Source of the DNA: Niabella agricola
Lineage (GTDB): Bacteria; Bacteroidota; Bacteroidia; Chitinophagales; Chitinophagaceae
Direction of reading: 5' to 3'
Assembly: GCF_021538615.1 (NCBI RefSeq)
Contig: NZ_JAJHIZ010000003.1
Coordinates: 248,001 to 312,000, forward strand
Length of the DNA: 64,000 bases
Of this stretch, positions 1 to 64,000 are shown piece by piece. The notes under the pieces were generated by a model, which had not been told where the DNA came from, ran no database searches, and was given only the letters and a program-made list of their open reading frames with translations. Every line of letters starts with the position of its first letter. The first letter of the stretch is position 1. The position numbers and the translations under genes were made by a program.

Positions 1-112
1 AAATGTAGAATAATGAATATCAAATTAAATAAATGGCCCGAGTCGCTTTAGCTGTACTCCCCTTTTTCCGCTCCGGAATTCAATTTCCATATTTCCACAT
101 TCTCAAATTCCC

Positions 113-604
113 TTAACTCCGCATATTTTCGATTTGCAGCGGTACGCCCAGCGCCCAGCCTTTTGAGGCCTGGATCACGCTTTGCAGGTCGTCGATCTTT
201 TTTCCGGTTACCCGCACCACATCTTCATGAATAGATGCCTGTACCTTCAGCCCCGCATCCTTAATCAACTTCACGATTTTTTTGGCGTCTTCCTGTTTAA
301 TACCGTTACGTACTTCCACTTCCTTCTTCCAGGCCTTGCCAATCTGGCTGCCAGCCTTGCTCAGGTCAAATGCTTCCGGAGCTATCCCCTGCTTATGTGC
401 ACGGTTCACCAATACATCCAGTAACTGTGTCATCTTCATATCATCTTCCGTTTCGACGTTGATCTTAAACGTCTTTTTATCAAGATCGATCACGACGTGT
501 GATCCCTTAAAATCAAAACGGTTGGTAATTTCTTTTTTTACCACGTTTACGGCGTTATCCAGCGCCTGTGCGTCTACTTTACTGGCAAAATCAAAAGAAG
601 GCAT
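113..604 (-). CDS. yajQ: YajQ family nucleotide-binding protein
   Basis: A 163-residue protein that matches the YajQ/DUF520 family over its whole length, starting MPSFDFASKVD, which is the family's near-invariant N-terminus. Members are small cytoplasmic two-domain proteins that bind nucleotides; some bind cyclic di-GMP and act as regulators, which is family knowledge and not visible here. The ATG is preceded by about 300 bases without a gene, so it is probably transcribed alone. Recognition is firm, the cellular role in this organism is open. Confidence 0.93.
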   Translation of the reverse strand: MPSFDFASKVDAQALDNAVNVVKKEITNRFDFKGSHVVIDLDKKTFKINVETEDDMKMTQLLDVLVNRAHKQGIAPEAFDLSKAGSQIGKAWKKEVEVRNGIKQEDAKKIVKLIKDAGLKVQASIHEDVVRVTGKKIDDLQSVIQASKGWALGVPLQIENMRS

Positions 605-902
605 ATCTGAAGAATTTAGAATATTGAATTTAATGTGAAATTTAAAAGTACTAAGAACTTCGGGAAATGTAAAATATCGGTATGAAATGTTGTTGGCCAG
701 CCAGATCTGTGGTTCGTTTTACCGCAATGGACAAAGTATCCGCAACAGTCGCATAGAAACCTGATATTGAAAATCTCCTTGGCATTCCCTGTCTGGCCTT
801 TGCCGTTGCATTCAGCCACCAGGGTGTGGGATGTATAAAAAGTAGCTGCTACACTTTTATACTTTTGAGGTCGCTGTAAGGAAACGACATTGATTCACAT
901 GC

Positions 903-1484
903 TCACATTCCCAGCCCCCATTCCTTCCGCAACTGCTGATGGTAGGGCGTATCCGCCGCTGTCTGATACATTCCGGCAGCCGATCGCTGACGAAACGCTT
1001 CATAAATACTGACGGCGCAGGCAACACTGATGTTCAACGACTGAATAATGCCAACCTGGGGAATGATGAAATTGCCATCGGCCAGGGCCCTTATTTCTTC
1101 GCTTACACCTGCATGCTCGTTGCCAAAAACCAGCGCAATATTTTGTACAAGATCCAGTTCATACAACGGAATGGCACCAGCACCAAGGTGCGTGGTAAAC
1201 ACTTTATTGTACCGGCTTTTTAATGTTAGGAAACAAGTTTCAGCATCGTCAAACTGATGTACCGACAACCATTTTGCGGCACCAGAACTGCTCCGGGCAC
1301 CCCATTTTTTATGGCGAGGAATCCGGGTATTTAATATATATACATCCTGGATGCCTACGGCATCGCAGCTGCGCATTACGGCGGAAACATTATGCGGGTC
1401 GAAAACATTTTCCAGTACAATGCCCAGTCCCGGCTGACGCTTGCTGATTACGCTTTCCAGTTTTTCTCTTCGTTCATTGGTCAT
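903..1484 (-). CDS. trmH: tRNA (guanosine-2'-O-)-methyltransferase, SpoU/TrmH family
   Basis: A 193-residue SPOUT-class methyltransferase. The three SpoU motifs are present: motif 1 around residues 31-44 (HNVSAVMRSCDAVG, with the catalytic-type Arg38), GNEHAG at 121-126 and IPQVGIIQSLNISVA at 141-155, which forms the knotted S-adenosylmethionine site. The N-terminal lead KLESVISKRQPGL resembles TrmH, which methylates the ribose of G18 in tRNA, rather than the longer rRNA enzymes such as RlmB. The length fits TrmH. Substrate is inferred from the family. It stands alone and divergent from ppk. Confidence 0.85.
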   Translation of the reverse strand: MTNERREKLESVISKRQPGLGIVLENVFDPHNVSAVMRSCDAVGIQDVYILNTRIPRHKKWGARSSSGAAKWLSVHQFDDAETCFLTLKSRYNKVFTTHLGAGAIPLYELDLVQNIALVFGNEHAGVSEEIRALADGNFIIPQVGIIQSLNISVACAVSIYEAFRQRSAAGMYQTAADTPYHQQLRKEWGLGM

Positions 1485-1664
1485 GAAAGCTCCATCTGGT
1501 GAACCGCAAATGTAGCCACAAATGACGGATATGACGGTGCGCCTCCCGCCGGTATTCCTTTACGGAACATAGCAGGCCGCCGGAAATCCTTAATAATAAT
1601 TTAAAACGCAACGAATCTAAACACCGATTATTCCCCGTAATTCTGCCGATAAAGTGTTATTATT

Positions 1665-3740
1665 GTGAGTATACACCGAAAAGATATGCAGAAGGTTATC
1701 CCCAGGGACATCAGTTGGCTGGCCTTTAACGGCCGGGTATTGCAAGAAGCCGCAGACCCTACCGTTCCGTTGAATGAGCGGATCAAATTTCTTGGGATCT
1801 TTTCCAACAACAGGGATGAATTTTTCAGGGTCCGGATCGCCTCTCTGAAGCGGATGCTGCGGATCGAATCCAAGCTAAACATGCATCCTGAAAAAAACCC
1901 AAAAAAGATCTTGGACCAGATCCAACGCCTGATGACCGATCAACAGGAAGAATTTGAGCGGGTTTGGAAAAATGTACAACGCAGCCTGAACCGGAATAAG
2001 ATCTATTTAAAAACCGAAGCGCAGCTAACGGTAACGCAGAAGAAATTCATCCGGGATTTTTATGAAACGGAGATCAGCCCGAATATTATTCCGCTGATGA
2101 TTGAAAACATTAAAAAATTTCCCACGCTTCGCGATAAATCTATTTTTCTGGGTGTGGTGATGCGGAAAAGCTTTAACCGTCAAGACCGGAAATATGCGAT
2201 CATCGAGGTTCCTGTAACGGCCGTTGGACGCTTTATTGAACTGCCTTCCCGCGCCAGCCAGCATGATATCATGCTGCTGGAAGACGCCATCATTTCCAAC
2301 CTGCCGGATATTTTCCGTTTTCTGGGCTATGATGAGTTTAGGGCACATATTTTTAAATTTACAAGAGATGCCGAACTGGATATCGATACCGCCGATAATA
2401 CCTCGATCATCCAGAAACTGGAAACCGGTCTTAAAAACAGGAAGAAAGGCACCCCCGTTCGTTTCACCTATGATGAGCGTATGGATCCCGATCTCCTGAA
2501 TTACCTGGTAACACGCATGGGTTTTGGTAAGCAGGATGCCATCAGCCCCGCCGGCGCCATTCATAATTTCCGGCATTTTATCGACTTTCCATCAAAAGTA
2601 TTTAAAAATGTAAGCCGGAGAAAAGAGCCGTTTGACCATCCCCTTTTACTGGAGCAACGTATTTCCGATGTGATCATGCACCGTGATGTGATGCTGAGTT
2701 ATCCCTATCATAATTTTACGCCCACCATTGACCTGATCCGCGAAGCAGCCTTTGACCCGGATGTGGTATCCATCAAGATCACCTGCTACCGCCTGGCCGC
2801 ACAATCAAAAATCATCAACGCGCTGATCAATGCCGTGCGTAATGGCAAGGAGGTTACGGTAATGCTGGAGCTAAAAGCCCGCTTCGACGAGGAGGCCAAT
2901 ATGGAGTGGAAGCAACGGCTGGAGGATGTGGGAGCTACTGTTTTGACGGGTTTTCCCAATATGAAAGTGCATGCCAAACTATGTGTTATCAAAAAACGGA
3001 AGGGAACCAAGACCGAACATTATGGATTTGTAAGTACCGGCAATCTGAATGAAAAAACAGCACGTATCTATGCGGATCATTGCCTGCTGACCTCCAACAA
3101 AAAAATAATGGCCGATATCAACCGCATCTTTGCTTACCTGGAAAATCCCAAATCCCACGAACTGGTATTGCAGAAATGTACGACGATCATTCCGAGTCCT
3201 TACCTGGTTCGCACCTTCCTGGTAAAATTGATCGATCATGAAATTGCCATGGCGCGGAAAGGGAAAAAGGCAGAGATGATCATTAAAATGAATTCACTTT
3301 CCGACATCGACATGATCCAAAAGCTTTATGAGGCAGCACGCGCCGGCGTGGTGGTAAAGCTGATCGTTCGCGGTATCTTCTGCATGCTGTCGCAGAACAA
3401 GAAATTCAAACACAAAGTAACGGCCATCAGCATTGTAGATGAATACCTGGAGCATGCCCGTGTTTTTGTTTTCCATAACGGCGGCAAACCCCGTGTTTTT
3501 CTTTCCTCTGCCGACTGGATGCTGCGAAATATAGAGCACCGCGTGGAGGCTACCTGCCCTGTACTGGACCCCTTGTTAAAAAATGAGCTGATCGACATCC
3601 TGAACATCCAGCTGAGCGATAACGTAAAAGCCCGGATCCTTGACAATGAACTTAAAAATAAATATGTACATTCGGCCTCTAAAAAGGTAAGATCGCAGGA
3701 GGCTATTTATCATTACCTCATTAATAAAAAATATTCATAG
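1665..3740 (+). CDS. ppk1: Polyphosphate kinase 1
   Basis: A 691-residue PPK1, which polymerises the gamma phosphate of ATP into inorganic polyphosphate and can run in reverse. The family start IPRDISWLAFNGRVLQEA lies at residues 12-29. The autophosphorylated histidine is H436 in MKVHAKLCVI, almost at the position used in the E. coli enzyme (H435), and the second conserved histidine is H604 in FVFHNGG, followed by SSADWMLRN. The length is normal. The first usable start is a GTG at 1665; an ATG seven codons later at 1686 is equally possible. The next gene, a Ppx/GppA phosphatase, begins directly after the stop codon, so synthesis and degradation of polyphosphate are coupled. Confidence 0.95.
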   Translation: MSIHRKDMQKVIPRDISWLAFNGRVLQEAADPTVPLNERIKFLGIFSNNRDEFFRVRIASLKRMLRIESKLNMHPEKNPKKILDQIQRLMTDQQEEFERVWKNVQRSLNRNKIYLKTEAQLTVTQKKFIRDFYETEISPNIIPLMIENIKKFPTLRDKSIFLGVVMRKSFNRQDRKYAIIEVPVTAVGRFIELPSRASQHDIMLLEDAIISNLPDIFRFLGYDEFRAHIFKFTRDAELDIDTADNTSIIQKLETGLKNRKKGTPVRFTYDERMDPDLLNYLVTRMGFGKQDAISPAGAIHNFRHFIDFPSKVFKNVSRRKEPFDHPLLLEQRISDVIMHRDVMLSYPYHNFTPTIDLIREAAFDPDVVSIKITCYRLAAQSKIINALINAVRNGKEVTVMLELKARFDEEANMEWKQRLEDVGATVLTGFPNMKVHAKLCVIKKRKGTKTEHYGFVSTGNLNEKTARIYADHCLLTSNKKIMADINRIFAYLENPKSHELVLQKCTTIIPSPYLVRTFLVKLIDHEIAMARKGKKAEMIIKMNSLSDIDMIQKLYEAARAGVVVKLIVRGIFCMLSQNKKFKHKVTAISIVDEYLEHARVFVFHNGGKPRVFLSSADWMLRNIEHRVEATCPVLDPLLKNELIDILNIQLSDNVKARILDNELKNKYVHSASKKVRSQEAIYHYLINKKYS

Positions 3741-4634
3741 TTGAAATTAGCGGCCATTGACATAGGCAGTAACGCCGCCCGTTTGCTGATCACAGACGTG
3801 CGGATGATCAAAAAGAATAAACCGGAGTTTATCAAGTCCAACCTGATCCGGGTGCCTTTGCGACTGGGCTTTGATGTTTTTGAAACCGGAGAGATCTCCC
3901 GTGAAAAAACGGCGCATATCCTCAGCACCATGAAGGCTTACCGGAATCTGCTGGACGCCTATGAGGTGCAGCAGGTGAAGGTTTGCGCTACGGCTGCTAT
4001 GCGCGATGCGCGGAACGGGCAACAGATCATTGAGCAGGTGGCCAGAGAAACCGGCCTGCAGATTGAGATCATTTCCGGCGACCGGGAAGCGGCACTGATC
4101 TACGAAAGTCATGTGGCCGAAAACCTAACGCAGGAAGCCGCCTACCTGTATATTGATGTAGGTGGCGGCAGCACTGAACTAACCTGCTTTGTAAACGGCG
4201 CAATGAACTTTAAACGGTCCTTCAACATCGGAACCATCCGGCTGCTGAAGCAACAGGTGGCAGAAACGCAATGGGAGGAAATGAAGACGTATATCCGGAA
4301 CAATACCCGGAGTATAAAAAAGATCACCGGCATTGGTTCCGGAGGTAATATCAATAAGATCTTTTCGCTGTCGAAACGCAAGGAAGGCCGGCCGCTTTCG
4401 CTGGACCTGCTCCGTGATTATTATAAAGAATTCAGCAGCATGACGCTCACCGAACGGATGAGCAATTATAAATTACGGGAAGACCGGGCCGATGTGATCG
4501 TTCCGGCCTTACTTATTTATATTAACGTGCTCAAATGGGCCGGTGCAGAAGAGATCCTGGTTCCCAAGATCGGGTTGGCAGACGGACTGATCCAGAGTTT
4601 GTATGATGAGATCTGCGCGCAGGGGAACGTTTAG
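3741..4634 (+). CDS. ppx: Exopolyphosphatase, Ppx/GppA family
   Basis: A 297-residue protein of the ASKHA fold. Phosphate loop 1 is at residues 4-10 (AAIDIGSNAARLL) and phosphate loop 2 is YIDVGGGSTEL near 135-145. Members remove terminal phosphates from polyphosphate or hydrolyse pppGpp. At about 300 residues it is the short form, without the C-terminal HD-like domain of E. coli Ppx. Translation must start at the TTG at 3741, which abuts the ppk1 stop codon with no gap; the family N-terminus begins at exactly this residue. That arrangement suggests translational coupling with ppk1. Whether polyphosphate or pppGpp is the main substrate cannot be told. Confidence 0.9.
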   Translation: MKLAAIDIGSNAARLLITDVRMIKKNKPEFIKSNLIRVPLRLGFDVFETGEISREKTAHILSTMKAYRNLLDAYEVQQVKVCATAAMRDARNGQQIIEQVARETGLQIEIISGDREAALIYESHVAENLTQEAAYLYIDVGGGSTELTCFVNGAMNFKRSFNIGTIRLLKQQVAETQWEEMKTYIRNNTRSIKKITGIGSGGNINKIFSLSKRKEGRPLSLDLLRDYYKEFSSMTLTERMSNYKLREDRADVIVPALLIYINVLKWAGAEEILVPKIGLADGLIQSLYDEICAQGNV

Positions 4635-4757
4635 TTTTCAATGACGAGTTTTCAGCCATCAATTGTCAGTTTTCAGCCATCAGCATTTAGCCTTGGTGAT
4701 CGAGTATGTAATGGGATCTAACCGGAAACTTGGAACCTGAAACTTTAAACAAATAAT

Positions 4758-5573
4758 ATGTCCATCAATAAAGAAGTTAAAAGAGTAACTACACATACAC
4801 TGGCAAAAATGAAAGAAGCCGGTGAAAAGATCAGCATGCTTACAGCATATGACTTTTCATTTTCCCGCATTATTGACGGTGCCGGTATTGATGTAATCCT
4901 CGTGGGTGATTCTGCCTCCAACGTGATGGCAGGACATGAAACCACATTGCCCATTACACTGGATCAGATGATCTACCACGCGCAGTCTGTGATCCGTGGG
5001 GCCAAACGCTGCCTGGTGGTGGTGGACCTACCTTTCGGAGCCTACCAGTCCAATTCGGAAATTGCCCTGGCCTCGGCGATCCGTATCATGAAGGAAACCG
5101 GTGCACATGCTGTAAAACTGGAAGGCGGCGAAGAGGTAGTGGAATCGGTTCGGAAAATTGTATCGGCTGGTATCCCGGTGATGGGGCACCTGGGACTTAC
5201 CCCTCAATCCATCTACAAATTCGGCACTTATGCCGTGCGGGCAAAAGAAGACGCCGAAGCCAATAAGTTACGAAAAGATGTACAACTGCTGCAAGAGGCC
5301 GGTTGTTTTTCCATTGTGCTGGAAAAAATACCTGCGCTCCTCGCAAAAGAAGTAACCGAAAGCCTCTATATCCCTACCATCGGCATCGGAGCCGGCAAAT
5401 ATTGCGATGGCCAGGTACTGGTAATGCACGATATGCTGGGGATCAATACGGAATTCAAACCTAAATTTTTAAGACAATATCTCAATATCTTTGAACAGGC
5501 TACCTCCGCGGTTCAGCATTATATTTCGGACGTGCGTGCCGGCAATTTCCCGAATGAGCAGGAGCAGTATTAA
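4758..5573 (+). CDS. panB: 3-methyl-2-oxobutanoate hydroxymethyltransferase
   Basis: A 271-residue PanB, the first committed enzyme of pantothenate synthesis, which adds a hydroxymethyl group from methylene-tetrahydrofolate to 2-oxoisovalerate. The TIM-barrel signature is clear: [17 protein letters not shown] with [17 protein letters not shown] near residues 29-65, the magnesium-binding Asp in VGDS, and [17 protein letters not shown] near the end. Length is normal. panD, a later enzyme of the same pathway, is 26 kb away in this window, so the pathway genes are scattered. The 120 bases upstream contain short repeated words (GTTTTCAGCCATCA twice) but no gene. Confidence 0.95.
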
Positions 5574-5716
5574 TAGTTATTTTTATAATATATCTACAGA
5601 AGAAAGACAGGTGCGCATAAGCCGGGAGCTAAGAAGCAGCCTGTACATTATCCGGGAAGGATAAAAAATATTTCCTATCTTTAATACCCTTTGTAACTAA
5701 AACACCGGGACATTAC

Positions 5717-6211
5717 ATGATAAAGGAAAAAAAATTTCAATTCTCTTATACCCTGGTTGAAGACAGCGATGCATTGAACGAGGAGGACGCCGCATTATTG
5801 CAACTGGCGCGCAAAACAACCAAAAAAGCTTACGCACCCTATTCCCGGTTCAATGTGGCCTGCGCTGCCAAACTGGCCAACGGCAAAACGGTGGTGGGCT
5901 CCAATCAGGAGAATGCATCTTATCCTGTGGGTATTTGTGCGGAAAGGGCACTGTTGGCAACTGTAGGTACGCAATATACCGATGAGCCCATTGTTACACT
6001 TGCAGTTACCTATCATTCTGAGAACGGAAGCAATGACCGGCCGATATCGCCCTGCGGTATGTGCCGGCAGGCTTTATCTGAATATGAAAAACGTACCGGA
6101 AGCCCTATCCGGTTATTACTGGCGGGTATGGAAGGCCCTGTCTATATCATTAATACAATTAAGGATTTACTGCCACTGGCGTTCAGCAATGAAGACCTGG
6201 GCAATGGCTGA
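5717..6211 (+). CDS. cdd: Cytidine deaminase
   Basis: A 164-residue zinc-dependent deaminase of the pyrimidine salvage pathway, converting cytidine and deoxycytidine to uridine forms. The zinc and proton-shuttle motif is C74-A75-E76 and the second zinc motif is PCGMC at 112-116. The substrate-contact motif YSRFNVACA sits at 42-50. It is somewhat longer than tetrameric bacterial enzymes (about 130 residues) because of an N-terminal extension of about 25 residues, which is common in Bacteroidota. It faces a minus-strand lipoprotein gene. Confidence 0.92.
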   Translation: MIKEKKFQFSYTLVEDSDALNEEDAALLQLARKTTKKAYAPYSRFNVACAAKLANGKTVVGSNQENASYPVGICAERALLATVGTQYTDEPIVTLAVTYHSENGSNDRPISPCGMCRQALSEYEKRTGSPIRLLLAGMEGPVYIINTIKDLLPLAFSNEDLGNG

Positions 6212-6224
6212 TTTCTTTATAGCA

Positions 6225-6944
6225 CTAGCCTGGCGGTAGCACTTCGTTAAAATAGCGGGTAACGGTTACCTGCGCAATATGCTTTCCCGGATAACGGGCT
6301 TTATACTGCCTCGTTAGGTCCTGCGTTAGCCCGATAACATTGTACTGTACCGGTTGAAGCGGAATCTCTTCCTGCCACCCTTCATGATTCAGGGTAAGCT
6401 TCCAGTTGTTAAACGTATATCCCACCTTGTAGAGCTGCCGGTTCCGGGAGTATTCCGCAACCTCGTTTGAACGGAAAATAAACCCGTTGCCCGTGGCTTC
6501 GCTTTTTAACGAATCGAGCAGCTGCTGGCGCAGCGTACGGGCTTCGGCGGCCCGCCGGGCTTTTACGGTAACGGCTGTTTTCCATTGATCATTCTCTATC
6601 CGCCTCCAGCCGTAGGCAGTTTCTACAGATCTCGAAAAAACAGCAATATAGAGAAGCGGTTTCCCTGCCTCCGCGCTTCGCAAGGTAATGGTGGTATTGC
6701 CGGTAGCATGAGCGGTTACCAAAACCCGGTCGCCCAGCCAGGCAGCCGTAGCAATTGCAGCATCCTTTGAAACCAGCACGGCATCATTTCCCGCATAGGA
6801 TGGTAAGATCAATTGCTTTTCTGTTTCAGCCCACAAAGAAACGGTTTCCCGTTCCGCTACCTCGGGCAACCTGGTATCATTTTTACTACAGGCCATCGCC
6901 AGTAGTATTAACGAAATCAAAACAGGAAAGCATTGTTTTTTCAT
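6225..6944 (-). CDS. Hypothetical lipoprotein
   Basis: A protein of 239 residues if it starts at the ATG at 6944; an in-frame upstream start at 6980 would add 12 residues in front of the signal peptide and is unlikely. The N-terminus MKKQCFPVLISLILLAMACS is a lipoprotein signal with the lipobox MAC-S, so the mature protein should be anchored by Cys19 to a membrane. The remainder is beta-rich with no recognised domain; residues near the middle read like an Ig-like fold (NTTITLRSAEAGKPLLYIAV). It ends 13 bases from the convergent cdd gene. Function unknown. Confidence 0.75.
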   Translation of the reverse strand: MKKQCFPVLISLILLAMACSKNDTRLPEVAERETVSLWAETEKQLILPSYAGNDAVLVSKDAAIATAAWLGDRVLVTAHATGNTTITLRSAEAGKPLLYIAVFSRSVETAYGWRRIENDQWKTAVTVKARRAAEARTLRQQLLDSLKSEATGNGFIFRSNEVAEYSRNRQLYKVGYTFNNWKLTLNHEGWQEEIPLQPVQYNVIGLTQDLTRQYKARYPGKHIAQVTVTRYFNEVLPPG

Positions 6945-7208
6945 AAACGACAGTAAACGATGCCACAAGATAGAAAACAAACAAACAGTGTCGTTGAGTG
7001 CAAATCAGAAAGTAGTGTTAAAAGCAACAGGGTGTCCTCCATCACAGCAGATTTCCGTTTGCATTTTCAAGTTCAAAATGGCTGCCCCCGATCGGAAATA
7101 AAGCAGGCCGGTGACTTGAGCTACGCACCATTCTTGCTGCAGCATGCCAGGGAAATTGCCGCTAACCAAAAACCTGCAAAACGGCATCCGCAGCAGATCA
7201 CTGTTTTG

Positions 7209-7571
7209 CTAAAACCGGCGCTCCAGTTCCACGCCTACTTTTCCTGCAAACCCGTCGATGGGAACCGTTAGCTTATAAAGGCTCATCCGTAGCAGCGAAA
7301 TCACCGGGAACCGCTCTTTTAATTTATCGGCCAGTTCTGTAAGGAAGGTTTCCAGCAGCTCGCGAGGTTCCCGCATTTCGGTTTTTACCAGGTGATAGAT
7401 TTCGGCATAGTTTAGCGTATCTTCCAGCTTAACGATCAATCCATCTTCCTTTGGAAACGAAACGGTCAGGTTCATTTCAAAAGCGTTGCCCGTTTTTTTT
7501 TCTTCAGCATATAAACCATGCCCTGCAAAAAAACGAAGCTGCTCCAGGTGTATCGTAACGAGTTGTGCCAT
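7209..7571 (-). CDS. folB: Dihydroneopterin aldolase
   Basis: A 120-residue FolB, which splits 7,8-dihydroneopterin into 6-hydroxymethyl-dihydropterin and glycolaldehyde in folate synthesis. The family start HLEQLRFFAGHGLYAEEKK carries the catalytic-type Glu (EE at about 23-24), and the body has LNYAEIYHLV. The conserved Lys near position 100 is seen at the end of the protein (SLYKLTVPIDGFAGKVGVEL). It is a single gene here; no other fol gene is nearby. The 264 bases between it and the lipoprotein gene downstream hold no gene I can support. Confidence 0.9.
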   Translation of the reverse strand: MAQLVTIHLEQLRFFAGHGLYAEEKKTGNAFEMNLTVSFPKEDGLIVKLEDTLNYAEIYHLVKTEMREPRELLETFLTELADKLKERFPVISLLRMSLYKLTVPIDGFAGKVGVELERRF

Positions 7572-7704
7572 TGGATTTATTTTTTGGCATTGCGGCTATA
7601 AAGGGAACATACAGTGCACGGGGTAGCCAGATAATCGCCGCATCCTGCCGGATGGATGTCACTAGTTTTCCTTCTGTTCTTACTGCATCTGCGGCCGTAC
7701 TGTT

Positions 7705-8655
7705 TTAATGAATCCCTTTTTCACCAAGATAACGCTCAGCATCCAGGGCCGCCATACATCCGCTTCCCGCAGCTGTTACGGCCTGACGGTAAATCTTGTC
7801 CTGCACATCGCCTGAAGCAAAAACGCCTTCTATATTGGTTTTAGAGGTACCCGGTGTGGTTTTAATATACCCAGCCTCATCCATATCGAGGAAGCCTTTA
7901 AAGATATCAGAATTGGGCTGATGACCAATGGCCACAAAAAAGCCGCTTACCGGAATATCCTGCGTTTCGCCGGTTTGATTATTCCTGACGCGAACACCAT
8001 GAACGGTTTTATCACCCAGCACCTCTTCGGTTTCCGTATTGAAGTAGATTTTAATATTCGGTGTGTTCAGCACCCGGTCCTGCATCACCTTCGACGCCCG
8101 CATTGCGTCCTTCCGAACCAGCATATGAACGGTGGTGCAAAGCTTGGAAAGGTAGAGAGCCTCTTCGGCTGCCGTATCGCCGGCTCCTACAATAGCCACT
8201 TCTTTTCCTCTGAAGAAGAAACCGTCGCAAACTGCACAGGCGCTTACACCAAAACCATTCAGCCGTTCTTCGCTGGAAAGCCCCAGCCATTTTGCAGAAG
8301 CACCGGTGGAAATAATCACCGCATCGGCTTCGATCAGTTTTTCATCATCGATCCAAACCTTATGTGGGAGGCTCGAAAAATCAACCTTTGTAGCAATCCC
8401 AAAGCGGATATCTGCCCCCATGCGTTTGGCCTGTTTTTCAAAATCGATCATCATTTCCGGTCCCTGAATTCCATCCGGATATCCGGGGTAATTTTCTACT
8501 TCGGTTGTAATGGTTAATTGCCCGCCCGGCTGGATCCCCTGGTATAAAACCGGGTTCAGATTGGCGCGGGAAGCATAGATAGCCGCAGTATAACCTGCTG
8601 GCCCTGAACCTATTATCAAACATTTAATGCGTTCTGCTCCTGTTTCCTGTGTCAT
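7705..8655 (-). CDS. trxB: Thioredoxin-disulfide reductase
   Basis: A 316-residue low-molecular-weight thioredoxin reductase. It passes electrons from NADPH through FAD to thioredoxin. Visible motifs are the FAD-binding GSGPAG at 16-21, the redox-active C140-A-V-C143, the NADPH-binding GAGD at 157-160, and the C-terminal FAD motif FASGDVQDKIYRQAVTAAGSG. Length and order of domains are standard. It is a single gene with about 200 non-coding bases upstream. Confidence 0.95.
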   Translation of the reverse strand: MTQETGAERIKCLIIGSGPAGYTAAIYASRANLNPVLYQGIQPGGQLTITTEVENYPGYPDGIQGPEMMIDFEKQAKRMGADIRFGIATKVDFSSLPHKVWIDDEKLIEADAVIISTGASAKWLGLSSEERLNGFGVSACAVCDGFFFRGKEVAIVGAGDTAAEEALYLSKLCTTVHMLVRKDAMRASKVMQDRVLNTPNIKIYFNTETEEVLGDKTVHGVRVRNNQTGETQDIPVSGFFVAIGHQPNSDIFKGFLDMDEAGYIKTTPGTSKTNIEGVFASGDVQDKIYRQAVTAAGSGCMAALDAERYLGEKGIH

Positions 8656-8851
8656 ATAGATGGTTTATAAAAATGCCGAACGATTTCGGCATAACACTAT
8701 TATTCACAAATTTTTATGTTGTATCTATTACAAAAATAAAGGGAAAATGTTTACATGGGGTAAACGCTTCCCCACATCGCATCTCAAAGATGTGGATATC
8801 CGGATCTTCTCCGCCGCATCATCCCAGGGCGGGCTGATTGTCCGCTATTTT

Positions 8852-9463
8852 TTAAAACGATGCGCGGCCGTTTTTCTCCGGCTCCGCCAGAAACGGCAGG
8901 AACATCATGTAGAAGGTTTTCTGATAAGCCGCAACGGCCTTTTTTTCATTGAGCCGGTCGGTTAATTCGTTATTGGAAAGCCAGAAATCGGCTACGATGA
9001 ACAGCTGTTTTACCAATGCCGGCCATATTGAGGGCGGCAGATCCGTCCGAAAGATACCGCTTTCGATCAATCGCTGAAAGATCCGGGTAAACTCCCGGGT
9101 ACGGCGCCTGGTAAGCGCCTGGTAGTCTTTTCCAATTCCGGGAATCCGCCATACAATTTCTACAAAATGCAGGAAAATAAACCGGTACCGGTATACCAGC
9201 TGAAAAGATCTGGCCGACAAATCAAGTATTGCATTCATAGTAACCGTTGCCGATTGCTGCAACTGTATCAATTCAAGATCAAACGCCACTGCCAAACGCG
9301 CATAAAGCGCCCGGATAATGTCATCTGTATGTTTAAAATGATAATGCAGGTTTCCGGGACTCATATTGAGGTGTGCAGCTATATGCCGGGTCGTGATCGT
9401 ACGTATCCCTTGCGTGTTATAGAGCTCCAGGGCGGCCTCCAGTATCCGGTCTTTGGTATCCAT
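8852..9463 (-). CDS. TetR family transcriptional regulator
   Basis: A repressor of 203 residues. The N-terminal helix-turn-helix covers about residues 20-47 (TITTRHIAAHLNMSPGNLHYHF), with the Tyr-His-Phe end typical of TetR proteins. The C-terminal two thirds is a helical ligand domain without a recognisable ligand. The open frame extends to a TTG at 9469, but the ATG at 9463 gives the canonical MDTKDRILEAAL start. It is divergent from a two-gene membrane module at 9528-10091, and the 65 bases between carry two copies of a near-palindromic site (9472-9517). The context suggests it represses that module and itself. Confidence 0.88.
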   Translation of the reverse strand: MDTKDRILEAALELYNTQGIRTITTRHIAAHLNMSPGNLHYHFKHTDDIIRALYARLAVAFDLELIQLQQSATVTMNAILDLSARSFQLVYRYRFIFLHFVEIVWRIPGIGKDYQALTRRRTREFTRIFQRLIESGIFRTDLPPSIWPALVKQLFIVADFWLSNNELTDRLNEKKAVAAYQKTFYMMFLPFLAEPEKNGRASF

Positions 9464-9471
9464 GCCCAAAT

Positions 9472-9517
9472 TTAGAACATTTGATCTAATTCTGAAAAAT
9501 TAGTACATTTGTTCTAA
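9472..9517. promoter_or_regulatory. Tandem TetR operator pair
   Basis: Two 18-base copies of TTAGWACATTTGWTCTAA at 9472-9489 and 9500-9517, each an imperfect dyad (TTAG...CTAA), and together forming a larger inverted repeat centred near 9494. Centres are 28 bases apart. They lie between divergent genes and overlap the plus-strand promoter elements. Binding by the adjacent TetR protein is inference from position and symmetry. Confidence 0.7.
9480..9511 (+). promoter_or_regulatory. Bacteroidota-type promoter for the 9528 gene pair
   Basis: TTTG at 9480-9483 and TACATTTG at 9504-9511 with a 20-base spacer match the TTTG / TAnnTTTG consensus of Bacteroidota primary sigma factor promoters. The predicted transcription start lies about 10 bases before the ATG at 9528. 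Both elements are embedded in the operator copies, so repressor and polymerase should compete. Confidence 0.65.
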
Positions 9518-9527
9518 AATAGTCATC

Positions 9528-9716
9528 ATGGAAGATCCTGTTGCGGCGGAAGAAAAGAAATCCTTGTACCGGAAGCTGAGAGAAAACATCCTGCCGGTGA
9601 AACAAACAGACAGCCCAATGATAAAACTGGGGAAGCACACCGGTTTCGCCATCGTGCTGGTATTACTGACGGTTGTATCTGCAGCAATTATGATTGCGGT
9701 ATCCTTCGCGTTATAG
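9528..9716 (+). CDS. Small single-pass membrane protein
   Basis: A 62-residue protein with a charged N-terminal half and one hydrophobic segment at about residues 41-61 (FAIVLVLLTVVSAAIMIAVS). No family recognised. Its stop codon is followed directly by the ATG of the next gene, so the two are surely translated from one message. The leader is short and lies under a TetR-type operator. It may be a partner subunit of the next protein; that is inference. Confidence 0.65.
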   Translation: MEDPVAAEEKKSLYRKLRENILPVKQTDSPMIKLGKHTGFAIVLVLLTVVSAAIMIAVSFAL

Positions 9717-10091
9717 ATGAAACGATTATTGGACCCGTTATTCCGGGGGTACGGCCTGGCGTGGTGGCTGATTCATAGCTTCCGTTGGGCAGGTGCCCCC
9801 ATTCCCTTCCTGAACAGCTATCTCACCGATTTTGTATTTGTGCCATTAGTGGCACACGTGGCCCTGCGGGTCATACGGGTCTTTGTTGTGCAAAATGAAA
9901 CGTACCGGATTCCATGCTCCTATTTACTTTTTATGGCATTGTATATATCGGTTGTATTTGAAGGGCTCATGCCGGCCATTGCTAAAACCTATACCCGAGA
10001 TGCGGGCGATGTGCTGGCTTATTTTGCAGGAGCCTTCTTTTATTACGGTATTCATCAGCCGCGGTGGGATTCTGCTTACCGGGAGCCCTGA
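9717..10091 (+). CDS. Multi-pass membrane protein of unknown function
   Basis: A 124-residue protein with about three hydrophobic segments (near 36-55, 67-85 and 95-115). The pattern PIPFLNSYLTDFVFVPLV resembles short Bacteroidota membrane proteins that databases sometimes label as magnesium citrate secondary transporter; I regard that label as unproven. It begins immediately after the upstream stop codon. Its 3' end overlaps the convergent beta-lactamase gene by 16 bases. Confidence 0.65.
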   Translation: MKRLLDPLFRGYGLAWWLIHSFRWAGAPIPFLNSYLTDFVFVPLVAHVALRVIRVFVVQNETYRIPCSYLLFMALYISVVFEGLMPAIAKTYTRDAGDVLAYFAGAFFYYGIHQPRWDSAYREP

Positions 10092-10966
10092 CGCATTTTT
10101 TCCCGGTAGACCCGGTCCAATTCGCTCACCAGCGTATCATACGCCTGCCGGTCGGCAAATAATGCCGGATTGTACGGACCGCCTGGTAAATGCTTCTCCA
10201 AGAGCTTAAACTGGCTGGCGTGTGCAGCTACCCAAAGATCAAACGATTGCTTTTTCAAGGCATCCAGTGTATAGGCATAATCCTGCGCAATACCCGGATA
10301 GGCCGGAATGGCATCCAGCCGCTTTTCTGTAATAATGGTAGGCATATTGGCGATCAAAATCCGGTAGGAACGGTTATTATCTTTTACCGTGACCAGGAAG
10401 CTGCTGGATCCTTTTGTATGGCCCGGGTGGTGCAACAGGATCACATGGGTATTACCCAGTGTAATGGTATCCCCGTTATGCAATAACCTGTCGGCGGATA
10501 CCGGCTCAAACTGCACGCCGTATTTGCCCATTTCATAGTCAGACCGTCCGCCATCTGCCAATACAGGTGCATCCTTCGCATTTACCATCATGTGTGCACC
10601 GGTTAACCGCTTAATAGCCGCCATGGCACCCACATGATCATAATGTACCTGGGAGGTGAGCAGGATCTTTATATCGGAAAACCGGAAACCTAATGTTTCA
10701 ATGCTCTTTCTGATCAGAGGTAGTGATCCCGCCAGCCCGGTGTTGATGAGTATATTTCCTTTAGAAGTAACAAGCAGGTAGCAGGCCAGGTCGCGGGTGC
10801 CTACATAGTACAGATTACCGGCGATCCGGAAGGGCGGATAAGGCTCCGACCATTCTGCCGGAACATCTTTAGGCTCACTGACCCGCTGTGCGGCAACGGG
10901 GTTTGTGGTTATAAATAAGAAGCACACCATGCCGATCAGGAACAAAGCCTTTCTTTTATTTTTCAT
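10076..10966 (-). CDS. Subclass B3 metallo-beta-lactamase, GOB-like
   Basis: A 296-residue secreted zinc hydrolase. A signal peptide covers about residues 1-26, ending VAAQ. The metal motif is Q106-x-H108-x-D110-H111 (SQVHYDH), with H183 in HHPGHTKG and H249 in AAHASQF. The first ligand is Gln where most B3 enzymes have His; this is the hallmark of GOB enzymes of Elizabethkingia, and long stretches such as FRIAGNLYYVGT and HHPGHTKGSSSF match my memory of GOB-1. Zinc ligands for two sites are complete. The open frame reaches a TTG at 10975, but the ATG at 10966 opens the signal peptide. Activity against carbapenems is expected from the family, not shown. No regulator is adjacent. Confidence 0.88.
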   Translation of the reverse strand: MKNKRKALFLIGMVCFLFITTNPVAAQRVSEPKDVPAEWSEPYPPFRIAGNLYYVGTRDLACYLLVTSKGNILINTGLAGSLPLIRKSIETLGFRFSDIKILLTSQVHYDHVGAMAAIKRLTGAHMMVNAKDAPVLADGGRSDYEMGKYGVQFEPVSADRLLHNGDTITLGNTHVILLHHPGHTKGSSSFLVTVKDNNRSYRILIANMPTIITEKRLDAIPAYPGIAQDYAYTLDALKKQSFDLWVAAHASQFKLLEKHLPGGPYNPALFADRQAYDTLVSELDRVYREKMRQGSR

Positions 10967-10995
10967 TTTTCTCAAACAGGTTTATCATAGAAGAC

Positions 10996-11038
10996 AAAAA
11001 GCAGGCCGTAAATCAACTTATTTAACAACCTGCTTTTT
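10996..11038 (-). terminator. Rho-independent terminator of tex
   Basis: A perfect 10-base stem, AAAAAGCAGG at 10996-11005 and CCTGCTTTTT at 11029-11038, with a 23-base loop. On the minus strand it ends in a T run and lies 34 bases after the tex stop codon and before the beta-lactamase start, so it should separate the two transcripts. Confidence 0.65.
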
Positions 11039-11071
11039 CGTTTTATAGCCGCTTTCCGGATTAGGATTTCA

Positions 11072-13324
11072 TCAATCAGCAAACTTTTTCCGTAGGGCAT
11101 CCAGGCTCGACTGGAAGTTATTACGGCCCGCAGCTGCTGTTTTTGCAGGCTGTTTCTGCTGATTGCCCGCCGGTTTTGTTTTGCCTTCACCGGCCGCATC
11201 TTTCATACTCAGCGAGATCCGCTTCCGCGCAGGATCTACTTCCAACACGGATACCATCACTTTCTGATTCAGCTTTACCACCTCATTAGGATCGCTCACA
11301 AATTTATTTGCCAGGTGCGATACATGCACCAATCCGTCCTGCTTTACACCTACATCCACAAAGGCTCCGAAATTGGTGATATTGGTTACAATGCCTGGAA
11401 CCTTCATGCCCGGCTTCAGGTCTTCGATTGCAGAAAGCCCCTCTGCAAAACTGAATTCTTCAATCGCCTCCCGCGGATCACGGCCCGGCTTTTCCAGTTC
11501 CTTTAAGATATCTTCAATAGTGTATTGTCCAACTGTTTCCGTAACAAAATCCCTGGCCCTGATTCCCTTTCGCAGTTCGGGCTTTGTGATCAATTCGCCC
11601 ACCGTACAGTTTAAATTATCCGCCATAGCTTCTACCACCGGGTAGCTTTCGGGGTGCACCGCCGAATTGTCCAGCGGGTTGGATGCATTAGGGATGCGTA
11701 AAAATCCGGCACATTGTTCAAATGCCTTTGGGCCCAGCATCGATACTTTCAGCAATTCTTCCCGGCTTTTGAACGCTCCATTCTTTACCCGGTATTCTAC
11801 AATATTCTTTGCTGTGGTTGATGTTAAGCCCGATACATACATCAGCAGGTGTTTACTGGCGGTATTTACGTCTACGCCCACATAGTTCACACAGCTTTGC
11901 ACCACCTGGTCCAGGCTGTCCTTTAACCGGTTCTGGTTTACATCGTGCTGGTACTGACCTACCCCAATGCTTTTGGCATCAATTTTCACCAGCTCACTCA
12001 GCGGGTCCAGCAACCGGCGTCCGATGCTGATGGCTCCGCGTACGGTTACATCTTCATCCGGAAATTCTTCCCGAGCCACTTCGCTGGCAGAATAAATGGA
12101 AGCACCACTTTCATTCACCATAAAAATGGAGACGGGTTTTCCGAAGTCGATGCTCCTAACCAGTTTTTCCGTTTCCTTACTGGCCGTTCCGTTTCCATAA
12201 CCAATGGCCTCAATATCGTATTTGCTTGCCAACCGTTTTAATGCCTCCGTTGCACCGCGCCAGTCATTTTGCGGTGCATGCGGAAATATGGTTTCATATT
12301 TAAGAAAAGTGCCGCTTTCATCCAGGCATACCACTTTGCAGCCGGTTCTAAAACCCGGATCAATGGCCAGCACCCGTTTTTGTCCCAGCGGAGAGGCCAG
12401 TAACAGCTGCCGCAGGTTTTCTGCAAACACTTTGATGGCTTCTTCATCTGCGGAAGTTTTGCTGCTCATCCGGAATTCGGTTTCGATAGCCGGCTTCAGC
12501 AACCGCGCATAAGCGTCTTCAACAGCCAATGCGACCTGGCCGCCCGCCGCGCCCGAAGAGGTAACAAATTCGCTTTTTAACGACCCGATGGCTGAATCCT
12601 TCTCGATGGAGATATCCATAATCAGGAATCCTTCCTTTTCGCCACGGCGGATGGCCAGGATCCGGTGGGAAGGACATTTTGAAAGGGGTTCTTTAAAATC
12701 AAAATAATCGCGGTATTTCTGTGCATCGGCCTCTTCTTTTTTTGTGGTCAGCACACGGGACGCAACCACGGATGTTTCTTCAAACATCGATCGCACGAGG
12801 GTACGGGCCTGTTCACTTTCTGCCACTCGTTCCGCCACAATATCCCGGGCACCCTGCAATGCCTCCGCAATATCCGCAACCTGCTCATTCAGGAATTTCG
12901 CGGCCGCTTCCTCAACACGTGTATTCCCCTGTGCCCATAGCAGATCTGCCAGCGGCTCCAATCCTTTTTCAATAGCTACCGAGGCTTTTGTTTTCCGCTT
13001 GGGTTTATACGGCAGGTAAATATCCTCCAGTTCCGTGGCGCTGATACAGGCATCGATCCGGCTCTTTAATTCAGGTGTTAGCTTTCCTGCAGCTTCGATC
13101 GTTTTCAAAACCGTTTCCTTCCGCTTTTCCAATTCGTCATAGTAGCGGATCTTATCAATCACATTTCCTACCTGTACCTCGTCCATATTGCCGGTGGCCT
13201 CTTTCCGGTAACGGCTGATAAAAGGGATGGTAGCCCCTTCTGCATGCAGCTGTCCTACATTGCCTACCTGCTTTAAGGGCAGGTTCAGGTCTGCCGCAAT
13301 CTGATGTATATATTTTGTATCCAT
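11072..13324 (-). CDS. tex: Tex family RNA-binding transcription accessory protein
   Basis: A 750-residue Tex protein. In order it shows the Tex N-terminal helical region with the ATIPFISRYRKEATGNMDEVQ motif, a YqgF/RNase H-like domain (VLAIDPGFRTGCKVVCLD), tandem helix-hairpin-helix segments (around GLTSTTAKNIVEYR) and a C-terminal S1 RNA-binding domain (VPGIVTNITNFGAFVDVGVK). Tex binds nucleic acid and affects transcription and virulence gene expression in other bacteria. The frame is open to 13444, but the ATG at 13324 gives the family start MDTKYIHQIAADL. Length is usual for the family. Confidence 0.93.
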   Translation of the reverse strand: MDTKYIHQIAADLNLPLKQVGNVGQLHAEGATIPFISRYRKEATGNMDEVQVGNVIDKIRYYDELEKRKETVLKTIEAAGKLTPELKSRIDACISATELEDIYLPYKPKRKTKASVAIEKGLEPLADLLWAQGNTRVEEAAAKFLNEQVADIAEALQGARDIVAERVAESEQARTLVRSMFEETSVVASRVLTTKKEEADAQKYRDYFDFKEPLSKCPSHRILAIRRGEKEGFLIMDISIEKDSAIGSLKSEFVTSSGAAGGQVALAVEDAYARLLKPAIETEFRMSSKTSADEEAIKVFAENLRQLLLASPLGQKRVLAIDPGFRTGCKVVCLDESGTFLKYETIFPHAPQNDWRGATEALKRLASKYDIEAIGYGNGTASKETEKLVRSIDFGKPVSIFMVNESGASIYSASEVAREEFPDEDVTVRGAISIGRRLLDPLSELVKIDAKSIGVGQYQHDVNQNRLKDSLDQVVQSCVNYVGVDVNTASKHLLMYVSGLTSTTAKNIVEYRVKNGAFKSREELLKVSMLGPKAFEQCAGFLRIPNASNPLDNSAVHPESYPVVEAMADNLNCTVGELITKPELRKGIRARDFVTETVGQYTIEDILKELEKPGRDPREAIEEFSFAEGLSAIEDLKPGMKVPGIVTNITNFGAFVDVGVKQDGLVHVSHLANKFVSDPNEVVKLNQKVMVSVLEVDPARKRISLSMKDAAGEGKTKPAGNQQKQPAKTAAAGRNNFQSSLDALRKKFAD

Positions 13325-13505
13325 TTTTAAAATAGTTGGGGTGCAAATGTAAGCGGTGCCGCTAAAGAAACAAAGGGCTGTGCATAACAATCTCCGCTTT
13401 TGCAGGTCCTGTAACTGTAAGCCATAAAAGCGTCCTGGCCACAATGGGCTCTTTTCCGGAAATGGTTAAAAAAAACGTAAAGATTTTACCTTCCGAACAA
13501 CCGGA

Positions 13506-13537
13506 TTTGTCAGATTGCATACGCCGCCGTATATTTG
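13506..13537 (+). promoter_or_regulatory. Bacteroidota-type promoter
   Basis: TTTG at 13506-13509 and TATATTTG at 13530-13537 with a 20-base spacer, a full match to the Bacteroidota consensus. It points towards the genes at 13634 and 13922. The predicted start site near 13543 lies inside the first of two dyads. Confidence 0.7.
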
Positions 13538-13575
13538 TCTACAAATTTAGTAGACTAATATACTACAGGTAGTAT
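13537..13575. promoter_or_regulatory. Two operator-like dyads, BlaI/MecI-like
   Basis: Dyad 1 is GTCTAC-N7-GTAGAC at 13537-13555 and dyad 2 is ATACTACAGGTAGTAT at 13560-13575, a 7-base perfect palindrome with a 2-base spacer. Centres are about 21 bases apart, two helical turns, and they cover the predicted transcription start. The TACTAC/GTAGTA core resembles operators bound by BlaI/MecI repressors. No such repressor is encoded in the window. Confidence 0.6.
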
Positions 13576-13633
13576 TCCAGAGTGTTTGTTCTGTTAGGGT
13601 GAGCCGATTTAATAAACACTTAAAAGCAAAAAA

Positions 13634-13909
13634 ATGGCGGCATACTCCATCCTGATCAATGTTCCGAAAGCCGCGGACATTATCCTGATACAACTGGTCC
13701 GGCTATTAAAAGAAGCGGTTTATACCCGCAGTGTAAAATGCTCTTCCGGGGCCATTGCCTCCGATCAGCAAAGCATTGAATGGAATATTGAAGGCAGCAT
13801 CAGCTTTCATGATATCTGTAATTTTATCAATGGCATTACCCGTAATATCCATGCGCCCTACCGGTATTCCATCATCAACCAGGACCCGGCCCTGTTGCCG
13901 CGGAACTAA
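13634..13909 (+). CDS. Hypothetical protein
   Basis: A 91-residue protein of no recognised family, mixed alpha/beta in appearance, without signal peptide or membrane segment. It is the first gene behind a well-formed promoter with two operator-like dyads, with a leader of about 90 bases, and is followed 12 bases later by the membrane hydroxylase gene. Those facts are the main support that it is real. Base composition is like its neighbours. Confidence 0.55.
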   Translation: MAAYSILINVPKAADIILIQLVRLLKEAVYTRSVKCSSGAIASDQQSIEWNIEGSISFHDICNFINGITRNIHAPYRYSIINQDPALLPRN

Positions 13910-13921
13910 AATGCCTCGCAA

Positions 13922-15130
13922 ATGCACCTTAATTTTATTGCACTTGCTGTGCCCCTGTTCCTGTTGTTTATGGCGCTGGAATACCGTTACGCGTTAAAAA
14001 AGAATAGGTCCGTTTTTCACTGGAGGGAGTCCATTGCCAATTTGAATGTAGGCATTGCCGAACGGCTTTGCGACCTGCTTACTTCCGGTTCCTTCTTTTT
14101 CGTATTTGTGTGGATCCACCGGCATTATGCCCTGATGGATATACAGCCCACCGTGCTTACCTGGATCCTTCTTTTTTTGGTAACGGACCTGGTATGGTAC
14201 TGGTATCACCGGTTCGGACATGTGGTAAACCTGTTCTGGAGCGCCCATGTAGTACATCATCAAAGCGAAGATTTTAATTACACCGTATCGGCCCGGATTA
14301 CGGTATTTCAATCGGTGCTGCGCGGGCTTTTCTGGAGTGTGTTACCGCTGATCGGGTTTCCTCCTCATATGATCACCCTGCTCCTGCTGATCCATGGCGC
14401 CTATCCGTTTTTTACGCATACCCAACTGGTCGGAAAGCTGGGCTGGCTGGAGTATGTTTTGGTGACCCCCTCCCATCACCGGGTACATCACAGCAGCAAT
14501 CCGGAGTACCTCGACAAAAATTACGGCGATGTACTGATCATATGGGATAAACTGTTTGGCACCTTTAAAGCAGAGGATCAAACTCCGGTTTACGGACTTA
14601 CCCAACCCCTCAACAGTCACAGCTTCCTGTGGCAGCATTTTCATTTTTTAATGGAACTCTGTATAGCAGTAAAAAGAGAACCCGGCCTGTTGAATAAAAT
14701 AAAACTGCTGTTCGGAAAACCGGATAGGGTCGACGCATCGATCCGCCCGGTACTGGAACGAAAATTCCAGCGCAAAAAAAAGCCCGTATCCACCCCCGTT
14801 TCACTACTGAAAGCCATTTCGCTTCAAACAGCGTTTACCCTTGCTATCCTGTTCTTTACTATTTTATTTTCATACCACATGCAGTCACTGCAATTATTCA
14901 TAGCAGCAATCTTTATCCTTCTCAGTGTCATTGCTACGGGTGCCATGCTGGAGCAAAAACAATGGGTTTTTCCTTTGGAATATATTCGCTTGCTGCTGTT
15001 ATGCCTGTTCCTGTGTGTTACGGTTCCAAACAAGTATGTATGGCTATGCAGTACCGGCCTGCTGCTGGTGCTCCTGCTCTATTACCAAAGTTTAAAAAGC
15101 CGTTATTATGCACTCTACCCGGCATCCTGA
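13922..15130 (+). CDS. Sterol desaturase / fatty acid hydroxylase family membrane protein
   Basis: A 402-residue integral membrane protein. The di-iron histidine clusters of the family are all present: HRFGH at 96-100, HVVHH at 109-113 and HHRVHH at 185-190, followed by NYGDVLIIWDKLFGTF. This arrangement is closest to alkylglycerol monooxygenase-like members, which oxidise lipids. After about residue 290 there is an extra domain of four or so hydrophobic segments, seen in other bacterial members of this type. It probably forms an operon with the 91-residue gene upstream. Substrate unknown; a membrane lipid is likely. Confidence 0.85.
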   Translation: MHLNFIALAVPLFLLFMALEYRYALKKNRSVFHWRESIANLNVGIAERLCDLLTSGSFFFVFVWIHRHYALMDIQPTVLTWILLFLVTDLVWYWYHRFGHVVNLFWSAHVVHHQSEDFNYTVSARITVFQSVLRGLFWSVLPLIGFPPHMITLLLLIHGAYPFFTHTQLVGKLGWLEYVLVTPSHHRVHHSSNPEYLDKNYGDVLIIWDKLFGTFKAEDQTPVYGLTQPLNSHSFLWQHFHFLMELCIAVKREPGLLNKIKLLFGKPDRVDASIRPVLERKFQRKKKPVSTPVSLLKAISLQTAFTLAILFFTILFSYHMQSLQLFIAAIFILLSVIATGAMLEQKQWVFPLEYIRLLLLCLFLCVTVPNKYVWLCSTGLLLVLLLYYQSLKSRYYALYPAS

Positions 15131-15282
15131 TTTTTTGATCTGGATCATCTATTAAGCGGCGGAGACAACCTTTGCTGCATTCTTCCGGTCTGTTTTGCGG
15201 GTACTGACTTTTATGCAATGATACAGGATTTCGCATCCTGGTATTGCAAACAGGGAACCAATCGTTTAACCATAAAACAGTA

Positions 15283-15792
15283 ATGATGAAAAAATTTCAA
15301 TTAGCAGGCTTTTTATTCTTCGCAATGGCGCTGATCTCCTGCAGTACTACCAAAAAAACAGTAAACACTATAGAAAAAAATGAAGATGCCCAAAAACAAC
15401 TGGAGCATTTTCCAAAAGAAAAAAAAGGATATAAGCGGTACGTGATCCTTTTACCAGCTAAAGGTGCATCCGAAGCGGATTTTAAGCTGGAACTGATACC
15501 GGGTAAAGTAATGCCTACCGACTGTAATACCCGCTCTCTGAATGGCAAAATCGTTGAAAAAGACGTTCAGGGCTGGGGCTATACCTACTACGAGTTCTCT
15601 TCTAACGGAACCGTGGTATCTACGATGATGGCATGCCCGGATGGTAAAAAAACAGAAAAGTTTGTTGGAGCCAAACCCGAGCAAATCCGCTACAACAGCA
15701 AACTTCCGGTAGTTGTATTTGTTCCGGACGGATATGCATTAAAATACCGGATCTGGAACGCAGGTGATACCTCGGATGCCAATGTAAAATAA
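15283..15792 (+). CDS. eco: Ecotin, lipoprotein form (serine protease inhibitor)
   Basis: A 169-residue protein with a lipoprotein signal (lipobox LISC-S near residue 20) followed by an ecotin domain. Ecotin hallmarks are KGYKRYVILLPA, DCNTRSLNGKI, GWGYTYYEF, the reactive loop STMMACPDGKK whose first Met of the pair is at the P1 site in E. coli ecotin, and RYNSKLPVVVFVPD. The two disulfide cysteines (in DCN and MMAC) are retained. Ecotin dimers block trypsin-like, chymotrypsin-like and elastase-like proteases. E. coli ecotin is soluble in the periplasm; here it should be membrane anchored. An in-frame ATG at 15244 lies before the signal peptide and was not chosen. Confidence 0.9.
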   Translation: MMKKFQLAGFLFFAMALISCSTTKKTVNTIEKNEDAQKQLEHFPKEKKGYKRYVILLPAKGASEADFKLELIPGKVMPTDCNTRSLNGKIVEKDVQGWGYTYYEFSSNGTVVSTMMACPDGKKTEKFVGAKPEQIRYNSKLPVVVFVPDGYALKYRIWNAGDTSDANVK

Positions 15793-15825
15793 AGCAGGTT
15801 CATAAAGCAGTAACCTATAAAAAGC

Positions 15826-15858
15826 AGCCGCCTCAATATTTTTGAGACGGCTTTTTTT
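15826..15858 (+). terminator. Rho-independent terminator of ecotin gene
   Basis: An 11-base stem with one mismatch, AGCCGCCTCAA at 15826-15836 and TTGAGACGGCT at 15842-15852, followed by a run of T. It lies 34 bases after the ecotin stop. Confidence 0.75.
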
Positions 15859-15952
15859 ATGTTATGCGCTCCATAAAAGGCAAAAGGTGGATATCCCTGG
15901 CGTTAAAAGAGCGGCAGAGATGCTATCCTGGCCACTGGCCATTTATTCGGAC

Positions 15953-16531
15953 TCATTTATTTTCATGGAGCAGTTCGTGGTTAAGACAAACCACACCGGA
16001 ACTGAATACATGCGTTTTCAGCAGCTTCAAGGATTGTTTTTCCTTAATGCCCTTAAACACCGGGATGCCTTCACCCAGCAAGACCGGATTCACAAAAAGC
16101 CAACATTCATCAATGAGGTTTTCTGCCAGAAGCGCATGCGCTGTGCGGGGACTTCCGAATAACAAAATCTCGCCGGTTGTTTCCGCTTTCAGTTTGCGAA
16201 CCGCGGCGGCAAAGTCTTTTCCGATCACCGTTGTATGGGTAAGTGCTGAAGGATCCAGGGTCGTTGATAATACCACTTTATGTGCACTCTTGTACCAGGC
16301 AGCATGCTCCTTATCATGTTTGGTGGCTCCCGGCTGCTCCGCTGCCGTTGGCCAATAACTTTCCATCATCTGAAAAGTAACTCTTCCATATAGCGCTGTA
16401 TTGGTTTTGGAGATCCGCTCAGCCCCGAAATCAAAAATTTCCTGGTCTACATGAATCCATCCCATTTCACCATTTGTACCGGCGGCAAAGCCATCGAGCG
16501 ATGTATGCATAAATAATACGATCCTTGACAT
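15953..16531 (-). CDS. Dihydrofolate reductase family protein (RibD C-terminal-like)
   Basis: A 192-residue protein of the RibD-C/YwjB class, beginning RIVLFMHTSLDGFAAG and containing GRVTFQMMESYW, the KVVLSTTL strand and GEILLFGSPRTAHALL. These proteins share the dihydrofolate reductase fold and bind NADPH, but their substrates are usually unknown; it should not be taken for the folate enzyme itself. It is a single gene, convergent with ecotin. Confidence 0.85.
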   Translation of the reverse strand: MSRIVLFMHTSLDGFAAGTNGEMGWIHVDQEIFDFGAERISKTNTALYGRVTFQMMESYWPTAAEQPGATKHDKEHAAWYKSAHKVVLSTTLDPSALTHTTVIGKDFAAAVRKLKAETTGEILLFGSPRTAHALLAENLIDECWLFVNPVLLGEGIPVFKGIKEKQSLKLLKTHVFSSGVVCLNHELLHENK

Positions 16532-16900
16532 ATTGGGTCCTGTTTAAATTTACGTATGTTTAATAAATGCGATTGTCGGGTGATTGCATTATCGCTGGTG
16601 CAAATCTCATAAAATAATCGGTAATAGCGTTGGGCAATTCCGACAAATAGCGGGTAATTCCGACAAATAGCGGTTTGCGGATCCGGATGAACATGTATTA
16701 AGAAAAGGCGGCTCCATATTTTGCAACATCTTTTTACTTTTTATGTTTGGGATTTAGACACCAAATGAAAAACAATGTCACATTTTAGAGTCACGAGAAA
16801 AAATTTTTTTTTATATATATAAAAACACCCATATTTGTTCCTGTTGTTTTTTATTCTGTTATACTAAACAACAGCTATTAAGAACCTATAAAAATTATTT
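16532..16900. other. 369-base intergenic region with short tandem repeat
   Basis: No gene is visible between the divergent genes. It holds a 20-base-period tandem repeat at 16636-16673 and then becomes very AT-rich, with a T/A run near 16800-16825, leading into the AT-rich lipoprotein gene. No full promoter match was found. Confidence 0.5.
16636..16673. repeat. Two-copy direct repeat, 20-base period
   Basis: AATTCCGACAAATAGCGG occurs at 16636-16653 and again at 16656-16673. A weaker partial copy (GGTAATAGCG) precedes it. Purpose unknown. Confidence 0.7.
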
Positions 16901-18136
16901 ATGAAGCTAATTCAAAACACAGTGCTTAGCAGCCTCTTGCTTTTTTTTGTATTTACATTTGTTTCCTGTAAAAAAAATGGGAATTATGCTCTTCAAGATG
17001 AAACACCTGACAGCAATTCTCCCGGCTTTTTAGTTTTACGAAATGGTGAGGAATTAAGTAATTTGATTTCAAAGGTTTCCAAAATGTCTGATAGTTCATA
17101 TCAGGAGTGGAAAAAAGAAAATCAACTTAAGATCACTCTGTATGACAGATATATAGAAACCGCCAACAAGGTAGATCGAAATAAAAATGCTAGCATAGAT
17201 TCCAATTATTTTTATTTAAAAAATAATATTTTATATAGCAAAAATGGAATACTCCTCGACAGAGTCTTAAATAAGAACGGAGTAATTCAAATTGGAAAAT
17301 ATATTTTAAGATATGTAAACAACAATGTCTTTTATACTACTGCTGGTGCAGCAAATGCACCAGACATAGATCAAAATATGTTATCGAGAAAAACAGAGAA
17401 TATGTTTAAAAAAGCTGAGCCATTCGACGTCAAACGGGTTAATAAGTCCAAATCGTTGGAGCCTGGACAAAAATTAATGAGTGCAGCCAGCAATGTTCTT
17501 ATGACGGGCATTGATCATCGAATAGCTGATCCACAAACCGGAAATCAATTCAACTATGAATTAAAATACCAAGAGGATAATATCGGGCCCATGTATCGGT
17601 ATCGGACCTGGTTATTTGAAAACTTTATTATTTACCCAACCGGAAACACAGGGCAAAATGGACTCCCCATCTGGAATGTCTCTTATCGGCTTTATCTTCA
17701 ATATGGTCTGCAAAAAAATGCAGGATTTGGATGGGCGAATGCTGGTTGTACTGCTGGCCTCAGTTACTTCCACATAGAGTCCTTAAGCAAAATGACACCA
17801 GCTGGGGATGCTGTGTATGAGGGATTTTATTATTATCCAGGAACGATTCAGAATCCCAGTGAGCTTTCTAACAATCCCATTTATGTAACTTCCACACAAT
17901 TTAATTTTACCGACGACTCAGGTCTTGGCGGCTTAGCAACATTTGGCGAATATCCAACATGGGAAATATATAAAACAGACAGCGATGTACCCACAGTTTC
18001 TAAGTCCAATAGAGGTGGCGCAACATACAGTATTTACCTTTTCACCGGGCGTTTTAAACTAGATATAAAACATTACAGAGAACCGGCACTTGGGTTCTCG
18101 CTTGGAAATAAAGATTTTTATTACGAATTTCAATAA
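16901..18136 (+). CDS. Hypothetical lipoprotein, AT-rich
   Basis: A 411-residue protein with a lipoprotein signal MKLIQNTVLSSLLLFFVFTF and lipobox VSC-K. The rest has no recognised domain; the second half is rich in aromatic residues and glycine (for example YRYRTWLFENFIIYPTGN), suggesting a beta-rich secreted domain. Codon choice is clearly more A/T-rich than in flanking genes, with many AAT, TTA and ATA codons, and the upstream region is also AT-rich, which suggests acquisition by transfer. A long hairpin follows the stop codon. Function unknown. Confidence 0.7.
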   Translation: MKLIQNTVLSSLLLFFVFTFVSCKKNGNYALQDETPDSNSPGFLVLRNGEELSNLISKVSKMSDSSYQEWKKENQLKITLYDRYIETANKVDRNKNASIDSNYFYLKNNILYSKNGILLDRVLNKNGVIQIGKYILRYVNNNVFYTTAGAANAPDIDQNMLSRKTENMFKKAEPFDVKRVNKSKSLEPGQKLMSAASNVLMTGIDHRIADPQTGNQFNYELKYQEDNIGPMYRYRTWLFENFIIYPTGNTGQNGLPIWNVSYRLYLQYGLQKNAGFGWANAGCTAGLSYFHIESLSKMTPAGDAVYEGFYYYPGTIQNPSELSNNPIYVTSTQFNFTDDSGLGGLATFGEYPTWEIYKTDSDVPTVSKSNRGGATYSIYLFTGRFKLDIKHYREPALGFSLGNKDFYYEFQ

Positions 18137-18152
18137 ATTAAAATTTTCTTAC

Positions 18153-18195
18153 TCAGACCGATCACTCCAATATTTTATTGGAGTGATCGGTCTGA
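18153..18195 (+). terminator. Perfect 19-base-pair hairpin after the AT-rich gene
   Basis: TCAGACCGATCACTCCAAT at 18153-18171 pairs without mismatch with 18177-18195 across the 5-base loop ATTTT. It lies 17 bases after the stop codon. It lacks a T run on either strand, so it may be an mRNA-stabilising hairpin or an atypical terminator. Confidence 0.5.
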
Positions 18196-18230
18196 CTGCT
18201 TATAATCAAATAAATTCATATAAATGTATA

Positions 18231-18256
18231 AAAAAAGCCGCCTTTGAAGGCGGCTT
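18231..18256 (-). terminator. Rho-independent terminator of the 18285-18743 gene
   Basis: AAGCCGCCTT at 18235-18244 and AAGGCGGCTT at 18247-18256 form a perfect 10-base stem with a 2-base centre. On the minus strand the stem runs into a T run (18231-18236), 29 bases after the stop codon of the minus-strand lipoprotein gene. Confidence 0.75.
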
Positions 18257-18284
18257 CCTAAGTATAAGAACCAGACTAAAAAAT

Positions 18285-18743
18285 TTATTTTACAGAAGGG
18301 ATCGGTGTACCGGTACGTCTTTCCAGGCTTACCTTCGTATTACTGAATGCCTTTGCATATCCTTCCTGATCCTCTCTCCGGATTACGGCATTGATCGCAT
18401 CATTTTTATAGTCGAAGAACGCATCCACCTCTAAACGGATATTGAATCCGGCGGTTTTATTATACAGGGTCCGGCCGCCGCCCACCGAAAAATCGCCGTA
18501 GATCACGTCCTTCATTCTAGGCCAGTAATAACTATCTTTTTCCTGGCTGAAAACAACAGCGTAAGAACCATCATAATCCATCCGGACCACGGAATAAGGC
18601 GATCCCACTTCGGAAATATATTCTGTAATTCCGGTCTCATTCTGAAAGCGGTCATCATCCCGATAATGATCCCGTTTGGAACAACTCGCCAAAACAACAA
18701 CGGCCAAAACCGATACGATTGAAAATGTAAGAACCCGTTTCAT
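18285..18743 (-). CDS. Small hypothetical lipoprotein
   Basis: A 152-residue protein with a lipoprotein signal, MKRVLTFSIVSVLAVVVLAS followed by CSK. The mature part is short, polar and rich in Asp, Arg and Tyr, and shows no recognised domain. It is transcribed alone, with its own terminator. Base composition matches the core genes rather than the AT-rich gene next door. Function unknown. Confidence 0.7.
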   Translation of the reverse strand: MKRVLTFSIVSVLAVVVLASCSKRDHYRDDDRFQNETGITEYISEVGSPYSVVRMDYDGSYAVVFSQEKDSYYWPRMKDVIYGDFSVGGGRTLYNKTAGFNIRLEVDAFFDYKNDAINAVIRREDQEGYAKAFSNTKVSLERRTGTPIPSVK

Positions 18744-18928
18744 GGTAGTTAAAGTTTAATTGTTTATATATTCGTGATTGAATGTCTTTGATATATAGAA
18801 GCCAGATCGGTTATAAAAATTGCATGGGGTTTGTTAAAAAACAGATAAAAGCAGCCGGGCCTATCGAGTATAAAATTCCCGGCCTCAAACCTTAAAACTT
18901 ATCGTAATTTTGCATTTCAATTTTTTAC

Positions 18929-20038
18929 ATGAAACCCTTCTTTTTCGCATTCCTTATGCTATCACTGGCGGCTACCATGAACGCTGCGTTCGGTCAGTAT
19001 CTTGTAGTAGGTACCTATACCCATCAAAACAGCAGCAGTAAAGGCATTTATATTTATGACTTTGATCCAAAAACGGGAGACCTGAAAATTGCCGGTGAAA
19101 CAACAACGGCAAACCCTTCTTACCAGGTAATAGCGGCCAGCCGGCATTTTGTTTATTCGGTGAATGAAACCCGTGATGGCGGGATTAGTGCTTTTTCCAT
19201 TGATCCCAATACCGGTACACTGACCTTGCTGAATTCCGTAAAAAGCATGGGCGACGATCCCTGTTACCTGGAAATTGACCGGAGCGGTAAATGGCTGTTT
19301 GTTTCCAACTATTCCAGCGGCAGCTTCGCCATCTACCATATTCAAAAAGACGGATCACTGGGTAGCCTGTCGCAGGTTATCCAACACGAGGGCAGCGGGC
19401 CCGACAGCTCTCGGCAACAGGCGCCCCATGTACATAGCACCACCATTGCACCCGATAACCGGTTTGTGTTCGTGTGCGACCTGGGCACCGATAAAATTGT
19501 AACGTATCCTTTCAACGCAACAACCGGTAAAGTAGATACCGCAAAGGCATTTTTTACGCGCACAGCACCTGGAGCCGGCCCCCGGCATATGGTCATATCA
19601 AACAATAAAAAGTTTGTTTACAATGTAGATGAAATGTTTGGTACTGTAAACGTTTATACCCTCCGAAAAGGAAGACTGCAACCATTGCAAACGGAAAATG
19701 CATTGAACGCTGAAAAAGGGAAAGCCGCGGGCGCAGACATCCATCTTTCCCCCAACGGCCAATTCCTTTATGTATCCCAACGCAGTAACAGCACGATTGA
19801 AGTGTATAAAACAGACCGCAAAACCGGAAAGATCCGTTTTGTGGGCTGCCAGTCTACCAACGGCAACTTCCCCCGGAATTTCACCATTCATCCTTCCGGG
19901 CGCTGGCTGATTGCCGCCAACCAGAAAAGCGACAATATCACTGTTTTTAAAATCGATCCGGAAACCGGTATGCCGGAACCTACCGGTAAAGAAATAAAAA
20001 CCGGCATTCCTGTATCCTTAAAATGGGTATTAAAATAG
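18929..20038 (+). CDS. Secreted lactonase family protein (6-phosphogluconolactonase-like beta-propeller)
   Basis: A 369-residue seven-bladed propeller of the YbhE/Pgl type. After a signal peptide of about 22 residues come the repeated blade motifs, for example DPKTGDLKIAGETTTANPSY, VYSVNETRDGGISAF, HVHSTTIAPDNRFVFVCDLG, PGAGPRHMVISNNKKFVYNVDE and HPSGRWLIAANQ. The E. coli relative hydrolyses 6-phosphogluconolactone in the cytoplasm; the signal peptide here points to a periplasmic lactonase with a different substrate. TAATTTTG at 18905-18912 fits a -7 element, but no -33 match was found. Confidence 0.88.
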   Translation: MKPFFFAFLMLSLAATMNAAFGQYLVVGTYTHQNSSSKGIYIYDFDPKTGDLKIAGETTTANPSYQVIAASRHFVYSVNETRDGGISAFSIDPNTGTLTLLNSVKSMGDDPCYLEIDRSGKWLFVSNYSSGSFAIYHIQKDGSLGSLSQVIQHEGSGPDSSRQQAPHVHSTTIAPDNRFVFVCDLGTDKIVTYPFNATTGKVDTAKAFFTRTAPGAGPRHMVISNNKKFVYNVDEMFGTVNVYTLRKGRLQPLQTENALNAEKGKAAGADIHLSPNGQFLYVSQRSNSTIEVYKTDRKTGKIRFVGCQSTNGNFPRNFTIHPSGRWLIAANQKSDNITVFKIDPETGMPEPTGKEIKTGIPVSLKWVLK

Positions 20039-20147
20039 CGCCGCCGCCAGCAAATCCGTTGCTGTTAAATAGCGCCGAGCAGAATATTCTTATAAAGTAT
20101 AGACGTAATGACCAGGCCCCAATGCGGGACGATAGGCATTGGAATTA

Positions 20148-20765
20148 TCAGACGGCTGCGATCACCTCTTTTAATGCAAGATTTTTAATATCCTCCAGCC
20201 GCATAACGGTTTCGGTTAACCGATGCTTGGGGATACCGATATCCATTACACAAAACAACTGAAGTTCCTGTTTAATAATGGTGCAGTCAAACTGTTTTAC
20301 CACATTCATCACTTCGTTAAGCTGGGTATAATCAAACTGAAGGTGAAATGTTTTCAGCACGGGTTTGCGTACCAGATGCGTTACCTGTAATGCCATCGCT
20401 GCGGCGGATTTATAGGCATTGATGAGCCCCGGAACCCCCAACAGCGTTCCGCCAAAATAGCGCACCACAATGATCAGTGCATCCGTTACCTGCCGGCTAT
20501 CGATCTGCCCCAATATAGGTCTGCCCGCTGTTCCGGATGGTTCCCCGGCGTCGCTTACGCGGAAGGTATTGCCATCCGTTCCCAGGCGATAGGCAAAACA
20601 ATGATGGTTGGCCTTGGGATGTTCTTTCTTTACGGCAGCCAGTATGCTTTTAAACTCTTCGGTATTTTTAAGCGGATAGGCTATGGCAATAAAACGGCTT
20701 CCCCGGTCCTTAAATTCTGCCTGCCCGCTGGTTTCAATGGTTTGATAGTAGTTCCCCTGCTCCAT
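20148..20765 (-). CDS. yigZ: YigZ/IMPACT family protein
   Basis: A 205-residue protein of the UPF0029 family. The N-terminal half has the hallmark run ANHHCFAYRLGTDG, DAGEPSGTAGRPIL and VVRYFGGTLLGVPGLI; the C-terminal half is the DUF1949 domain. Eukaryotic IMPACT regulates the kinase GCN2; the bacterial role is not settled, with links to translation. Its ATG is one base after the ribD stop codon, so it is the second gene of a ribD-yigZ unit. Confidence 0.92.
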   Translation of the reverse strand: MEQGNYYQTIETSGQAEFKDRGSRFIAIAYPLKNTEEFKSILAAVKKEHPKANHHCFAYRLGTDGNTFRVSDAGEPSGTAGRPILGQIDSRQVTDALIIVVRYFGGTLLGVPGLINAYKSAAAMALQVTHLVRKPVLKTFHLQFDYTQLNEVMNVVKQFDCTIIKQELQLFCVMDIGIPKHRLTETVMRLEDIKNLALKEVIAAV

Positions 20766-20766
20766 C

Positions 20767-21828
20767 TTAAACTATAAACTGATTATGTATATTCTTATAA
20801 ACGGTTATTTCATCGGTATCGATCGTGCTTGTTTGCAGGAGCGCCTGTTGCCTTAACAAAGGCGCCCGCAATCCGCCGCCTGCGATCATAGCGGTGTTGG
20901 TAATGACTCTGGCTTCATCCCATACGCCGGCATCCACGAAGGATTGCAGCAGCTGACGACCGCCTTCTACAAAAACGCTCTGGATCTGCCGCTCAAATAA
21001 AATATCCAGCATGCCCGCCACCAGGTCCGCTTCTGCCACAGGGATCCATTCAGCTAACCCCTGCTGCCGGGCCTGCCCATGGGTAAATATCCAGGTGGTA
21101 TTTCCTGAATGCAACAACTTCAACACTCCTGGTAAATTACCGGAGCCGGATACTACGATCTTTACCGGCGTTTTTCCAAACCAGTGCCGGTTATCCAGCA
21201 GGGGATCATCTTTGATGGCGGTCGAAGCGCCTACCATAATGGCGGCTTCTTCGGAACGCCAGCGGTGCACCAGCCGGTCGGTTACAGGGTTGGTGATCTT
21301 TAACCGTTCTGTACCGCCGGAACCCATGATCCCATCCCTTGTCTGCGCCCATTTCAAAATTATATATGGGCGTTTTAATCCATGAAAGGTAAAAAAGCGC
21401 TTATTGAGCGTTATGGCTTCCTTTGTGGCAATCTGTTCGATCACTTCCACGCCGGCATTTCGCAACTTTTCAATGCCCTTGCCGTTAACGGCCTCAAAAC
21501 TATCGCGGCAGCCTATCACTACCCTTGGAATCCGGTGCCGGATGATCAGGTCTGCACAGGGAGGCGTTTTACCGTAGTGTGCGCAGGGCTCCAGTGACAC
21601 ATAAAGGGTCGCTTTTTCAATAAGCCCGGCATGCTGCTCCAGCGCATTCTCAATACAATGTACTTCTGCATGCGCCTCTCCATACCGCTGATGATATCCT
21701 TCCCCGATGATCTGGTTCTCGTATACCAATACGGCACCCACCATCGGGTTGGGCGCCACGTTTCCTGCGCCCAGCTTTGCCAGCTGAAAACAACGCCTGA
21801 GATAGATGTTATGTATTCCAGTATCCAT
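20767..21828 (-). CDS. ribD: Bifunctional riboflavin biosynthesis deaminase/reductase
   Basis: A 353-residue RibD that deaminates and then reduces the pyrimidine intermediate of riboflavin synthesis. The N-terminal deaminase has the zinc motif HAEVHC with catalytic Glu, and PCAHYGKTPPCADLI; the C-terminal reductase starts near residue 150 (RPYIILKWAQTRDG) and has FVEGGRQLLQSF. Length is normal. It is followed by yigZ one base later. No other rib gene is in the window and no FMN riboswitch was seen upstream. Confidence 0.94.
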   Translation of the reverse strand: MDTGIHNIYLRRCFQLAKLGAGNVAPNPMVGAVLVYENQIIGEGYHQRYGEAHAEVHCIENALEQHAGLIEKATLYVSLEPCAHYGKTPPCADLIIRHRIPRVVIGCRDSFEAVNGKGIEKLRNAGVEVIEQIATKEAITLNKRFFTFHGLKRPYIILKWAQTRDGIMGSGGTERLKITNPVTDRLVHRWRSEEAAIMVGASTAIKDDPLLDNRHWFGKTPVKIVVSGSGNLPGVLKLLHSGNTTWIFTHGQARQQGLAEWIPVAEADLVAGMLDILFERQIQSVFVEGGRQLLQSFVDAGVWDEARVITNTAMIAGGGLRAPLLRQQALLQTSTIDTDEITVYKNIHNQFIV

Positions 21829-21860
21829 TTTTGCAAAAGTAAAAGAATTAAGTTTGCAGC

Positions 21861-22727
21861 ATGTCTTTAAAAAACATAGAAAAGAGCTTTGTAAAGGACC
21901 TGGAGGTGCTTTATCCGGAGAACGAGGCGCGACAAATCTGGTATTTGGCCGTTGAAAATCTTACCGGGTTTGATTTACGAACAAACAGAAGCCAGCGCTT
22001 TAACCCAGACCCCTGTATGCTGAATATGTTGGAGGCGATCAAAAAACGGCTGCTGAAAGCTGAGCCCATCCAATATATTCTAAACGAAGCCTGGTTTTAT
22101 GATATTCCCCTTTTTGTAAATAAGCAGGTACTGATTCCGCGGCCGGAAACAGAAGAACTGGTTGAACTGATTATTCGCGAGTACCAGTCCTTACCCCCGG
22201 TACGCATACTGGATATCGGCACCGGAAGTGGTTGTATTCCCGTTACTTTAAAAAGAAAGCTTCCGGAAGCAATAGTTACCGCCTGTGATATCAGCTCCAA
22301 TGCCCTGGCAGTGGCCCGTAAAAACGCGGCGAAATATCAGCTGGACATCCGCTTTATAGAGATCGACTTTTTAGAGGAAACCAACTGGACACAGCTTCCC
22401 CGGGTTGAGGTACTGGTAAGCAACCCTCCTTATATTCCTGTTGCCGATAAAACATCCATGCACAAAAATGTATTGGACCACGAACCAGAGCTGGCGCTAT
22501 TTGTGCCCGATGAGGAGCCCCTGTTATTCTACCGGAAAATAGCAGACGCGGCTCAGTCTATCCTTGTACCGGAAGGTCAGATCTACCTGGAAGTGCATGA
22601 ACGGCTGGCTGAAGAAACCCGGCAACTTTTTGAGGCAAGAGGCTTCTTTGCATGGATTAAAACAGATATGCAGGGAAAACAGCGGTTTGTGGTGGCCCGC
22701 TTTGCAGGTGACACTGATCGTCTATAA
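21861..22727 (+). CDS. prmC: Peptide chain release factor N5-glutamine methyltransferase
   Basis: A 288-residue PrmC that methylates the Gln of the GGQ motif in release factors RF1 and RF2. The S-adenosylmethionine motif ILDIGTGSGCIPVTL is near residues 115-130 and the catalytic NPPY motif starts at N188 (VSNPPYIP). The N-terminal helical substrate domain is present. It is divergent from ribD with only 32 bases between, where TAAGTTTG at 21849-21856 could be a -7 element giving a very short leader. It ends three bases before the convergent SPFH gene. Confidence 0.92.
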   Translation: MSLKNIEKSFVKDLEVLYPENEARQIWYLAVENLTGFDLRTNRSQRFNPDPCMLNMLEAIKKRLLKAEPIQYILNEAWFYDIPLFVNKQVLIPRPETEELVELIIREYQSLPPVRILDIGTGSGCIPVTLKRKLPEAIVTACDISSNALAVARKNAAKYQLDIRFIEIDFLEETNWTQLPRVEVLVSNPPYIPVADKTSMHKNVLDHEPELALFVPDEEPLLFYRKIADAAQSILVPEGQIYLEVHERLAEETRQLFEARGFFAWIKTDMQGKQRFVVARFAGDTDRL

Positions 22728-22730
22728 CTC

Positions 22731-23678
22731 TTAGTTGCCTTTCTTTAACGTATCTGTACCGGAGGGGCGCATCATCATGGCCTGGAATTGTTTCATGGTA
22801 TGTTCCATTCCCTCTGTGCTTCCATCCAGGAAAATAACATTTCCTTTCCCATATTCTGCAAAGTTCTTGATGGCTTCGGTCCACATGCTGAACAAGATGA
22901 AATTCGTATCCAGGTTGGCCTGGCGCAGTTCTACCGCTGCAGACGACACGCCTTTTGCCACTTCTTCGCGGAACAGGGCAATCCCCTGCCCTCTCAGCCG
23001 CGCAGCTTCGCGCTCAGCTTCAGCACTGATCTTGATTGCGTTTCCCTCCGCCTCGGCTGATTTGGTCTTCGTGATCAACAAGGCCTGACCTTCATTTTCC
23101 GCTGCTGCCTTAAGGTTATTACTGGCCACTACCTTGCTCATGGAGTCCAATATCATTTTGTCGAAGGTAATATCGTTGATTTGCAGGTCGAGCAGATGGT
23201 AGCCCCATTCTTCAAGGGTATGATCAATTTCTACTTTTACATATTGTACAATTTCACGGCGTAGCCCAAGCACTTCCGCCTGTTTTTTTGTAGCAACAAA
23301 AGCCCGGATATTCCCCTCAATGGTACGAACCAGCGCCTGCATGAGGTTCCGTTCATCAATAAATTTGAAGGCTACTTTTTTTACGGTTTCCTCCAGTTCA
23401 TTTTGTACGGCATATAGCAACATGCTTTTAAAATACACGTTGGCCTGATCCTGGGTTACCGCCTGAAACTCGAGTTCTACAGACCGGTTCTGAACAGAAA
23501 CCCGCCGGTAGACTCTTTCAATGAAAGGAATTTTTATATTTAAACCCGGCCTTACAATGCGGCGGTATTTTCCAAACATGGTGATCACGCCGATATAACC
23601 CTGGTTTATGGTAAACAACCCGCTGAGCACTACAAGTAAAAGAATGATGACCCACCAAAAGTTTGCAAGGAATTCCAT
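22731..23678 (-). CDS. SPFH/band 7 membrane protein
   Basis: A 315-residue stomatin-like protein. One transmembrane segment at about 7-24 is followed by the SPFH domain (YIGVITMFGKYRRIVRPGLNIKIPFIE) and a helical stretch rich in Ala and Glu (AEAEGNAIKISAEAEREAA) that should form a coiled coil for oligomerisation. It resembles HIR-type proteins in organisation. Such proteins build membrane microdomains and often regulate membrane proteases; no NfeD or FtsH partner is adjacent, so the role is undefined. Confidence 0.88.
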   Translation of the reverse strand: MEFLANFWWVIILLLVVLSGLFTINQGYIGVITMFGKYRRIVRPGLNIKIPFIERVYRRVSVQNRSVELEFQAVTQDQANVYFKSMLLYAVQNELEETVKKVAFKFIDERNLMQALVRTIEGNIRAFVATKKQAEVLGLRREIVQYVKVEIDHTLEEWGYHLLDLQINDITFDKMILDSMSKVVASNNLKAAAENEGQALLITKTKSAEAEGNAIKISAEAEREAARLRGQGIALFREEVAKGVSSAAVELRQANLDTNFILFSMWTEAIKNFAEYGKGNVIFLDGSTEGMEHTMKQFQAMMMRPSGTDTLKKGN

Positions 23679-23844
23679 AACAATAATTTATTTTTATAAA
23701 GGTACGCATTAACCCATATGCGCGGTCAAGCTTTTTATCTCCCTGAATCAGGCGGGTTCTTACCATAAAAGCACTCCCGCAGCTGAACTTCCTGAAATCC
23801 GTTACGTGTGTATTTGTTTTTGCAACGCTTGGAATACCGGGAGA

Positions 23845-25092
23845 TCAGGAGCCTGCTTTTTCTTCCCATACCTGCACCAGGTGGATCAGCGTTTCAACAG
23901 ATTTTTGCATATCCTGGATGCTCACGTATTCATGTTTACCGTGGAACGCCATTTCCCCGGTGAAAATGTCCGGGAAAGGAATGCCCATAAAAGATAACCG
24001 AGAGCCATCTGTGCCACCTCTCGCACTGCCTTTCTTAAAAACAACACCGCTCCGCTCCATAGCGATCTTTACATATTCCCCTATCTGAGGATGCAGATCC
24101 ACTACCTCTTTCATATTCCGGTACTGCTCCCGGCTTTCAAATTCATACCGGCTTCCCGGGTACCTGCCGGTGGCCTGCCTGGCAAATTGCTCCAGCCGGG
24201 CCTCGTGTAATTTCAGTTGCGCCGTTTCAAAATCCCGGACAATAAAACTCAGAGAGGCTTTTTCTGCTCCGCCTTCGATGTGAACGGGATGTACAAATCC
24301 TTCGCGGTCTTCTGTGGTCTCTGGACTAAAGCCATCCTTTGGCAGCAGATCCAGGAAGGTGCCCGCAACTTTTATAGCGTTGATAAGTTTATCCTTGGCA
24401 TAGCCGGGATGAATGCTGTTTCCAAAAAAATGAATGGTAACACCATTGGCACTAAACGTCTCGTCCGTATAACTGCCTCTTTCACCTCCGTCGAGTGTAT
24501 ACCCAAAATCGGCACCCAGCTTCTCCAGGTCTACATGATCAACTCCGCGACCGATCTCCTCATCCGGCGTAAACAAAATTTTGATGGTTCCATGTTTTAC
24601 GTCCGGATGCATGGTCAGGTAATAGGCCAGGTCCATAATAATGGCTACACCGGCTTTGTCATCGGCTCCCAGAAGTGTGGTACCGGATGCCGTGATGATA
24701 TCTTCGCCCCGTTTCGTTTTCAAATAAGGGTGGTCTCCCGGTCGTATGATTTGCCGGGGGTCATCTGGCAATACAATATCTCTGCAATCATAGTTTTGAT
24801 GTACAATGGGTTTCACATCTTTACCTGAACAATCGGAAGAAGTGTCAACATGACTGCAAAAGCAGATCACCGGAACCTGCTTCTCGGTATTTGCCGGTAT
24901 GGTAGCATATACATAGCCAAAATCATCCAGAATAGCATCCGTTATGCCCATTGCTTTTAATTCTTCAACCAGGATCTTACTTAAGTCCTTTTGCCGGGCT
25001 GTAGAGGGCACTGTATCTGATTGGGGATCGCTTTGGGTGTCAATCGTAACATACTTTAAAAAACGGTCAGAAACCGTAAAATTATAGGTCAT
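23845..25092 (-). CDS. pepT: Peptidase T (tripeptide aminopeptidase)
   Basis: A 415-residue M20B metallopeptidase that removes the N-terminal residue of tripeptides in the cytoplasm. Zinc ligand motifs are HVDTS, GADDKAGVAI and TPDEEIGRG, with the catalytic Glu in DEEIG; the C-terminal ligand is in FHGKHEYVSI. The frame is open to 25116, but the ATG at 25092 (MTYNFTVSDRFLKYV) gives the usual family start. Single gene. Confidence 0.94.
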   Translation of the reverse strand: MTYNFTVSDRFLKYVTIDTQSDPQSDTVPSTARQKDLSKILVEELKAMGITDAILDDFGYVYATIPANTEKQVPVICFCSHVDTSSDCSGKDVKPIVHQNYDCRDIVLPDDPRQIIRPGDHPYLKTKRGEDIITASGTTLLGADDKAGVAIIMDLAYYLTMHPDVKHGTIKILFTPDEEIGRGVDHVDLEKLGADFGYTLDGGERGSYTDETFSANGVTIHFFGNSIHPGYAKDKLINAIKVAGTFLDLLPKDGFSPETTEDREGFVHPVHIEGGAEKASLSFIVRDFETAQLKLHEARLEQFARQATGRYPGSRYEFESREQYRNMKEVVDLHPQIGEYVKIAMERSGVVFKKGSARGGTDGSRLSFMGIPFPDIFTGEMAFHGKHEYVSIQDMQKSVETLIHLVQVWEEKAGS

Positions 25093-25200
25093 GGTCGCTA
25101 ATTCAATAAACAACAAAGGTACTTAAAAAATCAATATGCATCCACAAAAAACAAACATTATCAGCATATTATCGAAAACAGTTGAAATAAAAATAAACAC

Positions 25201-25224
25201 AAAAGCAGCTCTGAAGCTGCTTTT
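25201..25224 (-). terminator. Rho-independent terminator of the FKBP gene
   Basis: AAAAGCAGCT at 25201-25210 pairs with AGCTGCTTTT at 25215-25224 over a 4-base loop. It lies 24 bases after the FKBP stop codon on the minus strand and is followed there by T-rich sequence. Confidence 0.75.
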
Positions 25225-25248
25225 AATCAAATGGAATATTGCCGGTTG

Positions 25249-25704
25249 TTAAGGCATAATGATCAAGGGGCTTCCGCCTTCTATTTCTACCAGTTCCAGG
25301 TCGAAAACAAGATCTTTTCCCGCAAGGGGGTGATTGGCATCCAACACAATTTTATCATCGGTTATCTCTTTTACAGTCACCTGAAATTGCTGTCCCTGAG
25401 GATCGCTCATTACCAGGGGCATTCCTACTTCCACTTCCATATCCTGGGGCAGGCGGTCCTTTGGCATTTCGATGATCATATCCGGGTTTACTGGTCCGTA
25501 AGCCTCTTCTGCAGGAATGGTAATGGTCTTTTTATCACCAACAGCCATACCGGTAACCCCATCATCGAACCCTTTGATCACCATGCCGCTCCCGATCTCA
25601 AATGGCAGCGGATCCCGGCCTTCGGAAGAATCGAATGTTTCCCCGGTGGTCAGTTTTCCGTGGTAGTGAACCTTTACTTTATCGCCTTTTTTTGCTTGTT
25701 GCAT
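25249..25704 (-). CDS. SlyD-like FKBP-type peptidyl-prolyl isomerase
   Basis: A 151-residue cytoplasmic prolyl isomerase and likely chaperone. The FKBP half is split by an inserted flap domain, as in Sly[27 protein letters not shown], then [27 protein letters not shown], the insert (about 70-125), and the return strand [18 protein letters not shown]. It lacks the His-rich metal-binding tail of E. coli SlyD, as most Bacteroidota members do. Single gene with its own terminator. Confidence 0.92.
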
Positions 25705-25801
25705 TGATTGAATTTAAAATGAATAAACTGATTTGTGGGCAAGGTAGGTTTTTTTATGCAGATGCCATAATTTGAAATCCCGCTGCTCTTTCCCGATTCA
25801 A

Positions 25802-26410
25802 CTATTTCTTTGGAAATCCCGGGCTTTTCATTACCTCTTCGATCTGCAGCGTGTGTCGCTCGCTGTGCGCCGCCAGCAACAGGAACCCCTGGAACACGTT
25901 GAGGGTTCCTGCAGGAGTTTGCATATAGTGTGTTTCCATCGGTTCCTGTGTTGTTCTCAGGAACTGGATGATTGAATCTCTTTTTGAAACATACGCTGCC
26001 AACGCCTCTTTCGCACCGGTAAACTGGTTACCAGGCCGCAAAACCTCCGGGGCCTGCGCCTTTTTAGACCGGTCGGTTACTCCCGCAATTAGTTGCTCAT
26101 TGGTAAGTGGCCTTTCCGGCATTATCAACATAGCTGAATCATTTTTAAGCGTCATCATGCACCACTGCCATATTCCGTTTTCTGCCAATGCAATATGTTC
26201 AATACATTGAGCAACGGACCAGCGTGTGGAATCCGGTTTGTAATTCAACTGCGCATCACTTAGCTTTTGTACATCGTTCAGCAGCCGCTGCTTTGTTTTC
26301 AGAAAATAATCGATCGCAAACTTCCGGTCTGCCGGCGTGATCTCTTTTTTCTCAGAACCTGCAAAGCCGCTGATAAGGATAAATGATAAACCCAGGAATA
26401 GCTGTTTCAT
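25802..26410 (-). CDS. Exported DinB family protein
   Basis: A 202-residue protein with a probable signal peptide (MKQLFLGLSFILISGFAGSE) followed by a DinB-like four-helix domain. The three metal-ligand histidines of the fold are seen as QCIEHIALAENGIW, and AAHSERHTLQIEEV near the end. Most DinB proteins are cytoplasmic metal-dependent thiol transferases or unknown; an exported version is common in Bacteroidota. No partner gene. Confidence 0.82.
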   Translation of the reverse strand: MKQLFLGLSFILISGFAGSEKKEITPADRKFAIDYFLKTKQRLLNDVQKLSDAQLNYKPDSTRWSVAQCIEHIALAENGIWQWCMMTLKNDSAMLIMPERPLTNEQLIAGVTDRSKKAQAPEVLRPGNQFTGAKEALAAYVSKRDSIIQFLRTTQEPMETHYMQTPAGTLNVFQGFLLLAAHSERHTLQIEEVMKSPGFPKK

Positions 26411-26556
26411 AAAATAATTTTAAGTGATTGAAATGATAAGTGGCAGGAATATAAAACAAGCCGGTTCAGCGACCCTTTGCCAGGAGAACAGGAAACGTAT
26501 CACTCCCTTCCGGTTTGGTTACCTAAAGATAGACGATTTACCATTATTTTTGCGGG

Positions 26557-27501
26557 ATGATGTTGAATGAGCAGGCAAAAAATTTACGGATCGTATTTAT
26601 GGGAACACCGGAATTTGCGGTTGCAAGTTTGGATGCTCTCGTCAGGGCGGGAAGCACCATCGTGGGAGTGATCACCGCCCCGGACAAACCGGCCGGAAGA
26701 GGCATGGAGTTGCAGCAAAGTGCTGTCAAAAAATACGCCCTGGAGCATCAGTTGCCGGTGCTGCAGCCGGAGAGGCTGAAGAATCCGGAATTTTTGAATG
26801 CCCTGCGGAATCTAAATGCAGATCTCCAGATCTGTGTCGCCTTCCGGATGTTGCCGGAAATAGTATGGAACATGCCGCCTATGGGCACCATTAACCTGCA
26901 TGGCTCCCTGCTGCCACAATACCGGGGCGCAGCGCCGATTAACTGGGCAGTGATCAACGGCGAAAAAGAAACGGGGGTTACCACGTTTAAACTGCAACAC
27001 GAGATTGATACAGGGAACGTTTTGTTGCAGGACCGCTTTCCTATCGGCGCGGAAGACACGGCCGGAACAGTGCACGACACGATGAAGGAAATTGGCGCCC
27101 GCCTGCTGGTAAGAACGGTGCAGGGACTGGCAGACGGCACCCTTATAGAAACGCCTCAGCAAACACCGGCCGGTATAGAGCTGCACCACGCCCCAAAGAT
27201 CTTTACCGAAACCTGCCAGATCGATTTTAATCAACCGGTTACCTGTGTATATAACCTGGTCAGAGGACTTTCTCCTTACCCGGGAGCCTTCACTTTTTTT
27301 AATGAGAAAAAATTGAAGATCTTCAGCGCAACCGCAAAAACAGCAACACCTGGCATCCCGGCGGGGGAATATGTAACGGACAGAAAAACGCAACTTTCCT
27401 TTGCCTGCTCCGATGGATTCCTTGAAGTAAAAGAAATACAACTGGAAGGGAAAAAACGAATGACAATAGCCGATTTTTTGCGCGGCTACCAGTTTAAATA
27501 A
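26557..27501 (+). CDS. fmt: Methionyl-tRNA formyltransferase
   Basis: A 314-residue enzyme that formylates initiator Met-tRNA. The catalytic domain begins RIVFMGTPEFAVASLDAL; the Asn-His-Asp-type catalytic set is visible as NLHGSLLPQYRGAAPINWAV and the later TGVTTFKLQHEIDTGNVL. The C-terminal tRNA-binding domain follows from about residue 210. TATTTTTG at 26545-26552 looks like a -7 element just five bases before the ATG, so the leader may be very short. def is not adjacent. Confidence 0.94.
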   Translation: MMLNEQAKNLRIVFMGTPEFAVASLDALVRAGSTIVGVITAPDKPAGRGMELQQSAVKKYALEHQLPVLQPERLKNPEFLNALRNLNADLQICVAFRMLPEIVWNMPPMGTINLHGSLLPQYRGAAPINWAVINGEKETGVTTFKLQHEIDTGNVLLQDRFPIGAEDTAGTVHDTMKEIGARLLVRTVQGLADGTLIETPQQTPAGIELHHAPKIFTETCQIDFNQPVTCVYNLVRGLSPYPGAFTFFNEKKLKIFSATAKTATPGIPAGEYVTDRKTQLSFACSDGFLEVKEIQLEGKKRMTIADFLRGYQFK

Positions 27502-27636
27502 TCATGCCGTATTACCAGGAATGATTCTTAGCTGCAGGCATCCGCAAATAAAAACCTGCTTTGTCCCTGCATAGTTTAGCATAAAGTTTGTAGCGTTACA
27601 GGCATATGGGAATCCTCTATTTCTAAAAGCCCAACT

Positions 27637-27900
27637 ATGAAAAAAGCATATACACTGATCCTGTTTTTCTACATCATTGCATTCGCTATTGTTTTCGCAT
27701 TCGTAAAGTTAAGCCCGGATCATGGCGATGGCACACCGGGGCTCGGCAGCACTGCACTAATCTTTTTTATGGTATTGATTGCCCTGCTGGTAATCATTAA
27801 TATCATTAAAGGGTTTACAACAGGAAGAAGCTTTTTTCTTGTTGCGCTGCTGCACGCGCTTGCATTATTTCTGATCTATTTCGGATTATTATATCGCTGA
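27637..27900 (+). CDS. Small membrane protein
   Basis: An 87-residue protein with three hydrophobic segments (about 5-25, 40-58, 65-84) separated by short loops. No family recognised. It is transcribed alone, with 135 bases upstream, and ends 2 bases from the convergent toxin gene. The strong hydrophobicity and position support a real gene; the role is unknown. Confidence 0.6.
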   Translation: MKKAYTLILFFYIIAFAIVFAFVKLSPDHGDGTPGLGSTALIFFMVLIALLVIINIIKGFTTGRSFFLVALLHALALFLIYFGLLYR

Positions 27901-27902
27901 TT

Positions 27903-28322
27903 TCAGCCTTTGTAATTTCTTTTTAGAAAATCATATGCCGTTTGCACTTCAAGAATTGAAAAGTAAAAGTCCCTCGTATTTTCGGTTATAATATGTGTAC
28001 AGCCGGCATTATATGCCGCAAAATACTGCAATCCGTCTTCAAAGTCAGTTACATGTTTATCCATTGCGGCCTGCTGTACTTCTTTAGTGCCGCACTCTGC
28101 AACAAAAAAACGTGCTGCCAGCATTCCTATCCGTTCTTTTGCGGACCGGGCGCCATGTTTCTTTTCCGCAAAATAATAAGTGATTGCTAAACTTACCGAC
28201 GTGGTCACTAACTGATATCCCTTCGCTGACGCCCAGCTTAAAACACGAGAAGCATAGGTAAACAATGGGTATTCCTTATTGATTACAGCAACCAGGATAT
28301 TGGCGTCTATAAATAACTTCAT
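27903..28322 (-). CDS. PIN domain toxin, VapC-like
   Basis: A 139-residue PIN-domain ribonuclease, the probable toxin of a toxin-antitoxin pair. Acidic metal-binding positions expected for PIN domains are seen: D6 in FIDANI, the DFEDGLQY motif near residue 90, and NTRDF near 117. VapC toxins cut RNA, often tRNA. The gene begins 8 bases after its antitoxin gene ends, so they are co-transcribed with the antitoxin first, the usual order. Confidence 0.85.
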   Translation of the reverse strand: MKLFIDANILVAVINKEYPLFTYASRVLSWASAKGYQLVTTSVSLAITYYFAEKKHGARSAKERIGMLAARFFVAECGTKEVQQAAMDKHVTDFEDGLQYFAAYNAGCTHIITENTRDFYFSILEVQTAYDFLKRNYKG

Positions 28323-28330
28323 TGCAATGG

Positions 28331-28588
28331 TTATTTATGACGTTTATAATACGCTGCTTTTTGCTTTTTGCCAAGTGGTTTGGCATTGTAAGCAGCAGGC
28401 CCTTCCGCCACCATGCTTACCCAATCTTCAATAGGAATGTGCTCAATGTTGTGATGCTGACCGCTAGCTATAACCTTTTGTAAAAGCAATTCTACAAGTC
28501 GGGAGAGACTTAACCCCTGGGAAGCAGCATATGTCTTTGCATCCTCAATGACAACACGGTTAAAACTTAAGGTAATTTTGGCGTCCAT
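28331..28588 (-). CDS. Antitoxin of PIN toxin pair (DUF6364-like)
   Basis: An 85-residue protein starting MDAKITLSFNRVVIEDAKTY, with a ribbon-helix-helix-like N-terminus (strand ITLSF, then helices EDAKTYAASQG and SLSRLVELLL) and a Lys-rich C-terminal tail that would clasp the toxin. It resembles the DUF6364 antitoxins of Bacteroidota. The frame is open to 28654 but the earlier residues cover the promoter; the ATG at 28588 was chosen because operator and promoter elements lie just upstream of it. Confidence 0.78.
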   Translation of the reverse strand: MDAKITLSFNRVVIEDAKTYAASQGLSLSRLVELLLQKVIASGQHHNIEHIPIEDWVSMVAEGPAAYNAKPLGKKQKAAYYKRHK

Positions 28589-28597
28589 GGTTTTATA

Positions 28598-28639
28598 TTT
28601 ATACGACAAATCTAAAAATTTTATACGTATAAATGCAAA
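28598..28639 (-). promoter_or_regulatory. Promoter and operator of the toxin-antitoxin pair
   Basis: Reading the minus strand, TTTG (complement of 28636-28639) and TAGATTTG (complement of 28607-28614) are spaced by 21 bases, matching the Bacteroidota consensus. Between them lies the perfect palindrome TTTATACGTATAAA (28620-28633), and the half site TTTATACG recurs at 28598-28605, 22 bases away. This is the expected layout for autoregulation by a ribbon-helix-helix antitoxin; binding is inference. Confidence 0.7.
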
Positions 28640-28744
28640 TATTCTTTTAAACATCAGGACTGATTGCCAGCGGGAGACCGCCCACCATTAAACAGGTGAT
28701 CTCCGTCCAATGCTTATCAAAAACCCTACATAAACCAAGGAAAA

Positions 28745-30688
28745 TTAATGAGAAACGACTACATCGAAATCTGATGCATTGATCCGAAGCGCCGTTGCGG
28801 CGGCATCACTGATGCGGGCTGCCGGTCCGTTCTTCTGTTTCAGGCTTTTAATATCACCCAACACTTTGGCATAAACGGTTGTTTTGGCCTTAGGATTCGT
28901 CAGCTTTATGATCGTTCCCGAAGGAACATCATCGATCAATGCATAATATTTTCCATCGTCCCAGCCCTTATCGGTTTTGAATACCCCGGCATGTACCGAT
29001 CGCTCCGTAGTAGATCCGGCATTCGTCTGGGCCTCGTAGTCATTTTTAAAGAATCCGGTTTCATCAAAACCAGCCGGAGGAGGCGCTACATCCGCTACAG
29101 GGGCAGAAGATACCGGCTCTGAAGATTTTCCTTTAGACGGCCTGGCCGGCTCTGTTTTAGTGATGGCTTCCGGTGCCGGTTCAGTTTTTGCTTCGCGGGC
29201 CCTCTGCTCCTGAAGCGCAGCAGCCTGTTCAGCAGTACCAAGGAAACGGGAAGCAATATATCCGGTGATGCCCTGGCTGGTGCGTATGGCCGCCCATTCA
29301 TTGTTGGTATCACCAGTTACTGTAACCATTTCACTGTTCTCTGCTTTTCCAACTATAGGTTCGCTGGTTGCAGGTCCTTTACGGATATTAATGCCGGAGC
29401 CCACAATCGCCATTTGCTTTTCAACTTTTGCAGCGGGCTCCTCTTTTTTAGCCACCGGACGTTCCGGGGCTTCAGCAGAAGGGTCAATAAGGTATTGCGC
29501 GGCGGCATATCCGTCCACACCGTCATTGGTACGTACTGCAGCCCACTCATCATTCACCCGGCGCACCAGGGTAAGGATCTCATCTTTCTGTGCCTGTCCA
29601 ACCACGGGCTGGTCAGTACCCGGTCCTTTACGAATATTGATATAGGTATCCGTAGCAGCTTTCACTTTCTGCCCTGTGGCTTTTTTGGTCTCCGTTCGTG
29701 CTATTTCTTTTTTCTCCGTATTATTTTCTTCAGTTACCGCTTCAACAAACTGAGAAGCGATATAACCTTTTTTACCATCATTTGTGCGGATCGCAGCCCA
29801 TTCGTCATTGATTTTACGGGTCACGGTAACCACCTCATCTTTTTCAACCCGGCCTATAACCGGTTCATCTGTTCCGGGTCCCCTCCGGATATTTACCGCC
29901 GAGGTCGCCGTTACTTTCTTTCCTGCATTTAAATCAACAGGCGTCTTAGCAGTTCCCTTTTCCTCCTCAGGCTGTTTTGTTGTTGCTGCCGGCTCCAGGA
30001 ACTGAGTAGCCATATAGCCTTTTTTGCCGTCACCGGTACGTACTTCTGCCCAATCGCTGTTCGTCATGCGAACAATGGTAACCACTTCATCCTTTTGCAA
30101 AGTACCTACAACCGGCTGGCTGGTGCTTGCTCCTTTCCGGATGTTAACAGCAGAGGTTACTGTTACCTTTTTCCCCGCTTTTAAGGCAGCCCCCGTATTG
30201 TTTTTAGCTGTTTCCTTTTTCTCATCCTCAACCTTTTCCTTTTTAGCCGCAGCGTTATCCGTCAGATATCCTACAAGAATATCCTGGCCTTTGGAGACAT
30301 CGTCCTTCCTTAGCTTATTCCATGATTTCAGGGTTTTTACATCTACCCTGTTAAATTTCCGGCTGATACTGTTCAGGTTATCTTTCGCCCCTGCTTCATA
30401 ATACACCGGTATACCTTTTCTTGATTTTGTATTCAGATTTGAAGCGGTTACAGGAACCTTCACCGTTTGCCCGATCCGAAGGTCCTGACTGGTTTTCATG
30501 CCGTTAGCTTTTGCCAACGAAGAAAGAGAAACTCCGTATTTCGTACTCAAATACTGTAATGACTCCCCGGATGTAACCCGGTGCTCCACCACCGCTCCTC
30601 GGGAAGTGGTAACAGCAGTTAGTTTTCTTTGCGCCTGGGCAGATCCCATCAATAATATCAATCCGGCCGTAACAATAAACGATTTCAT
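28745..30688 (-). CDS. LysM and SH3 repeat envelope protein with RlpA-like C-terminus
   Basis: A 647-residue exported protein. A signal peptide (to about residue 19) is followed by a LysM domain (HRVTSGESLQYLSTKYGVSL, about 36-78), a second LysM-like segment (about 94-140), then four bacterial SH3 repeats, each opening with an INIRKGPGT-type motif and ending GYIASQF or similar, with the linkers rich in Lys, Glu and Thr. The last 100 residues look like an RlpA-type double-psi barrel (YYALIDDVPSGTIIKLTNP). All these modules bind or act on peptidoglycan. The internal repeats make this gene prone to recombination. Enzymatic activity is not evident. Confidence 0.85.
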   Translation of the reverse strand: MKSFIVTAGLILLMGSAQAQRKLTAVTTSRGAVVEHRVTSGESLQYLSTKYGVSLSSLAKANGMKTSQDLRIGQTVKVPVTASNLNTKSRKGIPVYYEAGAKDNLNSISRKFNRVDVKTLKSWNKLRKDDVSKGQDILVGYLTDNAAAKKEKVEDEKKETAKNNTGAALKAGKKVTVTSAVNIRKGASTSQPVVGTLQKDEVVTIVRMTNSDWAEVRTGDGKKGYMATQFLEPAATTKQPEEEKGTAKTPVDLNAGKKVTATSAVNIRRGPGTDEPVIGRVEKDEVVTVTRKINDEWAAIRTNDGKKGYIASQFVEAVTEENNTEKKEIARTETKKATGQKVKAATDTYINIRKGPGTDQPVVGQAQKDEILTLVRRVNDEWAAVRTNDGVDGYAAAQYLIDPSAEAPERPVAKKEEPAAKVEKQMAIVGSGINIRKGPATSEPIVGKAENSEMVTVTGDTNNEWAAIRTSQGITGYIASRFLGTAEQAAALQEQRAREAKTEPAPEAITKTEPARPSKGKSSEPVSSAPVADVAPPPAGFDETGFFKNDYEAQTNAGSTTERSVHAGVFKTDKGWDDGKYYALIDDVPSGTIIKLTNPKAKTTVYAKVLGDIKSLKQKNGPAARISDAAATALRINASDFDVVVSH

Positions 30689-30821
30689 GTGTTCAAGATG
30701 TGTCTTAAAAAAAATCCTTACTAATCCACGAATTTACAATAATATTTAGAACTAAACAGCTTTAGAATTTGTTAACAAAACGAATATTCCGGCAGAAAAG
30801 ACCATATATTTTGGAAATTTG

Positions 30822-30829
30822 TAACTTTG
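30822..30829 (+). promoter_or_regulatory. Probable -7 element of panD
   Basis: TAACTTTG, eight bases before the panD ATG, matches TAnnTTTG. No convincing -33 element at the usual distance was found, so this is a partial call. Confidence 0.4.
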
Positions 30830-30836
30830 CGCCCCT

Positions 30837-31181
30837 ATGTTTATAGAAGTTTTTAAATCCAAGATCCACAGAGCTGTTGTAACCGAGGCTTTTCTCAATT
30901 ACATGGGCAGCATTACCATTGATGAAGACCTCATGGATGCAGCCAACCTGATTGAAAATGAAAAGGTTCAGGTTGTGAATGTGCACAACGGAGAACGACT
31001 GGAAACCTATGTGATCAAAGGAAAAAGGGGTTCTGGCACCATTTGTCTTAATGGCCCTGCTGCCCGGAAGGCACAGGTGGGCGATCCGGTGATTATTATT
31101 TCCTACGCCTCTATGGATATTGAAGAAGCCAGAAAACACCAACCTACAATCGTTTTTCCTAAGGAAGGCAATAAGCTTTAG
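30837..31181 (+). CDS. panD: Aspartate 1-decarboxylase precursor
   Basis: A 114-residue pyruvoyl-dependent decarboxylase that makes beta-alanine for pantothenate. The self-cleavage site is intact: Y22-M-G24-S25, where the chain is cut between Gly24 and Ser25 and the serine becomes the pyruvoyl group. Other conserved features include the [13 protein letters not shown] and [11 protein letters not shown] motifs. Length is slightly under the E. coli enzyme. The stop codon overlaps a short open frame starting with ATG at 31182. Confidence 0.95.
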
Positions 31182-31223
31182 ATGAAAAAAAGTATAATAC
31201 TGCTGCTCATTCGTTTTTCATAA
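31182..31223 (+). pseudogene. Possible remnant of a gene start after panD
   Basis: Directly after the panD stop (TAGATGA) a 13-codon frame reads MKKSIILLLIRFS and then stops. It looks like the first residues of an exported or membrane protein that has lost the rest. It could equally be chance. The next gene starts in the same frame at a GTG at 31266. Confidence 0.25.
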
Positions 31224-31265
31224 AGCAGGTTCAATTTTAAATACAGAATAAACCTGGTTAGCCTC

Positions 31266-31718
31266 GTGAAAAGGTCCCGCGCATTCCCAATTATCATTGT
31301 GTTTATGCTTACATCCCTGCTGTTGTTGCCATCAAAAGCACAGGCTTGCAGGTGTCATCAGCTGTCATTATCTGAAGAAATCACAAACGCAGATCACATT
31401 TTTATTGGTACTGTTGTAAAAAAGGTAGCAGGAAATACAATGAGCTATGCTTTCGCTGTTTCCACAATATTTAAAGGCGAAAAAAAAGACACCATAACGA
31501 TCCTTACAGGGTTTGGAGGGCCGGACTGCGGAATGATCTTTGAAACTGGAAAAACCTACCTGGTTTATTCCAAAAACAATCAAACAACCAGATGCCGTAG
31601 AAACGGGCTTGCCGCTGATCATCCCGATATCAGCGGGTTACGCACGCGCTTCAGTCAAAATAACACACGCATTGCGCCCGAAACAGAGCCCAAAAGGCGA
31701 ACAACTCCTGCCTCCTAA
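31266..31718 (+). CDS. Secreted TIMP/netrin-like domain protein
   Basis: A 150-residue protein with a signal peptide ending SKAQA, after which the mature chain would begin C-R-C. This Cys-x-Cys N-terminus, followed by ITNADHIFIGTVVKK, a beta-barrel-like stretch, and two more cysteines (PDCGMIF and TRCRRNG), is the layout of TIMP-like/NTR domains. In animal TIMPs the terminal Cys chelates the catalytic zinc of metalloproteases. Whether this protein inhibits anything is inference. The start is a GTG (31266) with no in-frame ATG nearby before the signal; confidence in the start is moderate. Confidence 0.7.
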   Translation: MKRSRAFPIIIVFMLTSLLLLPSKAQACRCHQLSLSEEITNADHIFIGTVVKKVAGNTMSYAFAVSTIFKGEKKDTITILTGFGGPDCGMIFETGKTYLVYSKNNQTTRCRRNGLAADHPDISGLRTRFSQNNTRIAPETEPKRRTTPAS

Positions 31719-31728
31719 AGTAGCCCTG

Positions 31729-33093
31729 TTATTGCGCATGAAAAATCAACCGGGTGTTCCCGATCCAGAAATAATCACCATCCTTTAACAATACTTCCGT
31801 AGTGTCCGACAAGCGGATCGAATTCTTTTCTGAATTGAAAAAGGTTCCATTCTTGCTGGGTGCTTTATCCTGTAAAAAATAGGCATATCCATCTGTTGCA
31901 TCCGGCTTCCGAAGAATCTGGCAATGATTTTTTGATATAAACCGGTCCGAGGTCCGGATACCGAAATCAGCCGTCGCTCCCGGCAGATCATTCCACCGTC
32001 CGATCGTAACCAGGTCCTTATTGATAAAAAAATGCTGCCCCTCTGTAAGAATATTCGGTTCTACCTCAATATAGGCTCCCGCATTTTTCCCCGGGATCGC
32101 GGGATCAATATCAATGACCGCTGTATGCTGCTGCGGCGTCTCTATCTTTCCATCCAACCCGTTGTAAAAAAACTGGCTTAACTCCCTGCCGGTCTTGAAA
32201 CGGTTCAGCGGATTCTTTTCCAGGCAGCGCCGCACCAGCATTTCCAGCCAGGCCGGGATATCACATTCCTCCGGACGCTGCCCTTCTTTTTTTTCGATGG
32301 CCTCCATCCGCTTCCGGCAGATATCCGGCACGGGCGCACTCTTATGTTTTTCCTCCAGTGCCAACATTTCGTTGGCCTGTTTATAATCTTTTACAGGAAA
32401 GGGCACCTGTCCGGCAAGCAGTTCGTAAATAACGATCCCCAGACTGTAGATATCAGAAGGCGTATCTACCAGCTGCCCGCGCCATTTCTCAGGCGCTTTG
32501 TACTCAGCCATACCATCTTCCTTTTTGCTATGCCGCACCGCATCGGGGTCTGCAAACGACAATCCGAAATCAATAAGCACATACCGGCATGAGCCATCCT
32601 CATTCTTTGTACGGATAATATTCTTTGGGTTGATATCATTGTGAATAATAGCATCCCGGTTAATGATGACCGAATCCGAAAGCCAGTGCTGAGGCGGCGA
32701 ATCATAAGTATGATAATGATGGCAATAACTTAAAGCTGAAGCCATTTGAGTGATCATCTCCAGCGTATCTTCTATAGAAAAATACCCTTCCCGCTGAATA
32801 ATGGATTCCAGCGTTTCGCCGTCTACATATTCCATTTCCAGGGAGGGCTTATTGTCTAGTATGTATTCGTCATAGATTTTTACAATATTGGGATGATCCA
32901 GTCGCTTCAGGATCTCGACTTCATTTTTAAAATCACGGTATTCTTTAGCGTCTTCGTTTTCAAGTACAAAATCCAGCTGTTTCAGCGCCACCACATGCCC
33001 CGGATCTTCCTTGCTCCTTGCCTTAAATACCGCCGAAAAACCGCCATGACCAACCACCTTAAGAATATCGTATTTTGATGCTAACTCCTGCAT
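31729..33093 (-). CDS. Serine/threonine protein kinase with C-terminal FHA domain
   Basis: A 454-residue cytoplasmic protein. The Hanks-type kinase covers about residues 1-310: Gly-rich loop GHGGFS (15-20), Lys38 in VALK, catalytic loop H151-N-D153 (HNDINPKN, Asn replacing the usual Arg), D175-F-G, and APE at 190-192. An FHA phosphothreonine-binding domain spans about 356-452, with IGR, SKNHCQI and KNGTFFN. There is no transmembrane segment or PASTA domain. It is the last gene of the seven-gene minus-strand kinase/cell-wall run; the FHA domain may dock it on phosphorylated partners from the same run. The catalytic Asp and Lys are present, so it should be active. Confidence 0.9.
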   Translation of the reverse strand: MQELASKYDILKVVGHGGFSAVFKARSKEDPGHVVALKQLDFVLENEDAKEYRDFKNEVEILKRLDHPNIVKIYDEYILDNKPSLEMEYVDGETLESIIQREGYFSIEDTLEMITQMASALSYCHHYHTYDSPPQHWLSDSVIINRDAIIHNDINPKNIIRTKNEDGSCRYVLIDFGLSFADPDAVRHSKKEDGMAEYKAPEKWRGQLVDTPSDIYSLGIVIYELLAGQVPFPVKDYKQANEMLALEEKHKSAPVPDICRKRMEAIEKKEGQRPEECDIPAWLEMLVRRCLEKNPLNRFKTGRELSQFFYNGLDGKIETPQQHTAVIDIDPAIPGKNAGAYIEVEPNILTEGQHFFINKDLVTIGRWNDLPGATADFGIRTSDRFISKNHCQILRKPDATDGYAYFLQDKAPSKNGTFFNSEKNSIRLSDTTEVLLKDGDYFWIGNTRLIFHAQ

Positions 33094-33097
33094 TCCA

Positions 33098-33194
33098 TTT
33101 CTAATTTCTTATTTTTGATTTCTCATTTCTCATCTCTCATCTCTGATTTCTGATCTCTGATTTCTGATTTCTGATTTCTGATCTTTCATTTCCC
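33098..33194. repeat. Degenerate heptamer repeat between kinase and FHA genes
   Basis: The whole intergenic space is made of drifting copies of a 7-base unit close to TGATTTC (also as TCATTTC and TGATCTC), about 13 copies. It separates two genes of the same run. Similar but shorter word repeats occur at 34100-34140 and 40450-40485. Confidence 0.75.
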
Positions 33195-33195
33195 A

Positions 33196-34098
33196 TCAGG
33201 ATTCCAGCAACTGGAACTCCAGGACAATGGTATCATTAAAACAGATCGAATCGCCGTTTTTTAATATATGCGGCACCGTTGCATTGCTTAAACTGATCCC
33301 CGAAAAATCATCCAGCGAAGCATTAAAAACCTTTATTTTATTTGAAGGATTGTTCAGAAACTTTGAGCGGAACAGTTTATAGGCCCCGATCTCTTTATCA
33401 AACACTATTGCCGCATTGGAACGGCTTATAAAATTATTGATCTTATATTGCTCTTCATTCTTTTCCTCAATTCCCACAAACGCGATATCATTGTGGATCT
33501 TAGGTCCGTTTTCAATCTTGGGATCTTTTCCCCGGCCGATAAAATAATGTTTGCCGCTGGGCTCCAGGATATATTCCGGCTCCCAGGTAATACCCTCCGT
33601 TGCCACAATCCTGGCCCTCTGTTTTTTCAGGATATCTTTGGGGGTTAGTACTTCCACTCCAATCCCGTCCGTAATGGCGGTCACTGTTGCAGTGTCCGGC
33701 GATTCATGTTTTACATCAATGCTCAGATCCTCTTTGCAGGCAATGCCTCTTGATTTAAATTCCCGTTTGATCCGGTTGATGAACTGCGGATCTTTCACCA
33801 GGCTCATCAATCCTACATTTTCGATGGCATTATCTTTAAAGGCCGAGTGAAATACCAGTCCCGAGATCACGGTCTTGCTATAACCCAGCATCCGCACCGT
33901 TTGAGAAATCGCACCCAGTGTGATCTCTTTTAACTCCTCTATATTATCTGCCCGGGAAGCTGCGCGCTCCGGAGCTTTCGGAATTCCAGGAGTATTCCCG
34001 GAAGCTTCAGGCAGTTTTTTTTCCGGCGGCCCAAAGGAGGTATCATCTGCATTGAGCTTCTCTGAAAACTGTTCAAATTTTTTCTTAAACCAATTCAT
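33196..34098 (-). CDS. FHA domain protein with FhaA-like architecture
   Basis: A 300-residue protein beginning MNWFKKKFEQFSEKLN, a short amphipathic start and Pro/Ala-rich linker, then a domain at about 50-150 (LKEITLGAISQTVRMLGYSK, DPQFINRIKREFKSRGIAC) that resembles the N-terminal DUF3662 region of mycobacterial FhaA, and an FHA domain from about 180 to the end (HYFIGRGKD, NFISRSNAAIVFD, LKNGDSICF). The FHA Arg, Ser and Asn-type contact residues are at GRG and ISRSN. FhaA in Mycobacterium binds phosphorylated cell-wall regulators. The DUF3662 resemblance is from layout and pattern, not a search. It lies directly after the SEDS-PBP fusion gene. Confidence 0.75.
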   Translation of the reverse strand: MNWFKKKFEQFSEKLNADDTSFGPPEKKLPEASGNTPGIPKAPERAASRADNIEELKEITLGAISQTVRMLGYSKTVISGLVFHSAFKDNAIENVGLMSLVKDPQFINRIKREFKSRGIACKEDLSIDVKHESPDTATVTAITDGIGVEVLTPKDILKKQRARIVATEGITWEPEYILEPSGKHYFIGRGKDPKIENGPKIHNDIAFVGIEEKNEEQYKINNFISRSNAAIVFDKEIGAYKLFRSKFLNNPSNKIKVFNASLDDFSGISLSNATVPHILKNGDSICFNDTIVLEFQLLES

Positions 34099-34213
34099 GT
34101 TATTGAGATTTGAGACTTGAGATTTGAGTTTTGAGATTTAAACCTCCGTTAAATTTTAAAACATGTTCAACAACCAACCTCAAACATGGAACCTTTTAGC
34201 TTTTAACTGACCG

Positions 34214-37200
34214 CTAAAAATACCCCGCCGCTTTCAACTGTTTTAAAATCTCCACCGCCAGTGTCTTCGCGTACTCCGAATTCCCGATCTCTTCAATACG
34301 GATCGTAAACGCAATCGGGGCCTTTAATTTAGGCGAAGCTACAAAAAATGTATACCAGGAATCGGTAACCCGCTTCAGTTCTGTCTTTTCGCCTTTTTTT
34401 ACCAGCTTGTCCCGCTCCGGGCTGCCGGTTTTTCCATGCACTTCCAGTCCTGAAGCCGCCGATACCTTGGCGGATTGTTCCCGCATAAAATCGCTGATCA
34501 GCGCAGCAATCCGGGGCTGGGCCGTCACAGCGGTTTCCTTTTGCGGAACCAGCTTATTGTTCCAGCTTTTAAAGAGGAAACGGGAAGGTTGTAAGATGCC
34601 GCTGTCTGCCAGTGCGCCCGACATTTTAGCCAGATGCAGTGGTGTTGCGGAGAGCTCACCCTGCCCCCAGGCAATATCTGAATAAGGCGACTGCAGCCTC
34701 CGCCTCGTGTTCATCAGCCGCTGACTGTTAAAGATATTTTTACCCCGGACCACAAAAGCCCCCCATTCCTTAAAATAGGTTTCACTATCGTAATCCTCCG
34801 GCCGCTGAAAATGAAACCCTCCGCGGTTCAGGATATTCATCCCCAGCGCATCGTATATATTAAACAAAGACGACTGCAAATTTTTATCGTTCGCCAGTTT
34901 GATGAAATATACATTACTGGAATGTACAATGGCCGTACGCATATCTACATTCATATTTACCGGCTCGCCCTGATGGATCACTTCCGCAGGATAAATAAAA
35001 TAACTGAACTGCGCGGCAGAAGGGCCATATTGGTTCATAGCAGCCGCTGCATCTATGATCTTAACGGTAGATCCCGGCCTGGAGTTAAAGGTAATGCCCA
35101 GATCCTGCGGCACCACTACCCGGTCCTGGAAAATCTGCTTAAAAATGGTGCGGTAATCAGAAGGATCAATATTGCTGATCAGTTTCAGATCCTTATAGGA
35201 AGGCGCCGGGTTTGAAGCAGAAGCCAGCACATCACCTGTACTGGCATTAACAGCAACCACCGAAGTCCGGAACGGGGCAGATGCAGCCGTATTCTGGATA
35301 ACCGCGCTGATCTTCTGGTTCAATGCCGCATCCAGCGAGAGCTGGATATCCTTGTCTTTATTATTTTGCAGCTCCACCCATTGGCCGTCCCTGCCCTCTT
35401 TCAGAATGGGGGCCAGGGCGCTGTAATCGTATTTTACCAGCTCGGACTCTTTGCGCGTTGCCGGTAAAAAACGGTCTTCCCGGTAACGATCCGATGTTTT
35501 TTGCGAAGTAGTATAGGTAACGTCAAATCCTTTCAGCAGGGTATAATGCCGGTATTCCGCAGCATACCCCGCTTCCTCTTCATTGGCGATTTCTTTGTTA
35601 TAATCTCCCAGCCAAAATAAAAGATCCGCGCCAAAAGGATAGTAACGGTTCTGATCCCGTTTTAATTGCTCCGCATAAAGTACCGGGTTCGCTCCTAAAG
35701 GAATCAGTTTATTCTTAACCTTATCAAAATTAGCCTTACTGGATGTGGCCAGCAGCACACCGTTACGGTCGTAAATATTACCGGAACGGATCTCCCGCAA
35801 AAAGATGCCGATGCGGGGATTATAGCTGTATTGCCAGGCGCCTTTGCGGTTTAATACCAGCGCCGGTTTGGTAATGTAGGTATTGGACTTATACTGGTAC
35901 CAGAACAAGGTGCCAATGAAAAAGATCAATACCGCAAAAAAAGTAAGAATCGCATAAGCATTTACATTGTCATAGTTCTTTTTCACATATTCCATTTCGA
36001 GGGCATCCCCTTTTTCGTTGGAAAGCAATAATACCATAATGAATGCTGCCAGCGTAATAATAATACCCGCATTACCCTTGCTAAGAAAGGGCACAGAAAT
36101 ACCCGTGAGCGGTATTAGCCCCAGGGTGCCTGCCGTAATCAGAAAAAACTGGATCATAGTGGCAATGGCAATACCCGCTACCAGGTAAAAAAGAAAGGGT
36201 TTACCAGTGCGCCGGGCGGCCAATAAAGACCGGTAAGTGAGCAACCCGAATGCCAGGAAGACAGCAATCAGCGCAACAAGCCCCAGCTCCTCACCCATGC
36301 TTTCCAGAATCATATCGGTATGATATGCAGGCATTACACTGGAAAAACCCTTACCCAGGCCCTGCCCAAGGAAGCCGCCTGCATTCAGGGACCAGATTCC
36401 CTGCGCTACCTGGTCGCCCCCTATGAGCTTATTCTCCCAGATATCCTTGAACATCCCGTTCCGGTCGGCCAGGCGCTGCGTAAATTCAAAGGGCAATGCC
36501 GCCAGCAGGATGAAAGATGAAATGATCAGCACAATAAAGAAAACAGATTCATACCGCTTTTTAAAGAAGGCATAGCCCAGGGTGCCTGCGCAGGCGAGGG
36601 CAGCCAGCAAGGGGAGATAATTATGTTGCGCATTATTGATGAAACGGGAGGTAATCATCAGTGCAATCACATAAATCACGGCAGCCAGTACCATCTGGAA
36701 AAATTCTTCTTTGGCAAATGCATAAAAGAATAGGAAGGTCAGACAAAGCACGATGGCCGGGCCCAGGTCGCCCAACAAGGCATATATACCCAGGAGGAAT
36801 ACAAATAACAGCAACATTTTTATATTATTCCGTGTAAGCCAGCGGTTATCCGGAATGTTCCGGAAGTATTCGGCATTGACAGCGAAATATGCGGCGAAGA
36901 ATACCACCATGCAGATCTTTGATAGTTCACTTACCTGGAATCCGAACAGGTTTACTTTTACGCCGCTCCCCTCCGGCCCCGTACCGATGAACGCAAGCAG
37001 CAGCATCAGGAATATGGACAACAGCATCCAGGAATAACCGCGCGGAGCCTTCAGCCCGCCGGATATGGGCAGCAGGTTATACAACGGATCAAACCATTTT
37101 GAATGGTAAAATCGCATCACCGCATGTTCTTTAAGAAAGAACAACACCACAGAAAAGAACAACAGTACCCCCACCACGCATTGTGCCATACCGCTTCCGT

Positions 37201-38257
37201 GAATGATATCGCGCAGCGGGTCCTGCATGCTGTAGAGCACAATGATTCCTGTACCGGAAAGAAAAAACAACAGCGGCAGGATGAACTGATCGCTCCGATA
37301 GTTCTTTAGCCAAAGCACAAAATGCAGTATCCAAAAAGCCAGTACAAACAACACCAGGTGTGTAAAATATTCTTTCTTAAAATCGGCAGGCGTGCGTACC
37401 GTAAAGATCTTATCACTCTTAATCTGGCGGAACTCGGTACGGTCCAGGATGCGGATCCGGTGTGTTTTTCCGGTAAAATGAAAGGACTGGTCTCCCTGGA
37501 TGGCCGCAATGCCTTTTGCCGGACCAAAATCAAACCCTGGCTTTATGGCCACTACCCGGTAATTGCTGTTTTCTTTAAGATTGTAAAATTCATAGGATCC
37601 GTTTTCATTAGTGCGCGCAAAGAATTCGACCGGGTCATTTCCGGCCTGCGTGCTCAGGGTATCATAATAATTCGAGGGAAAAATCTCGGTCATTTTTACC
37701 AGCACGCCGGCTCCTACCTGTCCTCCGCTGCTGTCGGAGGCCGCCAGCCGGATCTTACCATGGATGGACAATTTCGTCTTGGTGTTCTGCACCGCAACCT
37801 CATCGGGATACTTTGCAGGATTTTTTAATTCTGTTGCATATAATGCACTGTCCATATCCAGCTGGGTGATCGCATTTAAAAAACGGAGCTTCCCCGACTC
37901 ACTGGAAGTGTTTAAGAACTCCGCAGCCGGTATCATCAGGCTGTTTTTATTCAGTGCGCCCAGGTTGGGCAATTGCCCCTGCTTTTCTACCAGGTTCTTT
38001 ATTTTTCCGGCAACAAAGCGAATGTATTCCTCATCCGTAAAATAGCCGCCTTTTGCAAAGATCTGCTGCAGCGTGGAAGCCTGCACCGGTGCAACAAGAT
38101 TGACCATTTTACCACTTTCGTACCCATATTCCGAATTGATAAAATCATCTTTCTTATGCTGGTAGTACTGGAAGGCCATAATGCCCATCAACAAGGTAAC
38201 CGCAGCCAGCAGTACACGTTCTATTCTTCTTGGGTATAATGTAACTTTCTTCTTCAT
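34214..38257 (-). CDS. SEDS (RodA/FtsW) - class B penicillin-binding protein fusion
   Basis: A 1347-residue bifunctional peptidoglycan synthase. Residues 15-31 form one membrane anchor, followed by an exported region to about 295 with a carboxypeptidase-regulatory-like beta domain (155-270). Residues 297-745 carry the multi-pass SEDS polymerase, with GDLGPA (496-501), H646-T-D648 followed by GEELG (655-659), and PFLSKGNAG (723-731) in place of the common PFLSYGGSS. A further anchor (769-787) leads into the PBP part: the pedestal motif GNIYDRNGVLLA near 826-837, then the transpeptidase with S1063-x-x-K1066, S1113-S-N1115 and K1276-T-G1278, all intact. SEDS proteins polymerise glycan strands and class B PBPs cross-link them; normally they are separate proteins. 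It starts 3 bases after the PP2C stop. Confidence 0.93.
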   Translation of the reverse strand: MKKKVTLYPRRIERVLLAAVTLLMGIMAFQYYQHKKDDFINSEYGYESGKMVNLVAPVQASTLQQIFAKGGYFTDEEYIRFVAGKIKNLVEKQGQLPNLGALNKNSLMIPAAEFLNTSSESGKLRFLNAITQLDMDSALYATELKNPAKYPDEVAVQNTKTKLSIHGKIRLAASDSSGGQVGAGVLVKMTEIFPSNYYDTLSTQAGNDPVEFFARTNENGSYEFYNLKENSNYRVVAIKPGFDFGPAKGIAAIQGDQSFHFTGKTHRIRILDRTEFRQIKSDKIFTVRTPADFKKEYFTHLVLFVLAFWILHFVLWLKNYRSDQFILPLLFFLSGTGIIVLYSMQDPLRDIIHGSGMAQCVVGVLLFFSVVLFFLKEHAVMRFYHSKWFDPLYNLLPISGGLKAPRGYSWMLLSIFLMLLLAFIGTGPEGSGVKVNLFGFQVSELSKICMVVFFAAYFAVNAEYFRNIPDNRWLTRNNIKMLLLFVFLLGIYALLGDLGPAIVLCLTFLFFYAFAKEEFFQMVLAAVIYVIALMITSRFINNAQHNYLPLLAALACAGTLGYAFFKKRYESVFFIVLIISSFILLAALPFEFTQRLADRNGMFKDIWENKLIGGDQVAQGIWSLNAGGFLGQGLGKGFSSVMPAYHTDMILESMGEELGLVALIAVFLAFGLLTYRSLLAARRTGKPFLFYLVAGIAIATMIQFFLITAGTLGLIPLTGISVPFLSKGNAGIIITLAAFIMVLLLSNEKGDALEMEYVKKNYDNVNAYAILTFFAVLIFFIGTLFWYQYKSNTYITKPALVLNRKGAWQYSYNPRIGIFLREIRSGNIYDRNGVLLATSSKANFDKVKNKLIPLGANPVLYAEQLKRDQNRYYPFGADLLFWLGDYNKEIANEEEAGYAAEYRHYTLLKGFDVTYTTSQKTSDRYREDRFLPATRKESELVKYDYSALAPILKEGRDGQWVELQNNKDKDIQLSLDAALNQKISAVIQNTAASAPFRTSVVAVNASTGDVLASASNPAPSYKDLKLISNIDPSDYRTIFKQIFQDRVVVPQDLGITFNSRPGSTVKIIDAAAAMNQYGPSAAQFSYFIYPAEVIHQGEPVNMNVDMRTAIVHSSNVYFIKLANDKNLQSSLFNIYDALGMNILNRGGFHFQRPEDYDSETYFKEWGAFVVRGKNIFNSQRLMNTRRRLQSPYSDIAWGQGELSATPLHLAKMSGALADSGILQPSRFLFKSWNNKLVPQKETAVTAQPRIAALISDFMREQSAKVSAASGLEVHGKTGSPERDKLVKKGEKTELKRVTDSWYTFFVASPKLKAPIAFTIRIEEIGNSEYAKTLAVEILKQLKAAGYF

Positions 38258-38260
38258 TTC

Positions 38261-39382
38261 TTAATAACCTTGCAGTGCATTGCGGCGAACACTATCCCGG
38301 TAGATGGTATCCGTTGCATTGATCAATGTGTCCAGTTGCTGTAACCGGGCGCTGTCTGTTACCGGCAGACTATCTACCGGAATTGCTGTTGTATCCGGCA
38401 GAGCCGCTGGAGGTTCATTTGTTTTGAAAAAAAATTTAGTTCCCGTCCAGTTTGCCAAAAAGCCAACGATAAACGCGATGATCACGGGAAGAATGCTTAT
38501 TTTTTTTTTGGAGGAGGTTGTAGGCATAACAGACATTGCTTCATTGGGTTCGTCATCGGTTGTTGCAATCGGGATCTCAATAGCCTCTTTCGTTCTTTTG
38601 CGGCCCGGCTTTTTAGCGGCCGCATACGTAGCCAGCACCACTGTAATATTGTCTTTTCCACCCAGTGCATTGGCCTTATCGATCAGCTGTTGCGTTTTAA
38701 GCCGGAGCGAGCCGGAGGAGGCCAGTATTTCTGCCATCTGGGCCTGTGTCACCAGGTCTGTGAGCCCGTCGGAACAAAACAGCGCGATGTCTCCCGGCAA
38801 AAAACTGTGTTCCGTAATATCGAAATAATGATTGGAATCCTCCGCATCCAGGAACTGCTCCCCCGCCATTTTGCTGATCTCGTTGCGGCGCGGATGTTGC
38901 ATTGCTTCGGCTTCTGTAAGATATCCGCTATCTTCCTTCATACCTACGGAAGAATGATCACGGGTAATTTTTAGCATATTTCCATTGCGGTAAACATAAC
39001 CGCGGCTATCGCCCACATGCGCCACATACATCATTTCTTTATCTGCATCCAGCACCGCCACCGAAAATACACAGCTCATGCGACTCAGCGCTGTATTTGC
39101 TCTCCGCTCCTCGAATATTTTATTATTGGCAGCGATCGCTGCTTCTTTCAGTAGCTGCAGCGGCGCTCCAAAACTGAAATGCTGCAGATATCCCTCTATC
39201 GTTTCCCTGGCTATAAGGGCGGCTTCCGCGCCTCCCTCGTAACCGCCAACACCATCAATGGCACCGGCCAGCGCACGCGAGGGTGTTTCCCAAAGACCGG
39301 GAACAGCAATGAAATTATCTTCATTTTCCTCCCGTCTGCGGCCCAGATCTGTTTGTCCGTATAAATCGACCGTTCTGCTCAT
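38261..39382 (-). CDS. Transmembrane PP2C-family Ser/Thr phosphatase
   Basis: A 373-residue phosphatase. The PPM/PP2C domain fills residues 1-245 with the metal-binding acids in place: REENEDNF, GAIDGVGGYEGG, HVGDSRGYVYRNG, FCSDGLTDLV and GGKDNITVVLA. One membrane segment follows at about 297-315 (ISILPVIIAFIVGFLANWTG) and a short exported tail. This matches PstP of Actinobacteria, which reverses phosphorylation by PknA and PknB. The ATG overlaps the stop of a 21-residue membrane peptide (TAATG), and the SEDS-PBP gene follows after 3 bases, so the three are tightly coupled. Confidence 0.92.
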   Translation of the reverse strand: MSRTVDLYGQTDLGRRREENEDNFIAVPGLWETPSRALAGAIDGVGGYEGGAEAALIARETIEGYLQHFSFGAPLQLLKEAAIAANNKIFEERRANTALSRMSCVFSVAVLDADKEMMYVAHVGDSRGYVYRNGNMLKITRDHSSVGMKEDSGYLTEAEAMQHPRRNEISKMAGEQFLDAEDSNHYFDITEHSFLPGDIALFCSDGLTDLVTQAQMAEILASSGSLRLKTQQLIDKANALGGKDNITVVLATYAAAKKPGRKRTKEAIEIPIATTDDEPNEAMSVMPTTSSKKKISILPVIIAFIVGFLANWTGTKFFFKTNEPPAALPDTTAIPVDSLPVTDSARLQQLDTLINATDTIYRDSVRRNALQGY

Positions 39383-39447
39383 TATTTCACTTTAGATTGT
39401 AACAGAAACACCAGGATGATAAATATCAGCATTATGGTACCCAGCAT
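39382..39447 (-). CDS. 21-residue membrane peptide coupled to the PP2C gene
   Basis: A small frame starting MLGTIMLIFIILVFLLQ and ending in a basic tail (QSKVK). It is almost wholly one hydrophobic helix followed by positive charges, enough for a single membrane span. Its TAA stop shares a base with the ATG of the phosphatase gene (TAATG), the classic sign of coupled translation. It could act as a small partner of the phosphatase or SEDS protein, or simply as a coupling leader. No family known to me. Confidence 0.55.
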   Translation of the reverse strand: MLGTIMLIFIILVFLLQSKVK

Positions 39448-39496
39448 AGTTTCCCAGAATTAAGAATTAAAATAACAAATCTGTGAGCAGAACCGG

Positions 39497-40447
39497 TTAT
39501 ACTGCCGCCTTAAAGTCCAGCTGAAAGATGCCGCAAACGATCATAGATTCACTTTTAAGCGGGTGCCATACCGGGTGCTCGCCCACACGGCTCAGTTCCA
39601 GCTTTTGTTCATTCACAAAGGCGTCTGCAAACAGTGCAATATAAAATGCCCGGGCAGCGTCATCGTACCGGATCATCATATGCTCTTTTTGCAAGCTCCC
39701 GCTCGGCTCATTGATGCACAGTACAGTAGCCGTACTGGTCATGCCGTCGATCGCCTTTGTAATTCTCAATTGCTTTTCACGCATCGGAAAACTATAACGC
39801 TGTTTGTTTAATACAAACTGAACCGTAGCCAGTTTGTCCGGAGCCACGCTGTTACGCGAGCCTCCGGGCGGCGCCTGCACCGAGGTAAAATCGCCCAGGA
39901 ACTCCTTACGAAACTTCACACGAAAATGACCTTTGGATAAAATATCGATATTCGAAAAAGTAGTGGGGTTCAGATCATATTTAGAGTACTTGGAGTGCTT
40001 ACTGCTTACGGATACTTTGATATGTTCAGATGAAAGCTCTGACCATGATTTTTCCGAAGTGGGCGTACTCACCACCTGGATGGTTCCCGGCTCGATCTCG
40101 CGGTTGTCGACCCCGCGTTCTGCCGGGCAATACTGGAAATCCCAAAAACTTCCAATGGGCTCATAGCGCGGATACTGGTCCTTGCGCTGATTGATATAGT
40201 CGTAAAACTCATCCAGAATTCCCTCCGTAATACCGGCCAGCCGTAACTCTGCATGCTTGTAATCCTCCGGCCGCATCAGGATGAGGTAACTGCAATCATA
40301 CATCATCCGTTTATTAAAGGATTCCCGCTCCACTGTTTCTTTAAAGGAAGTCAATACCTGATCCACCAGCGCCTGATTGGTCAGCCGTACCACCTCTTCC
40401 TCCTCCTCATCATCCGGCAGCAGCCATCTTTTTAATTTATCAAACAT
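39497..40447 (-). CDS. Unknown protein with degenerate FHA-like C-terminus
   Basis: A 316-residue soluble protein starting MFDKLKRWLLPDDEEEEEVV; the frame is open 16 codons further up but the ATG at 40447 avoids overlapping a word-repeat spacer. The N-terminal half (about 20-105) recalls the helical start of FhaA-type proteins by layout. The last 100 residues read as an FHA fold (KQLRITKAI, PSGSLQKEHMMIRYDD, FVNEQKLELSRV, MIVCGIFQLDF) but the Arg of the usual GR motif is not evident, so phosphothreonine binding is doubtful. It lies between the membrane kinase and the phosphatase, which suggests an adaptor. Function is inference. Confidence 0.7.
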   Translation of the reverse strand: MFDKLKRWLLPDDEEEEEVVRLTNQALVDQVLTSFKETVERESFNKRMMYDCSYLILMRPEDYKHAELRLAGITEGILDEFYDYINQRKDQYPRYEPIGSFWDFQYCPAERGVDNREIEPGTIQVVSTPTSEKSWSELSSEHIKVSVSSKHSKYSKYDLNPTTFSNIDILSKGHFRVKFRKEFLGDFTSVQAPPGGSRNSVAPDKLATVQFVLNKQRYSFPMREKQLRITKAIDGMTSTATVLCINEPSGSLQKEHMMIRYDDAARAFYIALFADAFVNEQKLELSRVGEHPVWHPLKSESMIVCGIFQLDFKAAV

Positions 40448-40491
40448 AGTTTCAATTTTCAATTTGAGATTTGCAATTTGAATCTTGCTCC

Positions 40492-42006
40492 TCAAAGCTT
40501 CTCAATCCTTCGCTCCACAATCCGAACGATCTTCATTTCCTTATCAAATACCACCGATACATCAATATTATAGGGAATCCAGTCATCCTCTTCATTTTGT
40601 TTAATCTTATACAGCATGCTGAAATCCACATAGGTATTTCCATTAGGATTGTAGGTAAATACATACGATGAATTGGTGATATCGGCCTCTGTGAACCGCC
40701 ATTTGCCATGATAGGCCACGCATTCTTTTTGAATACGGGTCAGTAATTCATTGGAGCGGTTATAATATTGCTGTACCGTGTCTCTAAAAAACCGGGACAA
40801 ACTGCCACAGTCCTGCCGCATGCGATAATAATCATTAATCCTGTTTTTAATTGCAGCTTCTTTCTGTCCCAGGTCTTCACTGGTAAGCACCTGCGTTGAA
40901 GTCATGGTATCATTCTGTGCAGTTGCGGTATCCTCCGGCTGAATCAGCAGCGGCTCCGGCTGCGCTTGTTTTTTCTGACGCGGCCTGGACGCAGGCATTT
41001 CTGTTTCAGGCTTTTTGGCATCGGGGGTTACTCCAAACATTGAAAGAATGTCATCCTTGTTCAGTGCAAAAACAATCAGTCCGCTCACAATCAGGAACAC
41101 CAGGAAGATATATGCAAAACGGTTGGAACCGGTCTTTTTCGCCGGATGAGTAGACAGGGGTGGGTAAATTTGTTCGATGGGTTGCGGAGGTACCGGGGTG
41201 AATATTATCGTTTCGTCGTTCTTTGTAGCGGCATCTAATTTCCGAAGCTCTTTCCGATCCTCCGGATTTTTACCGAGGTACAGCGGTAGTAGTCCCCGCC
41301 AGGGTTCCGGAAGTACCGACGTATCGATGTTTTTACGCACAATATTTTCCTGGATCTCAAAATCGGATATTTTGGACGCATCGTAAGGCGCCGTTCCGCT
41401 AACAAGATGGTAGAACGTTACCGCGAGCGAATAAATATCCGTTTTATACGACAATGTTTTTACATCGTAAACCTGCTCCGGGCTCATATACATCAGCGTT
41501 CCCATCCGGGAGCCGGTTTGTGTTACCGTTACATTATCCCGGAGCTTGGCAATTCCAAAATCCAGGATCTTGATCTGTCCGTCTTCGGTCAGAAAAAGAT
41601 TTGAGGGCTTTATATCACGGTGTATAATGTTTTTACGATGGGTATACTGAAGCGCATCCACCAGATCATTCCACCAGGTGATCAGCTGCAGATTGGAAAA
41701 CCGGGAGCCCTCTTTCATCCGCTGCGCAAGATCTTTGCCTTCCAGGTATTCCATGATCATACAGGGGCAGCCGGCTACAGTAGAATAATCATAAATATTC
41801 CGGATATGCGGATGATTCAGATGCACCATCAGCCGGGCCTCGTTTTCAAAACGGCCCACCACTTCAGGCATCCCGCAAAAACGCTTTTGAAGTACCTTTA
41901 CAGCAGCCGGCTTTTGCAGGTAGTTTTCTGCATACCATACCTCGGCCATTCCCCCCTCGCCCAATTTATACTTCAGCTTATAACCGTTGATGGTTGTATT
42001 CTCCAT
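40492..42006 (-). CDS. Transmembrane serine/threonine protein kinase, PknB-like
   Basis: A 504-residue receptor-type kinase. The kinase domain covers 8-255: Gly-rich GEGGMA (16-21), K37 in AAVKVL, H129-R-D131 with KPSN, D149-F-G151, and SPEQVYD. A Pro-rich linker leads to one membrane segment at about 297-315 (FAYIFLVFLIVSGLIVFAL), and an exported region of about 185 residues. The exported part has no PASTA repeat; it holds a helical stretch (QKEAAIKNRINDYYRM) and a beta-rich end. The frame is open to 42105 but the ATG at 42006 gives the canonical kinase start. It is the first gene of the run and the likely sensor. Confidence 0.92.
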   Translation of the reverse strand: MENTTINGYKLKYKLGEGGMAEVWYAENYLQKPAAVKVLQKRFCGMPEVVGRFENEARLMVHLNHPHIRNIYDYSTVAGCPCMIMEYLEGKDLAQRMKEGSRFSNLQLITWWNDLVDALQYTHRKNIIHRDIKPSNLFLTEDGQIKILDFGIAKLRDNVTVTQTGSRMGTLMYMSPEQVYDVKTLSYKTDIYSLAVTFYHLVSGTAPYDASKISDFEIQENIVRKNIDTSVLPEPWRGLLPLYLGKNPEDRKELRKLDAATKNDETIIFTPVPPQPIEQIYPPLSTHPAKKTGSNRFAYIFLVFLIVSGLIVFALNKDDILSMFGVTPDAKKPETEMPASRPRQKKQAQPEPLLIQPEDTATAQNDTMTSTQVLTSEDLGQKEAAIKNRINDYYRMRQDCGSLSRFFRDTVQQYYNRSNELLTRIQKECVAYHGKWRFTEADITNSSYVFTYNPNGNTYVDFSMLYKIKQNEEDDWIPYNIDVSVVFDKEMKIVRIVERRIEKL

Positions 42007-42301
42007 TCCTTGTTTTACTTGCTTGATCTGCTTATAATAATCCAGCCTTAACGGCACCCGCCAATGATATTCCAAACTTACTTTAAATATTTGGATTCCG
42101 AACATTCCACGACCCGATGCCTTGTTTTCAAAAAACCGGACAATTCCATTTATAATACCTGTTTCCCACGATGGTAACCTGTAAAATAACAGCCCTTTTG
42201 CGATCTAAACTCTAAAATTGGGATAAAACCGGTGAATGGCGTGTTCAAAACGGTCAGTGGCAGCAACAGCATTTCCCGAAATCTGTTTTAACTTGCTGTT
42301 T

Positions 42302-43153
42302 ATGATCCCCCATGCCATTCTCCAGGAGCTGCAGATGCCCGATGCTACCTGCCACCCCGTTCAGGGGGGCGATATCAGCCGTTCCTGCCGTTTATATACA
42401 GGCCATTCGAATTACTTCCTGAAGATCAATCAACACCATCCCTGTACCGGGTTATTTGAAAAAGAAGCCGCCGGTTTACGCATGCTCGCAGATGCCGGTG
42501 TTTTGCGGGTTCCGGCTCCGCTGCGATACGGGGCAACCGGCACCCACCAATACCTGCTGCTGGAGTGGCTGGATGTCCGCGCCCCGGCGCAAAATTCCTG
42601 GAAATTGCTGGGAAGCGGCCTGGCAAAAATGCACCGCAAACCACAGCACTTTTACGGCCTTAACGGGAACAATTACCTGGCAATATGGCCCCAGGACAAT
42701 ACACCTGCGGAAACCTGGCCCGAATTCTACAGTACCCGGAGGGTGCTTCCACTGGTAAGGGAGCTTGTAGATATGGGTAACCTGGGCAAAAAAGATCTCG
42801 TAAATGCCGACAATTTTTGCAGGCGGCTGCCAGATCTTTTCCCGGAAGAGCATCCGGCACTCCTGCACGGTGATCTGTGGAGCGGGAACCTGTTGTTCCT
42901 GCCCGATGGCAGTCCGGCGATATTTGACCCGGCGGTGTATTACGGCCACCGGGAAATAGATATTGGTATGACCTGCCTGTTTGGCGGATTTGACAGGATC
43001 TTCTATGAAGCGTATCATCAAACCTACCCGCTGCACCCCGGATGGCAGCAGCGCATACCCTATGCACAACTTTATCCGCTGTTGTTACACGCCTGGCTTT
43101 TTAACGGGCACTATACCGGTGAGGTAAAGCGGATCCTTGGGTCGTTCTCATAG
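42302..43153 (+). CDS. Fructosamine kinase family protein
   Basis: A 283-residue protein of the fructosamine/ketosamine-3-kinase family, part of the protein-kinase-like fold. Visible are the early GGDISRSCRLYTGHSNYFLKIN, LLLEWLD, the catalytic LLHGDLWSGNLLF and the metal-binding IFDPAVYYGHREIDIGMT. These kinases phosphorylate sugar amines bound to proteins, which leads to deglycation. The frame is open from 42236, but the ATG at 42302 gives the family start. The 295 bases to the divergent kinase gene contain no further gene. Confidence 0.88.
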   Translation: MIPHAILQELQMPDATCHPVQGGDISRSCRLYTGHSNYFLKINQHHPCTGLFEKEAAGLRMLADAGVLRVPAPLRYGATGTHQYLLLEWLDVRAPAQNSWKLLGSGLAKMHRKPQHFYGLNGNNYLAIWPQDNTPAETWPEFYSTRRVLPLVRELVDMGNLGKKDLVNADNFCRRLPDLFPEEHPALLHGDLWSGNLLFLPDGSPAIFDPAVYYGHREIDIGMTCLFGGFDRIFYEAYHQTYPLHPGWQQRIPYAQLYPLLLHAWLFNGHYTGEVKRILGSFS

Positions 43154-43325
43154 GCAAAACCCTGCTGCTATTTTATTTTGTGTCATCCTTCAGGGTCGCT
43201 TCAGCCTTTATTGCGGGTATCACCGTCCGGAACCTCGCCGTTTAAACATTTTCACACAAACGACCGTTAAGTTTTAATAATCTTTAAATAACCGCAAACA
43301 CTACAGAACAAAAATCAATTTCTCT

Positions 43326-43333
43326 TATATTTG
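43326..43333 (+). promoter_or_regulatory. Probable -7 element of the phosphofructokinase gene
   Basis: TATATTTG matches TAnnTTTG and lies 26 bases before the ATG. No clear -33 element was found at the expected spacing. Confidence 0.4.
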
Positions 43334-43359
43334 CGCACTTAAGTTATAATAAATTTTAT

Positions 43360-44580
43360 ATGGAGAAAAGTATTGTAATTCTTGCCGGCGGTGGTCCTGC
43401 ACCCGGTATCAACACGGTAATCGGTTCTGTAGCAAAAACGTTTTTGAAAGACGGCTACCGGGTAATTGGTTTGCACGACGGTTATAAGAACCTGTTCAAC
43501 GGAAAAGGCGTCACCACCGATATCGATTTTAAACTGGCAGATGATATCTTCAGCCGCGGAGGTTCTTTTCTGCGTATGAGCCGGTACAAACCAAAAGACG
43601 ACGAGTTTACAAGCGATTTCTTTGAAAAAAACAATATCAAGTTATTGGTGACCATCGGGGGCGACGATACCGCATCTACGGCCAACCGCATTGCCACGTT
43701 CCTCAGAAATAAAAACGTACCTGTTCAAAACTTACACGTACCAAAAACCATCGACAATGATCTTCCGCTTCCTTACGGCCAGCCTACGTTTGGCTACCAG
43801 AGCGCACGGGAAGAAGGTGTAAAACTGGGCAAAACCATTTATGAAGATGCCCGCACCTCCGGTAACTGGTTTGTGGTTTCTGCCATGGGCCGCGAAGCTG
43901 GTCACCTGGCTTTTGGAATCGGCGTTGCCTGTCATTACCCGATGATCGTGATTCCTGAAATGTTCAATAAAACCAAGCTGACGCTGGATAAGATCACTAA
44001 ACTGATCGTTTCTTCAATCGTAAAAAGAAACATCCTGGATATTCCTTACGGTGTTGCGGTGGTAAGTGAGGGGGTGTTCCACTTTATGAGCGATGACGAC
44101 ATTGCGGCATCCGGTATCCAGTTCACCTACGATGATCACGGTCATCCGGAACTCGGAAACGTAAGCAAGGCGCATATCTACAACATTCTTTTACAGAACG
44201 AATTAAAAAAACTGAACATTTCGGTAAAAAGCCGCCCGGTAGAATTGGGGTATGAACTCCGTTGCCTGGCCCCCACCGCTTTCGACCTGGAATATTGCAC
44301 TTACCTGGGCATGGGTGTAAAGCAATTGTTTGATCAAAGTGTTACCGGTGCGGTAGTTACTGTTGACGCAACCGGGAACGTTAAACCGCTTTACCTCAAA
44401 GATGTAGCAGATGAGAAGGGCAAGGTAAAACCCCGTTTGATCGATATGCAAAGCGCAGATACAAAGACTGTTTTTGCAAACGCCCTGCATTATCTGACGG
44501 AAGCAGATAAAGAAGCTGCCAAGAAGTATCTTGAGAATCCGGACGAATACCTGTTCAACAACATCCTGGAGTGGAACTAA
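43360..44580 (+). CDS. 6-phosphofructokinase, PPi-dependent type
   Basis: A 406-residue phosphofructokinase. The donor-site motif is GGDDT (100-104) with Asp103 where ATP enzymes have Gly (GGDGS), and the substrate motif is PKTIDND (128-134) with Lys129 where ATP enzymes have Gly. Both changes mark the pyrophosphate-using group, which works in both directions. The length also fits that group rather than the 320-residue ATP enzyme. It is followed by a terminator and then pyruvate kinase, so two glycolytic steps sit side by side. Confidence 0.9.
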   Translation: MEKSIVILAGGGPAPGINTVIGSVAKTFLKDGYRVIGLHDGYKNLFNGKGVTTDIDFKLADDIFSRGGSFLRMSRYKPKDDEFTSDFFEKNNIKLLVTIGGDDTASTANRIATFLRNKNVPVQNLHVPKTIDNDLPLPYGQPTFGYQSAREEGVKLGKTIYEDARTSGNWFVVSAMGREAGHLAFGIGVACHYPMIVIPEMFNKTKLTLDKITKLIVSSIVKRNILDIPYGVAVVSEGVFHFMSDDDIAASGIQFTYDDHGHPELGNVSKAHIYNILLQNELKKLNISVKSRPVELGYELRCLAPTAFDLEYCTYLGMGVKQLFDQSVTGAVVTVDATGNVKPLYLKDVADEKGKVKPRLIDMQSADTKTVFANALHYLTEADKEAAKKYLENPDEYLFNNILEWN

Positions 44581-44600
44581 AATTAAAGCCAGATACAATT

Positions 44601-44627
44601 AAAACCGCCTTTGCTGCGCGGTTTTTT
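44601..44627 (+). terminator. Rho-independent terminator of the phosphofructokinase gene
   Basis: AAAACCGC at 44601-44608 pairs with GCGGTTTT at 44618-44625, followed by more T. It lies 21 bases after the stop codon. Confidence 0.7.
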
Positions 44628-44707
44628 GTTTTTAATTTGTAGCTTCCGGTTTTAATCAGCAATCCCTGTTCCGATGCCATCGGAATATTAACATTAGAAA
44701 TCGAAAA

Positions 44708-46207
44708 ATGACAGAAACTCAAAAAGTTCGCAAAAAGTCTTTAGAAACGGCAACCGTTTCAAAGGATACAGACCACAGCTTCAACCGCACAAAGATCGTG
44801 GCCACGGTAGGGCCGGCCTGTAATACTTATGATAAACTGCTTGATCTTGTAAAAGCAGGTGTAAATGTTTTTCGTCTGAATTTTTCTCATGGAGTACATG
44901 AAGAAAAAAAACAGATCATCGAATACATCCGCGAGATCAATCGCAAGGAAAAAACAACGGTGGCTATCCTGGGTGATCTGCAGGGTCCCAAACTCCGCGT
45001 TGGCGAAATGGAAGGTGGCGGTATCATTGTAGAACCGGGCGATACCTTCATCTTTACCAACAAGAAAATGGTAGGTACCAAGGAGAAGATTTATATCTCC
45101 TACCCCAATTTCCACAAAGATGTAAAAGTAGGCAACAAGATCATGATCGACGATGGAAAGCTCGAAGTGATTGTTCGCAAGATCCTACCCAATAATGATG
45201 TAAAAGTCGAAGTAGTGCTGGGTGGATTTCTGTCTTCCAAAAAAGGCGTAAACCTTCCCGATACCAAAATTTCATTACCCGCGTTGACACCCAAGGATCT
45301 GGCAGACCTTGATTTTATTATAAAAGAGCAACTGGGATGGGTAGCATTGTCATTTGTGCGCCAGGTGGATGATATCAAAAAACTCCGCAAGATCCTGGAC
45401 AAGCACAAAAGCAAGGCTAAGATCATTGCAAAGATCGAAATGCCGGAAGCAATTCCCAATATCCGGGAAATCATCCATGCGTCCGACGGTATTATGATTG
45501 CCCGGGGTGACCTGGGTGTGGAACTTCCGGTTGAAAAAGTGCCGCTGATCCAGAAAAGCATTATCCGCAAATGTATTCACCGCGCCAAACCTGTGATTGT
45601 GGCCACGCAGATGATGGAAAGCATGATCGACCGTTCCAAACCCAACCGCAGCGAGATCACCGATGTGGCCAATGCCGTACTGGAAGGAACCGATGCCGTA
45701 ATGCTGAGTGCCGAAACCGCCAGCGGTAAGCACCCTACATTGGTTGTACAAACCATGCGGAAGATCATTCTTGAAATTGAAAAAACAGAGTATCATTACG
45801 ACCTGGCGAATGAGTTGCAGCCACAGCCGCACTCTCCATCGCTTTCCAGTGATGCCATTTGTTATAACGCCTGTAACCTGGCTAAGGACACAAGGGCCGA
45901 CGCATTGATCGGTATGACGCAGAGTGGCTATACCGGTTTTATGCTCAGCAGCTACCGGCCTAAAGTGCCTTTGTATGTATTTACAAAGAGCCATACACTT
46001 ATTGATCAGCTTAGCCTGAGCTGGGGTATCCGTGCTTTTTTCTATGACGATGACCAGCATGATCTGGATACCATTTTTGCAGACCAGATCAATATCCTGA
46101 AAAAAAATGGATTCCTGAAACGTGGGGATACCGCCGTAAGCACCGGCAGTACCCCGGTTCATTTGAAACTGCATACGAATACAATCAAAGTCACCGAAGT
46201 TCAATAA
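44708..46207 (+). CDS. pyk: Pyruvate kinase
   Basis: A 499-residue pyruvate kinase, which makes pyruvate and ATP from phosphoenolpyruvate. Seen are TKIVATVGPACN, NFSHGVHEEKKQII, the B-domain insert, the active-site signature IIAKIEMPEAIPNI with the catalytic Lys, MIARGDLGVELP, and TASGKHPTLVV. An N-terminal extension of about 25 residues is typical of Bacteroidota. The C-terminal regulatory domain is present. It has its own terminator. Confidence 0.95.
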   Translation: MTETQKVRKKSLETATVSKDTDHSFNRTKIVATVGPACNTYDKLLDLVKAGVNVFRLNFSHGVHEEKKQIIEYIREINRKEKTTVAILGDLQGPKLRVGEMEGGGIIVEPGDTFIFTNKKMVGTKEKIYISYPNFHKDVKVGNKIMIDDGKLEVIVRKILPNNDVKVEVVLGGFLSSKKGVNLPDTKISLPALTPKDLADLDFIIKEQLGWVALSFVRQVDDIKKLRKILDKHKSKAKIIAKIEMPEAIPNIREIIHASDGIMIARGDLGVELPVEKVPLIQKSIIRKCIHRAKPVIVATQMMESMIDRSKPNRSEITDVANAVLEGTDAVMLSAETASGKHPTLVVQTMRKIILEIEKTEYHYDLANELQPQPHSPSLSSDAICYNACNLAKDTRADALIGMTQSGYTGFMLSSYRPKVPLYVFTKSHTLIDQLSLSWGIRAFFYDDDQHDLDTIFADQINILKKNGFLKRGDTAVSTGSTPVHLKLHTNTIKVTEVQ

Positions 46208-46208
46208 A

Positions 46209-46236
46209 AAAAAGCCTCCTTACGGAGGCTTTTTTC
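46209..46236. terminator. Bidirectional terminator after pyk
   Basis: AAAAAAGCCTCC at 46209-46220 and GGAGGCTTTTTT at 46225-46236 form a perfect stem with a 4-base loop and a T run on both strands, serving pyk and the convergent gene at 46253. Confidence 0.85.
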
Positions 46237-46252
46237 ATTATTTAACAACCGG

Positions 46253-46609
46253 TTAGTCCGCAGCAGGCACATCTTCCAGTCTGTAGTATACTTTTAATCC
46301 CTTTTCAAGCGCAATACGGACATCCTGATCTGCTCCGGCAGAAGCGCCTTCCAGGCGCAATACCGCATCACATTTATCAAGCAACCGGTGCGCGACCGGA
46401 TACTGGATCTGCGTCCAGATGGCATCACCGGGTGCCGAAGATCCGGCAAGACGCAGCAAGGGAAGCGCCACCCATTCGCCGATCATCGGCACATGCCCCT
46501 TTTCAAATAACGGCAATGCCGCTGCCTCCAGGCGATCCAGGTTTTGCTGCATCAGCACCGGATCATCATCTGTGCCGCCTCTGTACGGCCCCGCAATAAG
46601 TATCAACAT
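46253..46609 (-). CDS. DUF4406-like / nucleoside 2-deoxyribosyltransferase-like protein
   Basis: A 118-residue protein starting MLILIAGPYRGG, with the NLDRLEAAALPLFEKGHVPMIGEW pattern and CDAVLRLEGASAGADQDVRIALEKG. This layout is that of small DUF4406 proteins, which share the fold of nucleoside 2-deoxyribosyltransferases; the AGPY and D/E positions of the fold are visible. Activity on nucleosides is unproven. It is downstream of the Crp-type regulator with 56 bases between, possibly one unit. Confidence 0.72.
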   Translation of the reverse strand: MLILIAGPYRGGTDDDPVLMQQNLDRLEAAALPLFEKGHVPMIGEWVALPLLRLAGSSAPGDAIWTQIQYPVAHRLLDKCDAVLRLEGASAGADQDVRIALEKGLKVYYRLEDVPAAD

Positions 46610-46665
46610 AGTAATTGTTTTTCACAAAGAAAAGCCACAGCTATGTTATGAAAAATTAAGATAGT

Positions 46666-47256
46666 TTAAGAAATGCTGCGCAAAACCTTATTCTTCCTGA
46701 TGTAACTTAAAAACTCCGGGGTGATTCCCAGATAGGAGGCAATTTGTTTTTGCGTTACCTGCTTTACAATCTGCGGGTACTTGGTCAGGAACTTATCATA
46801 TTTTTCTTCAGCAGACAACGATAAATTATCAATGATCCGCAGCTGCTCCCTGGTATAGGCATTCTGCATCAGGATCCTGAAAAAACGCTCAAACTTCGGA
46901 GCTTCTTCAAAAAGGCGATCCAGGTCATCTTTCGACAATTGAAACACACAGCTATCGCCGGTGGCTTCGATACAGGTCATTGCCGGCTTTCGGTTCAGGA
47001 AACAATACATATCGGTAATCCACCAGTCTGCTGTTGCAAACATCACGGTAGATTCTTTACCGTTTTTATCGATATAAAAAGCTCTTAGTGCACCGGAGTG
47101 TACATAGTAAATTACGTTACAGGGTCTTCCCGCCTTAAGCAAACAGGTGCGTTTCCTGACTTCCGAATACTCAAGAACAGAAAGAAACAGATTTGTTTCT
47201 TTTTTATTTAGTGGAGTGTGCCGGGTAATGTTACCCAGAATCAGATCATAGTCCAT
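46666..47256 (-). CDS. Crp/Fnr family transcriptional regulator
   Basis: A 196-residue regulator with an N-terminal cyclic-nucleotide-binding-like beta roll (about 20-110) and a C-terminal helix-turn-helix (VTQKQIASYLGITPEFLSYIRKNK). The phosphate-binding cassette for cAMP is not conserved, so the signal is likely something else, as in most Bacteroidota members. The C-terminus is short. It may control the adjacent DUF4406-like gene, which is inference from position. Confidence 0.85.
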   Translation of the reverse strand: MDYDLILGNITRHTPLNKKETNLFLSVLEYSEVRKRTCLLKAGRPCNVIYYVHSGALRAFYIDKNGKESTVMFATADWWITDMYCFLNRKPAMTCIEATGDSCVFQLSKDDLDRLFEEAPKFERFFRILMQNAYTREQLRIIDNLSLSAEEKYDKFLTKYPQIVKQVTQKQIASYLGITPEFLSYIRKNKVLRSIS

Positions 47257-47363
47257 GCTCCGGTCAAAATTTTTGTATCAAAAACACGCGCCCTTTGAAA
47301 AGAGGAACGGCAATCCTTAAACAATTCTTTCTCTGAGCCGGAATACTCACCTGACACGCTGTT

Positions 47364-48602
47364 TTAGTAAACGAGCCTCGTCTTAATGGTATACTTTACA
47401 TTATTAAGAATCGATGCTGCTTTTTTCGATACACCTTTCTCCACATCCAGCACAACATAGCCTATTTCATCATTTGTTTTCAGGTATTGCCCGGTAATAT
47501 TGATATTGTTGTTCGACAACAGCGTATTGATCTCTGAAAGAACACCGGGTTTATTATAGTGAATATGAAGAATCCGGTGTACCCCTTCCTGGGAAGGCAA
47601 TGCCAGGGCCGGAACCGTATGAGATCCGTTAGAGATTCCCTTTTCAATAAAATTAAACAGCTTGGAACTTACATCCACACCAATATTTTCCTGTGCCTCC
47701 TCTGTGCTTCCTCCGATATGCGGTGTCAGGATCACGTTGGGTAGGTTTTGCATCGGACTGGTAAACTTATCACCGTTCTTTTCCGGTTCCCAGGGAAACA
47801 CATCCAGCGCAGCGCCACTGATATGGCCCTCTTTCATAAATTTAGCAAGGTCATCCAGGTTTACCACTTCTCCTCGTGCATAGTTAATAAGAATCGCTCC
47901 TTTCTTAAAATACTTCAGATTATTTTTTGTGATCAGATTTTTTGTTTGCGGGTTATCCGGAACATGCAGGGTTACTACATCCGATTGCTGTAACAGCTCT
48001 TTCAGTGTTTTCGCATCCTTGGCATTCCCCAATGGCAGTTTGGTTTCCACATCATAAAACAACACTTTCATTCCCATAGCTTCCGCCAGCACACTTACCT
48101 GTGAACCAATATTTCCATAACCAATAATACCCAGTGTTTTACCTCTTAATTCATAACTACCTTTGGAGTCCTTCATCCAAATGCCCTCATGTGCCGCTTT
48201 GATTTTATCGGGTAATCTCCTGATAAGCATTATCGAATTGGCAATCACCAGTTCTGCAACCGAACGGGTATTACTGTACGGTGCATTAAACACCACTACG
48301 CCCTTTTCAGTGGCGGCCGCCAGATCAACCTGGTTTACTCCAATACAAAAACAGCCAATCGCTTGCAATTTTTCTGCCGCATCCAATACTTTTTTAGTAA
48401 TATGTGTTTTAGACCGGATACCCAGAATGTGTACATTCTTTATTTCCTTGATCAGTTCTTCTTCTGAGAGTGCTTTCGACAGTTTTTCTACCTTCGAATA
48501 GCCTTCGTCTTTAAAACGTTGTACAGCAAAATCACTGATATTTTCCAGAAACAAAATCCGGATTTTCTCTTTCGGGTAACTGGTCTCTTTTTTATTTGTC
48601 AT
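47364..48602 (-). CDS. serA: D-3-phosphoglycerate dehydrogenase
   Basis: A 412-residue SerA of the E. coli size class, the first enzyme of serine synthesis. The catalytic domain opens IRILFLENISDFAVQRF, the NAD site is GIIGYGNIGSQV, the catalytic His is in TPHIGGSTEEAQENIG, and the C-terminal ACT domain (HIHYNKPGVLSEINTLLSNN) is the serine-feedback site. Length fits the form without the extra intervening domain. serC is not adjacent. Confidence 0.93.
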   Translation of the reverse strand: MTNKKETSYPKEKIRILFLENISDFAVQRFKDEGYSKVEKLSKALSEEELIKEIKNVHILGIRSKTHITKKVLDAAEKLQAIGCFCIGVNQVDLAAATEKGVVVFNAPYSNTRSVAELVIANSIMLIRRLPDKIKAAHEGIWMKDSKGSYELRGKTLGIIGYGNIGSQVSVLAEAMGMKVLFYDVETKLPLGNAKDAKTLKELLQQSDVVTLHVPDNPQTKNLITKNNLKYFKKGAILINYARGEVVNLDDLAKFMKEGHISGAALDVFPWEPEKNGDKFTSPMQNLPNVILTPHIGGSTEEAQENIGVDVSSKLFNFIEKGISNGSHTVPALALPSQEGVHRILHIHYNKPGVLSEINTLLSNNNINITGQYLKTNDEIGYVVLDVEKGVSKKAASILNNVKYTIKTRLVY

Positions 48603-48707
48603 ACGAGCAAATATCCAAATAAGTTAACAAAAATTAAAATTTTAGGAACATTAGTTTTATGCAGTGGCAGATACGGTTAAATTTGTTCCTTTAAAAATCT
48701 TTGTACC

Positions 48708-50027
48708 TTGAGAGTTGTTGCAGTTATTATAGCATGGACATTATTAACGATTGGTTGTAAGTCGAAAACACAGGCCCAGAAAGACAAAACGGAAGATATA
48801 CAATCCAACGCCCTTTCTTTTGATGTGGAACAAATGACAGAAGCGGATAAGGCGCGCTATCAGAAAGTGCTCAGCGACTTTTTTGATTCGGCATTGATCC
48901 GACGCGGATTTAACGGCGGAATCCTTGTCGCAAAGGGAGGCAATATACTTTATGAATCCTACCATGGCTTCCGGGATCCCAACAGGAAAAACGATACCAT
49001 CGATGCGCAAACACAGTTTCACCTGGCATCCACCAGTAAGCCGTTTACTGCCGTTACGGTGCTGAAGTTAGTCCAGGATTCCAGGATTGGTTTGCAGGAC
49101 CCGGTTACCCGGTATTTTCCTGCGTTCCCCTATCCCACTGTTACCGTTGAACAACTGCTGTCGCATAGAAGCGGGCTTCCCAATTATCTTTCTGTAATGG
49201 AAGATAAAACCAAATGGAACCCCAAGCAGATGATCTCTAATGAGGATGTATTGCATTTCCTTGAACAATATAAACCGGCTCCCATGTTTAAAGCCGGCAG
49301 CCGTTTTGCTTATTGCAACACCAACTTTGTTTTACTGGCGTTAATCGTCGAAAAGGTGACAGGAAAAAAATTCCCGCAATACGTGAAAGAAACCATTTTT
49401 GACCCGCTGCAGATGCACCATTCATTTGTGTATACTCCTGCAGACAGCGGCAAGGTAATTATGTCGTACAAGCCCTCGGGGGCGCTTTGGGTTAATGATC
49501 AGTTTGACAACACCTATGGCGATAAAAATATCTACAGCACGCCGGAAGATATGTTTAAATGGGACCAGGCATTATACAATCCCGGCTTTATCCGGCAATC
49601 GCTGCTCGATTCTGCTTATCAGCCACACAGCCATGAAAAACCGTCCATCCATAATTATGGGCTGGGCTGGCGGATGCTGAATTTGCCTAATGGCAAAAAT
49701 GTGATTTACCACAACGGAAAATGGCATGGCTTTACACCCGCTTTTGGAAGGCTCCTGGATGAAAAAGCGGTAATCATCATTCTGGGCAATAAAATGAACT
49801 CCAATATTTATAATATGGCGCGTAAGGCCTATGATTTTTTTGGAGACTACATGCAGAACCAGGTAAGCGGTGGTGAGGAAGAAACCGAAAGCCGGACCGC
49901 TGCAGCAACGGCTATGCCGGAATCCACTGTAAAACCAGCGCCGCATCCTGCAAAAAAAACAGTAAAGGCCGCGCCTGCAAAAAAAAAACCGTACCTCCGG
50001 CAGAGCCACTACAAAACAATCCGTTAA
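48708..50027 (+). CDS. Beta-lactamase-fold serine hydrolase lipoprotein, frameshifted tail
   Basis: A 439-residue class C beta-lactamase/DD-peptidase-like hydrolase. Translation begins at a TTG (48708), giving a lipoprotein signal with lipobox TIGC. Active-site motifs are S108-T-S-K111, Y202-C-N204 and HNGKWHG in place of KTG. The substrate may be a peptidoglycan peptide or an ester. Near the end an A10 run (49979-49988) is followed by a short out-of-frame end; losing one A restores a 37-residue Lys/Thr/Ala-rich tail to a stop at 50100 that continues the preceding AKKTVKAAPAKK pattern. The recorded stop at 50027 is thus probably due to a homopolymer slip, real or from sequencing. Confidence 0.85.
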   Translation: MRVVAVIIAWTLLTIGCKSKTQAQKDKTEDIQSNALSFDVEQMTEADKARYQKVLSDFFDSALIRRGFNGGILVAKGGNILYESYHGFRDPNRKNDTIDAQTQFHLASTSKPFTAVTVLKLVQDSRIGLQDPVTRYFPAFPYPTVTVEQLLSHRSGLPNYLSVMEDKTKWNPKQMISNEDVLHFLEQYKPAPMFKAGSRFAYCNTNFVLLALIVEKVTGKKFPQYVKETIFDPLQMHHSFVYTPADSGKVIMSYKPSGALWVNDQFDNTYGDKNIYSTPEDMFKWDQALYNPGFIRQSLLDSAYQPHSHEKPSIHNYGLGWRMLNLPNGKNVIYHNGKWHGFTPAFGRLLDEKAVIIILGNKMNSNIYNMARKAYDFFGDYMQNQVSGGEEETESRTAAATAMPESTVKPAPHPAKKTVKAAPAKKKPYLRQSHYKTIR

Positions 50028-50100
50028 GAAAGCTCCCGAAAAAAAGACAGCTTCCGCTAAAAAAAGAACCACCGGAACCCAAAAGAAAACAAAGAGATAA
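49979..50100 (+). other. Homopolymer A10 and out-of-frame Lys-rich tail
   Basis: After ten A at 49979-49988, the +1 frame reads RTSGRATTKQSVKKAPEKK and on to a TAA at 50098-50100 in the same low-complexity style as the upstream frame. With nine A the gene would read through into it. Confidence 0.65.
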
Positions 50101-50282
50101 AGGCTGCCGGGTTTCAACAATACAGGCACAAAGAGGCCTACCCATTGAAGCCGCCGGTTTTTTGCCCGCAAACAAGCGGTGGCTTCCCGGCCCCATGCAC
50201 ACGCAACGACCCCGCAGTATTTCCGGGCTTCAACGGCAAAAACCTAACATAAAACCCGAAACCTTCCTATCTTCGCGCCCTT

Positions 50283-51869
50283 ATGAAGTATCACGAGGAG
50301 ATCATGCACCGGCGCACCTTCGCAATCATTAGTCACCCGGACGCCGGTAAGACCACGCTTACAGAAAAGTTCCTTTTATTTGGCGGAGCCATCCAGGTTG
50401 CCGGTGCTGTAAAGAGCAATAAAATAAAGAAATCAGCTACATCGGATTTTATGGAAATCGAGCGGCAACGGGGAATCTCCGTAGCCACATCGGTAATGAG
50501 TTTTGAATACCAGAATATTTTGATCAATCTCCTGGATACACCGGGTCACAAGGACTTCGCAGAGGATACGTTTCGTACCCTTACTGCCGTAGATAGCGTA
50601 ATCCTCGTTGTAGACAGTGTGAACGGCGTTGAGGAACAAACCCGCCGTTTGATGGAAGTGTGCCGGATGCGTGACACACCGGTGATCGTATTCATTAACA
50701 AAATGGACCGCGATGGAAAGAACCGGTTCGACCTTCTGGAAGAAATCGAAAAAGAACTGAATATTTCCCTGCACCCCATGACCTGGCCCATCAACAGCGG
50801 GAAGGATTTTAAGGGCGTATACAACCTTTACGACAAAAACATCCGGCTGTTCACCGCCAATACCAAGGCCGAGGAAGAAGACACACTGGCCATTTCAGAC
50901 ATTCAAGACCCCATCCTGGATAGCCGGCTGGGGCAGACCGATGCGACCATCCTGAGGGAGGATGTAGAGCTGGTGGATGGCGTGAATGGCGAACTGAATG
51001 TGGCCGATTACCTGGCTGCTAAAGTTTCGCCGGTATTCTTTGGAAGCGCCATCAACAACTTTGGAGTAAAGGAAATGCTGGACACCTTTATCCGCATTGC
51101 CCCACCACCGCAAAGCCGCGAAACCACCACCCGGGAAGTGAATGTGGAAGAAGAAAAACTCAGCGGGTTCATTTTTAAAATTCATGCCAACCTCGATCCC
51201 AAACACCGCGACCGGATCGCGTTTTTCAGGGTTTGCTCGGGGAAGTTTGAACGCAATAAATATTTTCACCATGTGCGTTTAAATAAAGATGTACGCTTTA
51301 GTAATCCCTACTCCTTTATGGCCCGGGATAAAAGCATCATCCAGGATGCCTATGCCGGCGATGTGGTAGGTTTATTTGATACCGGGAACTTTAAGATCGG
51401 TGATACGTTAACAGAAGGGGAAAATTTCTATTTTACCGGGATTCCTTCCTTCTCCCCAGAAATTTTCAAAGAGGTTGTTAATAAAGACCCCATGAAAACC
51501 AAACAACTGGAGAAAGGGTTACTGCAGCTGACAGACGAAGGAGTAGCACAGTTGTTTACCCAATTTGGAGGTACCCGGAAAATTGTAGGCTGTGTAGGAG
51601 AACTCCAGTTTGAAGTGATCCAGTACCGCCTCCTGCATGAATACGGAGCTTCCGTCGAGTTCAGGGCCTTGCCTTTTTACAAAGCCTGCTGGCTTACCAG
51701 CAAGGACTCCAAAAAGCTGGAAGACTTTGGAAAATTTAAACAAACCAATACCGGCGAAGACAAGGATGGCAATATGGTGTACCTGGCACAAAGCGAGTGG
51801 TTCCTGAATACCGAAATTACCAATAACCCCGATATCGAGTTTCACTTCAGCAGTGAGATCCATCAGTAA
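50283..51869 (+). CDS. prfC: Peptide chain release factor 3
   Basis: A 528-residue translational GTPase that recycles RF1 and RF2 from the ribosome. G motifs: [13 protein letters not shown] (G1), [14 protein letters not shown] (G2 region), [14 protein letters not shown] (G3), [11 protein letters not shown] (G4). The C-terminal RF3 domain has GECELQ-type sequence [18 protein letters not shown]. Length is normal. The ATG at 50283 lies close to a downstream in-frame ATG (MHRRTF); both fit the family. Confidence 0.95.
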
Positions 51870-52082
51870 CAAACGCATGATACCGGTTAATTTTTGCTCC
51901 TGGTTACGCGGATGATTTCGCTGGTCTTTGCGTTGCACTACGGCCTGGGCTCCGCGCGATTTCCCGAGGCAGAGACTGTTCATTTTTTGCATACGATCTG
52001 CAGGAACAATTTTTCCTGATGACCGGCTGCCGTTGCCGCCGCAATCACATTTTTTACTACCTTTCTTTTTAAAATCATACGC

Positions 52083-53345
52083 ATGCGCATTTTCAGGCTT
52101 CTTTTCCCGGCATTGATCCCGGTTCTACATTTATCGGCCCAAAGCACCTTCAACGCTGCTGCGGTGGAAAAGACCATCCGCTTTCTTGCCGCCGACGAAA
52201 TGAAAGGACGGACGGTTTATTCCCCCGAAATCGATAAAGCTGCCGATTTTATTGCAGCCTCTTTTAAGAAAAGCGGCTTGCAACCCTTACAGGGTAATTC
52301 CTTTTTGCAGCCCTTTGTGGTGTACAGTGCAGCATTCAGAGGACTTACCGCACGGGTGGATCAAAAGGATGTTTCAAAAGATAATGTGATCGTGATCACC
52401 GGTGAACCGGAACTGGAAGTAACAGAAAAATCGGGGTATGCCATCAGCGCAATCCCGGCAGGCAGCTCGCTCTTCCGCGAAGCATCTACAACTGTTAACA
52501 ATGGCAAGAATAACATTGTACTGGTAGATGAAAGTTTTGCCTCCGACTTTAAGCGGCTGGTCTTCTTTAAACGGAACTTTTTTAAACGGGCGGGTTCTAC
52601 AGTTTTTATACTGGGCAAACCGGCGCTGCAAACGTACACTATCAAGGCCTCACACCTGATTACAGAGCACAAACTTGCCAACGTGGCCGGGCTGCTTCCG
52701 GGAACGTCACGTAAAGATGAATATGTAATCTTTTCTGCCCATTATGATCATATTGGCATTGGCAAGCCCGTGAACGGCGATTCCATTTACAATGGCGCCA
52801 ATGATGATGCATCCGGAACAACGGCCGTAATCATGCTTGCAGATCATTTTGCTGCTTTAAAAAACAACGAGCGCTCCATCATTTTTGTAGCCTTTACTGC
52901 CGAAGAATCCGGGGGCTTTGGTTCCCAATATTTCAGCAGGCAACTGGACCCGTCTAAAATTGCAGCAATGCTGAACATTGAAATGATCGGTACCGATAGC
53001 AAATGGGGAAAGAACTCGGCATACATCACCGGCTTCGGGAAATCTTCGCTGGGCACGATTCTTCAGCAAAACCTGTCCGGAACGGGTTTTGAATTTCATC
53101 CCGATCCCTACCCCGATCAAAACCTGTTTTATCGTTCCGACAATGCCACACTTGCAAAACTGGGTGTTCCGGCCCACACCATTTCTACTTCAAAAATGGA
53201 CAATGAACCACATTATCACCAGCCCAGCGATGCTGTAGAAACCCTGGACCTCGCCAATATGACAGAAATCATCCGGTCCATCGGAATCAGCGCACACTCT
53301 ATTATTGCCGGTAAAGACACTCCTTCCCGGGTAAAAGAAGAATAA
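52083..53345 (+). CDS. Secreted M28 family metallopeptidase
   Basis: A 420-residue exported zinc aminopeptidase-type protein. A signal peptide of about 20 residues ends at LHLSAQS. A protease-associated-like insert is at about 60-200. The di-zinc site motifs are FSAHYDHIG, NGANDDASGTTAV, FTAEESGGFGS (catalytic Glu) and IEMIGTD, with a final His in PHYHQPSD. Substrate specificity is not predictable. Upstream, 51870-52082 holds no gene. Confidence 0.9.
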   Translation: MRIFRLLFPALIPVLHLSAQSTFNAAAVEKTIRFLAADEMKGRTVYSPEIDKAADFIAASFKKSGLQPLQGNSFLQPFVVYSAAFRGLTARVDQKDVSKDNVIVITGEPELEVTEKSGYAISAIPAGSSLFREASTTVNNGKNNIVLVDESFASDFKRLVFFKRNFFKRAGSTVFILGKPALQTYTIKASHLITEHKLANVAGLLPGTSRKDEYVIFSAHYDHIGIGKPVNGDSIYNGANDDASGTTAVIMLADHFAALKNNERSIIFVAFTAEESGGFGSQYFSRQLDPSKIAAMLNIEMIGTDSKWGKNSAYITGFGKSSLGTILQQNLSGTGFEFHPDPYPDQNLFYRSDNATLAKLGVPAHTISTSKMDNEPHYHQPSDAVETLDLANMTEIIRSIGISAHSIIAGKDTPSRVKEE

Positions 53346-53442
53346 CGTTCCGCCGGTTTTCCAGACACTGAGCCGTTTTTATTTTTTACGGCAGGCCGTA
53401 TGTAATTTCATTCATAACCGCATCTTTCCACAAACAGCAGTT

Positions 53443-53973
53443 ATGAATATCATCATTCCTGAGCCCTGCCAAGAGAACTGGGAACATATGCAGCCTGAAG
53501 AAAAAGGGCGTTTCTGCAGTGCCTGTTGCAAAACCGTCATCGATTTTACGGGTATGAGTCCGGCGGCCATCCGTGCATATCTTGAGGCGCATCGCTCACA
53601 GCGGGTTTGCGGACGGCTTACAGCAAGCCAGCTCACCATCCAAAAGACAACGCTCCTGTCTTTAACAAAATCGGTATGGCAATCTGCCCTTGGTTACACA
53701 CGAAAACTGGCAGCAGTGTTCTTATTGTTTTTTGCATTCAGCCAGGATCCGCAGGCACAAACCGCCACCAAAACCTCAGGGAAAGATTCGGTAACCGCAG
53801 CCCCGGAGCGAGTAGTCGGAAAAATAGCGGTCTGCCCACCCAAACCGGAACCCGTAAAAAAGAAAACGCCCTACAAAGCAGAACGGCTGCCGGTTTTGAA
53901 AAGCGATCGTTCCATTACCAGGAAAGAAATCATCACCACGGGCATCATTGTAATCAGCCATCAGAAAAAATAA
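53443..53973 (+). CDS. Cys-motif membrane protein, paralogue A
   Basis: A 176-residue protein. The N-terminal 60 residues carry the pattern PCxxxWxxMxPxxxGRFCxxCxKxVxDFTxMS, ending VCGR, with five Cys that could bind metal; this module is frequent at the N-terminus of Bacteroidota membrane proteins of unknown role. One membrane segment follows at about 87-105 (LAAVFLLFFAFSQDPQAQ), then a Pro/Lys-rich exported tail. It begins 5 bases before a paralogue with the same layout, so the two arose by tandem duplication. Confidence 0.7.
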   Translation: MNIIIPEPCQENWEHMQPEEKGRFCSACCKTVIDFTGMSPAAIRAYLEAHRSQRVCGRLTASQLTIQKTTLLSLTKSVWQSALGYTRKLAAVFLLFFAFSQDPQAQTATKTSGKDSVTAAPERVVGKIAVCPPKPEPVKKKTPYKAERLPVLKSDRSITRKEIITTGIIVISHQKK

Positions 53974-53978
53974 CAGCT

Positions 53979-54635
53979 ATGAAAATTCAGATTCCAACGC
54001 CCTGTCATGAAAACTGGGAAACCATGCATCCCGGTGAAAACGGCCGTTATTGCAACACCTGCTGCAAAACCGTCGTGAATTTTACAAATATGACACCCGG
54101 TGAAATTTCGGCCTACCTGGTACAATATCAATCGCAGAAAATATGCGGGCGGTTTACTGAAAAGCAGCTAACCGTAGAGTATGATACAGGCCTTTACATG
54201 GCTGCCAGGCATATCGCCCGCTCCGGATGGCCATCTATGAAAAAGATCGCTGCTGTTTTTGTATTGCTTTTTGCCCTATCCCTGAAAGGGAGCGCACAGG
54301 CACCTCAAAAAGACACGCAGAGCGTTCTCACCGTAACAGGCGGGGTTAAGCGATCAGCGAAGATAACGCCGGATGCCAATCCGTTTACAACAGCCGTGCC
54401 TCAACTTCCTGCACTGCCGGTTCAATGTCTTGAAGGTAAGCTTGGAGGTGTGGTGATAACGCAGCAAAAAAAACTTAGAATAGTGAAAAACACCCGGAAA
54501 CCACGGAGGATCGCTCACGTAAAGCGCAACGCCGATAAAAAGAAGGCCTGCACACCCGTCACTCCTGTTTCCGAAAAAAACATCACCAATATGGGCCTTG
54601 TGGCAGCTGATACTAATTGGTATGACAACCTGTAG
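53979..54635 (+). CDS. Cys-motif membrane protein, paralogue B
   Basis: A 218-residue protein from the ATG at 53979; the frame is open much further upstream but that part overlaps paralogue A in another frame. The N-terminal module (IPTPCHENWETMHPGENGRY, CNTCCKTVVNFTNM, KICGRF) is nearly parallel to paralogue A, with a membrane segment near 86-104 and a basic tail (about 160-200). The tail has CLEGKLGGVVITQ, which recalls the plug region of TonB-type regulatory segments only weakly. Role unknown. Confidence 0.7.
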   Translation: MKIQIPTPCHENWETMHPGENGRYCNTCCKTVVNFTNMTPGEISAYLVQYQSQKICGRFTEKQLTVEYDTGLYMAARHIARSGWPSMKKIAAVFVLLFALSLKGSAQAPQKDTQSVLTVTGGVKRSAKITPDANPFTTAVPQLPALPVQCLEGKLGGVVITQQKKLRIVKNTRKPRRIAHVKRNADKKKACTPVTPVSEKNITNMGLVAADTNWYDNL

Positions 54636-54644
54636 GATCTCTTT

Positions 54645-55982
54645 TTAGTACTTTGCCACGATCCCTGTGTAATTATGCGGGGTAATTTGCCGGAGCTCTT
54701 TCTTCAGATCAGCAGAGATCTTCAATCCCTTTATAAATGCATGAATGGCGGCTTTGGTGATGCCGGCCTTTCCTCTTGTAAGCGCTTTTAATGCCTCATA
54801 CGGATTGGGATATTTTTCCCTGCGCAGAATGGTTTGTATGGCTTCGGCTACCACGGCCCAGTTATCTTCCAGGTCCTGCTTCAGTTTGGCTTCATTCAGC
54901 ACCAGTTTGCCCAGCCCTTTTTCAATACTTTTGATGGCAATGATGGTGTGAGCCACCGGCACTCCGATATTGCGCAATACCGTGCTGTCTGTAAGATCCC
55001 GTTGCAGACGGCTCACCGGAAGCTTGGCCGAAAGATGCTCAAGCAATGCATTCGCAATACCCAGGTTACCTTCCGCATTTTCAAAATCGATCGGGTTTAC
55101 CTTATGCGGCATGGCAGAAGAGCCCACTTCTCCGGCCTTGGTTTTCTGTTTAAAATAATCCATACTGATATAGGTCCATATATCGCGGCAAAGGTCCAGC
55201 AGGATCGTGTTTATCCGTTTGATCGCATCAAAATGCGCCGCCAGATTGTCGTAGTGTTCAATCTGGGTAGTGTATTGCATCCGCTGTAATCCCAGGACCT
55301 CATCTACAAATTCATTCCCGAACTTGATCCAGTCCATTTTGGGGTAAGCCACATGGTGGGCGTTAAAATTACCGGTGGCACCTCCAAATTTAGCCGCAAA
55401 AGGGATATAAGAGAATTGCTGCACCTGGTTATCGATTCGCTCTACAAAAACCATAAACTCCTTTCCGAGCTTGGTAGGAGAAGCAGGCTGTCCGTGGGTT
55501 TTAGCCAGCATCGATACATCACTCCATTGTTTCGCCAACTCCTTCAGTTGCGACTGCAGGTTAACATAAGCAGGCACCAGCTCCTGCTCCATACTGCCTT
55601 TCCATAGCATTGGAATGGCTGTATTGTTCACATCCTGCGAGGTAAGCCCAAAATGGATCCATTCCTTCGCTTCTTTTGCATCGGTTTTGTCCAGTTCCGC
55701 TTTCAGAAAATACTCTACCGCCTTTACATCGTGATTGGTTGTTTTCTCAATTTCCTTAATCGCTTTTGCCTGATCGGTACCGAAATTTTCAATCACCGCC
55801 CGCAGGTGTTTTTTTGCCGCAGCGGATAATTTCAGAAATTTCTTTTCCGCCAGAAAAAAAAGATACTCGATTTCCACAATCACACGATATTTGATCAGTG
55901 CATATTCACTGTAATATTCCTGCAGTTGCTGTACCTGTTTATGATAACGGCCGTCTACCGGCGAAATTGCTGTTAAAGACAT
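54645..55982 (-). CDS. purB: Adenylosuccinate lyase
   Basis: A 445-residue fumarase-superfamily lyase that acts twice in purine synthesis. The start LTAISPVDGRYHKQVQQL and the signature GEVGSSAMPHKVNPIDFENAEGN are those of the E. coli-like PurB group, with catalytic His in KTTNHDVKAVEYFLK region and the Ser in GSSAMP. Length is normal. It is convergent with the Cys-motif pair and divergent from mqnA. Confidence 0.95.
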   Translation of the reverse strand: MSLTAISPVDGRYHKQVQQLQEYYSEYALIKYRVIVEIEYLFFLAEKKFLKLSAAAKKHLRAVIENFGTDQAKAIKEIEKTTNHDVKAVEYFLKAELDKTDAKEAKEWIHFGLTSQDVNNTAIPMLWKGSMEQELVPAYVNLQSQLKELAKQWSDVSMLAKTHGQPASPTKLGKEFMVFVERIDNQVQQFSYIPFAAKFGGATGNFNAHHVAYPKMDWIKFGNEFVDEVLGLQRMQYTTQIEHYDNLAAHFDAIKRINTILLDLCRDIWTYISMDYFKQKTKAGEVGSSAMPHKVNPIDFENAEGNLGIANALLEHLSAKLPVSRLQRDLTDSTVLRNIGVPVAHTIIAIKSIEKGLGKLVLNEAKLKQDLEDNWAVVAEAIQTILRREKYPNPYEALKALTRGKAGITKAAIHAFIKGLKISADLKKELRQITPHNYTGIVAKY

Positions 55983-56032
55983 ACTTAAAGTTCCAGGTTT
56001 GAGGTTCCAGGTTTAAAGTTTAACGCCAAACA

Positions 56033-56064
56033 TTGAATTTTAAGCCTGAAACAAATTAATTTTG
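56033..56064 (+). promoter_or_regulatory. Promoter of mqnA; decides its start codon
   Basis: TTG at 56033-56035 and TAATTTTG at 56057-56064 with a 21-base spacer match the Bacteroidota consensus. Transcription should begin near 56071, which excludes the upstream in-frame TTG at 56062 as a start codon. Confidence 0.6.
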
Positions 56065-56085
56065 CACAAAAATAAAGGATTCGGC

Positions 56086-56835
56086 GTGGAAGAAAAGATA
56101 AGAGTTGGAATAATTAATTACCTCAATACGAGACCCCTTTTATACGGTTTACAGTTTCCCCCCATCACAGAAAAGATTGAACTGATCGAAGACGTACCCG
56201 CAAAACTGGCGGAGCTGCTGCTGAATGACCAGATTGATGTGGGATTGGTTCCGGTAGCCATTACACAAAAGCTGCCGCAGTACTATATCAACGGCAACTA
56301 CTGCATCGGTGCCATCGGCAACGTCGCTTCCGTTTGCGTATTCAGCCAGGTCCCTCTTGAACGGGTGGAAAAAATTCACCTCGATTATCAAAGCCGGTCG
56401 TCGGTGGCCCTATGCCGGTGGCTGATTCAAAACCACTGGAAGATCCAGCCGGAGATCGTCGATGCCCGCAATGAGTCGTTTCTCAACGAGATAAAGGGTA
56501 CTACTGCGGGTTTGGTCATTGGCGACCGGGCCTTGCAGCAACGTACAAAATTTGAATACATTTATGATCTGGCGGGGGAATGGAAAAACGCAACCGGCCT
56601 GCCCTTCGTTTTTGCCGCCTGGGTAAGTACCCGGAAACTACCGGATCATTTTATCACTGAATTTGATAAAGCCAACGCTTACGGCCTGGACCACCTGGAT
56701 GAGGTGATTGCGCGGATACCGGAGGGCATCTATGATCTCAAAAAGTATTACTCACAGGACCTCAGCTATATCCTTGATGAAGAAAAACGCAAAGGACTGG
56801 AGCGCTTTTTACAGATCCTTGCCACGCCGGCATAA
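56086..56835 (+). CDS. mqnA: Chorismate dehydratase MqnA (futalosine pathway)
   Basis: A 249-residue periplasmic-binding-protein-like enzyme for the first step of the futalosine route to menaquinone. Family features are VGIINYLNTRPLLYGL, VDVGLVPVAI, SVALCRWLIQNHW and LVIGDRAL. The open frame begins at 56062, but a promoter covers that spot; the GTG at 56086 is the first start downstream and gives VEEKIRVGIINYLN. mqnB, mqnC and mqnD are not in the window. Confidence 0.88.
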   Translation: MEEKIRVGIINYLNTRPLLYGLQFPPITEKIELIEDVPAKLAELLLNDQIDVGLVPVAITQKLPQYYINGNYCIGAIGNVASVCVFSQVPLERVEKIHLDYQSRSSVALCRWLIQNHWKIQPEIVDARNESFLNEIKGTTAGLVIGDRALQQRTKFEYIYDLAGEWKNATGLPFVFAAWVSTRKLPDHFITEFDKANAYGLDHLDEVIARIPEGIYDLKKYYSQDLSYILDEEKRKGLERFLQILATPA

Positions 56836-57152
56836 TCTCATAATGCGTAGCAATCATCTTGGAAAATCCGGCTTCATGCTCTCGCAACGATGCTGATTTA
56901 TGCGCTGGAAACTGCGGTTTAATAAACGCACGAGGCAGGGTACCCCCGCAGCAATGCGGCGTTGGCCGGGCAAACGGCATCGCTTTACTTTCATCAAACT
57001 GCCAGCCCCGCGCAGGCACCCGATAAAACAGGAGCCTCCGCATACCGTGTCCCACAGGTAGCAATTATTATTGCATGACAGTACATGACGGTTAATTCAT
57101 ATGGATCGATTATTTTGATAGATCATTTGAATGTTTGGTTAAAACGATTGCG
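56836..57152. other. 317-base intergenic region
   Basis: No gene supported. The GC-rich first two thirds look like decayed sequence without a consistent frame; the last 70 bases are AT-rich and probably hold the promoter of the rhamnosidase gene, though no clean TAnnTTTG element was found. Confidence 0.4.
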
Positions 57153-60100
57153 ATGTACCGGAATATTTACCTTCTGTTTCTCTGGATTGCACCTGTTTGC
57201 CTTTGCGGCACCGCTGATGCACAACAAAAAAAGAATGCGCTTGAGCAATTGAAGACCGGTTTTATAAATCCCCCGGATGCCGCAAAGCCAGGTGTGTACT
57301 GGTACTTTATGGATGGTAACCTTTCCGCAAAGGGCATCAGGGAGGATCTGAGCGCCATGAAAGCAGCAGGCATCGGGCACGTTATATTTCTTGAAGTAAA
57401 TGTCGGCGTTCCCAGGGGGCGGGTCAATTTTCTCAGCAAGGAATGGTTATTGCTTTTTAAACAACTTGAGAACGAAGCGGAAAAACAAGGCATTGCTGTT
57501 ACCCTAGGTATTGGACCCGGTTGGGCAGGCAGCGGCGGGCCCTGGGTCAGCCCGGAACTTTCCATGCAGCACCTGGTAAGCAGCAGCATTAATGTGACCG
57601 CAAACGATCCGGGTCCTTTGTTGTTACCCGTTCCGCCGCCCAAGCGTCCTTTCTTTGGCGACGGGGCTTTAACACCCGGGCTCACAAGGATACGCAATAA
57701 CTTTTATAAGGATGTAGCAGTGCTTGCCTTCCCAACACCTGCTCCGGGCGAAAACATCTCTGATATTGATAACCGGGCACTTTATTATCGCGCGCCCTTT
57801 AGCTCCGCCAACAATGTACCGGCCTATTATATACCCGTTTCCGGCAACAACGCCTCCGAAGGCACGGCTATTCAAAAGGCAACAGTGATCGACCTTACAG
57901 ACCGTTTCACCGCAGACGGAAAACTCCATTGGAAGCCCTCTTCCGGCACCTGGACGGTTATGCGTTTTGGAGTACGTAACAATGGAGCAGGAACCAGGCC
58001 GGCGCCGTTGCCGGGATTAGGGTTCGAAGCCGACAAATTTGACACCCTTGCACTGAGCCGGCATTTAAACTTTTATGTAGGCAAGATTCTGAAAGCAATA
58101 GGGCCTGTTAACAAAAGGAAGGCCGGAGGACTTAAAGCGCTCCACATAGACAGCTGGGAAATGGGCGCGCAAAACTGGACAAAAAACTTCCGGCAGGAAT
58201 TCATAAAGCGGCGCGGGTATGACCCCCTCCCTTTTTATCCCGTGTATGCCGGCCGGATCATTGGAAACGCTGCAATCAGCGATCGGTTTTTGTGGGATTT
58301 ACGTAAAACAGCCATGGACCTGGTGTTGGAGCGCCATGCATTATATGTTAAAAAATACGCCCATCGCAACGGGCTACAGTTATCCATTGAACCGTACGAT
58401 ATGAATCCTACTGCGGACCTGGAGCTGGGGGCCTGTGCGGATATTCCCATGTGTGAATTCTGGAGCAGCGGCTTTGGATTCAATACACAATTCAGCTGTG
58501 TGGAAGCTTCGTCACTGGGGCATTTGCAAGGGAAGCCGGTAATTGCAGCAGAGGCATTTACCGCACAAAACAACGAGGCATGGAAGCAATACCCGGGATC
58601 CATGAAAAACCAGGGCGACTGGGCGTTTGCCGCAGGAATCAATCATTTTTTTTACCATACCTATCAAAGCCAGCCGCTACCCGATTCTTTAAAACCAGGT
58701 ATGACGATGGGACCGTACGGTGTACAATGGAACCGCAATCAAACCTGGTGGCCTATGGTGGGAAGCTATCATCAATATATAGCACGTTGCTCCTATTTAC
58801 TGCAACAGGGCAATACGGTAGCAGACATTCTGTATCTGACTCCGGAGGAAGCCCCCTTTGTCTTCACTCCCCCGGCATCCGCATTAAAAGGAAATAACGA
58901 CCTGAAAGACCGGAAGGGATACAATTTTGACGCTTGTCCGCCCGGCCTGCTAAAGAAAGCCTGGGTGCAGAACGGCAAAATCTGTTTTCCCGGCGGAGCC
59001 TCTTATTACCTGCTGGTACTGCCCTGGTACCCAGCAATGTCGGAATCATTGCTTCAGAAAATCAGTTCACTTATTGCGCAGGGCGCCACGGTTGTTGGTC
59101 CCCCGCCTCAAAAAGCACCGGGTCTTTCCGGTTATCCGCTGAGTGATGCCGTCATACAAAAACAGGTTGCAGCCTTGTGGGGACCGTTGCTTCAGGAGGC
59201 AGCTATAACAAAACGTAAAGTTGGCAAGGGGCAGCTGATATGGGGCAAAGCACTGGAACACCAAATGGACCAGCTGTATTGTAATTATGAAGTGTTGGCC
59301 GGCATACTCCAGGGTGAAAAAATCAGTGAAAATTTCAGCAGTGATCAGCCCATCCGTTATACACAGCGGAAATTGATCCAGGCAGACCTCTTTTTTATCT
59401 CGAATACCACAAAAGATTTCCGCACGGCCTCCTGCCGGTTTCGAACCGGCAAAAAAAAGGCAGAGTTATGGGATCCGCTCCGCGGCACATTCATGCCTGT
59501 TCATGCACTCCAAAGAACAGGACAACAGATAGTCATGGACATATCGTTGCTGCCCGAGCAAAGCTATTTTGTTGTTTTTACAGATCTGCCAACCACCACC
59601 ATCACCCCAATCAGCAATGCACCGCAAACCGATACGCTTACCGGAAGCTGGAGTGTTTCATTCGATCCCAAATGGGGCGGTCCGGCGCAAACCACATTCA
59701 ACAGCCTGACCGACTGGAAAGACAACGCGGACAAGGGCATCCGGTTTTATTCTGGCATCGCCGTATACCGGAAAACATTTGACGCACCAGCCCTGTTCAA
59801 TAAAAAAGGTCCGGCTTACCTGGACCTCGGAGATGTAAAATACCTGGCAAGTGTGCGATTAAACGGGAAGGACCTCGGTGTATTATGGACGGTTCCCTGG
59901 CGGGTCGATGTGGCGCCATGGCTCAAAGAAAAAAATAATTTGCTGGAAGTCAGTGTAGCCAACCTTTGGATCAACCGGCTGATCGGAGACCAGCAATTTC
60001 CTGATGACGGCGTTAAAGATGGCAGGTGGCCGTCATGGTTGCTGGAAGGGAAACCCCGCACCAGCAATCGTTTTACATTCACCACGTTTAATCCTTATAA

Positions 60101-60164
60101 AAAGAATGACCCGCTGATCAGCTCCGGTTTGCTGGGGCCAGTAACCTTAGTAAGGGAGCGATAA
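57153..60164 (+). CDS. Glycoside hydrolase, GH106-like (alpha-L-rhamnosidase type)
   Basis: A 1003-residue secreted enzyme. A signal peptide ends near GTADAQQ (the ATG at 57153 is chosen over an upstream TTG at 57135 because it opens the signal). The TIM-barrel start is PGVYWYFMDGNLSAKGIRED with AAGIGHVIFLEVNVG and LGIGPGWAGSGGPWVSPE, patterns of the GH106 group that cleaves alpha-L-rhamnose from plant polysaccharides. DSWEMGAQNW and AEAFTAQ lie in the catalytic region. A C-terminal beta-sandwich (YLDLGDVKYLASVRLNGKDLG) looks like a galactose-binding-type domain. It faces an AraC regulator. Confidence 0.82.
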   Translation: MYRNIYLLFLWIAPVCLCGTADAQQKKNALEQLKTGFINPPDAAKPGVYWYFMDGNLSAKGIREDLSAMKAAGIGHVIFLEVNVGVPRGRVNFLSKEWLLLFKQLENEAEKQGIAVTLGIGPGWAGSGGPWVSPELSMQHLVSSSINVTANDPGPLLLPVPPPKRPFFGDGALTPGLTRIRNNFYKDVAVLAFPTPAPGENISDIDNRALYYRAPFSSANNVPAYYIPVSGNNASEGTAIQKATVIDLTDRFTADGKLHWKPSSGTWTVMRFGVRNNGAGTRPAPLPGLGFEADKFDTLALSRHLNFYVGKILKAIGPVNKRKAGGLKALHIDSWEMGAQNWTKNFRQEFIKRRGYDPLPFYPVYAGRIIGNAAISDRFLWDLRKTAMDLVLERHALYVKKYAHRNGLQLSIEPYDMNPTADLELGACADIPMCEFWSSGFGFNTQFSCVEASSLGHLQGKPVIAAEAFTAQNNEAWKQYPGSMKNQGDWAFAAGINHFFYHTYQSQPLPDSLKPGMTMGPYGVQWNRNQTWWPMVGSYHQYIARCSYLLQQGNTVADILYLTPEEAPFVFTPPASALKGNNDLKDRKGYNFDACPPGLLKKAWVQNGKICFPGGASYYLLVLPWYPAMSESLLQKISSLIAQGATVVGPPPQKAPGLSGYPLSDAVIQKQVAALWGPLLQEAAITKRKVGKGQLIWGKALEHQMDQLYCNYEVLAGILQGEKISENFSSDQPIRYTQRKLIQADLFFISNTTKDFRTASCRFRTGKKKAELWDPLRGTFMPVHALQRTGQQIVMDISLLPEQSYFVVFTDLPTTTITPISNAPQTDTLTGSWSVSFDPKWGGPAQTTFNSLTDWKDNADKGIRFYSGIAVYRKTFDAPALFNKKGPAYLDLGDVKYLASVRLNGKDLGVLWTVPWRVDVAPWLKEKNNLLEVSVANLWINRLIGDQQFPDDGVKDGRWPSWLLEGKPRTSNRFTFTTFNPYKKNDPLISSGLLGPVTLVRER

Positions 60165-60170
60165 ATACCA

Positions 60171-61052
60171 TTAAGGCCGGAATTTTTTCTTAAAATGATT
60201 GGGAGCGTCACCGGTCTTAGCCTTAAAAATCCTGGAAAAAGAATAGGCCGATTCAAAACCCAGCTCATCCGCTATTTGCTTAACAGAAGCATCAGAATGC
60301 ATGAGTAACGCCTTTGCCTTATTCAGTTTTAACTGCAGAAAGTATTGATGCGGAGACATACCGGTATATAACTTAAACACTTTCCGGAACGAAGAGTAAC
60401 TGGTACAAAAATCACCCGCCAGTTTTTCAAACGAGAGGTACGAATGAACATGGGCATGCATTACGGACATGGCCCGGCTGATCATCTCCTCATGTTTATT
60501 TTTCTTATCAAACTGCAATTGTTTGGACAACGCGAATATTTTTCCAAACAGGTGCAGCAACATCCCGGACACCAACTGCTGGTAGCCCGTCTTTTCGGAC
60601 CTTGTCTGTTCAATCACCTCTGTAAATAAGCCGATCACCGATTCGTTGATCCCCAGGTAATATACCGGCGTTTCTTTGGGGAAAAAATGACGGTTATAGA
60701 TATTTTGCAGGATGCTACCTTTACATCCGATCCAGTACTCTTCCCAGCCCGTATCATTATTGGGTTTAAAACGATGCCATTCATACGGGTACAGCATCAG
60801 CAGGGTTCCGGATTTCACCGGTATCAGCGGGCAGCTCTTTGATTCAAATACCCCCTCGCCGTTTAATATATAAATCAGCTGGAATTCATCCAGCACACGG
60901 CCATCTTCCCATTTAAAATAGTGATGTGAGGGATGATCGCCGGCGGGGTAACACTGCGCCTTTGCGATCCGCGTACGCCCGACGTTCACAACGTATAACC
61001 CCCAGCTTTTATCCTGGTTGCTGGTAGGGAGATATTTGTAATAGTTGTCCAT
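60171..61052 (-). CDS. AraC family transcriptional regulator
   Basis: A 293-residue regulator with an N-terminal cupin sensor (DHPSHHYFKWEDGRVLDEFQ, YPYEWHRFKP) and a C-terminal double helix-turn-helix of about 100 residues (SFEKLAGDFCTSYSSFRKVF and SVKQIADELGFESAYSFSRIF). The cupin type is typical of regulators responding to sugars. It is divergent from the glycosidase at 61158 and convergent with the GH106-like gene, so it probably controls both. It is not a hybrid two-component system. Confidence 0.9.
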   Translation of the reverse strand: MDNYYKYLPTSNQDKSWGLYVVNVGRTRIAKAQCYPAGDHPSHHYFKWEDGRVLDEFQLIYILNGEGVFESKSCPLIPVKSGTLLMLYPYEWHRFKPNNDTGWEEYWIGCKGSILQNIYNRHFFPKETPVYYLGINESVIGLFTEVIEQTRSEKTGYQQLVSGMLLHLFGKIFALSKQLQFDKKNKHEEMISRAMSVMHAHVHSYLSFEKLAGDFCTSYSSFRKVFKLYTGMSPHQYFLQLKLNKAKALLMHSDASVKQIADELGFESAYSFSRIFKAKTGDAPNHFKKKFRP

Positions 61053-61100
61053 GGGGTTTCAAATTTATCAAAAAATACAGGTTAAAGATCATTTTAGATA

Positions 61101-61131
61101 TTGACGGGGCGCATAACATCCCGGATCTTTG
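61101..61131 (+). promoter_or_regulatory. Weak promoter candidate for the 61158 glycosidase
   Basis: TTG at 61101-61103 and GATCTTTG at 61124-61131 have a 20-base spacer. The first base of the -7 element differs from consensus (G for T), which would suit an activator-dependent promoter next to an AraC gene. Confidence 0.35.
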
Positions 61132-61157
61132 TATTCCGGTAAAAATGCCATGATTCA

Positions 61158-64000
61158 ATGATTGCGATAAAAATAAACCACAGGAAAAGCATAGACAGCA
61201 CGGTGCCCGTATTCTTTTTTGCATTGCTCTTTGCAACCGGCCTGCAGGCACAGTCGTTGCGGAAGCCCGTTCCTCCCGTTTCTTTTTCAACCATCCGCAG
61301 TAACTTCACTAATCCCGGTAAGGAGTTCCAGACGGCCCCCCTCTGGGTATGGAACACAAAAGTGACCACCGGTATCATCGATTCCATGCTTCAGGAGTTT
61401 AAAGCCAATGCCTTTGGTGGTGTGTTTATACATCCCCGTCCCGGGCTGATTACTGAATACCTTAGCGAAGACTGGCTGCACCTGTATAAGCATGCTGTTC
61501 AAAAAGCGGCTGCGTTAGACATGCATGTGTGGATCTACGACGAAAACTCCTACCCTACGGGGTTTGCCGGCGGCCTGGTACCAGACCAGATGCCCGCTTC
61601 CTATAACCAGGGCCAGATGCTTCAGCTGGTTAAAACAGATACCATACCGCAAGACAGAAACGCTTATTTTATTTGCTTAAAAAAAGAACGGGACCGGTTT
61701 ACAGACATTACCGCCCATGCAGCACAGCAAAAAAACACAAAGGGCAACTACTATCTGTTCCGGAAACTTAATTATGCCAAACAGGCCGGTATGGTGGGCC
61801 CACCGGATTATCCATTGGTGGACCTCCTGGTGAAAGGCGTTACAGAAAAATTTATTGATGTAACCTTTGGCCCTTATAAAAAAGCATTTGGAAACGCTTT
61901 TGGGAAAACGGTGCCCGGAACCTTCTCCGACGAGCCCAGCATACCCACACATGGCAGTCAGACTACGCGGTGGACCCCGGATCTTTTTGCCGTGTTCAGT
62001 GAAAAATGGGGATACGACCTGGTGCCGCACCTGCCTTCACTTTTTGAAGAAACCGGCGACTGGCAAAAAATCCGGCACAATTACCAGGAAACCCTGCTCC
62101 AGTTATTCATTGACCGGTGGTCGAAACCCATGCAGGCCTTTACCCAAAAAAATCAGCTGAAATGGACCGGCCACTATTGGGAACATGGCTGGCCCGACCC
62201 AGGCGAAGGTCCCGACAATATGGCCATGTATGCCTGGCACGACCAACCCGGAATCGACATGCTGTTTAACCAGTTCAATGAGTCCAGCCCGAATGCGCAG
62301 TTTGGAAATATCCGCTCCGTAAAGGAGTTATCCAGTGTGGCCAACCAGCTGGGAAAGGAACGGACGCTTTGCGAAACCTATGGCGGGGCCGGCTGGGATT
62401 TAACCTTCAGGGATATGAAACGGCTGGGCGACTGGCAGGCTGCATTGGGTGTTAATTTCATGAACCAACACCTCTCCTGGATGAGCATGGCCGGGGCCCG
62501 GAAATATGACTATCCCACCACTTTTTCTTATCAAAATTCCTGGTGGCCTTTTTACAAGCCGCTCAATGCGTACTTTGCACGGTTGTCCTATGTGCTTTCC
62601 CGCGGCGTTCAAAAAAATACCGTACTGATCCTTGAACCAACATCCACTGCCTGGATGTATCACAGTCGTGTTAAAAGCAACGGGCGTTTCTTTGAAACGG
62701 GCAACCGGTTCCAGGCCTTTATCACAAAACTGGAAAAGGCACAGGCCGAGTATGATCTGGGATCGGAGCATATCATTAAAGACCACGGGTCCGCCATCAA
62801 AAATCAATTCAGGATTGGCAATGCTACCTATACAACGGTGGTTATTCCTCCTGGAATGGAAAATATAAACCGGTCTACTTATCTCCTGTTAAAAAAATTT
62901 GTAGCCAGTGGCGGAAGACTGATTCTTTTCAACCCGCTAAGCCACATCGATGGCAGGGCCATGACCTCTGCAGAACAGTTTTCCGAAGGTCAGCAAAACA
63001 TTACGGCTTATGCACAGCTTGATTCCCGGGTAATGGAACAGGTTTTCCGGACTCCGGGTTTTAAGATCCAAATGACCACACCCGTTATGGAAAATGGCAG
63101 CCTCCTGCACCACCGGCGCATCATCCGCGATGGTCAATTACTGTTTTTATCCAATGCCAACCTTACCCAACCCGCCGCGGGGCATGTAGAAGTAAGTGGT
63201 GCTAAATCCATCATACGGATGGATCTTAATACCGGAAAGATCCTGAAATACCCGGAAAGCAAAAATGCCCAAGGCACCCGTTTTGCCTTTGATATTCCTC
63301 CTGCCGGTAGTGCGTTATTCTTTATTGCAAACAGCGCACAAAAGACTTCCGGTGTTTATGGCCCGCTCCTGGAAAAAGAGGAAATCAGCGGAACGGCGAT
63401 CAGCGTGGAGCGGCCTTCGGAAAATACATTAATGATCGACTTTTGTGACGTCCGGATCCGGGATACCGAAAAGAAGGATATCCATGTCAAAGACGCCACA
63501 CAACTGGTATTTAAGGAAAACGGGTTCCCCGGAGATCCCTGGGATCATCAGATGCAATTTAAAACCAGGTTTGTACAGCGGGATACCTTTTCCAGAGGTT
63601 CCGGCTTTATCGTAACCTATCATTTCGCTATAGATCAGGACGTCAATACCCAAAACTTCAGAGCAGTGATTGAACAAGGGCACTTATGGAACACGATCCG
63701 GGTGAACGGCTACAAAATTACACCCGGAACCGGCTGGTGGATGGACCGTTCCTTTACCGTTTTACAAATAGGACCTTATCTGAAACCGGGGGCGAATACG
63801 ATTTCGCTTGCCATTGAGCCGATGCGTATCTATGCAGAGATAGGCCCGCTCTTTATCCTGGGAAATTATAACCTTGAATCAGCTGAAAAAGGCTGGAAGA
63901 TCGTTGCACCGGCATCCCTGAACACGGGAAGCTGGAAAAAACAGGGGCTGCCGATGTACGGTCATACGGTGGCCTACAAAAGGGAATACTCGCTGACAAC
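61158..64000 (+). CDS. Large secreted glycoside hydrolase, GH106-like, partial at right edge
   Basis: An open frame of 947 codons that runs off the window. A signal peptide (FFFALLFATGLQAQ) ends near residue 32. The catalytic start reads QTAPLWVWNTKVTTGIIDSM, then GGVFIHPRPGLITEYLSEDW, HVWIYDENSYPTGFAGG and GTFSDEP, which is the general pattern of barrel glycosidases near GH106. YLLLKKFVASGGRLILFNP is a later Rossmann-like segment, followed by beta-sandwich domains. The family assignment is less firm than for the gene upstream. The ATG at 61158 is chosen as it leads the signal peptide. Confidence 0.75.
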   Translation, partial: MIAIKINHRKSIDSTVPVFFFALLFATGLQAQSLRKPVPPVSFSTIRSNFTNPGKEFQTAPLWVWNTKVTTGIIDSMLQEFKANAFGGVFIHPRPGLITEYLSEDWLHLYKHAVQKAAALDMHVWIYDENSYPTGFAGGLVPDQMPASYNQGQMLQLVKTDTIPQDRNAYFICLKKERDRFTDITAHAAQQKNTKGNYYLFRKLNYAKQAGMVGPPDYPLVDLLVKGVTEKFIDVTFGPYKKAFGNAFGKTVPGTFSDEPSIPTHGSQTTRWTPDLFAVFSEKWGYDLVPHLPSLFEETGDWQKIRHNYQETLLQLFIDRWSKPMQAFTQKNQLKWTGHYWEHGWPDPGEGPDNMAMYAWHDQPGIDMLFNQFNESSPNAQFGNIRSVKELSSVANQLGKERTLCETYGGAGWDLTFRDMKRLGDWQAALGVNFMNQHLSWMSMAGARKYDYPTTFSYQNSWWPFYKPLNAYFARLSYVLSRGVQKNTVLILEPTSTAWMYHSRVKSNGRFFETGNRFQAFITKLEKAQAEYDLGSEHIIKDHGSAIKNQFRIGNATYTTVVIPPGMENINRSTYLLLKKFVASGGRLILFNPLSHIDGRAMTSAEQFSEGQQNITAYAQLDSRVMEQVFRTPGFKIQMTTPVMENGSLLHHRRIIRDGQLLFLSNANLTQPAAGHVEVSGAKSIIRMDLNTGKILKYPESKNAQGTRFAFDIPPAGSALFFIANSAQKTSGVYGPLLEKEEISGTAISVERPSENTLMIDFCDVRIRDTEKKDIHVKDATQLVFKENGFPGDPWDHQMQFKTRFVQRDTFSRGSGFIVTYHFAIDQDVNTQNFRAVIEQGHLWNTIRVNGYKITPGTGWWMDRSFTVLQIGPYLKPGANTISLAIEPMRIYAEIGPLFILGNYNLESAEKGWKIVAPASLNTGSWKKQGLPMYGHTVAYKREYSLT

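Follow-up and report, generated by a model that had tools for sequence, protein, structure and literature searches.

A fused SEDS-transpeptidase in Niabella agricola, encoded within a kinase, phosphatase, and FHA gene block that resembles an actinobacterial locus

Can a Gram-negative bacterium carry a peptidoglycan synthase with a phospho-signaling circuit of its own, of the kind suggested by the actinobacterial fhaA-fhaB-pstP-rodA-pbpA-pknAB locus? The question is raised by a single block of minus-strand genes at 31729..42006 of the window (the whole 64,000-nucleotide stretch analyzed here) from the soil bacterium Niabella agricola (Bacteroidota). The reading we prefer, with a probability of about two in three, is that these genes specify a third peptidoglycan synthase, a dedicated one with its own phospho-signaling circuit, and form the Bacteroidota counterpart of the actinobacterial locus. 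Through this block, the cell can probably turn a single wall-builder on and off. The observed basis for this reading is the parts themselves, their intact motifs, their synteny, a PP2C-synthase fusion, a link to FhaA, and a placement in the SEDS tree.

Parts of the locus

The block comprises six open reading frames (ORFs) and one 21-codon ORF:

40492..42006, minus strand: K1, a membrane Ser/Thr kinase (Pfam Pkinase, motifs, hydropathy)
39497..40447, minus strand: X, an FhaA-type protein (FHA fold, profile alignment, FhaA_N scores of orthologues)
39382..39447, minus strand: a 21-aa single-pass membrane microprotein (hydrophobic ORF)
38261..39382, minus strand: a PstP-like PP2C Ser/Thr phosphatase (Pfam PP2C, NCBIfam Stp1, motifs, hydropathy)
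34214..38257, minus strand: SP, a SEDS-transpeptidase fusion of 1347 aa (domain matches, motif conservation)
33196..34098, minus strand: F, an FHA protein (FHA fold, conserved binding residues)
31729..33093, minus strand: KF, a soluble kinase-FHA fusion (Pfam Pkinase and FHA, motif)

The part list given in a preliminary description (kinase, FHA-like protein, tiny peptide, PP2C, RodA-PBP fusion, FHA protein, kinase-FHA fusion) is thereby confirmed, with catalytic motifs intact. The sole Pkinase (two), PP2C_2 (one), and FHA (one) matches in the 6.26-Mb genome lie inside the locus. Other carriers have more kinase matches per genome (13 in G498, 8 in G355, and 17 to 18 in G339, G358, and G451), so that the circuit is closed within the locus in N. 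agricola but not in all carriers. A RodA-PBP2-MreC set and FtsW/FtsI-type genes are present at other sites of the N. agricola genome, which makes SP a third SEDS synthase. Polar wall growth, which the preliminary description named for the mycobacterial locus, finds no support in this organism, which retains the RodA-PBP2-MreC set.

K1 is about 504 aa long from the start at 42006 (the ORF is open to 42105) and consists of a kinase domain (Pfam Pkinase, 153.6 bits; motifs AAVK, HRDIKPSN, and DFG), one transmembrane segment by hydropathy, and an extracytoplasmic C-terminal part. KF matches both Pkinase (146.7 bits) and FHA (37.6 bits), and its catalytic loop reads HNDINPKN, with HND replacing HRD. 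Neither kinase matches a PASTA domain in Pfam at an E value of 1; together with the single-ORF SP and the kinase-FHA KF, this bears out the earlier claim of a locus without PASTA domains and with different fusions. The phosphatase matches Pfam PP2C (47.5 bits) and reaches 177.3 bits with NCBIfam Stp1, short of that model's cut-off of 230; it carries the motifs DGVGG, GDSR, SDGL, and GKDNIT and a C-terminal transmembrane segment by hydropathy. It stands directly before the SEDS gene in N. agricola, and kinase genes are interposed between PP2C and SP in Spirosoma and Niastella.

SP has an N-terminal transmembrane and extracytoplasmic domain, followed by a SEDS polymerase and a class-B-type transpeptidase, all in a single ORF. 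Its HTD motif (D648), which lines up with that of solved FtsW and RodA structures (H295-T296-D297 in E. coli FtsW, according to an excerpt of PMC8765783), is kept in 83/83 aligned rows, as are SxxK (S1063, K1066), SxN (S1113, N1115), and K1276; the KTG motif of the transpeptidase is KSG in 7 of these 83 rows. The PBP_dimer pedestal domain scores weakly (12.8 bits against a Pfam cut-off of 24.4). At locus L155, in a genome of another class (G498), PP2C and SP form one ORF of 1384 aa (PP2C, 36.3 bits; SEDS, 169.7 bits; transpeptidase, 127.6 bits). Fusions thus tie the parts together: SEDS to PBP in SP, PP2C to SP in G498, and kinase to FHA in the N. agricola locus.

The preliminary description had given the FhaA label to F, but it belongs to X, which has an FhaA_N-like N-domain followed by a degenerate C-terminal FHA domain (FHA fold at residues 202 to 316). 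N. agricola X itself has no Pfam match. Two of its orthologues pass Pfam FhaA_N (27.4 bits for L153 and 26.5 bits for L157; cut-off, 25), two others fall below this cut-off (19.9 bits for L154 and 17.7 bits for L155), and the N-domain of the X profile aligns with that of actinobacterial FhaA over 67 columns (hhalign E value of 3e-6 in one comparison; probability, 88). No member of the F alignment matches FhaA_N at an E value of 0.01, and we rejected F as an FhaA homologue. The L153 X protein, used as a query for FhaA in other phyla, returned three proteins, 73 to 99 percent identical. The matches listed in a fold search of the X and F N-domains were FHA domains, with no FhaA N-domain structure among them. 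The FHA arginine of X is kept in just 22 of 66 X proteins (G in 37, K in 7). F has an N-terminal domain and a C-terminal FHA domain with an FHA fold; 40 of its 66 aligned relatives match Pfam FHA, and all 66 keep the Gly-Arg and Ser-Arg of the binding loops (G188, R189, S225, and R226). The His that comes next after these binding residues is Asn in N. agricola F.

The microprotein ORF (one transmembrane segment) overlaps the PP2C start. A similar hydrophobic ORF is found in 53 of 73 loci, a count that was compared with controls. FhaB (a transmembrane segment plus FHA) is absent, since the gap between X and PP2C holds just the 21-aa ORF and no FHA domain; a conserved membrane microprotein occupies the fhaB position.

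Synteny and distribution

SP was matched in 16/16 genomes of the same genus. X, PP2C, F, and a kinase lie within 9 kb of SP and on the same strand in 63 of 67 well-flanked Bacteroidota loci, by profiles that were iterated on those loci themselves, and F lies within that distance in all 67. The exceptions are L068 and L072, which hold SP and F alone, and L080 and L088, which have no recognized X. At L153 and L157, both kinase and PP2C are missing within about 6 kb. The preliminary description had held that synteny limited to one strain would count against it; the cluster is instead wide across Bacteroidota. Its occurrence is patchy (40/294 genomes of the family and 15/395 in a sample of the phylum). 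In a hand-picked set of genomes of the family, a kinase was present in 38/38 SP-positive and 15/27 SP-negative genomes. An entire copy of the module is located on a Spirosoma plasmid. Three pattern matches in viral contigs included no relative of the locus.

Proposed mechanism and alternatives

From these observations, we infer phospho-control of SP, and its targets, docking, sign, and physiological cue would be as follows. SP would polymerize glycan with its SEDS part and cross-link it with its transpeptidase part, within one chain. The C-terminal domain of K1 may sense a periplasmic cue, and K1 and KF would then phosphorylate threonines on the cytoplasmic side, whether in the kinases, in the linkers of X and F, or in cytoplasmic parts of SP. 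F, whose phosphothreonine-binding residues are kept, and the FHA domain of KF would dock on the phosphorylated sites, with X as a possible scaffold beside them. The membrane PP2C beside SP would erase the marks, and SP activity would thus track the balance of kinase and phosphatase. As for the sign, we weakly favor restraint of SP while FHA domains are docked on phosphorylated sites, and release by PP2C.

A rather different account is that a Bacteroidota SEDS-PBP duplicate (of RodA-PBP2 or FtsW-FtsI) became fused and recruited kinases, PP2C, and FHA proteins independently, so that the likeness to actinobacteria is analogy. PASTA and FhaB are both absent, as such convergent assembly would have it, and the trees leave it some room: AU tests of SP with classical RodA (p = 0.045) or with FtsW (p = 0.075) are borderline, with long branches in play, and in the transpeptidase tree (computed without the Embleya row) SP is not joined to actinobacterial PbpA and its position is not settled. 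Yet Bacteroidota FtsW (8/8 rows) and RodA (8/8) form starred clades of their own, apart from SP, while the gene order is collinear with that of the actinobacterial locus and both the FhaA_N matches of X orthologues and the X N-domain profile match point to common descent, and we consider convergence unlikely. In the SEDS tree, SP and actinobacterial RodA lie outside classical RodA and FtsW; of the first 200 bootstraps, 199 separate SP, actinobacterial RodA, and Monoglobus from the classical SEDS proteins. This tree is the second of two: the Rhodococcus row L188, present in the first, was left out of it, as were a Nonomuraea row (its source, L190, contains no SEDS) and SPfam_L019, whose domain limits were wrong. 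It is conceivable, at somewhat under even odds, that FHA/kinase/PP2C-linked SEDS proteins make up a third deep class beside RodA and FtsW, an old and separately phospho-gated module of which actinobacterial "RodA" would be the unfused branch and the Bacteroidota/Acidobacteriota SP the fused one; the microprotein would then be a subunit in the place of FhaB, possibly an FhaB membrane anchor without FHA.

That SP is an ordinary accessory RodA-PBP2 beside a signaling operon whose kinases serve other targets would suit its patchy distribution, the two well-flanked loci with SP and F alone, and the many kinases elsewhere in some carriers. We give this little credence, given a neighborhood kept over wide divergence, with F near SP at every well-flanked locus, and the joining of PP2C and SP in a single polypeptide. 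Less probable still is a conflict or defense-type phospho-signaling island with the wall enzyme as effector. Its kinases score against PADLOC kinase models, HEPN_Swt1 occurs in the proteins at the F position of L154 and L155, and there is the plasmid-borne copy; however, the PADLOC matches listed are confined to kinase domains (at an E value of 0.001, there is none for X, PP2C, SP, or F), on which ground we rejected it. The SP motifs are, moreover, intact and synthetic rather than lytic, and growth depends on the counterpart in actinobacteria, according to an excerpt of PMC6554272.

If the reading as a third synthase with its own circuit is true, phospho-control of wall growth is not peculiar to actinobacteria or Gram-positive bacteria: Gram-negative Bacteroidota would have a counterpart of it, with the synthase in one polypeptide and a set of kinases and phosphatase that may be no larger than the one in this locus. 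Because the RodA-PBP2 system runs in parallel, the SP module may be deletable, and the phosphorylation event that sets SEDS-PBP activity would become testable without touching an essential pathway. On the same condition, the RodA of actinobacteria would seem to be something other than a classical RodA, and an unstudied conserved membrane microprotein is added.

Comparison with known systems

SP has its active-site motifs in common with classical RodA-PBP2 and FtsW-FtsI, but its scores lie far below the NCBIfam equivalog cut-offs (rodA, 91.0 against 336.7 bits; ftsW, 128.8 against 337.5; pbp2, 85.3 against 455). SEDS-transpeptidase fusions of Acidobacteriota and Candidatus Eisenbacteria share a SEDS clade with SP (100/100; six rows, one without a group name), and the SEDS parts of the rows named to these groups are 43 to 51 percent identical to that of L155. 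These fusions are database entries, mostly marked partial, and the titles and abstract openings listed from the literature gave no characterization of them. On a plasmid of the clostridial Monoglobus pectinilyticus (L254), an FHA gene adjoins separate SEDS and PBP genes, and the SEDS falls on the SP/actinobacterial side; the gene table for this 11-kb stretch, which is incomplete, lists neither a kinase nor a PP2C. A Rhodococcus plasmid (L188) also carries a SEDS-PBP fusion; it includes PBP_dimer, its listed neighbors comprise no kinase, PP2C, or FHA gene, and it appears to be a distinct fusion. Titles and abstract openings listed from the open-licence literature described neither this locus nor, for Bacteroidota, any naturally occurring SEDS-PBP fusion associated with kinases; in the excerpts available, FtsW and penicillin do not occur in PMC7159879, nor FhaA, PknA, and PknB in PMC8262863.

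The closest likeness is to the actinobacterial fhaA-(fhaB)-pstP-rodA-pbpA-pkn locus, whose order on one strand (FhaA_N-FHA, PP2C, SEDS, transpeptidase, kinase or kinases) equals that in N. agricola. We saw this order in Nocardia farcinica (L187) and Actinomyces oris (L249), and that of Tsukamurella (L248) agrees, but with no PP2C feature listed. Wall synthesis in mycobacteria is a target of PstP, PknB, and FhaA, according to excerpts of PMC6554272 and PMC6180346. The likeness to the mycobacterial locus originally noted is supported by gene order, by FhaA_N in X orthologues, by SEDS tree placement, and by wide synteny. There are also clear differences: the Nocardia kinase has PASTA domains and the N. 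agricola kinases have none; rodA and pbpA are separate genes, whereas SP is fused and has an extra N-terminal extracytoplasmic domain; and FhaB is present in actinobacteria, where N. agricola has the transmembrane microprotein. N. agricola adds F after the synthase, the kinase-FHA fusion, and a retained separate RodA-PBP2. With no PASTA, no FhaB, and no separate SEDS and PBP genes, the N. agricola locus is therefore best described as a divergent counterpart of the actinobacterial locus and not as a member of it.

A conserved gene set around a SEDS-transpeptidase fusion

The locus is a real, conserved module, for which no description was found in the literature searched. Its parts in the window, apart from the Ser/Thr kinases (Kin), are as follows.

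33196..34098, minus strand: FHA protein (F)
34214..38257, minus strand: 1,347-aa fusion of a SEDS polymerase and a class-B-type transpeptidase (SP)
38261..39382, minus strand: PP2C phosphatase
39382..39447, minus strand: 21-aa single-pass membrane microprotein
39497..40447, minus strand: putative FhaA-type protein (X)

All 16 same-genus genomes had an SP match, as frame-broken pieces in G002, G003, and G012 and cut by contig ends in G001 and G013. In the family sample, 40 of 294 genomes (from 15 of 101 genera) carried SP; the phylum sample gave 15 of 395 (from 8 of 170 genera) and the class of G498, a genome outside Bacteroidia, 6 of 195. The matches listed for the 23 same-order genomes of other families were RodA-, FtsW-, or PBP-sized frames, the best at 62 bits. 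Of 280 related stretches from a named scan, 80 were read; carriers among these 80 include Niabella, Niastella, Spirosoma, Larkinella, Fibrella, Pedobacter, Mucilaginibacter, Segetibacter, Ferruginibacter, Candidatus Symbiothrix, and others.

Synteny was counted in 67 loci flanked by 6 kb or more upstream and 4 kb or more downstream, using profiles iterated on the same loci (the remaining 13 were cut by contig ends). F was found in 67, PP2C and kinase in 65 each, and X in 63, with all four within 9 kb of SP and on its strand in 63 of the 67; F stands alone beside SP in L068 and L072, and X was not recognised in L080 and L088. The arrangement that the preliminary description saw in one strain thus extends beyond it in the Bacteroidota searched. 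Gene order varies by lineage.

Niabella: Kin-X-PP2C-SP-F-Kin
Sphingobacteriaceae: Kin-X-PP2C-SP-F(-Kin) or X-PP2C-SP-F-Kin
Most Spirosoma and Niastella loci: X-PP2C-Kin(-Kin)-SP-F
Several other Chitinophagaceae: X-PP2C-SP-F-Kin

That the set can be plasmid-borne is shown by Spirosoma oryzicola, in which one plasmid bears FHA, PP2C, two kinases, SP, and FHA. In L068, whose record is titled Flavobacterium sp. SUN052, four other ORFs lie between SP (8929-12915) and F (20490-21374, both plus strand); the locus resembles Spirosoma-type loci, and the Flavobacterium name may therefore be wrong.

Outside Bacteroidia, G498 (locus L155) encodes PP2C, SEDS, and transpeptidase in one 1,384-aa ORF, a Rosetta fusion, with X before and an FHA protein after. 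G355 has a separate PP2C gene directly upstream of SP, after X. G339 and G451 (contig C87) have an X-SP-F set; neither a PP2C nor a kinase was recognised within ~6 kb. We take the four SP forms from outside the class to be Rhodothermia-like. The F-position FHA proteins of L154 (11435-12805, plus strand) and L155 (12479-13753, plus strand) have an N-terminal HEPN_Swt1 (90.1 and 78.2 bits) replacing the Bacteroidia N-domain.

A little downstream of the window locus, and on its strand, lies a protein (28745-30688, minus strand) that looks secreted and has a LysM and four SH3 domains; some Niabella-type loci (L029, L056, L058) have ORFs of similar length (634 to 638 aa) nearby. A PIN-domain protein (27903-28654, minus strand), with a DUF6364 protein ahead of it, looks like part of a type II toxin-antitoxin module.

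The fusion enzyme and its relatives

SP is a complete synthase, the third in its genome. An N-terminal transmembrane segment and extracytoplasmic domain precede the SEDS core and then the transpeptidase. Across 83 aligned ORFs of >1,000 aa, out of 86 sources (the window, 80 named-genome loci, and five loci outside the class), the SEDS HTD aspartate, SxxK, SxN, and K..G are kept in all 83, the third transpeptidase motif being KTG in 76 and KSG in 7. The aspartate aligns with the HTD of solved FtsW and RodA (its E. coli FtsW equivalent is D297 in an excerpt of PMC8765783). The genome's other synthases are a RodA (RodA_shape, 399.2 bits) adjoining a PBP2 (495.5 bits), both above cut-off and near an MreC gene, together with genes of FtsW and FtsI type, identified as best matches that fall short of the equivalog cut-offs (ftsW, 267.4 versus 337.5). 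SP scores well under the RodA, FtsW, and PBP2 equivalog cut-offs. A second PBP2-type transpeptidase (L159, G000:C3:4211851-4212879) is the tree sister of the RodA-linked PBP2.

A first SEDS tree (45 rows, 447 columns) grouped Nocardia RodA with SP, the forms from outside the class, and Acidobacteriota-type fusions (100/99). In a second (52 rows, 441 columns), SP, four forms from outside the class, and six Acidobacteriota/Eisenbacteria-type fusions made one clade (100/100), six actinobacterial RodA another (100/99; pstP linkage read in Nocardia and Actinomyces only), and Bacteroidota FtsW (8) and RodA (8) each their own within a classical group of 24 rows (100/99); except for the own genome and E. 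coli, the labels FtsW and RodA come from annotation or tree position. Among the first 200 of 1,000 bootstraps, 199 had a split with SP, actinobacterial RodA, and a clostridial FHA-linked SEDS on one side, and 104 had SP with only actinobacterial RodA. With long branches and few taxa, AU tests gave P values of 0.045 and 0.075 for SP constrained with RodA and with FtsW; for actinobacterial RodA constrained with RodA or FtsW, they were 0.005 and 0.0048. A transpeptidase tree (38 rows) separated SP from PBP2 and FtsI and did not place it relative to PbpA.

Organism-named rows among P0125-P0244 are mostly from Acidobacteriota groups, many marked partial; judged by sequence, those examined look like pieces of SP-clade SEDS-transpeptidase fusions. 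A 946-aa SEDS-PBP_dimer-transpeptidase fusion on a Rhodococcus pseudokoreensis plasmid (L188, 5249-8089, plus strand), with no kinase neighbours in the gene table, is apparently a separate fusion event.

Phosphorylation circuit and proposed function

The locus is the whole Pfam-visible Hanks-type circuit of its genome: all matches to Pkinase (PF00069, two), PP2C_2 (PF13672, one; the genome-wide phosphatase scan covered this one family), and FHA (PF00498, one) fall there. Our kinase survey covered 77 genomes of our own choosing, with complete listings for 18 SP-positive ones. Every match was at the locus in 12 (G004, G008, G009, G010, G014, G023, G145, G146, G302, G533, G579, and G678), some lay away from it in five (G006, G259, G498, G686, and G694), and the single match of G215 was on a different contig from SP. 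Genomes outside the class are rich in kinases (17 to 18 in G339, G358, and G451, 13 in G498, and 8 in G355), so the circuit is not closed in them. Within this chosen sample, 38 of 38 SP-positive family genomes had a kinase versus 15 of 27 SP-negative ones, as did 12 of 12 SP-positive genomes outside the family.

The best reading of the locus is a phospho-gated accessory synthase. All 66 F proteins retain Gly-Arg and Ser-Arg, so F should read phosphothreonine; the FHA arginine of X is kept in 22 of 66, and for X a scaffold role is likelier in most Bacteroidia. According to an excerpt of PMC6180346, mycobacterial FhaA is bound by phospho-CwlM and phosphorylated MurJ, and labelled vancomycin incorporation rises on FhaA depletion. 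Because of these results, we lean toward FHA docking that would restrain the synthase, the sign of control being uncertain. The phosphorylation targets, the cue, and that sign are what we infer.

Likeness to the actinobacterial locus

The FhaA layout, which the preliminary description assigned to F, fits X instead. None of 66 aligned F proteins matched FhaA_N (40 matched FHA), and the X proteins of L153 and L157, two loci outside the class, exceeded the Pfam FhaA_N cut-off of 25 (27.4 and 26.5 bits) and also passed FHA; those of L154 and L155 matched FhaA_N under the cut-off. Among 66 aligned X proteins, FHA was matched by 17 and FhaA_N by 2. Over 67 columns, the X profile aligned with FhaA N-domains from three actinobacteria (probability 88; E = 3e-6, counting this single comparison). 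The alignment of the X set from outside the class fell on the FHA domain (E = 8e-6). At the level of sequence, X is FhaA-like.

A short ORF with mean hydropathy >1.8 across 15 residues, the microprotein, occurs in the X-PP2C gap of 53 of 73 loci (controls: reverse strand, 3/73; mononucleotide shuffles, 4.7/73; other gaps, 34/415), or of 67 of 73 when the scan is extended into the first 110 bases of the called PP2C, the controls belonging to the narrower scan. Each lineage has a common pattern.

Niastella, Spirosoma, and kin: transmembrane stretch ending HFxxLPR
Pedobacter, Mucilaginibacter, and Segetibacter: transmembrane end mostly HFxxIK or NFxxIK
Niabella: LQ-S/T-K

Candidates also occur in L153 and L154, with none in L155. 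The microprotein occupies the position of actinobacterial fhaB, and in the three actinobacteria examined FhaB opens with a hydrophobic segment; our guess is that it is equivalent to the FhaB membrane anchor.

Nocardia and Actinomyces have the order FhaA_N-FHA, FHA, PP2C, SEDS, transpeptidase, kinase, PASTA kinase; Tsukamurella has the same order, except that its listed features include no PP2C between FhaB and SEDS. The window-type locus shares this order. In the excerpted account of PMC6554272, linkage of pstP, rodA, pbpA, and the PASTA kinase is conserved throughout Actinobacteria and that of pknB and fhaA reaches a subset of Firmicutes, with no mention of Bacteroidetes. The earlier view of the same part list, without PASTA domains and with different fusions, stands. 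Because PASTA, FhaB, and separate SEDS and PBP genes, all present in the actinobacterial locus, were looked for in the window locus and found absent, the latter is not a member of the actinobacterial type but its divergent counterpart.
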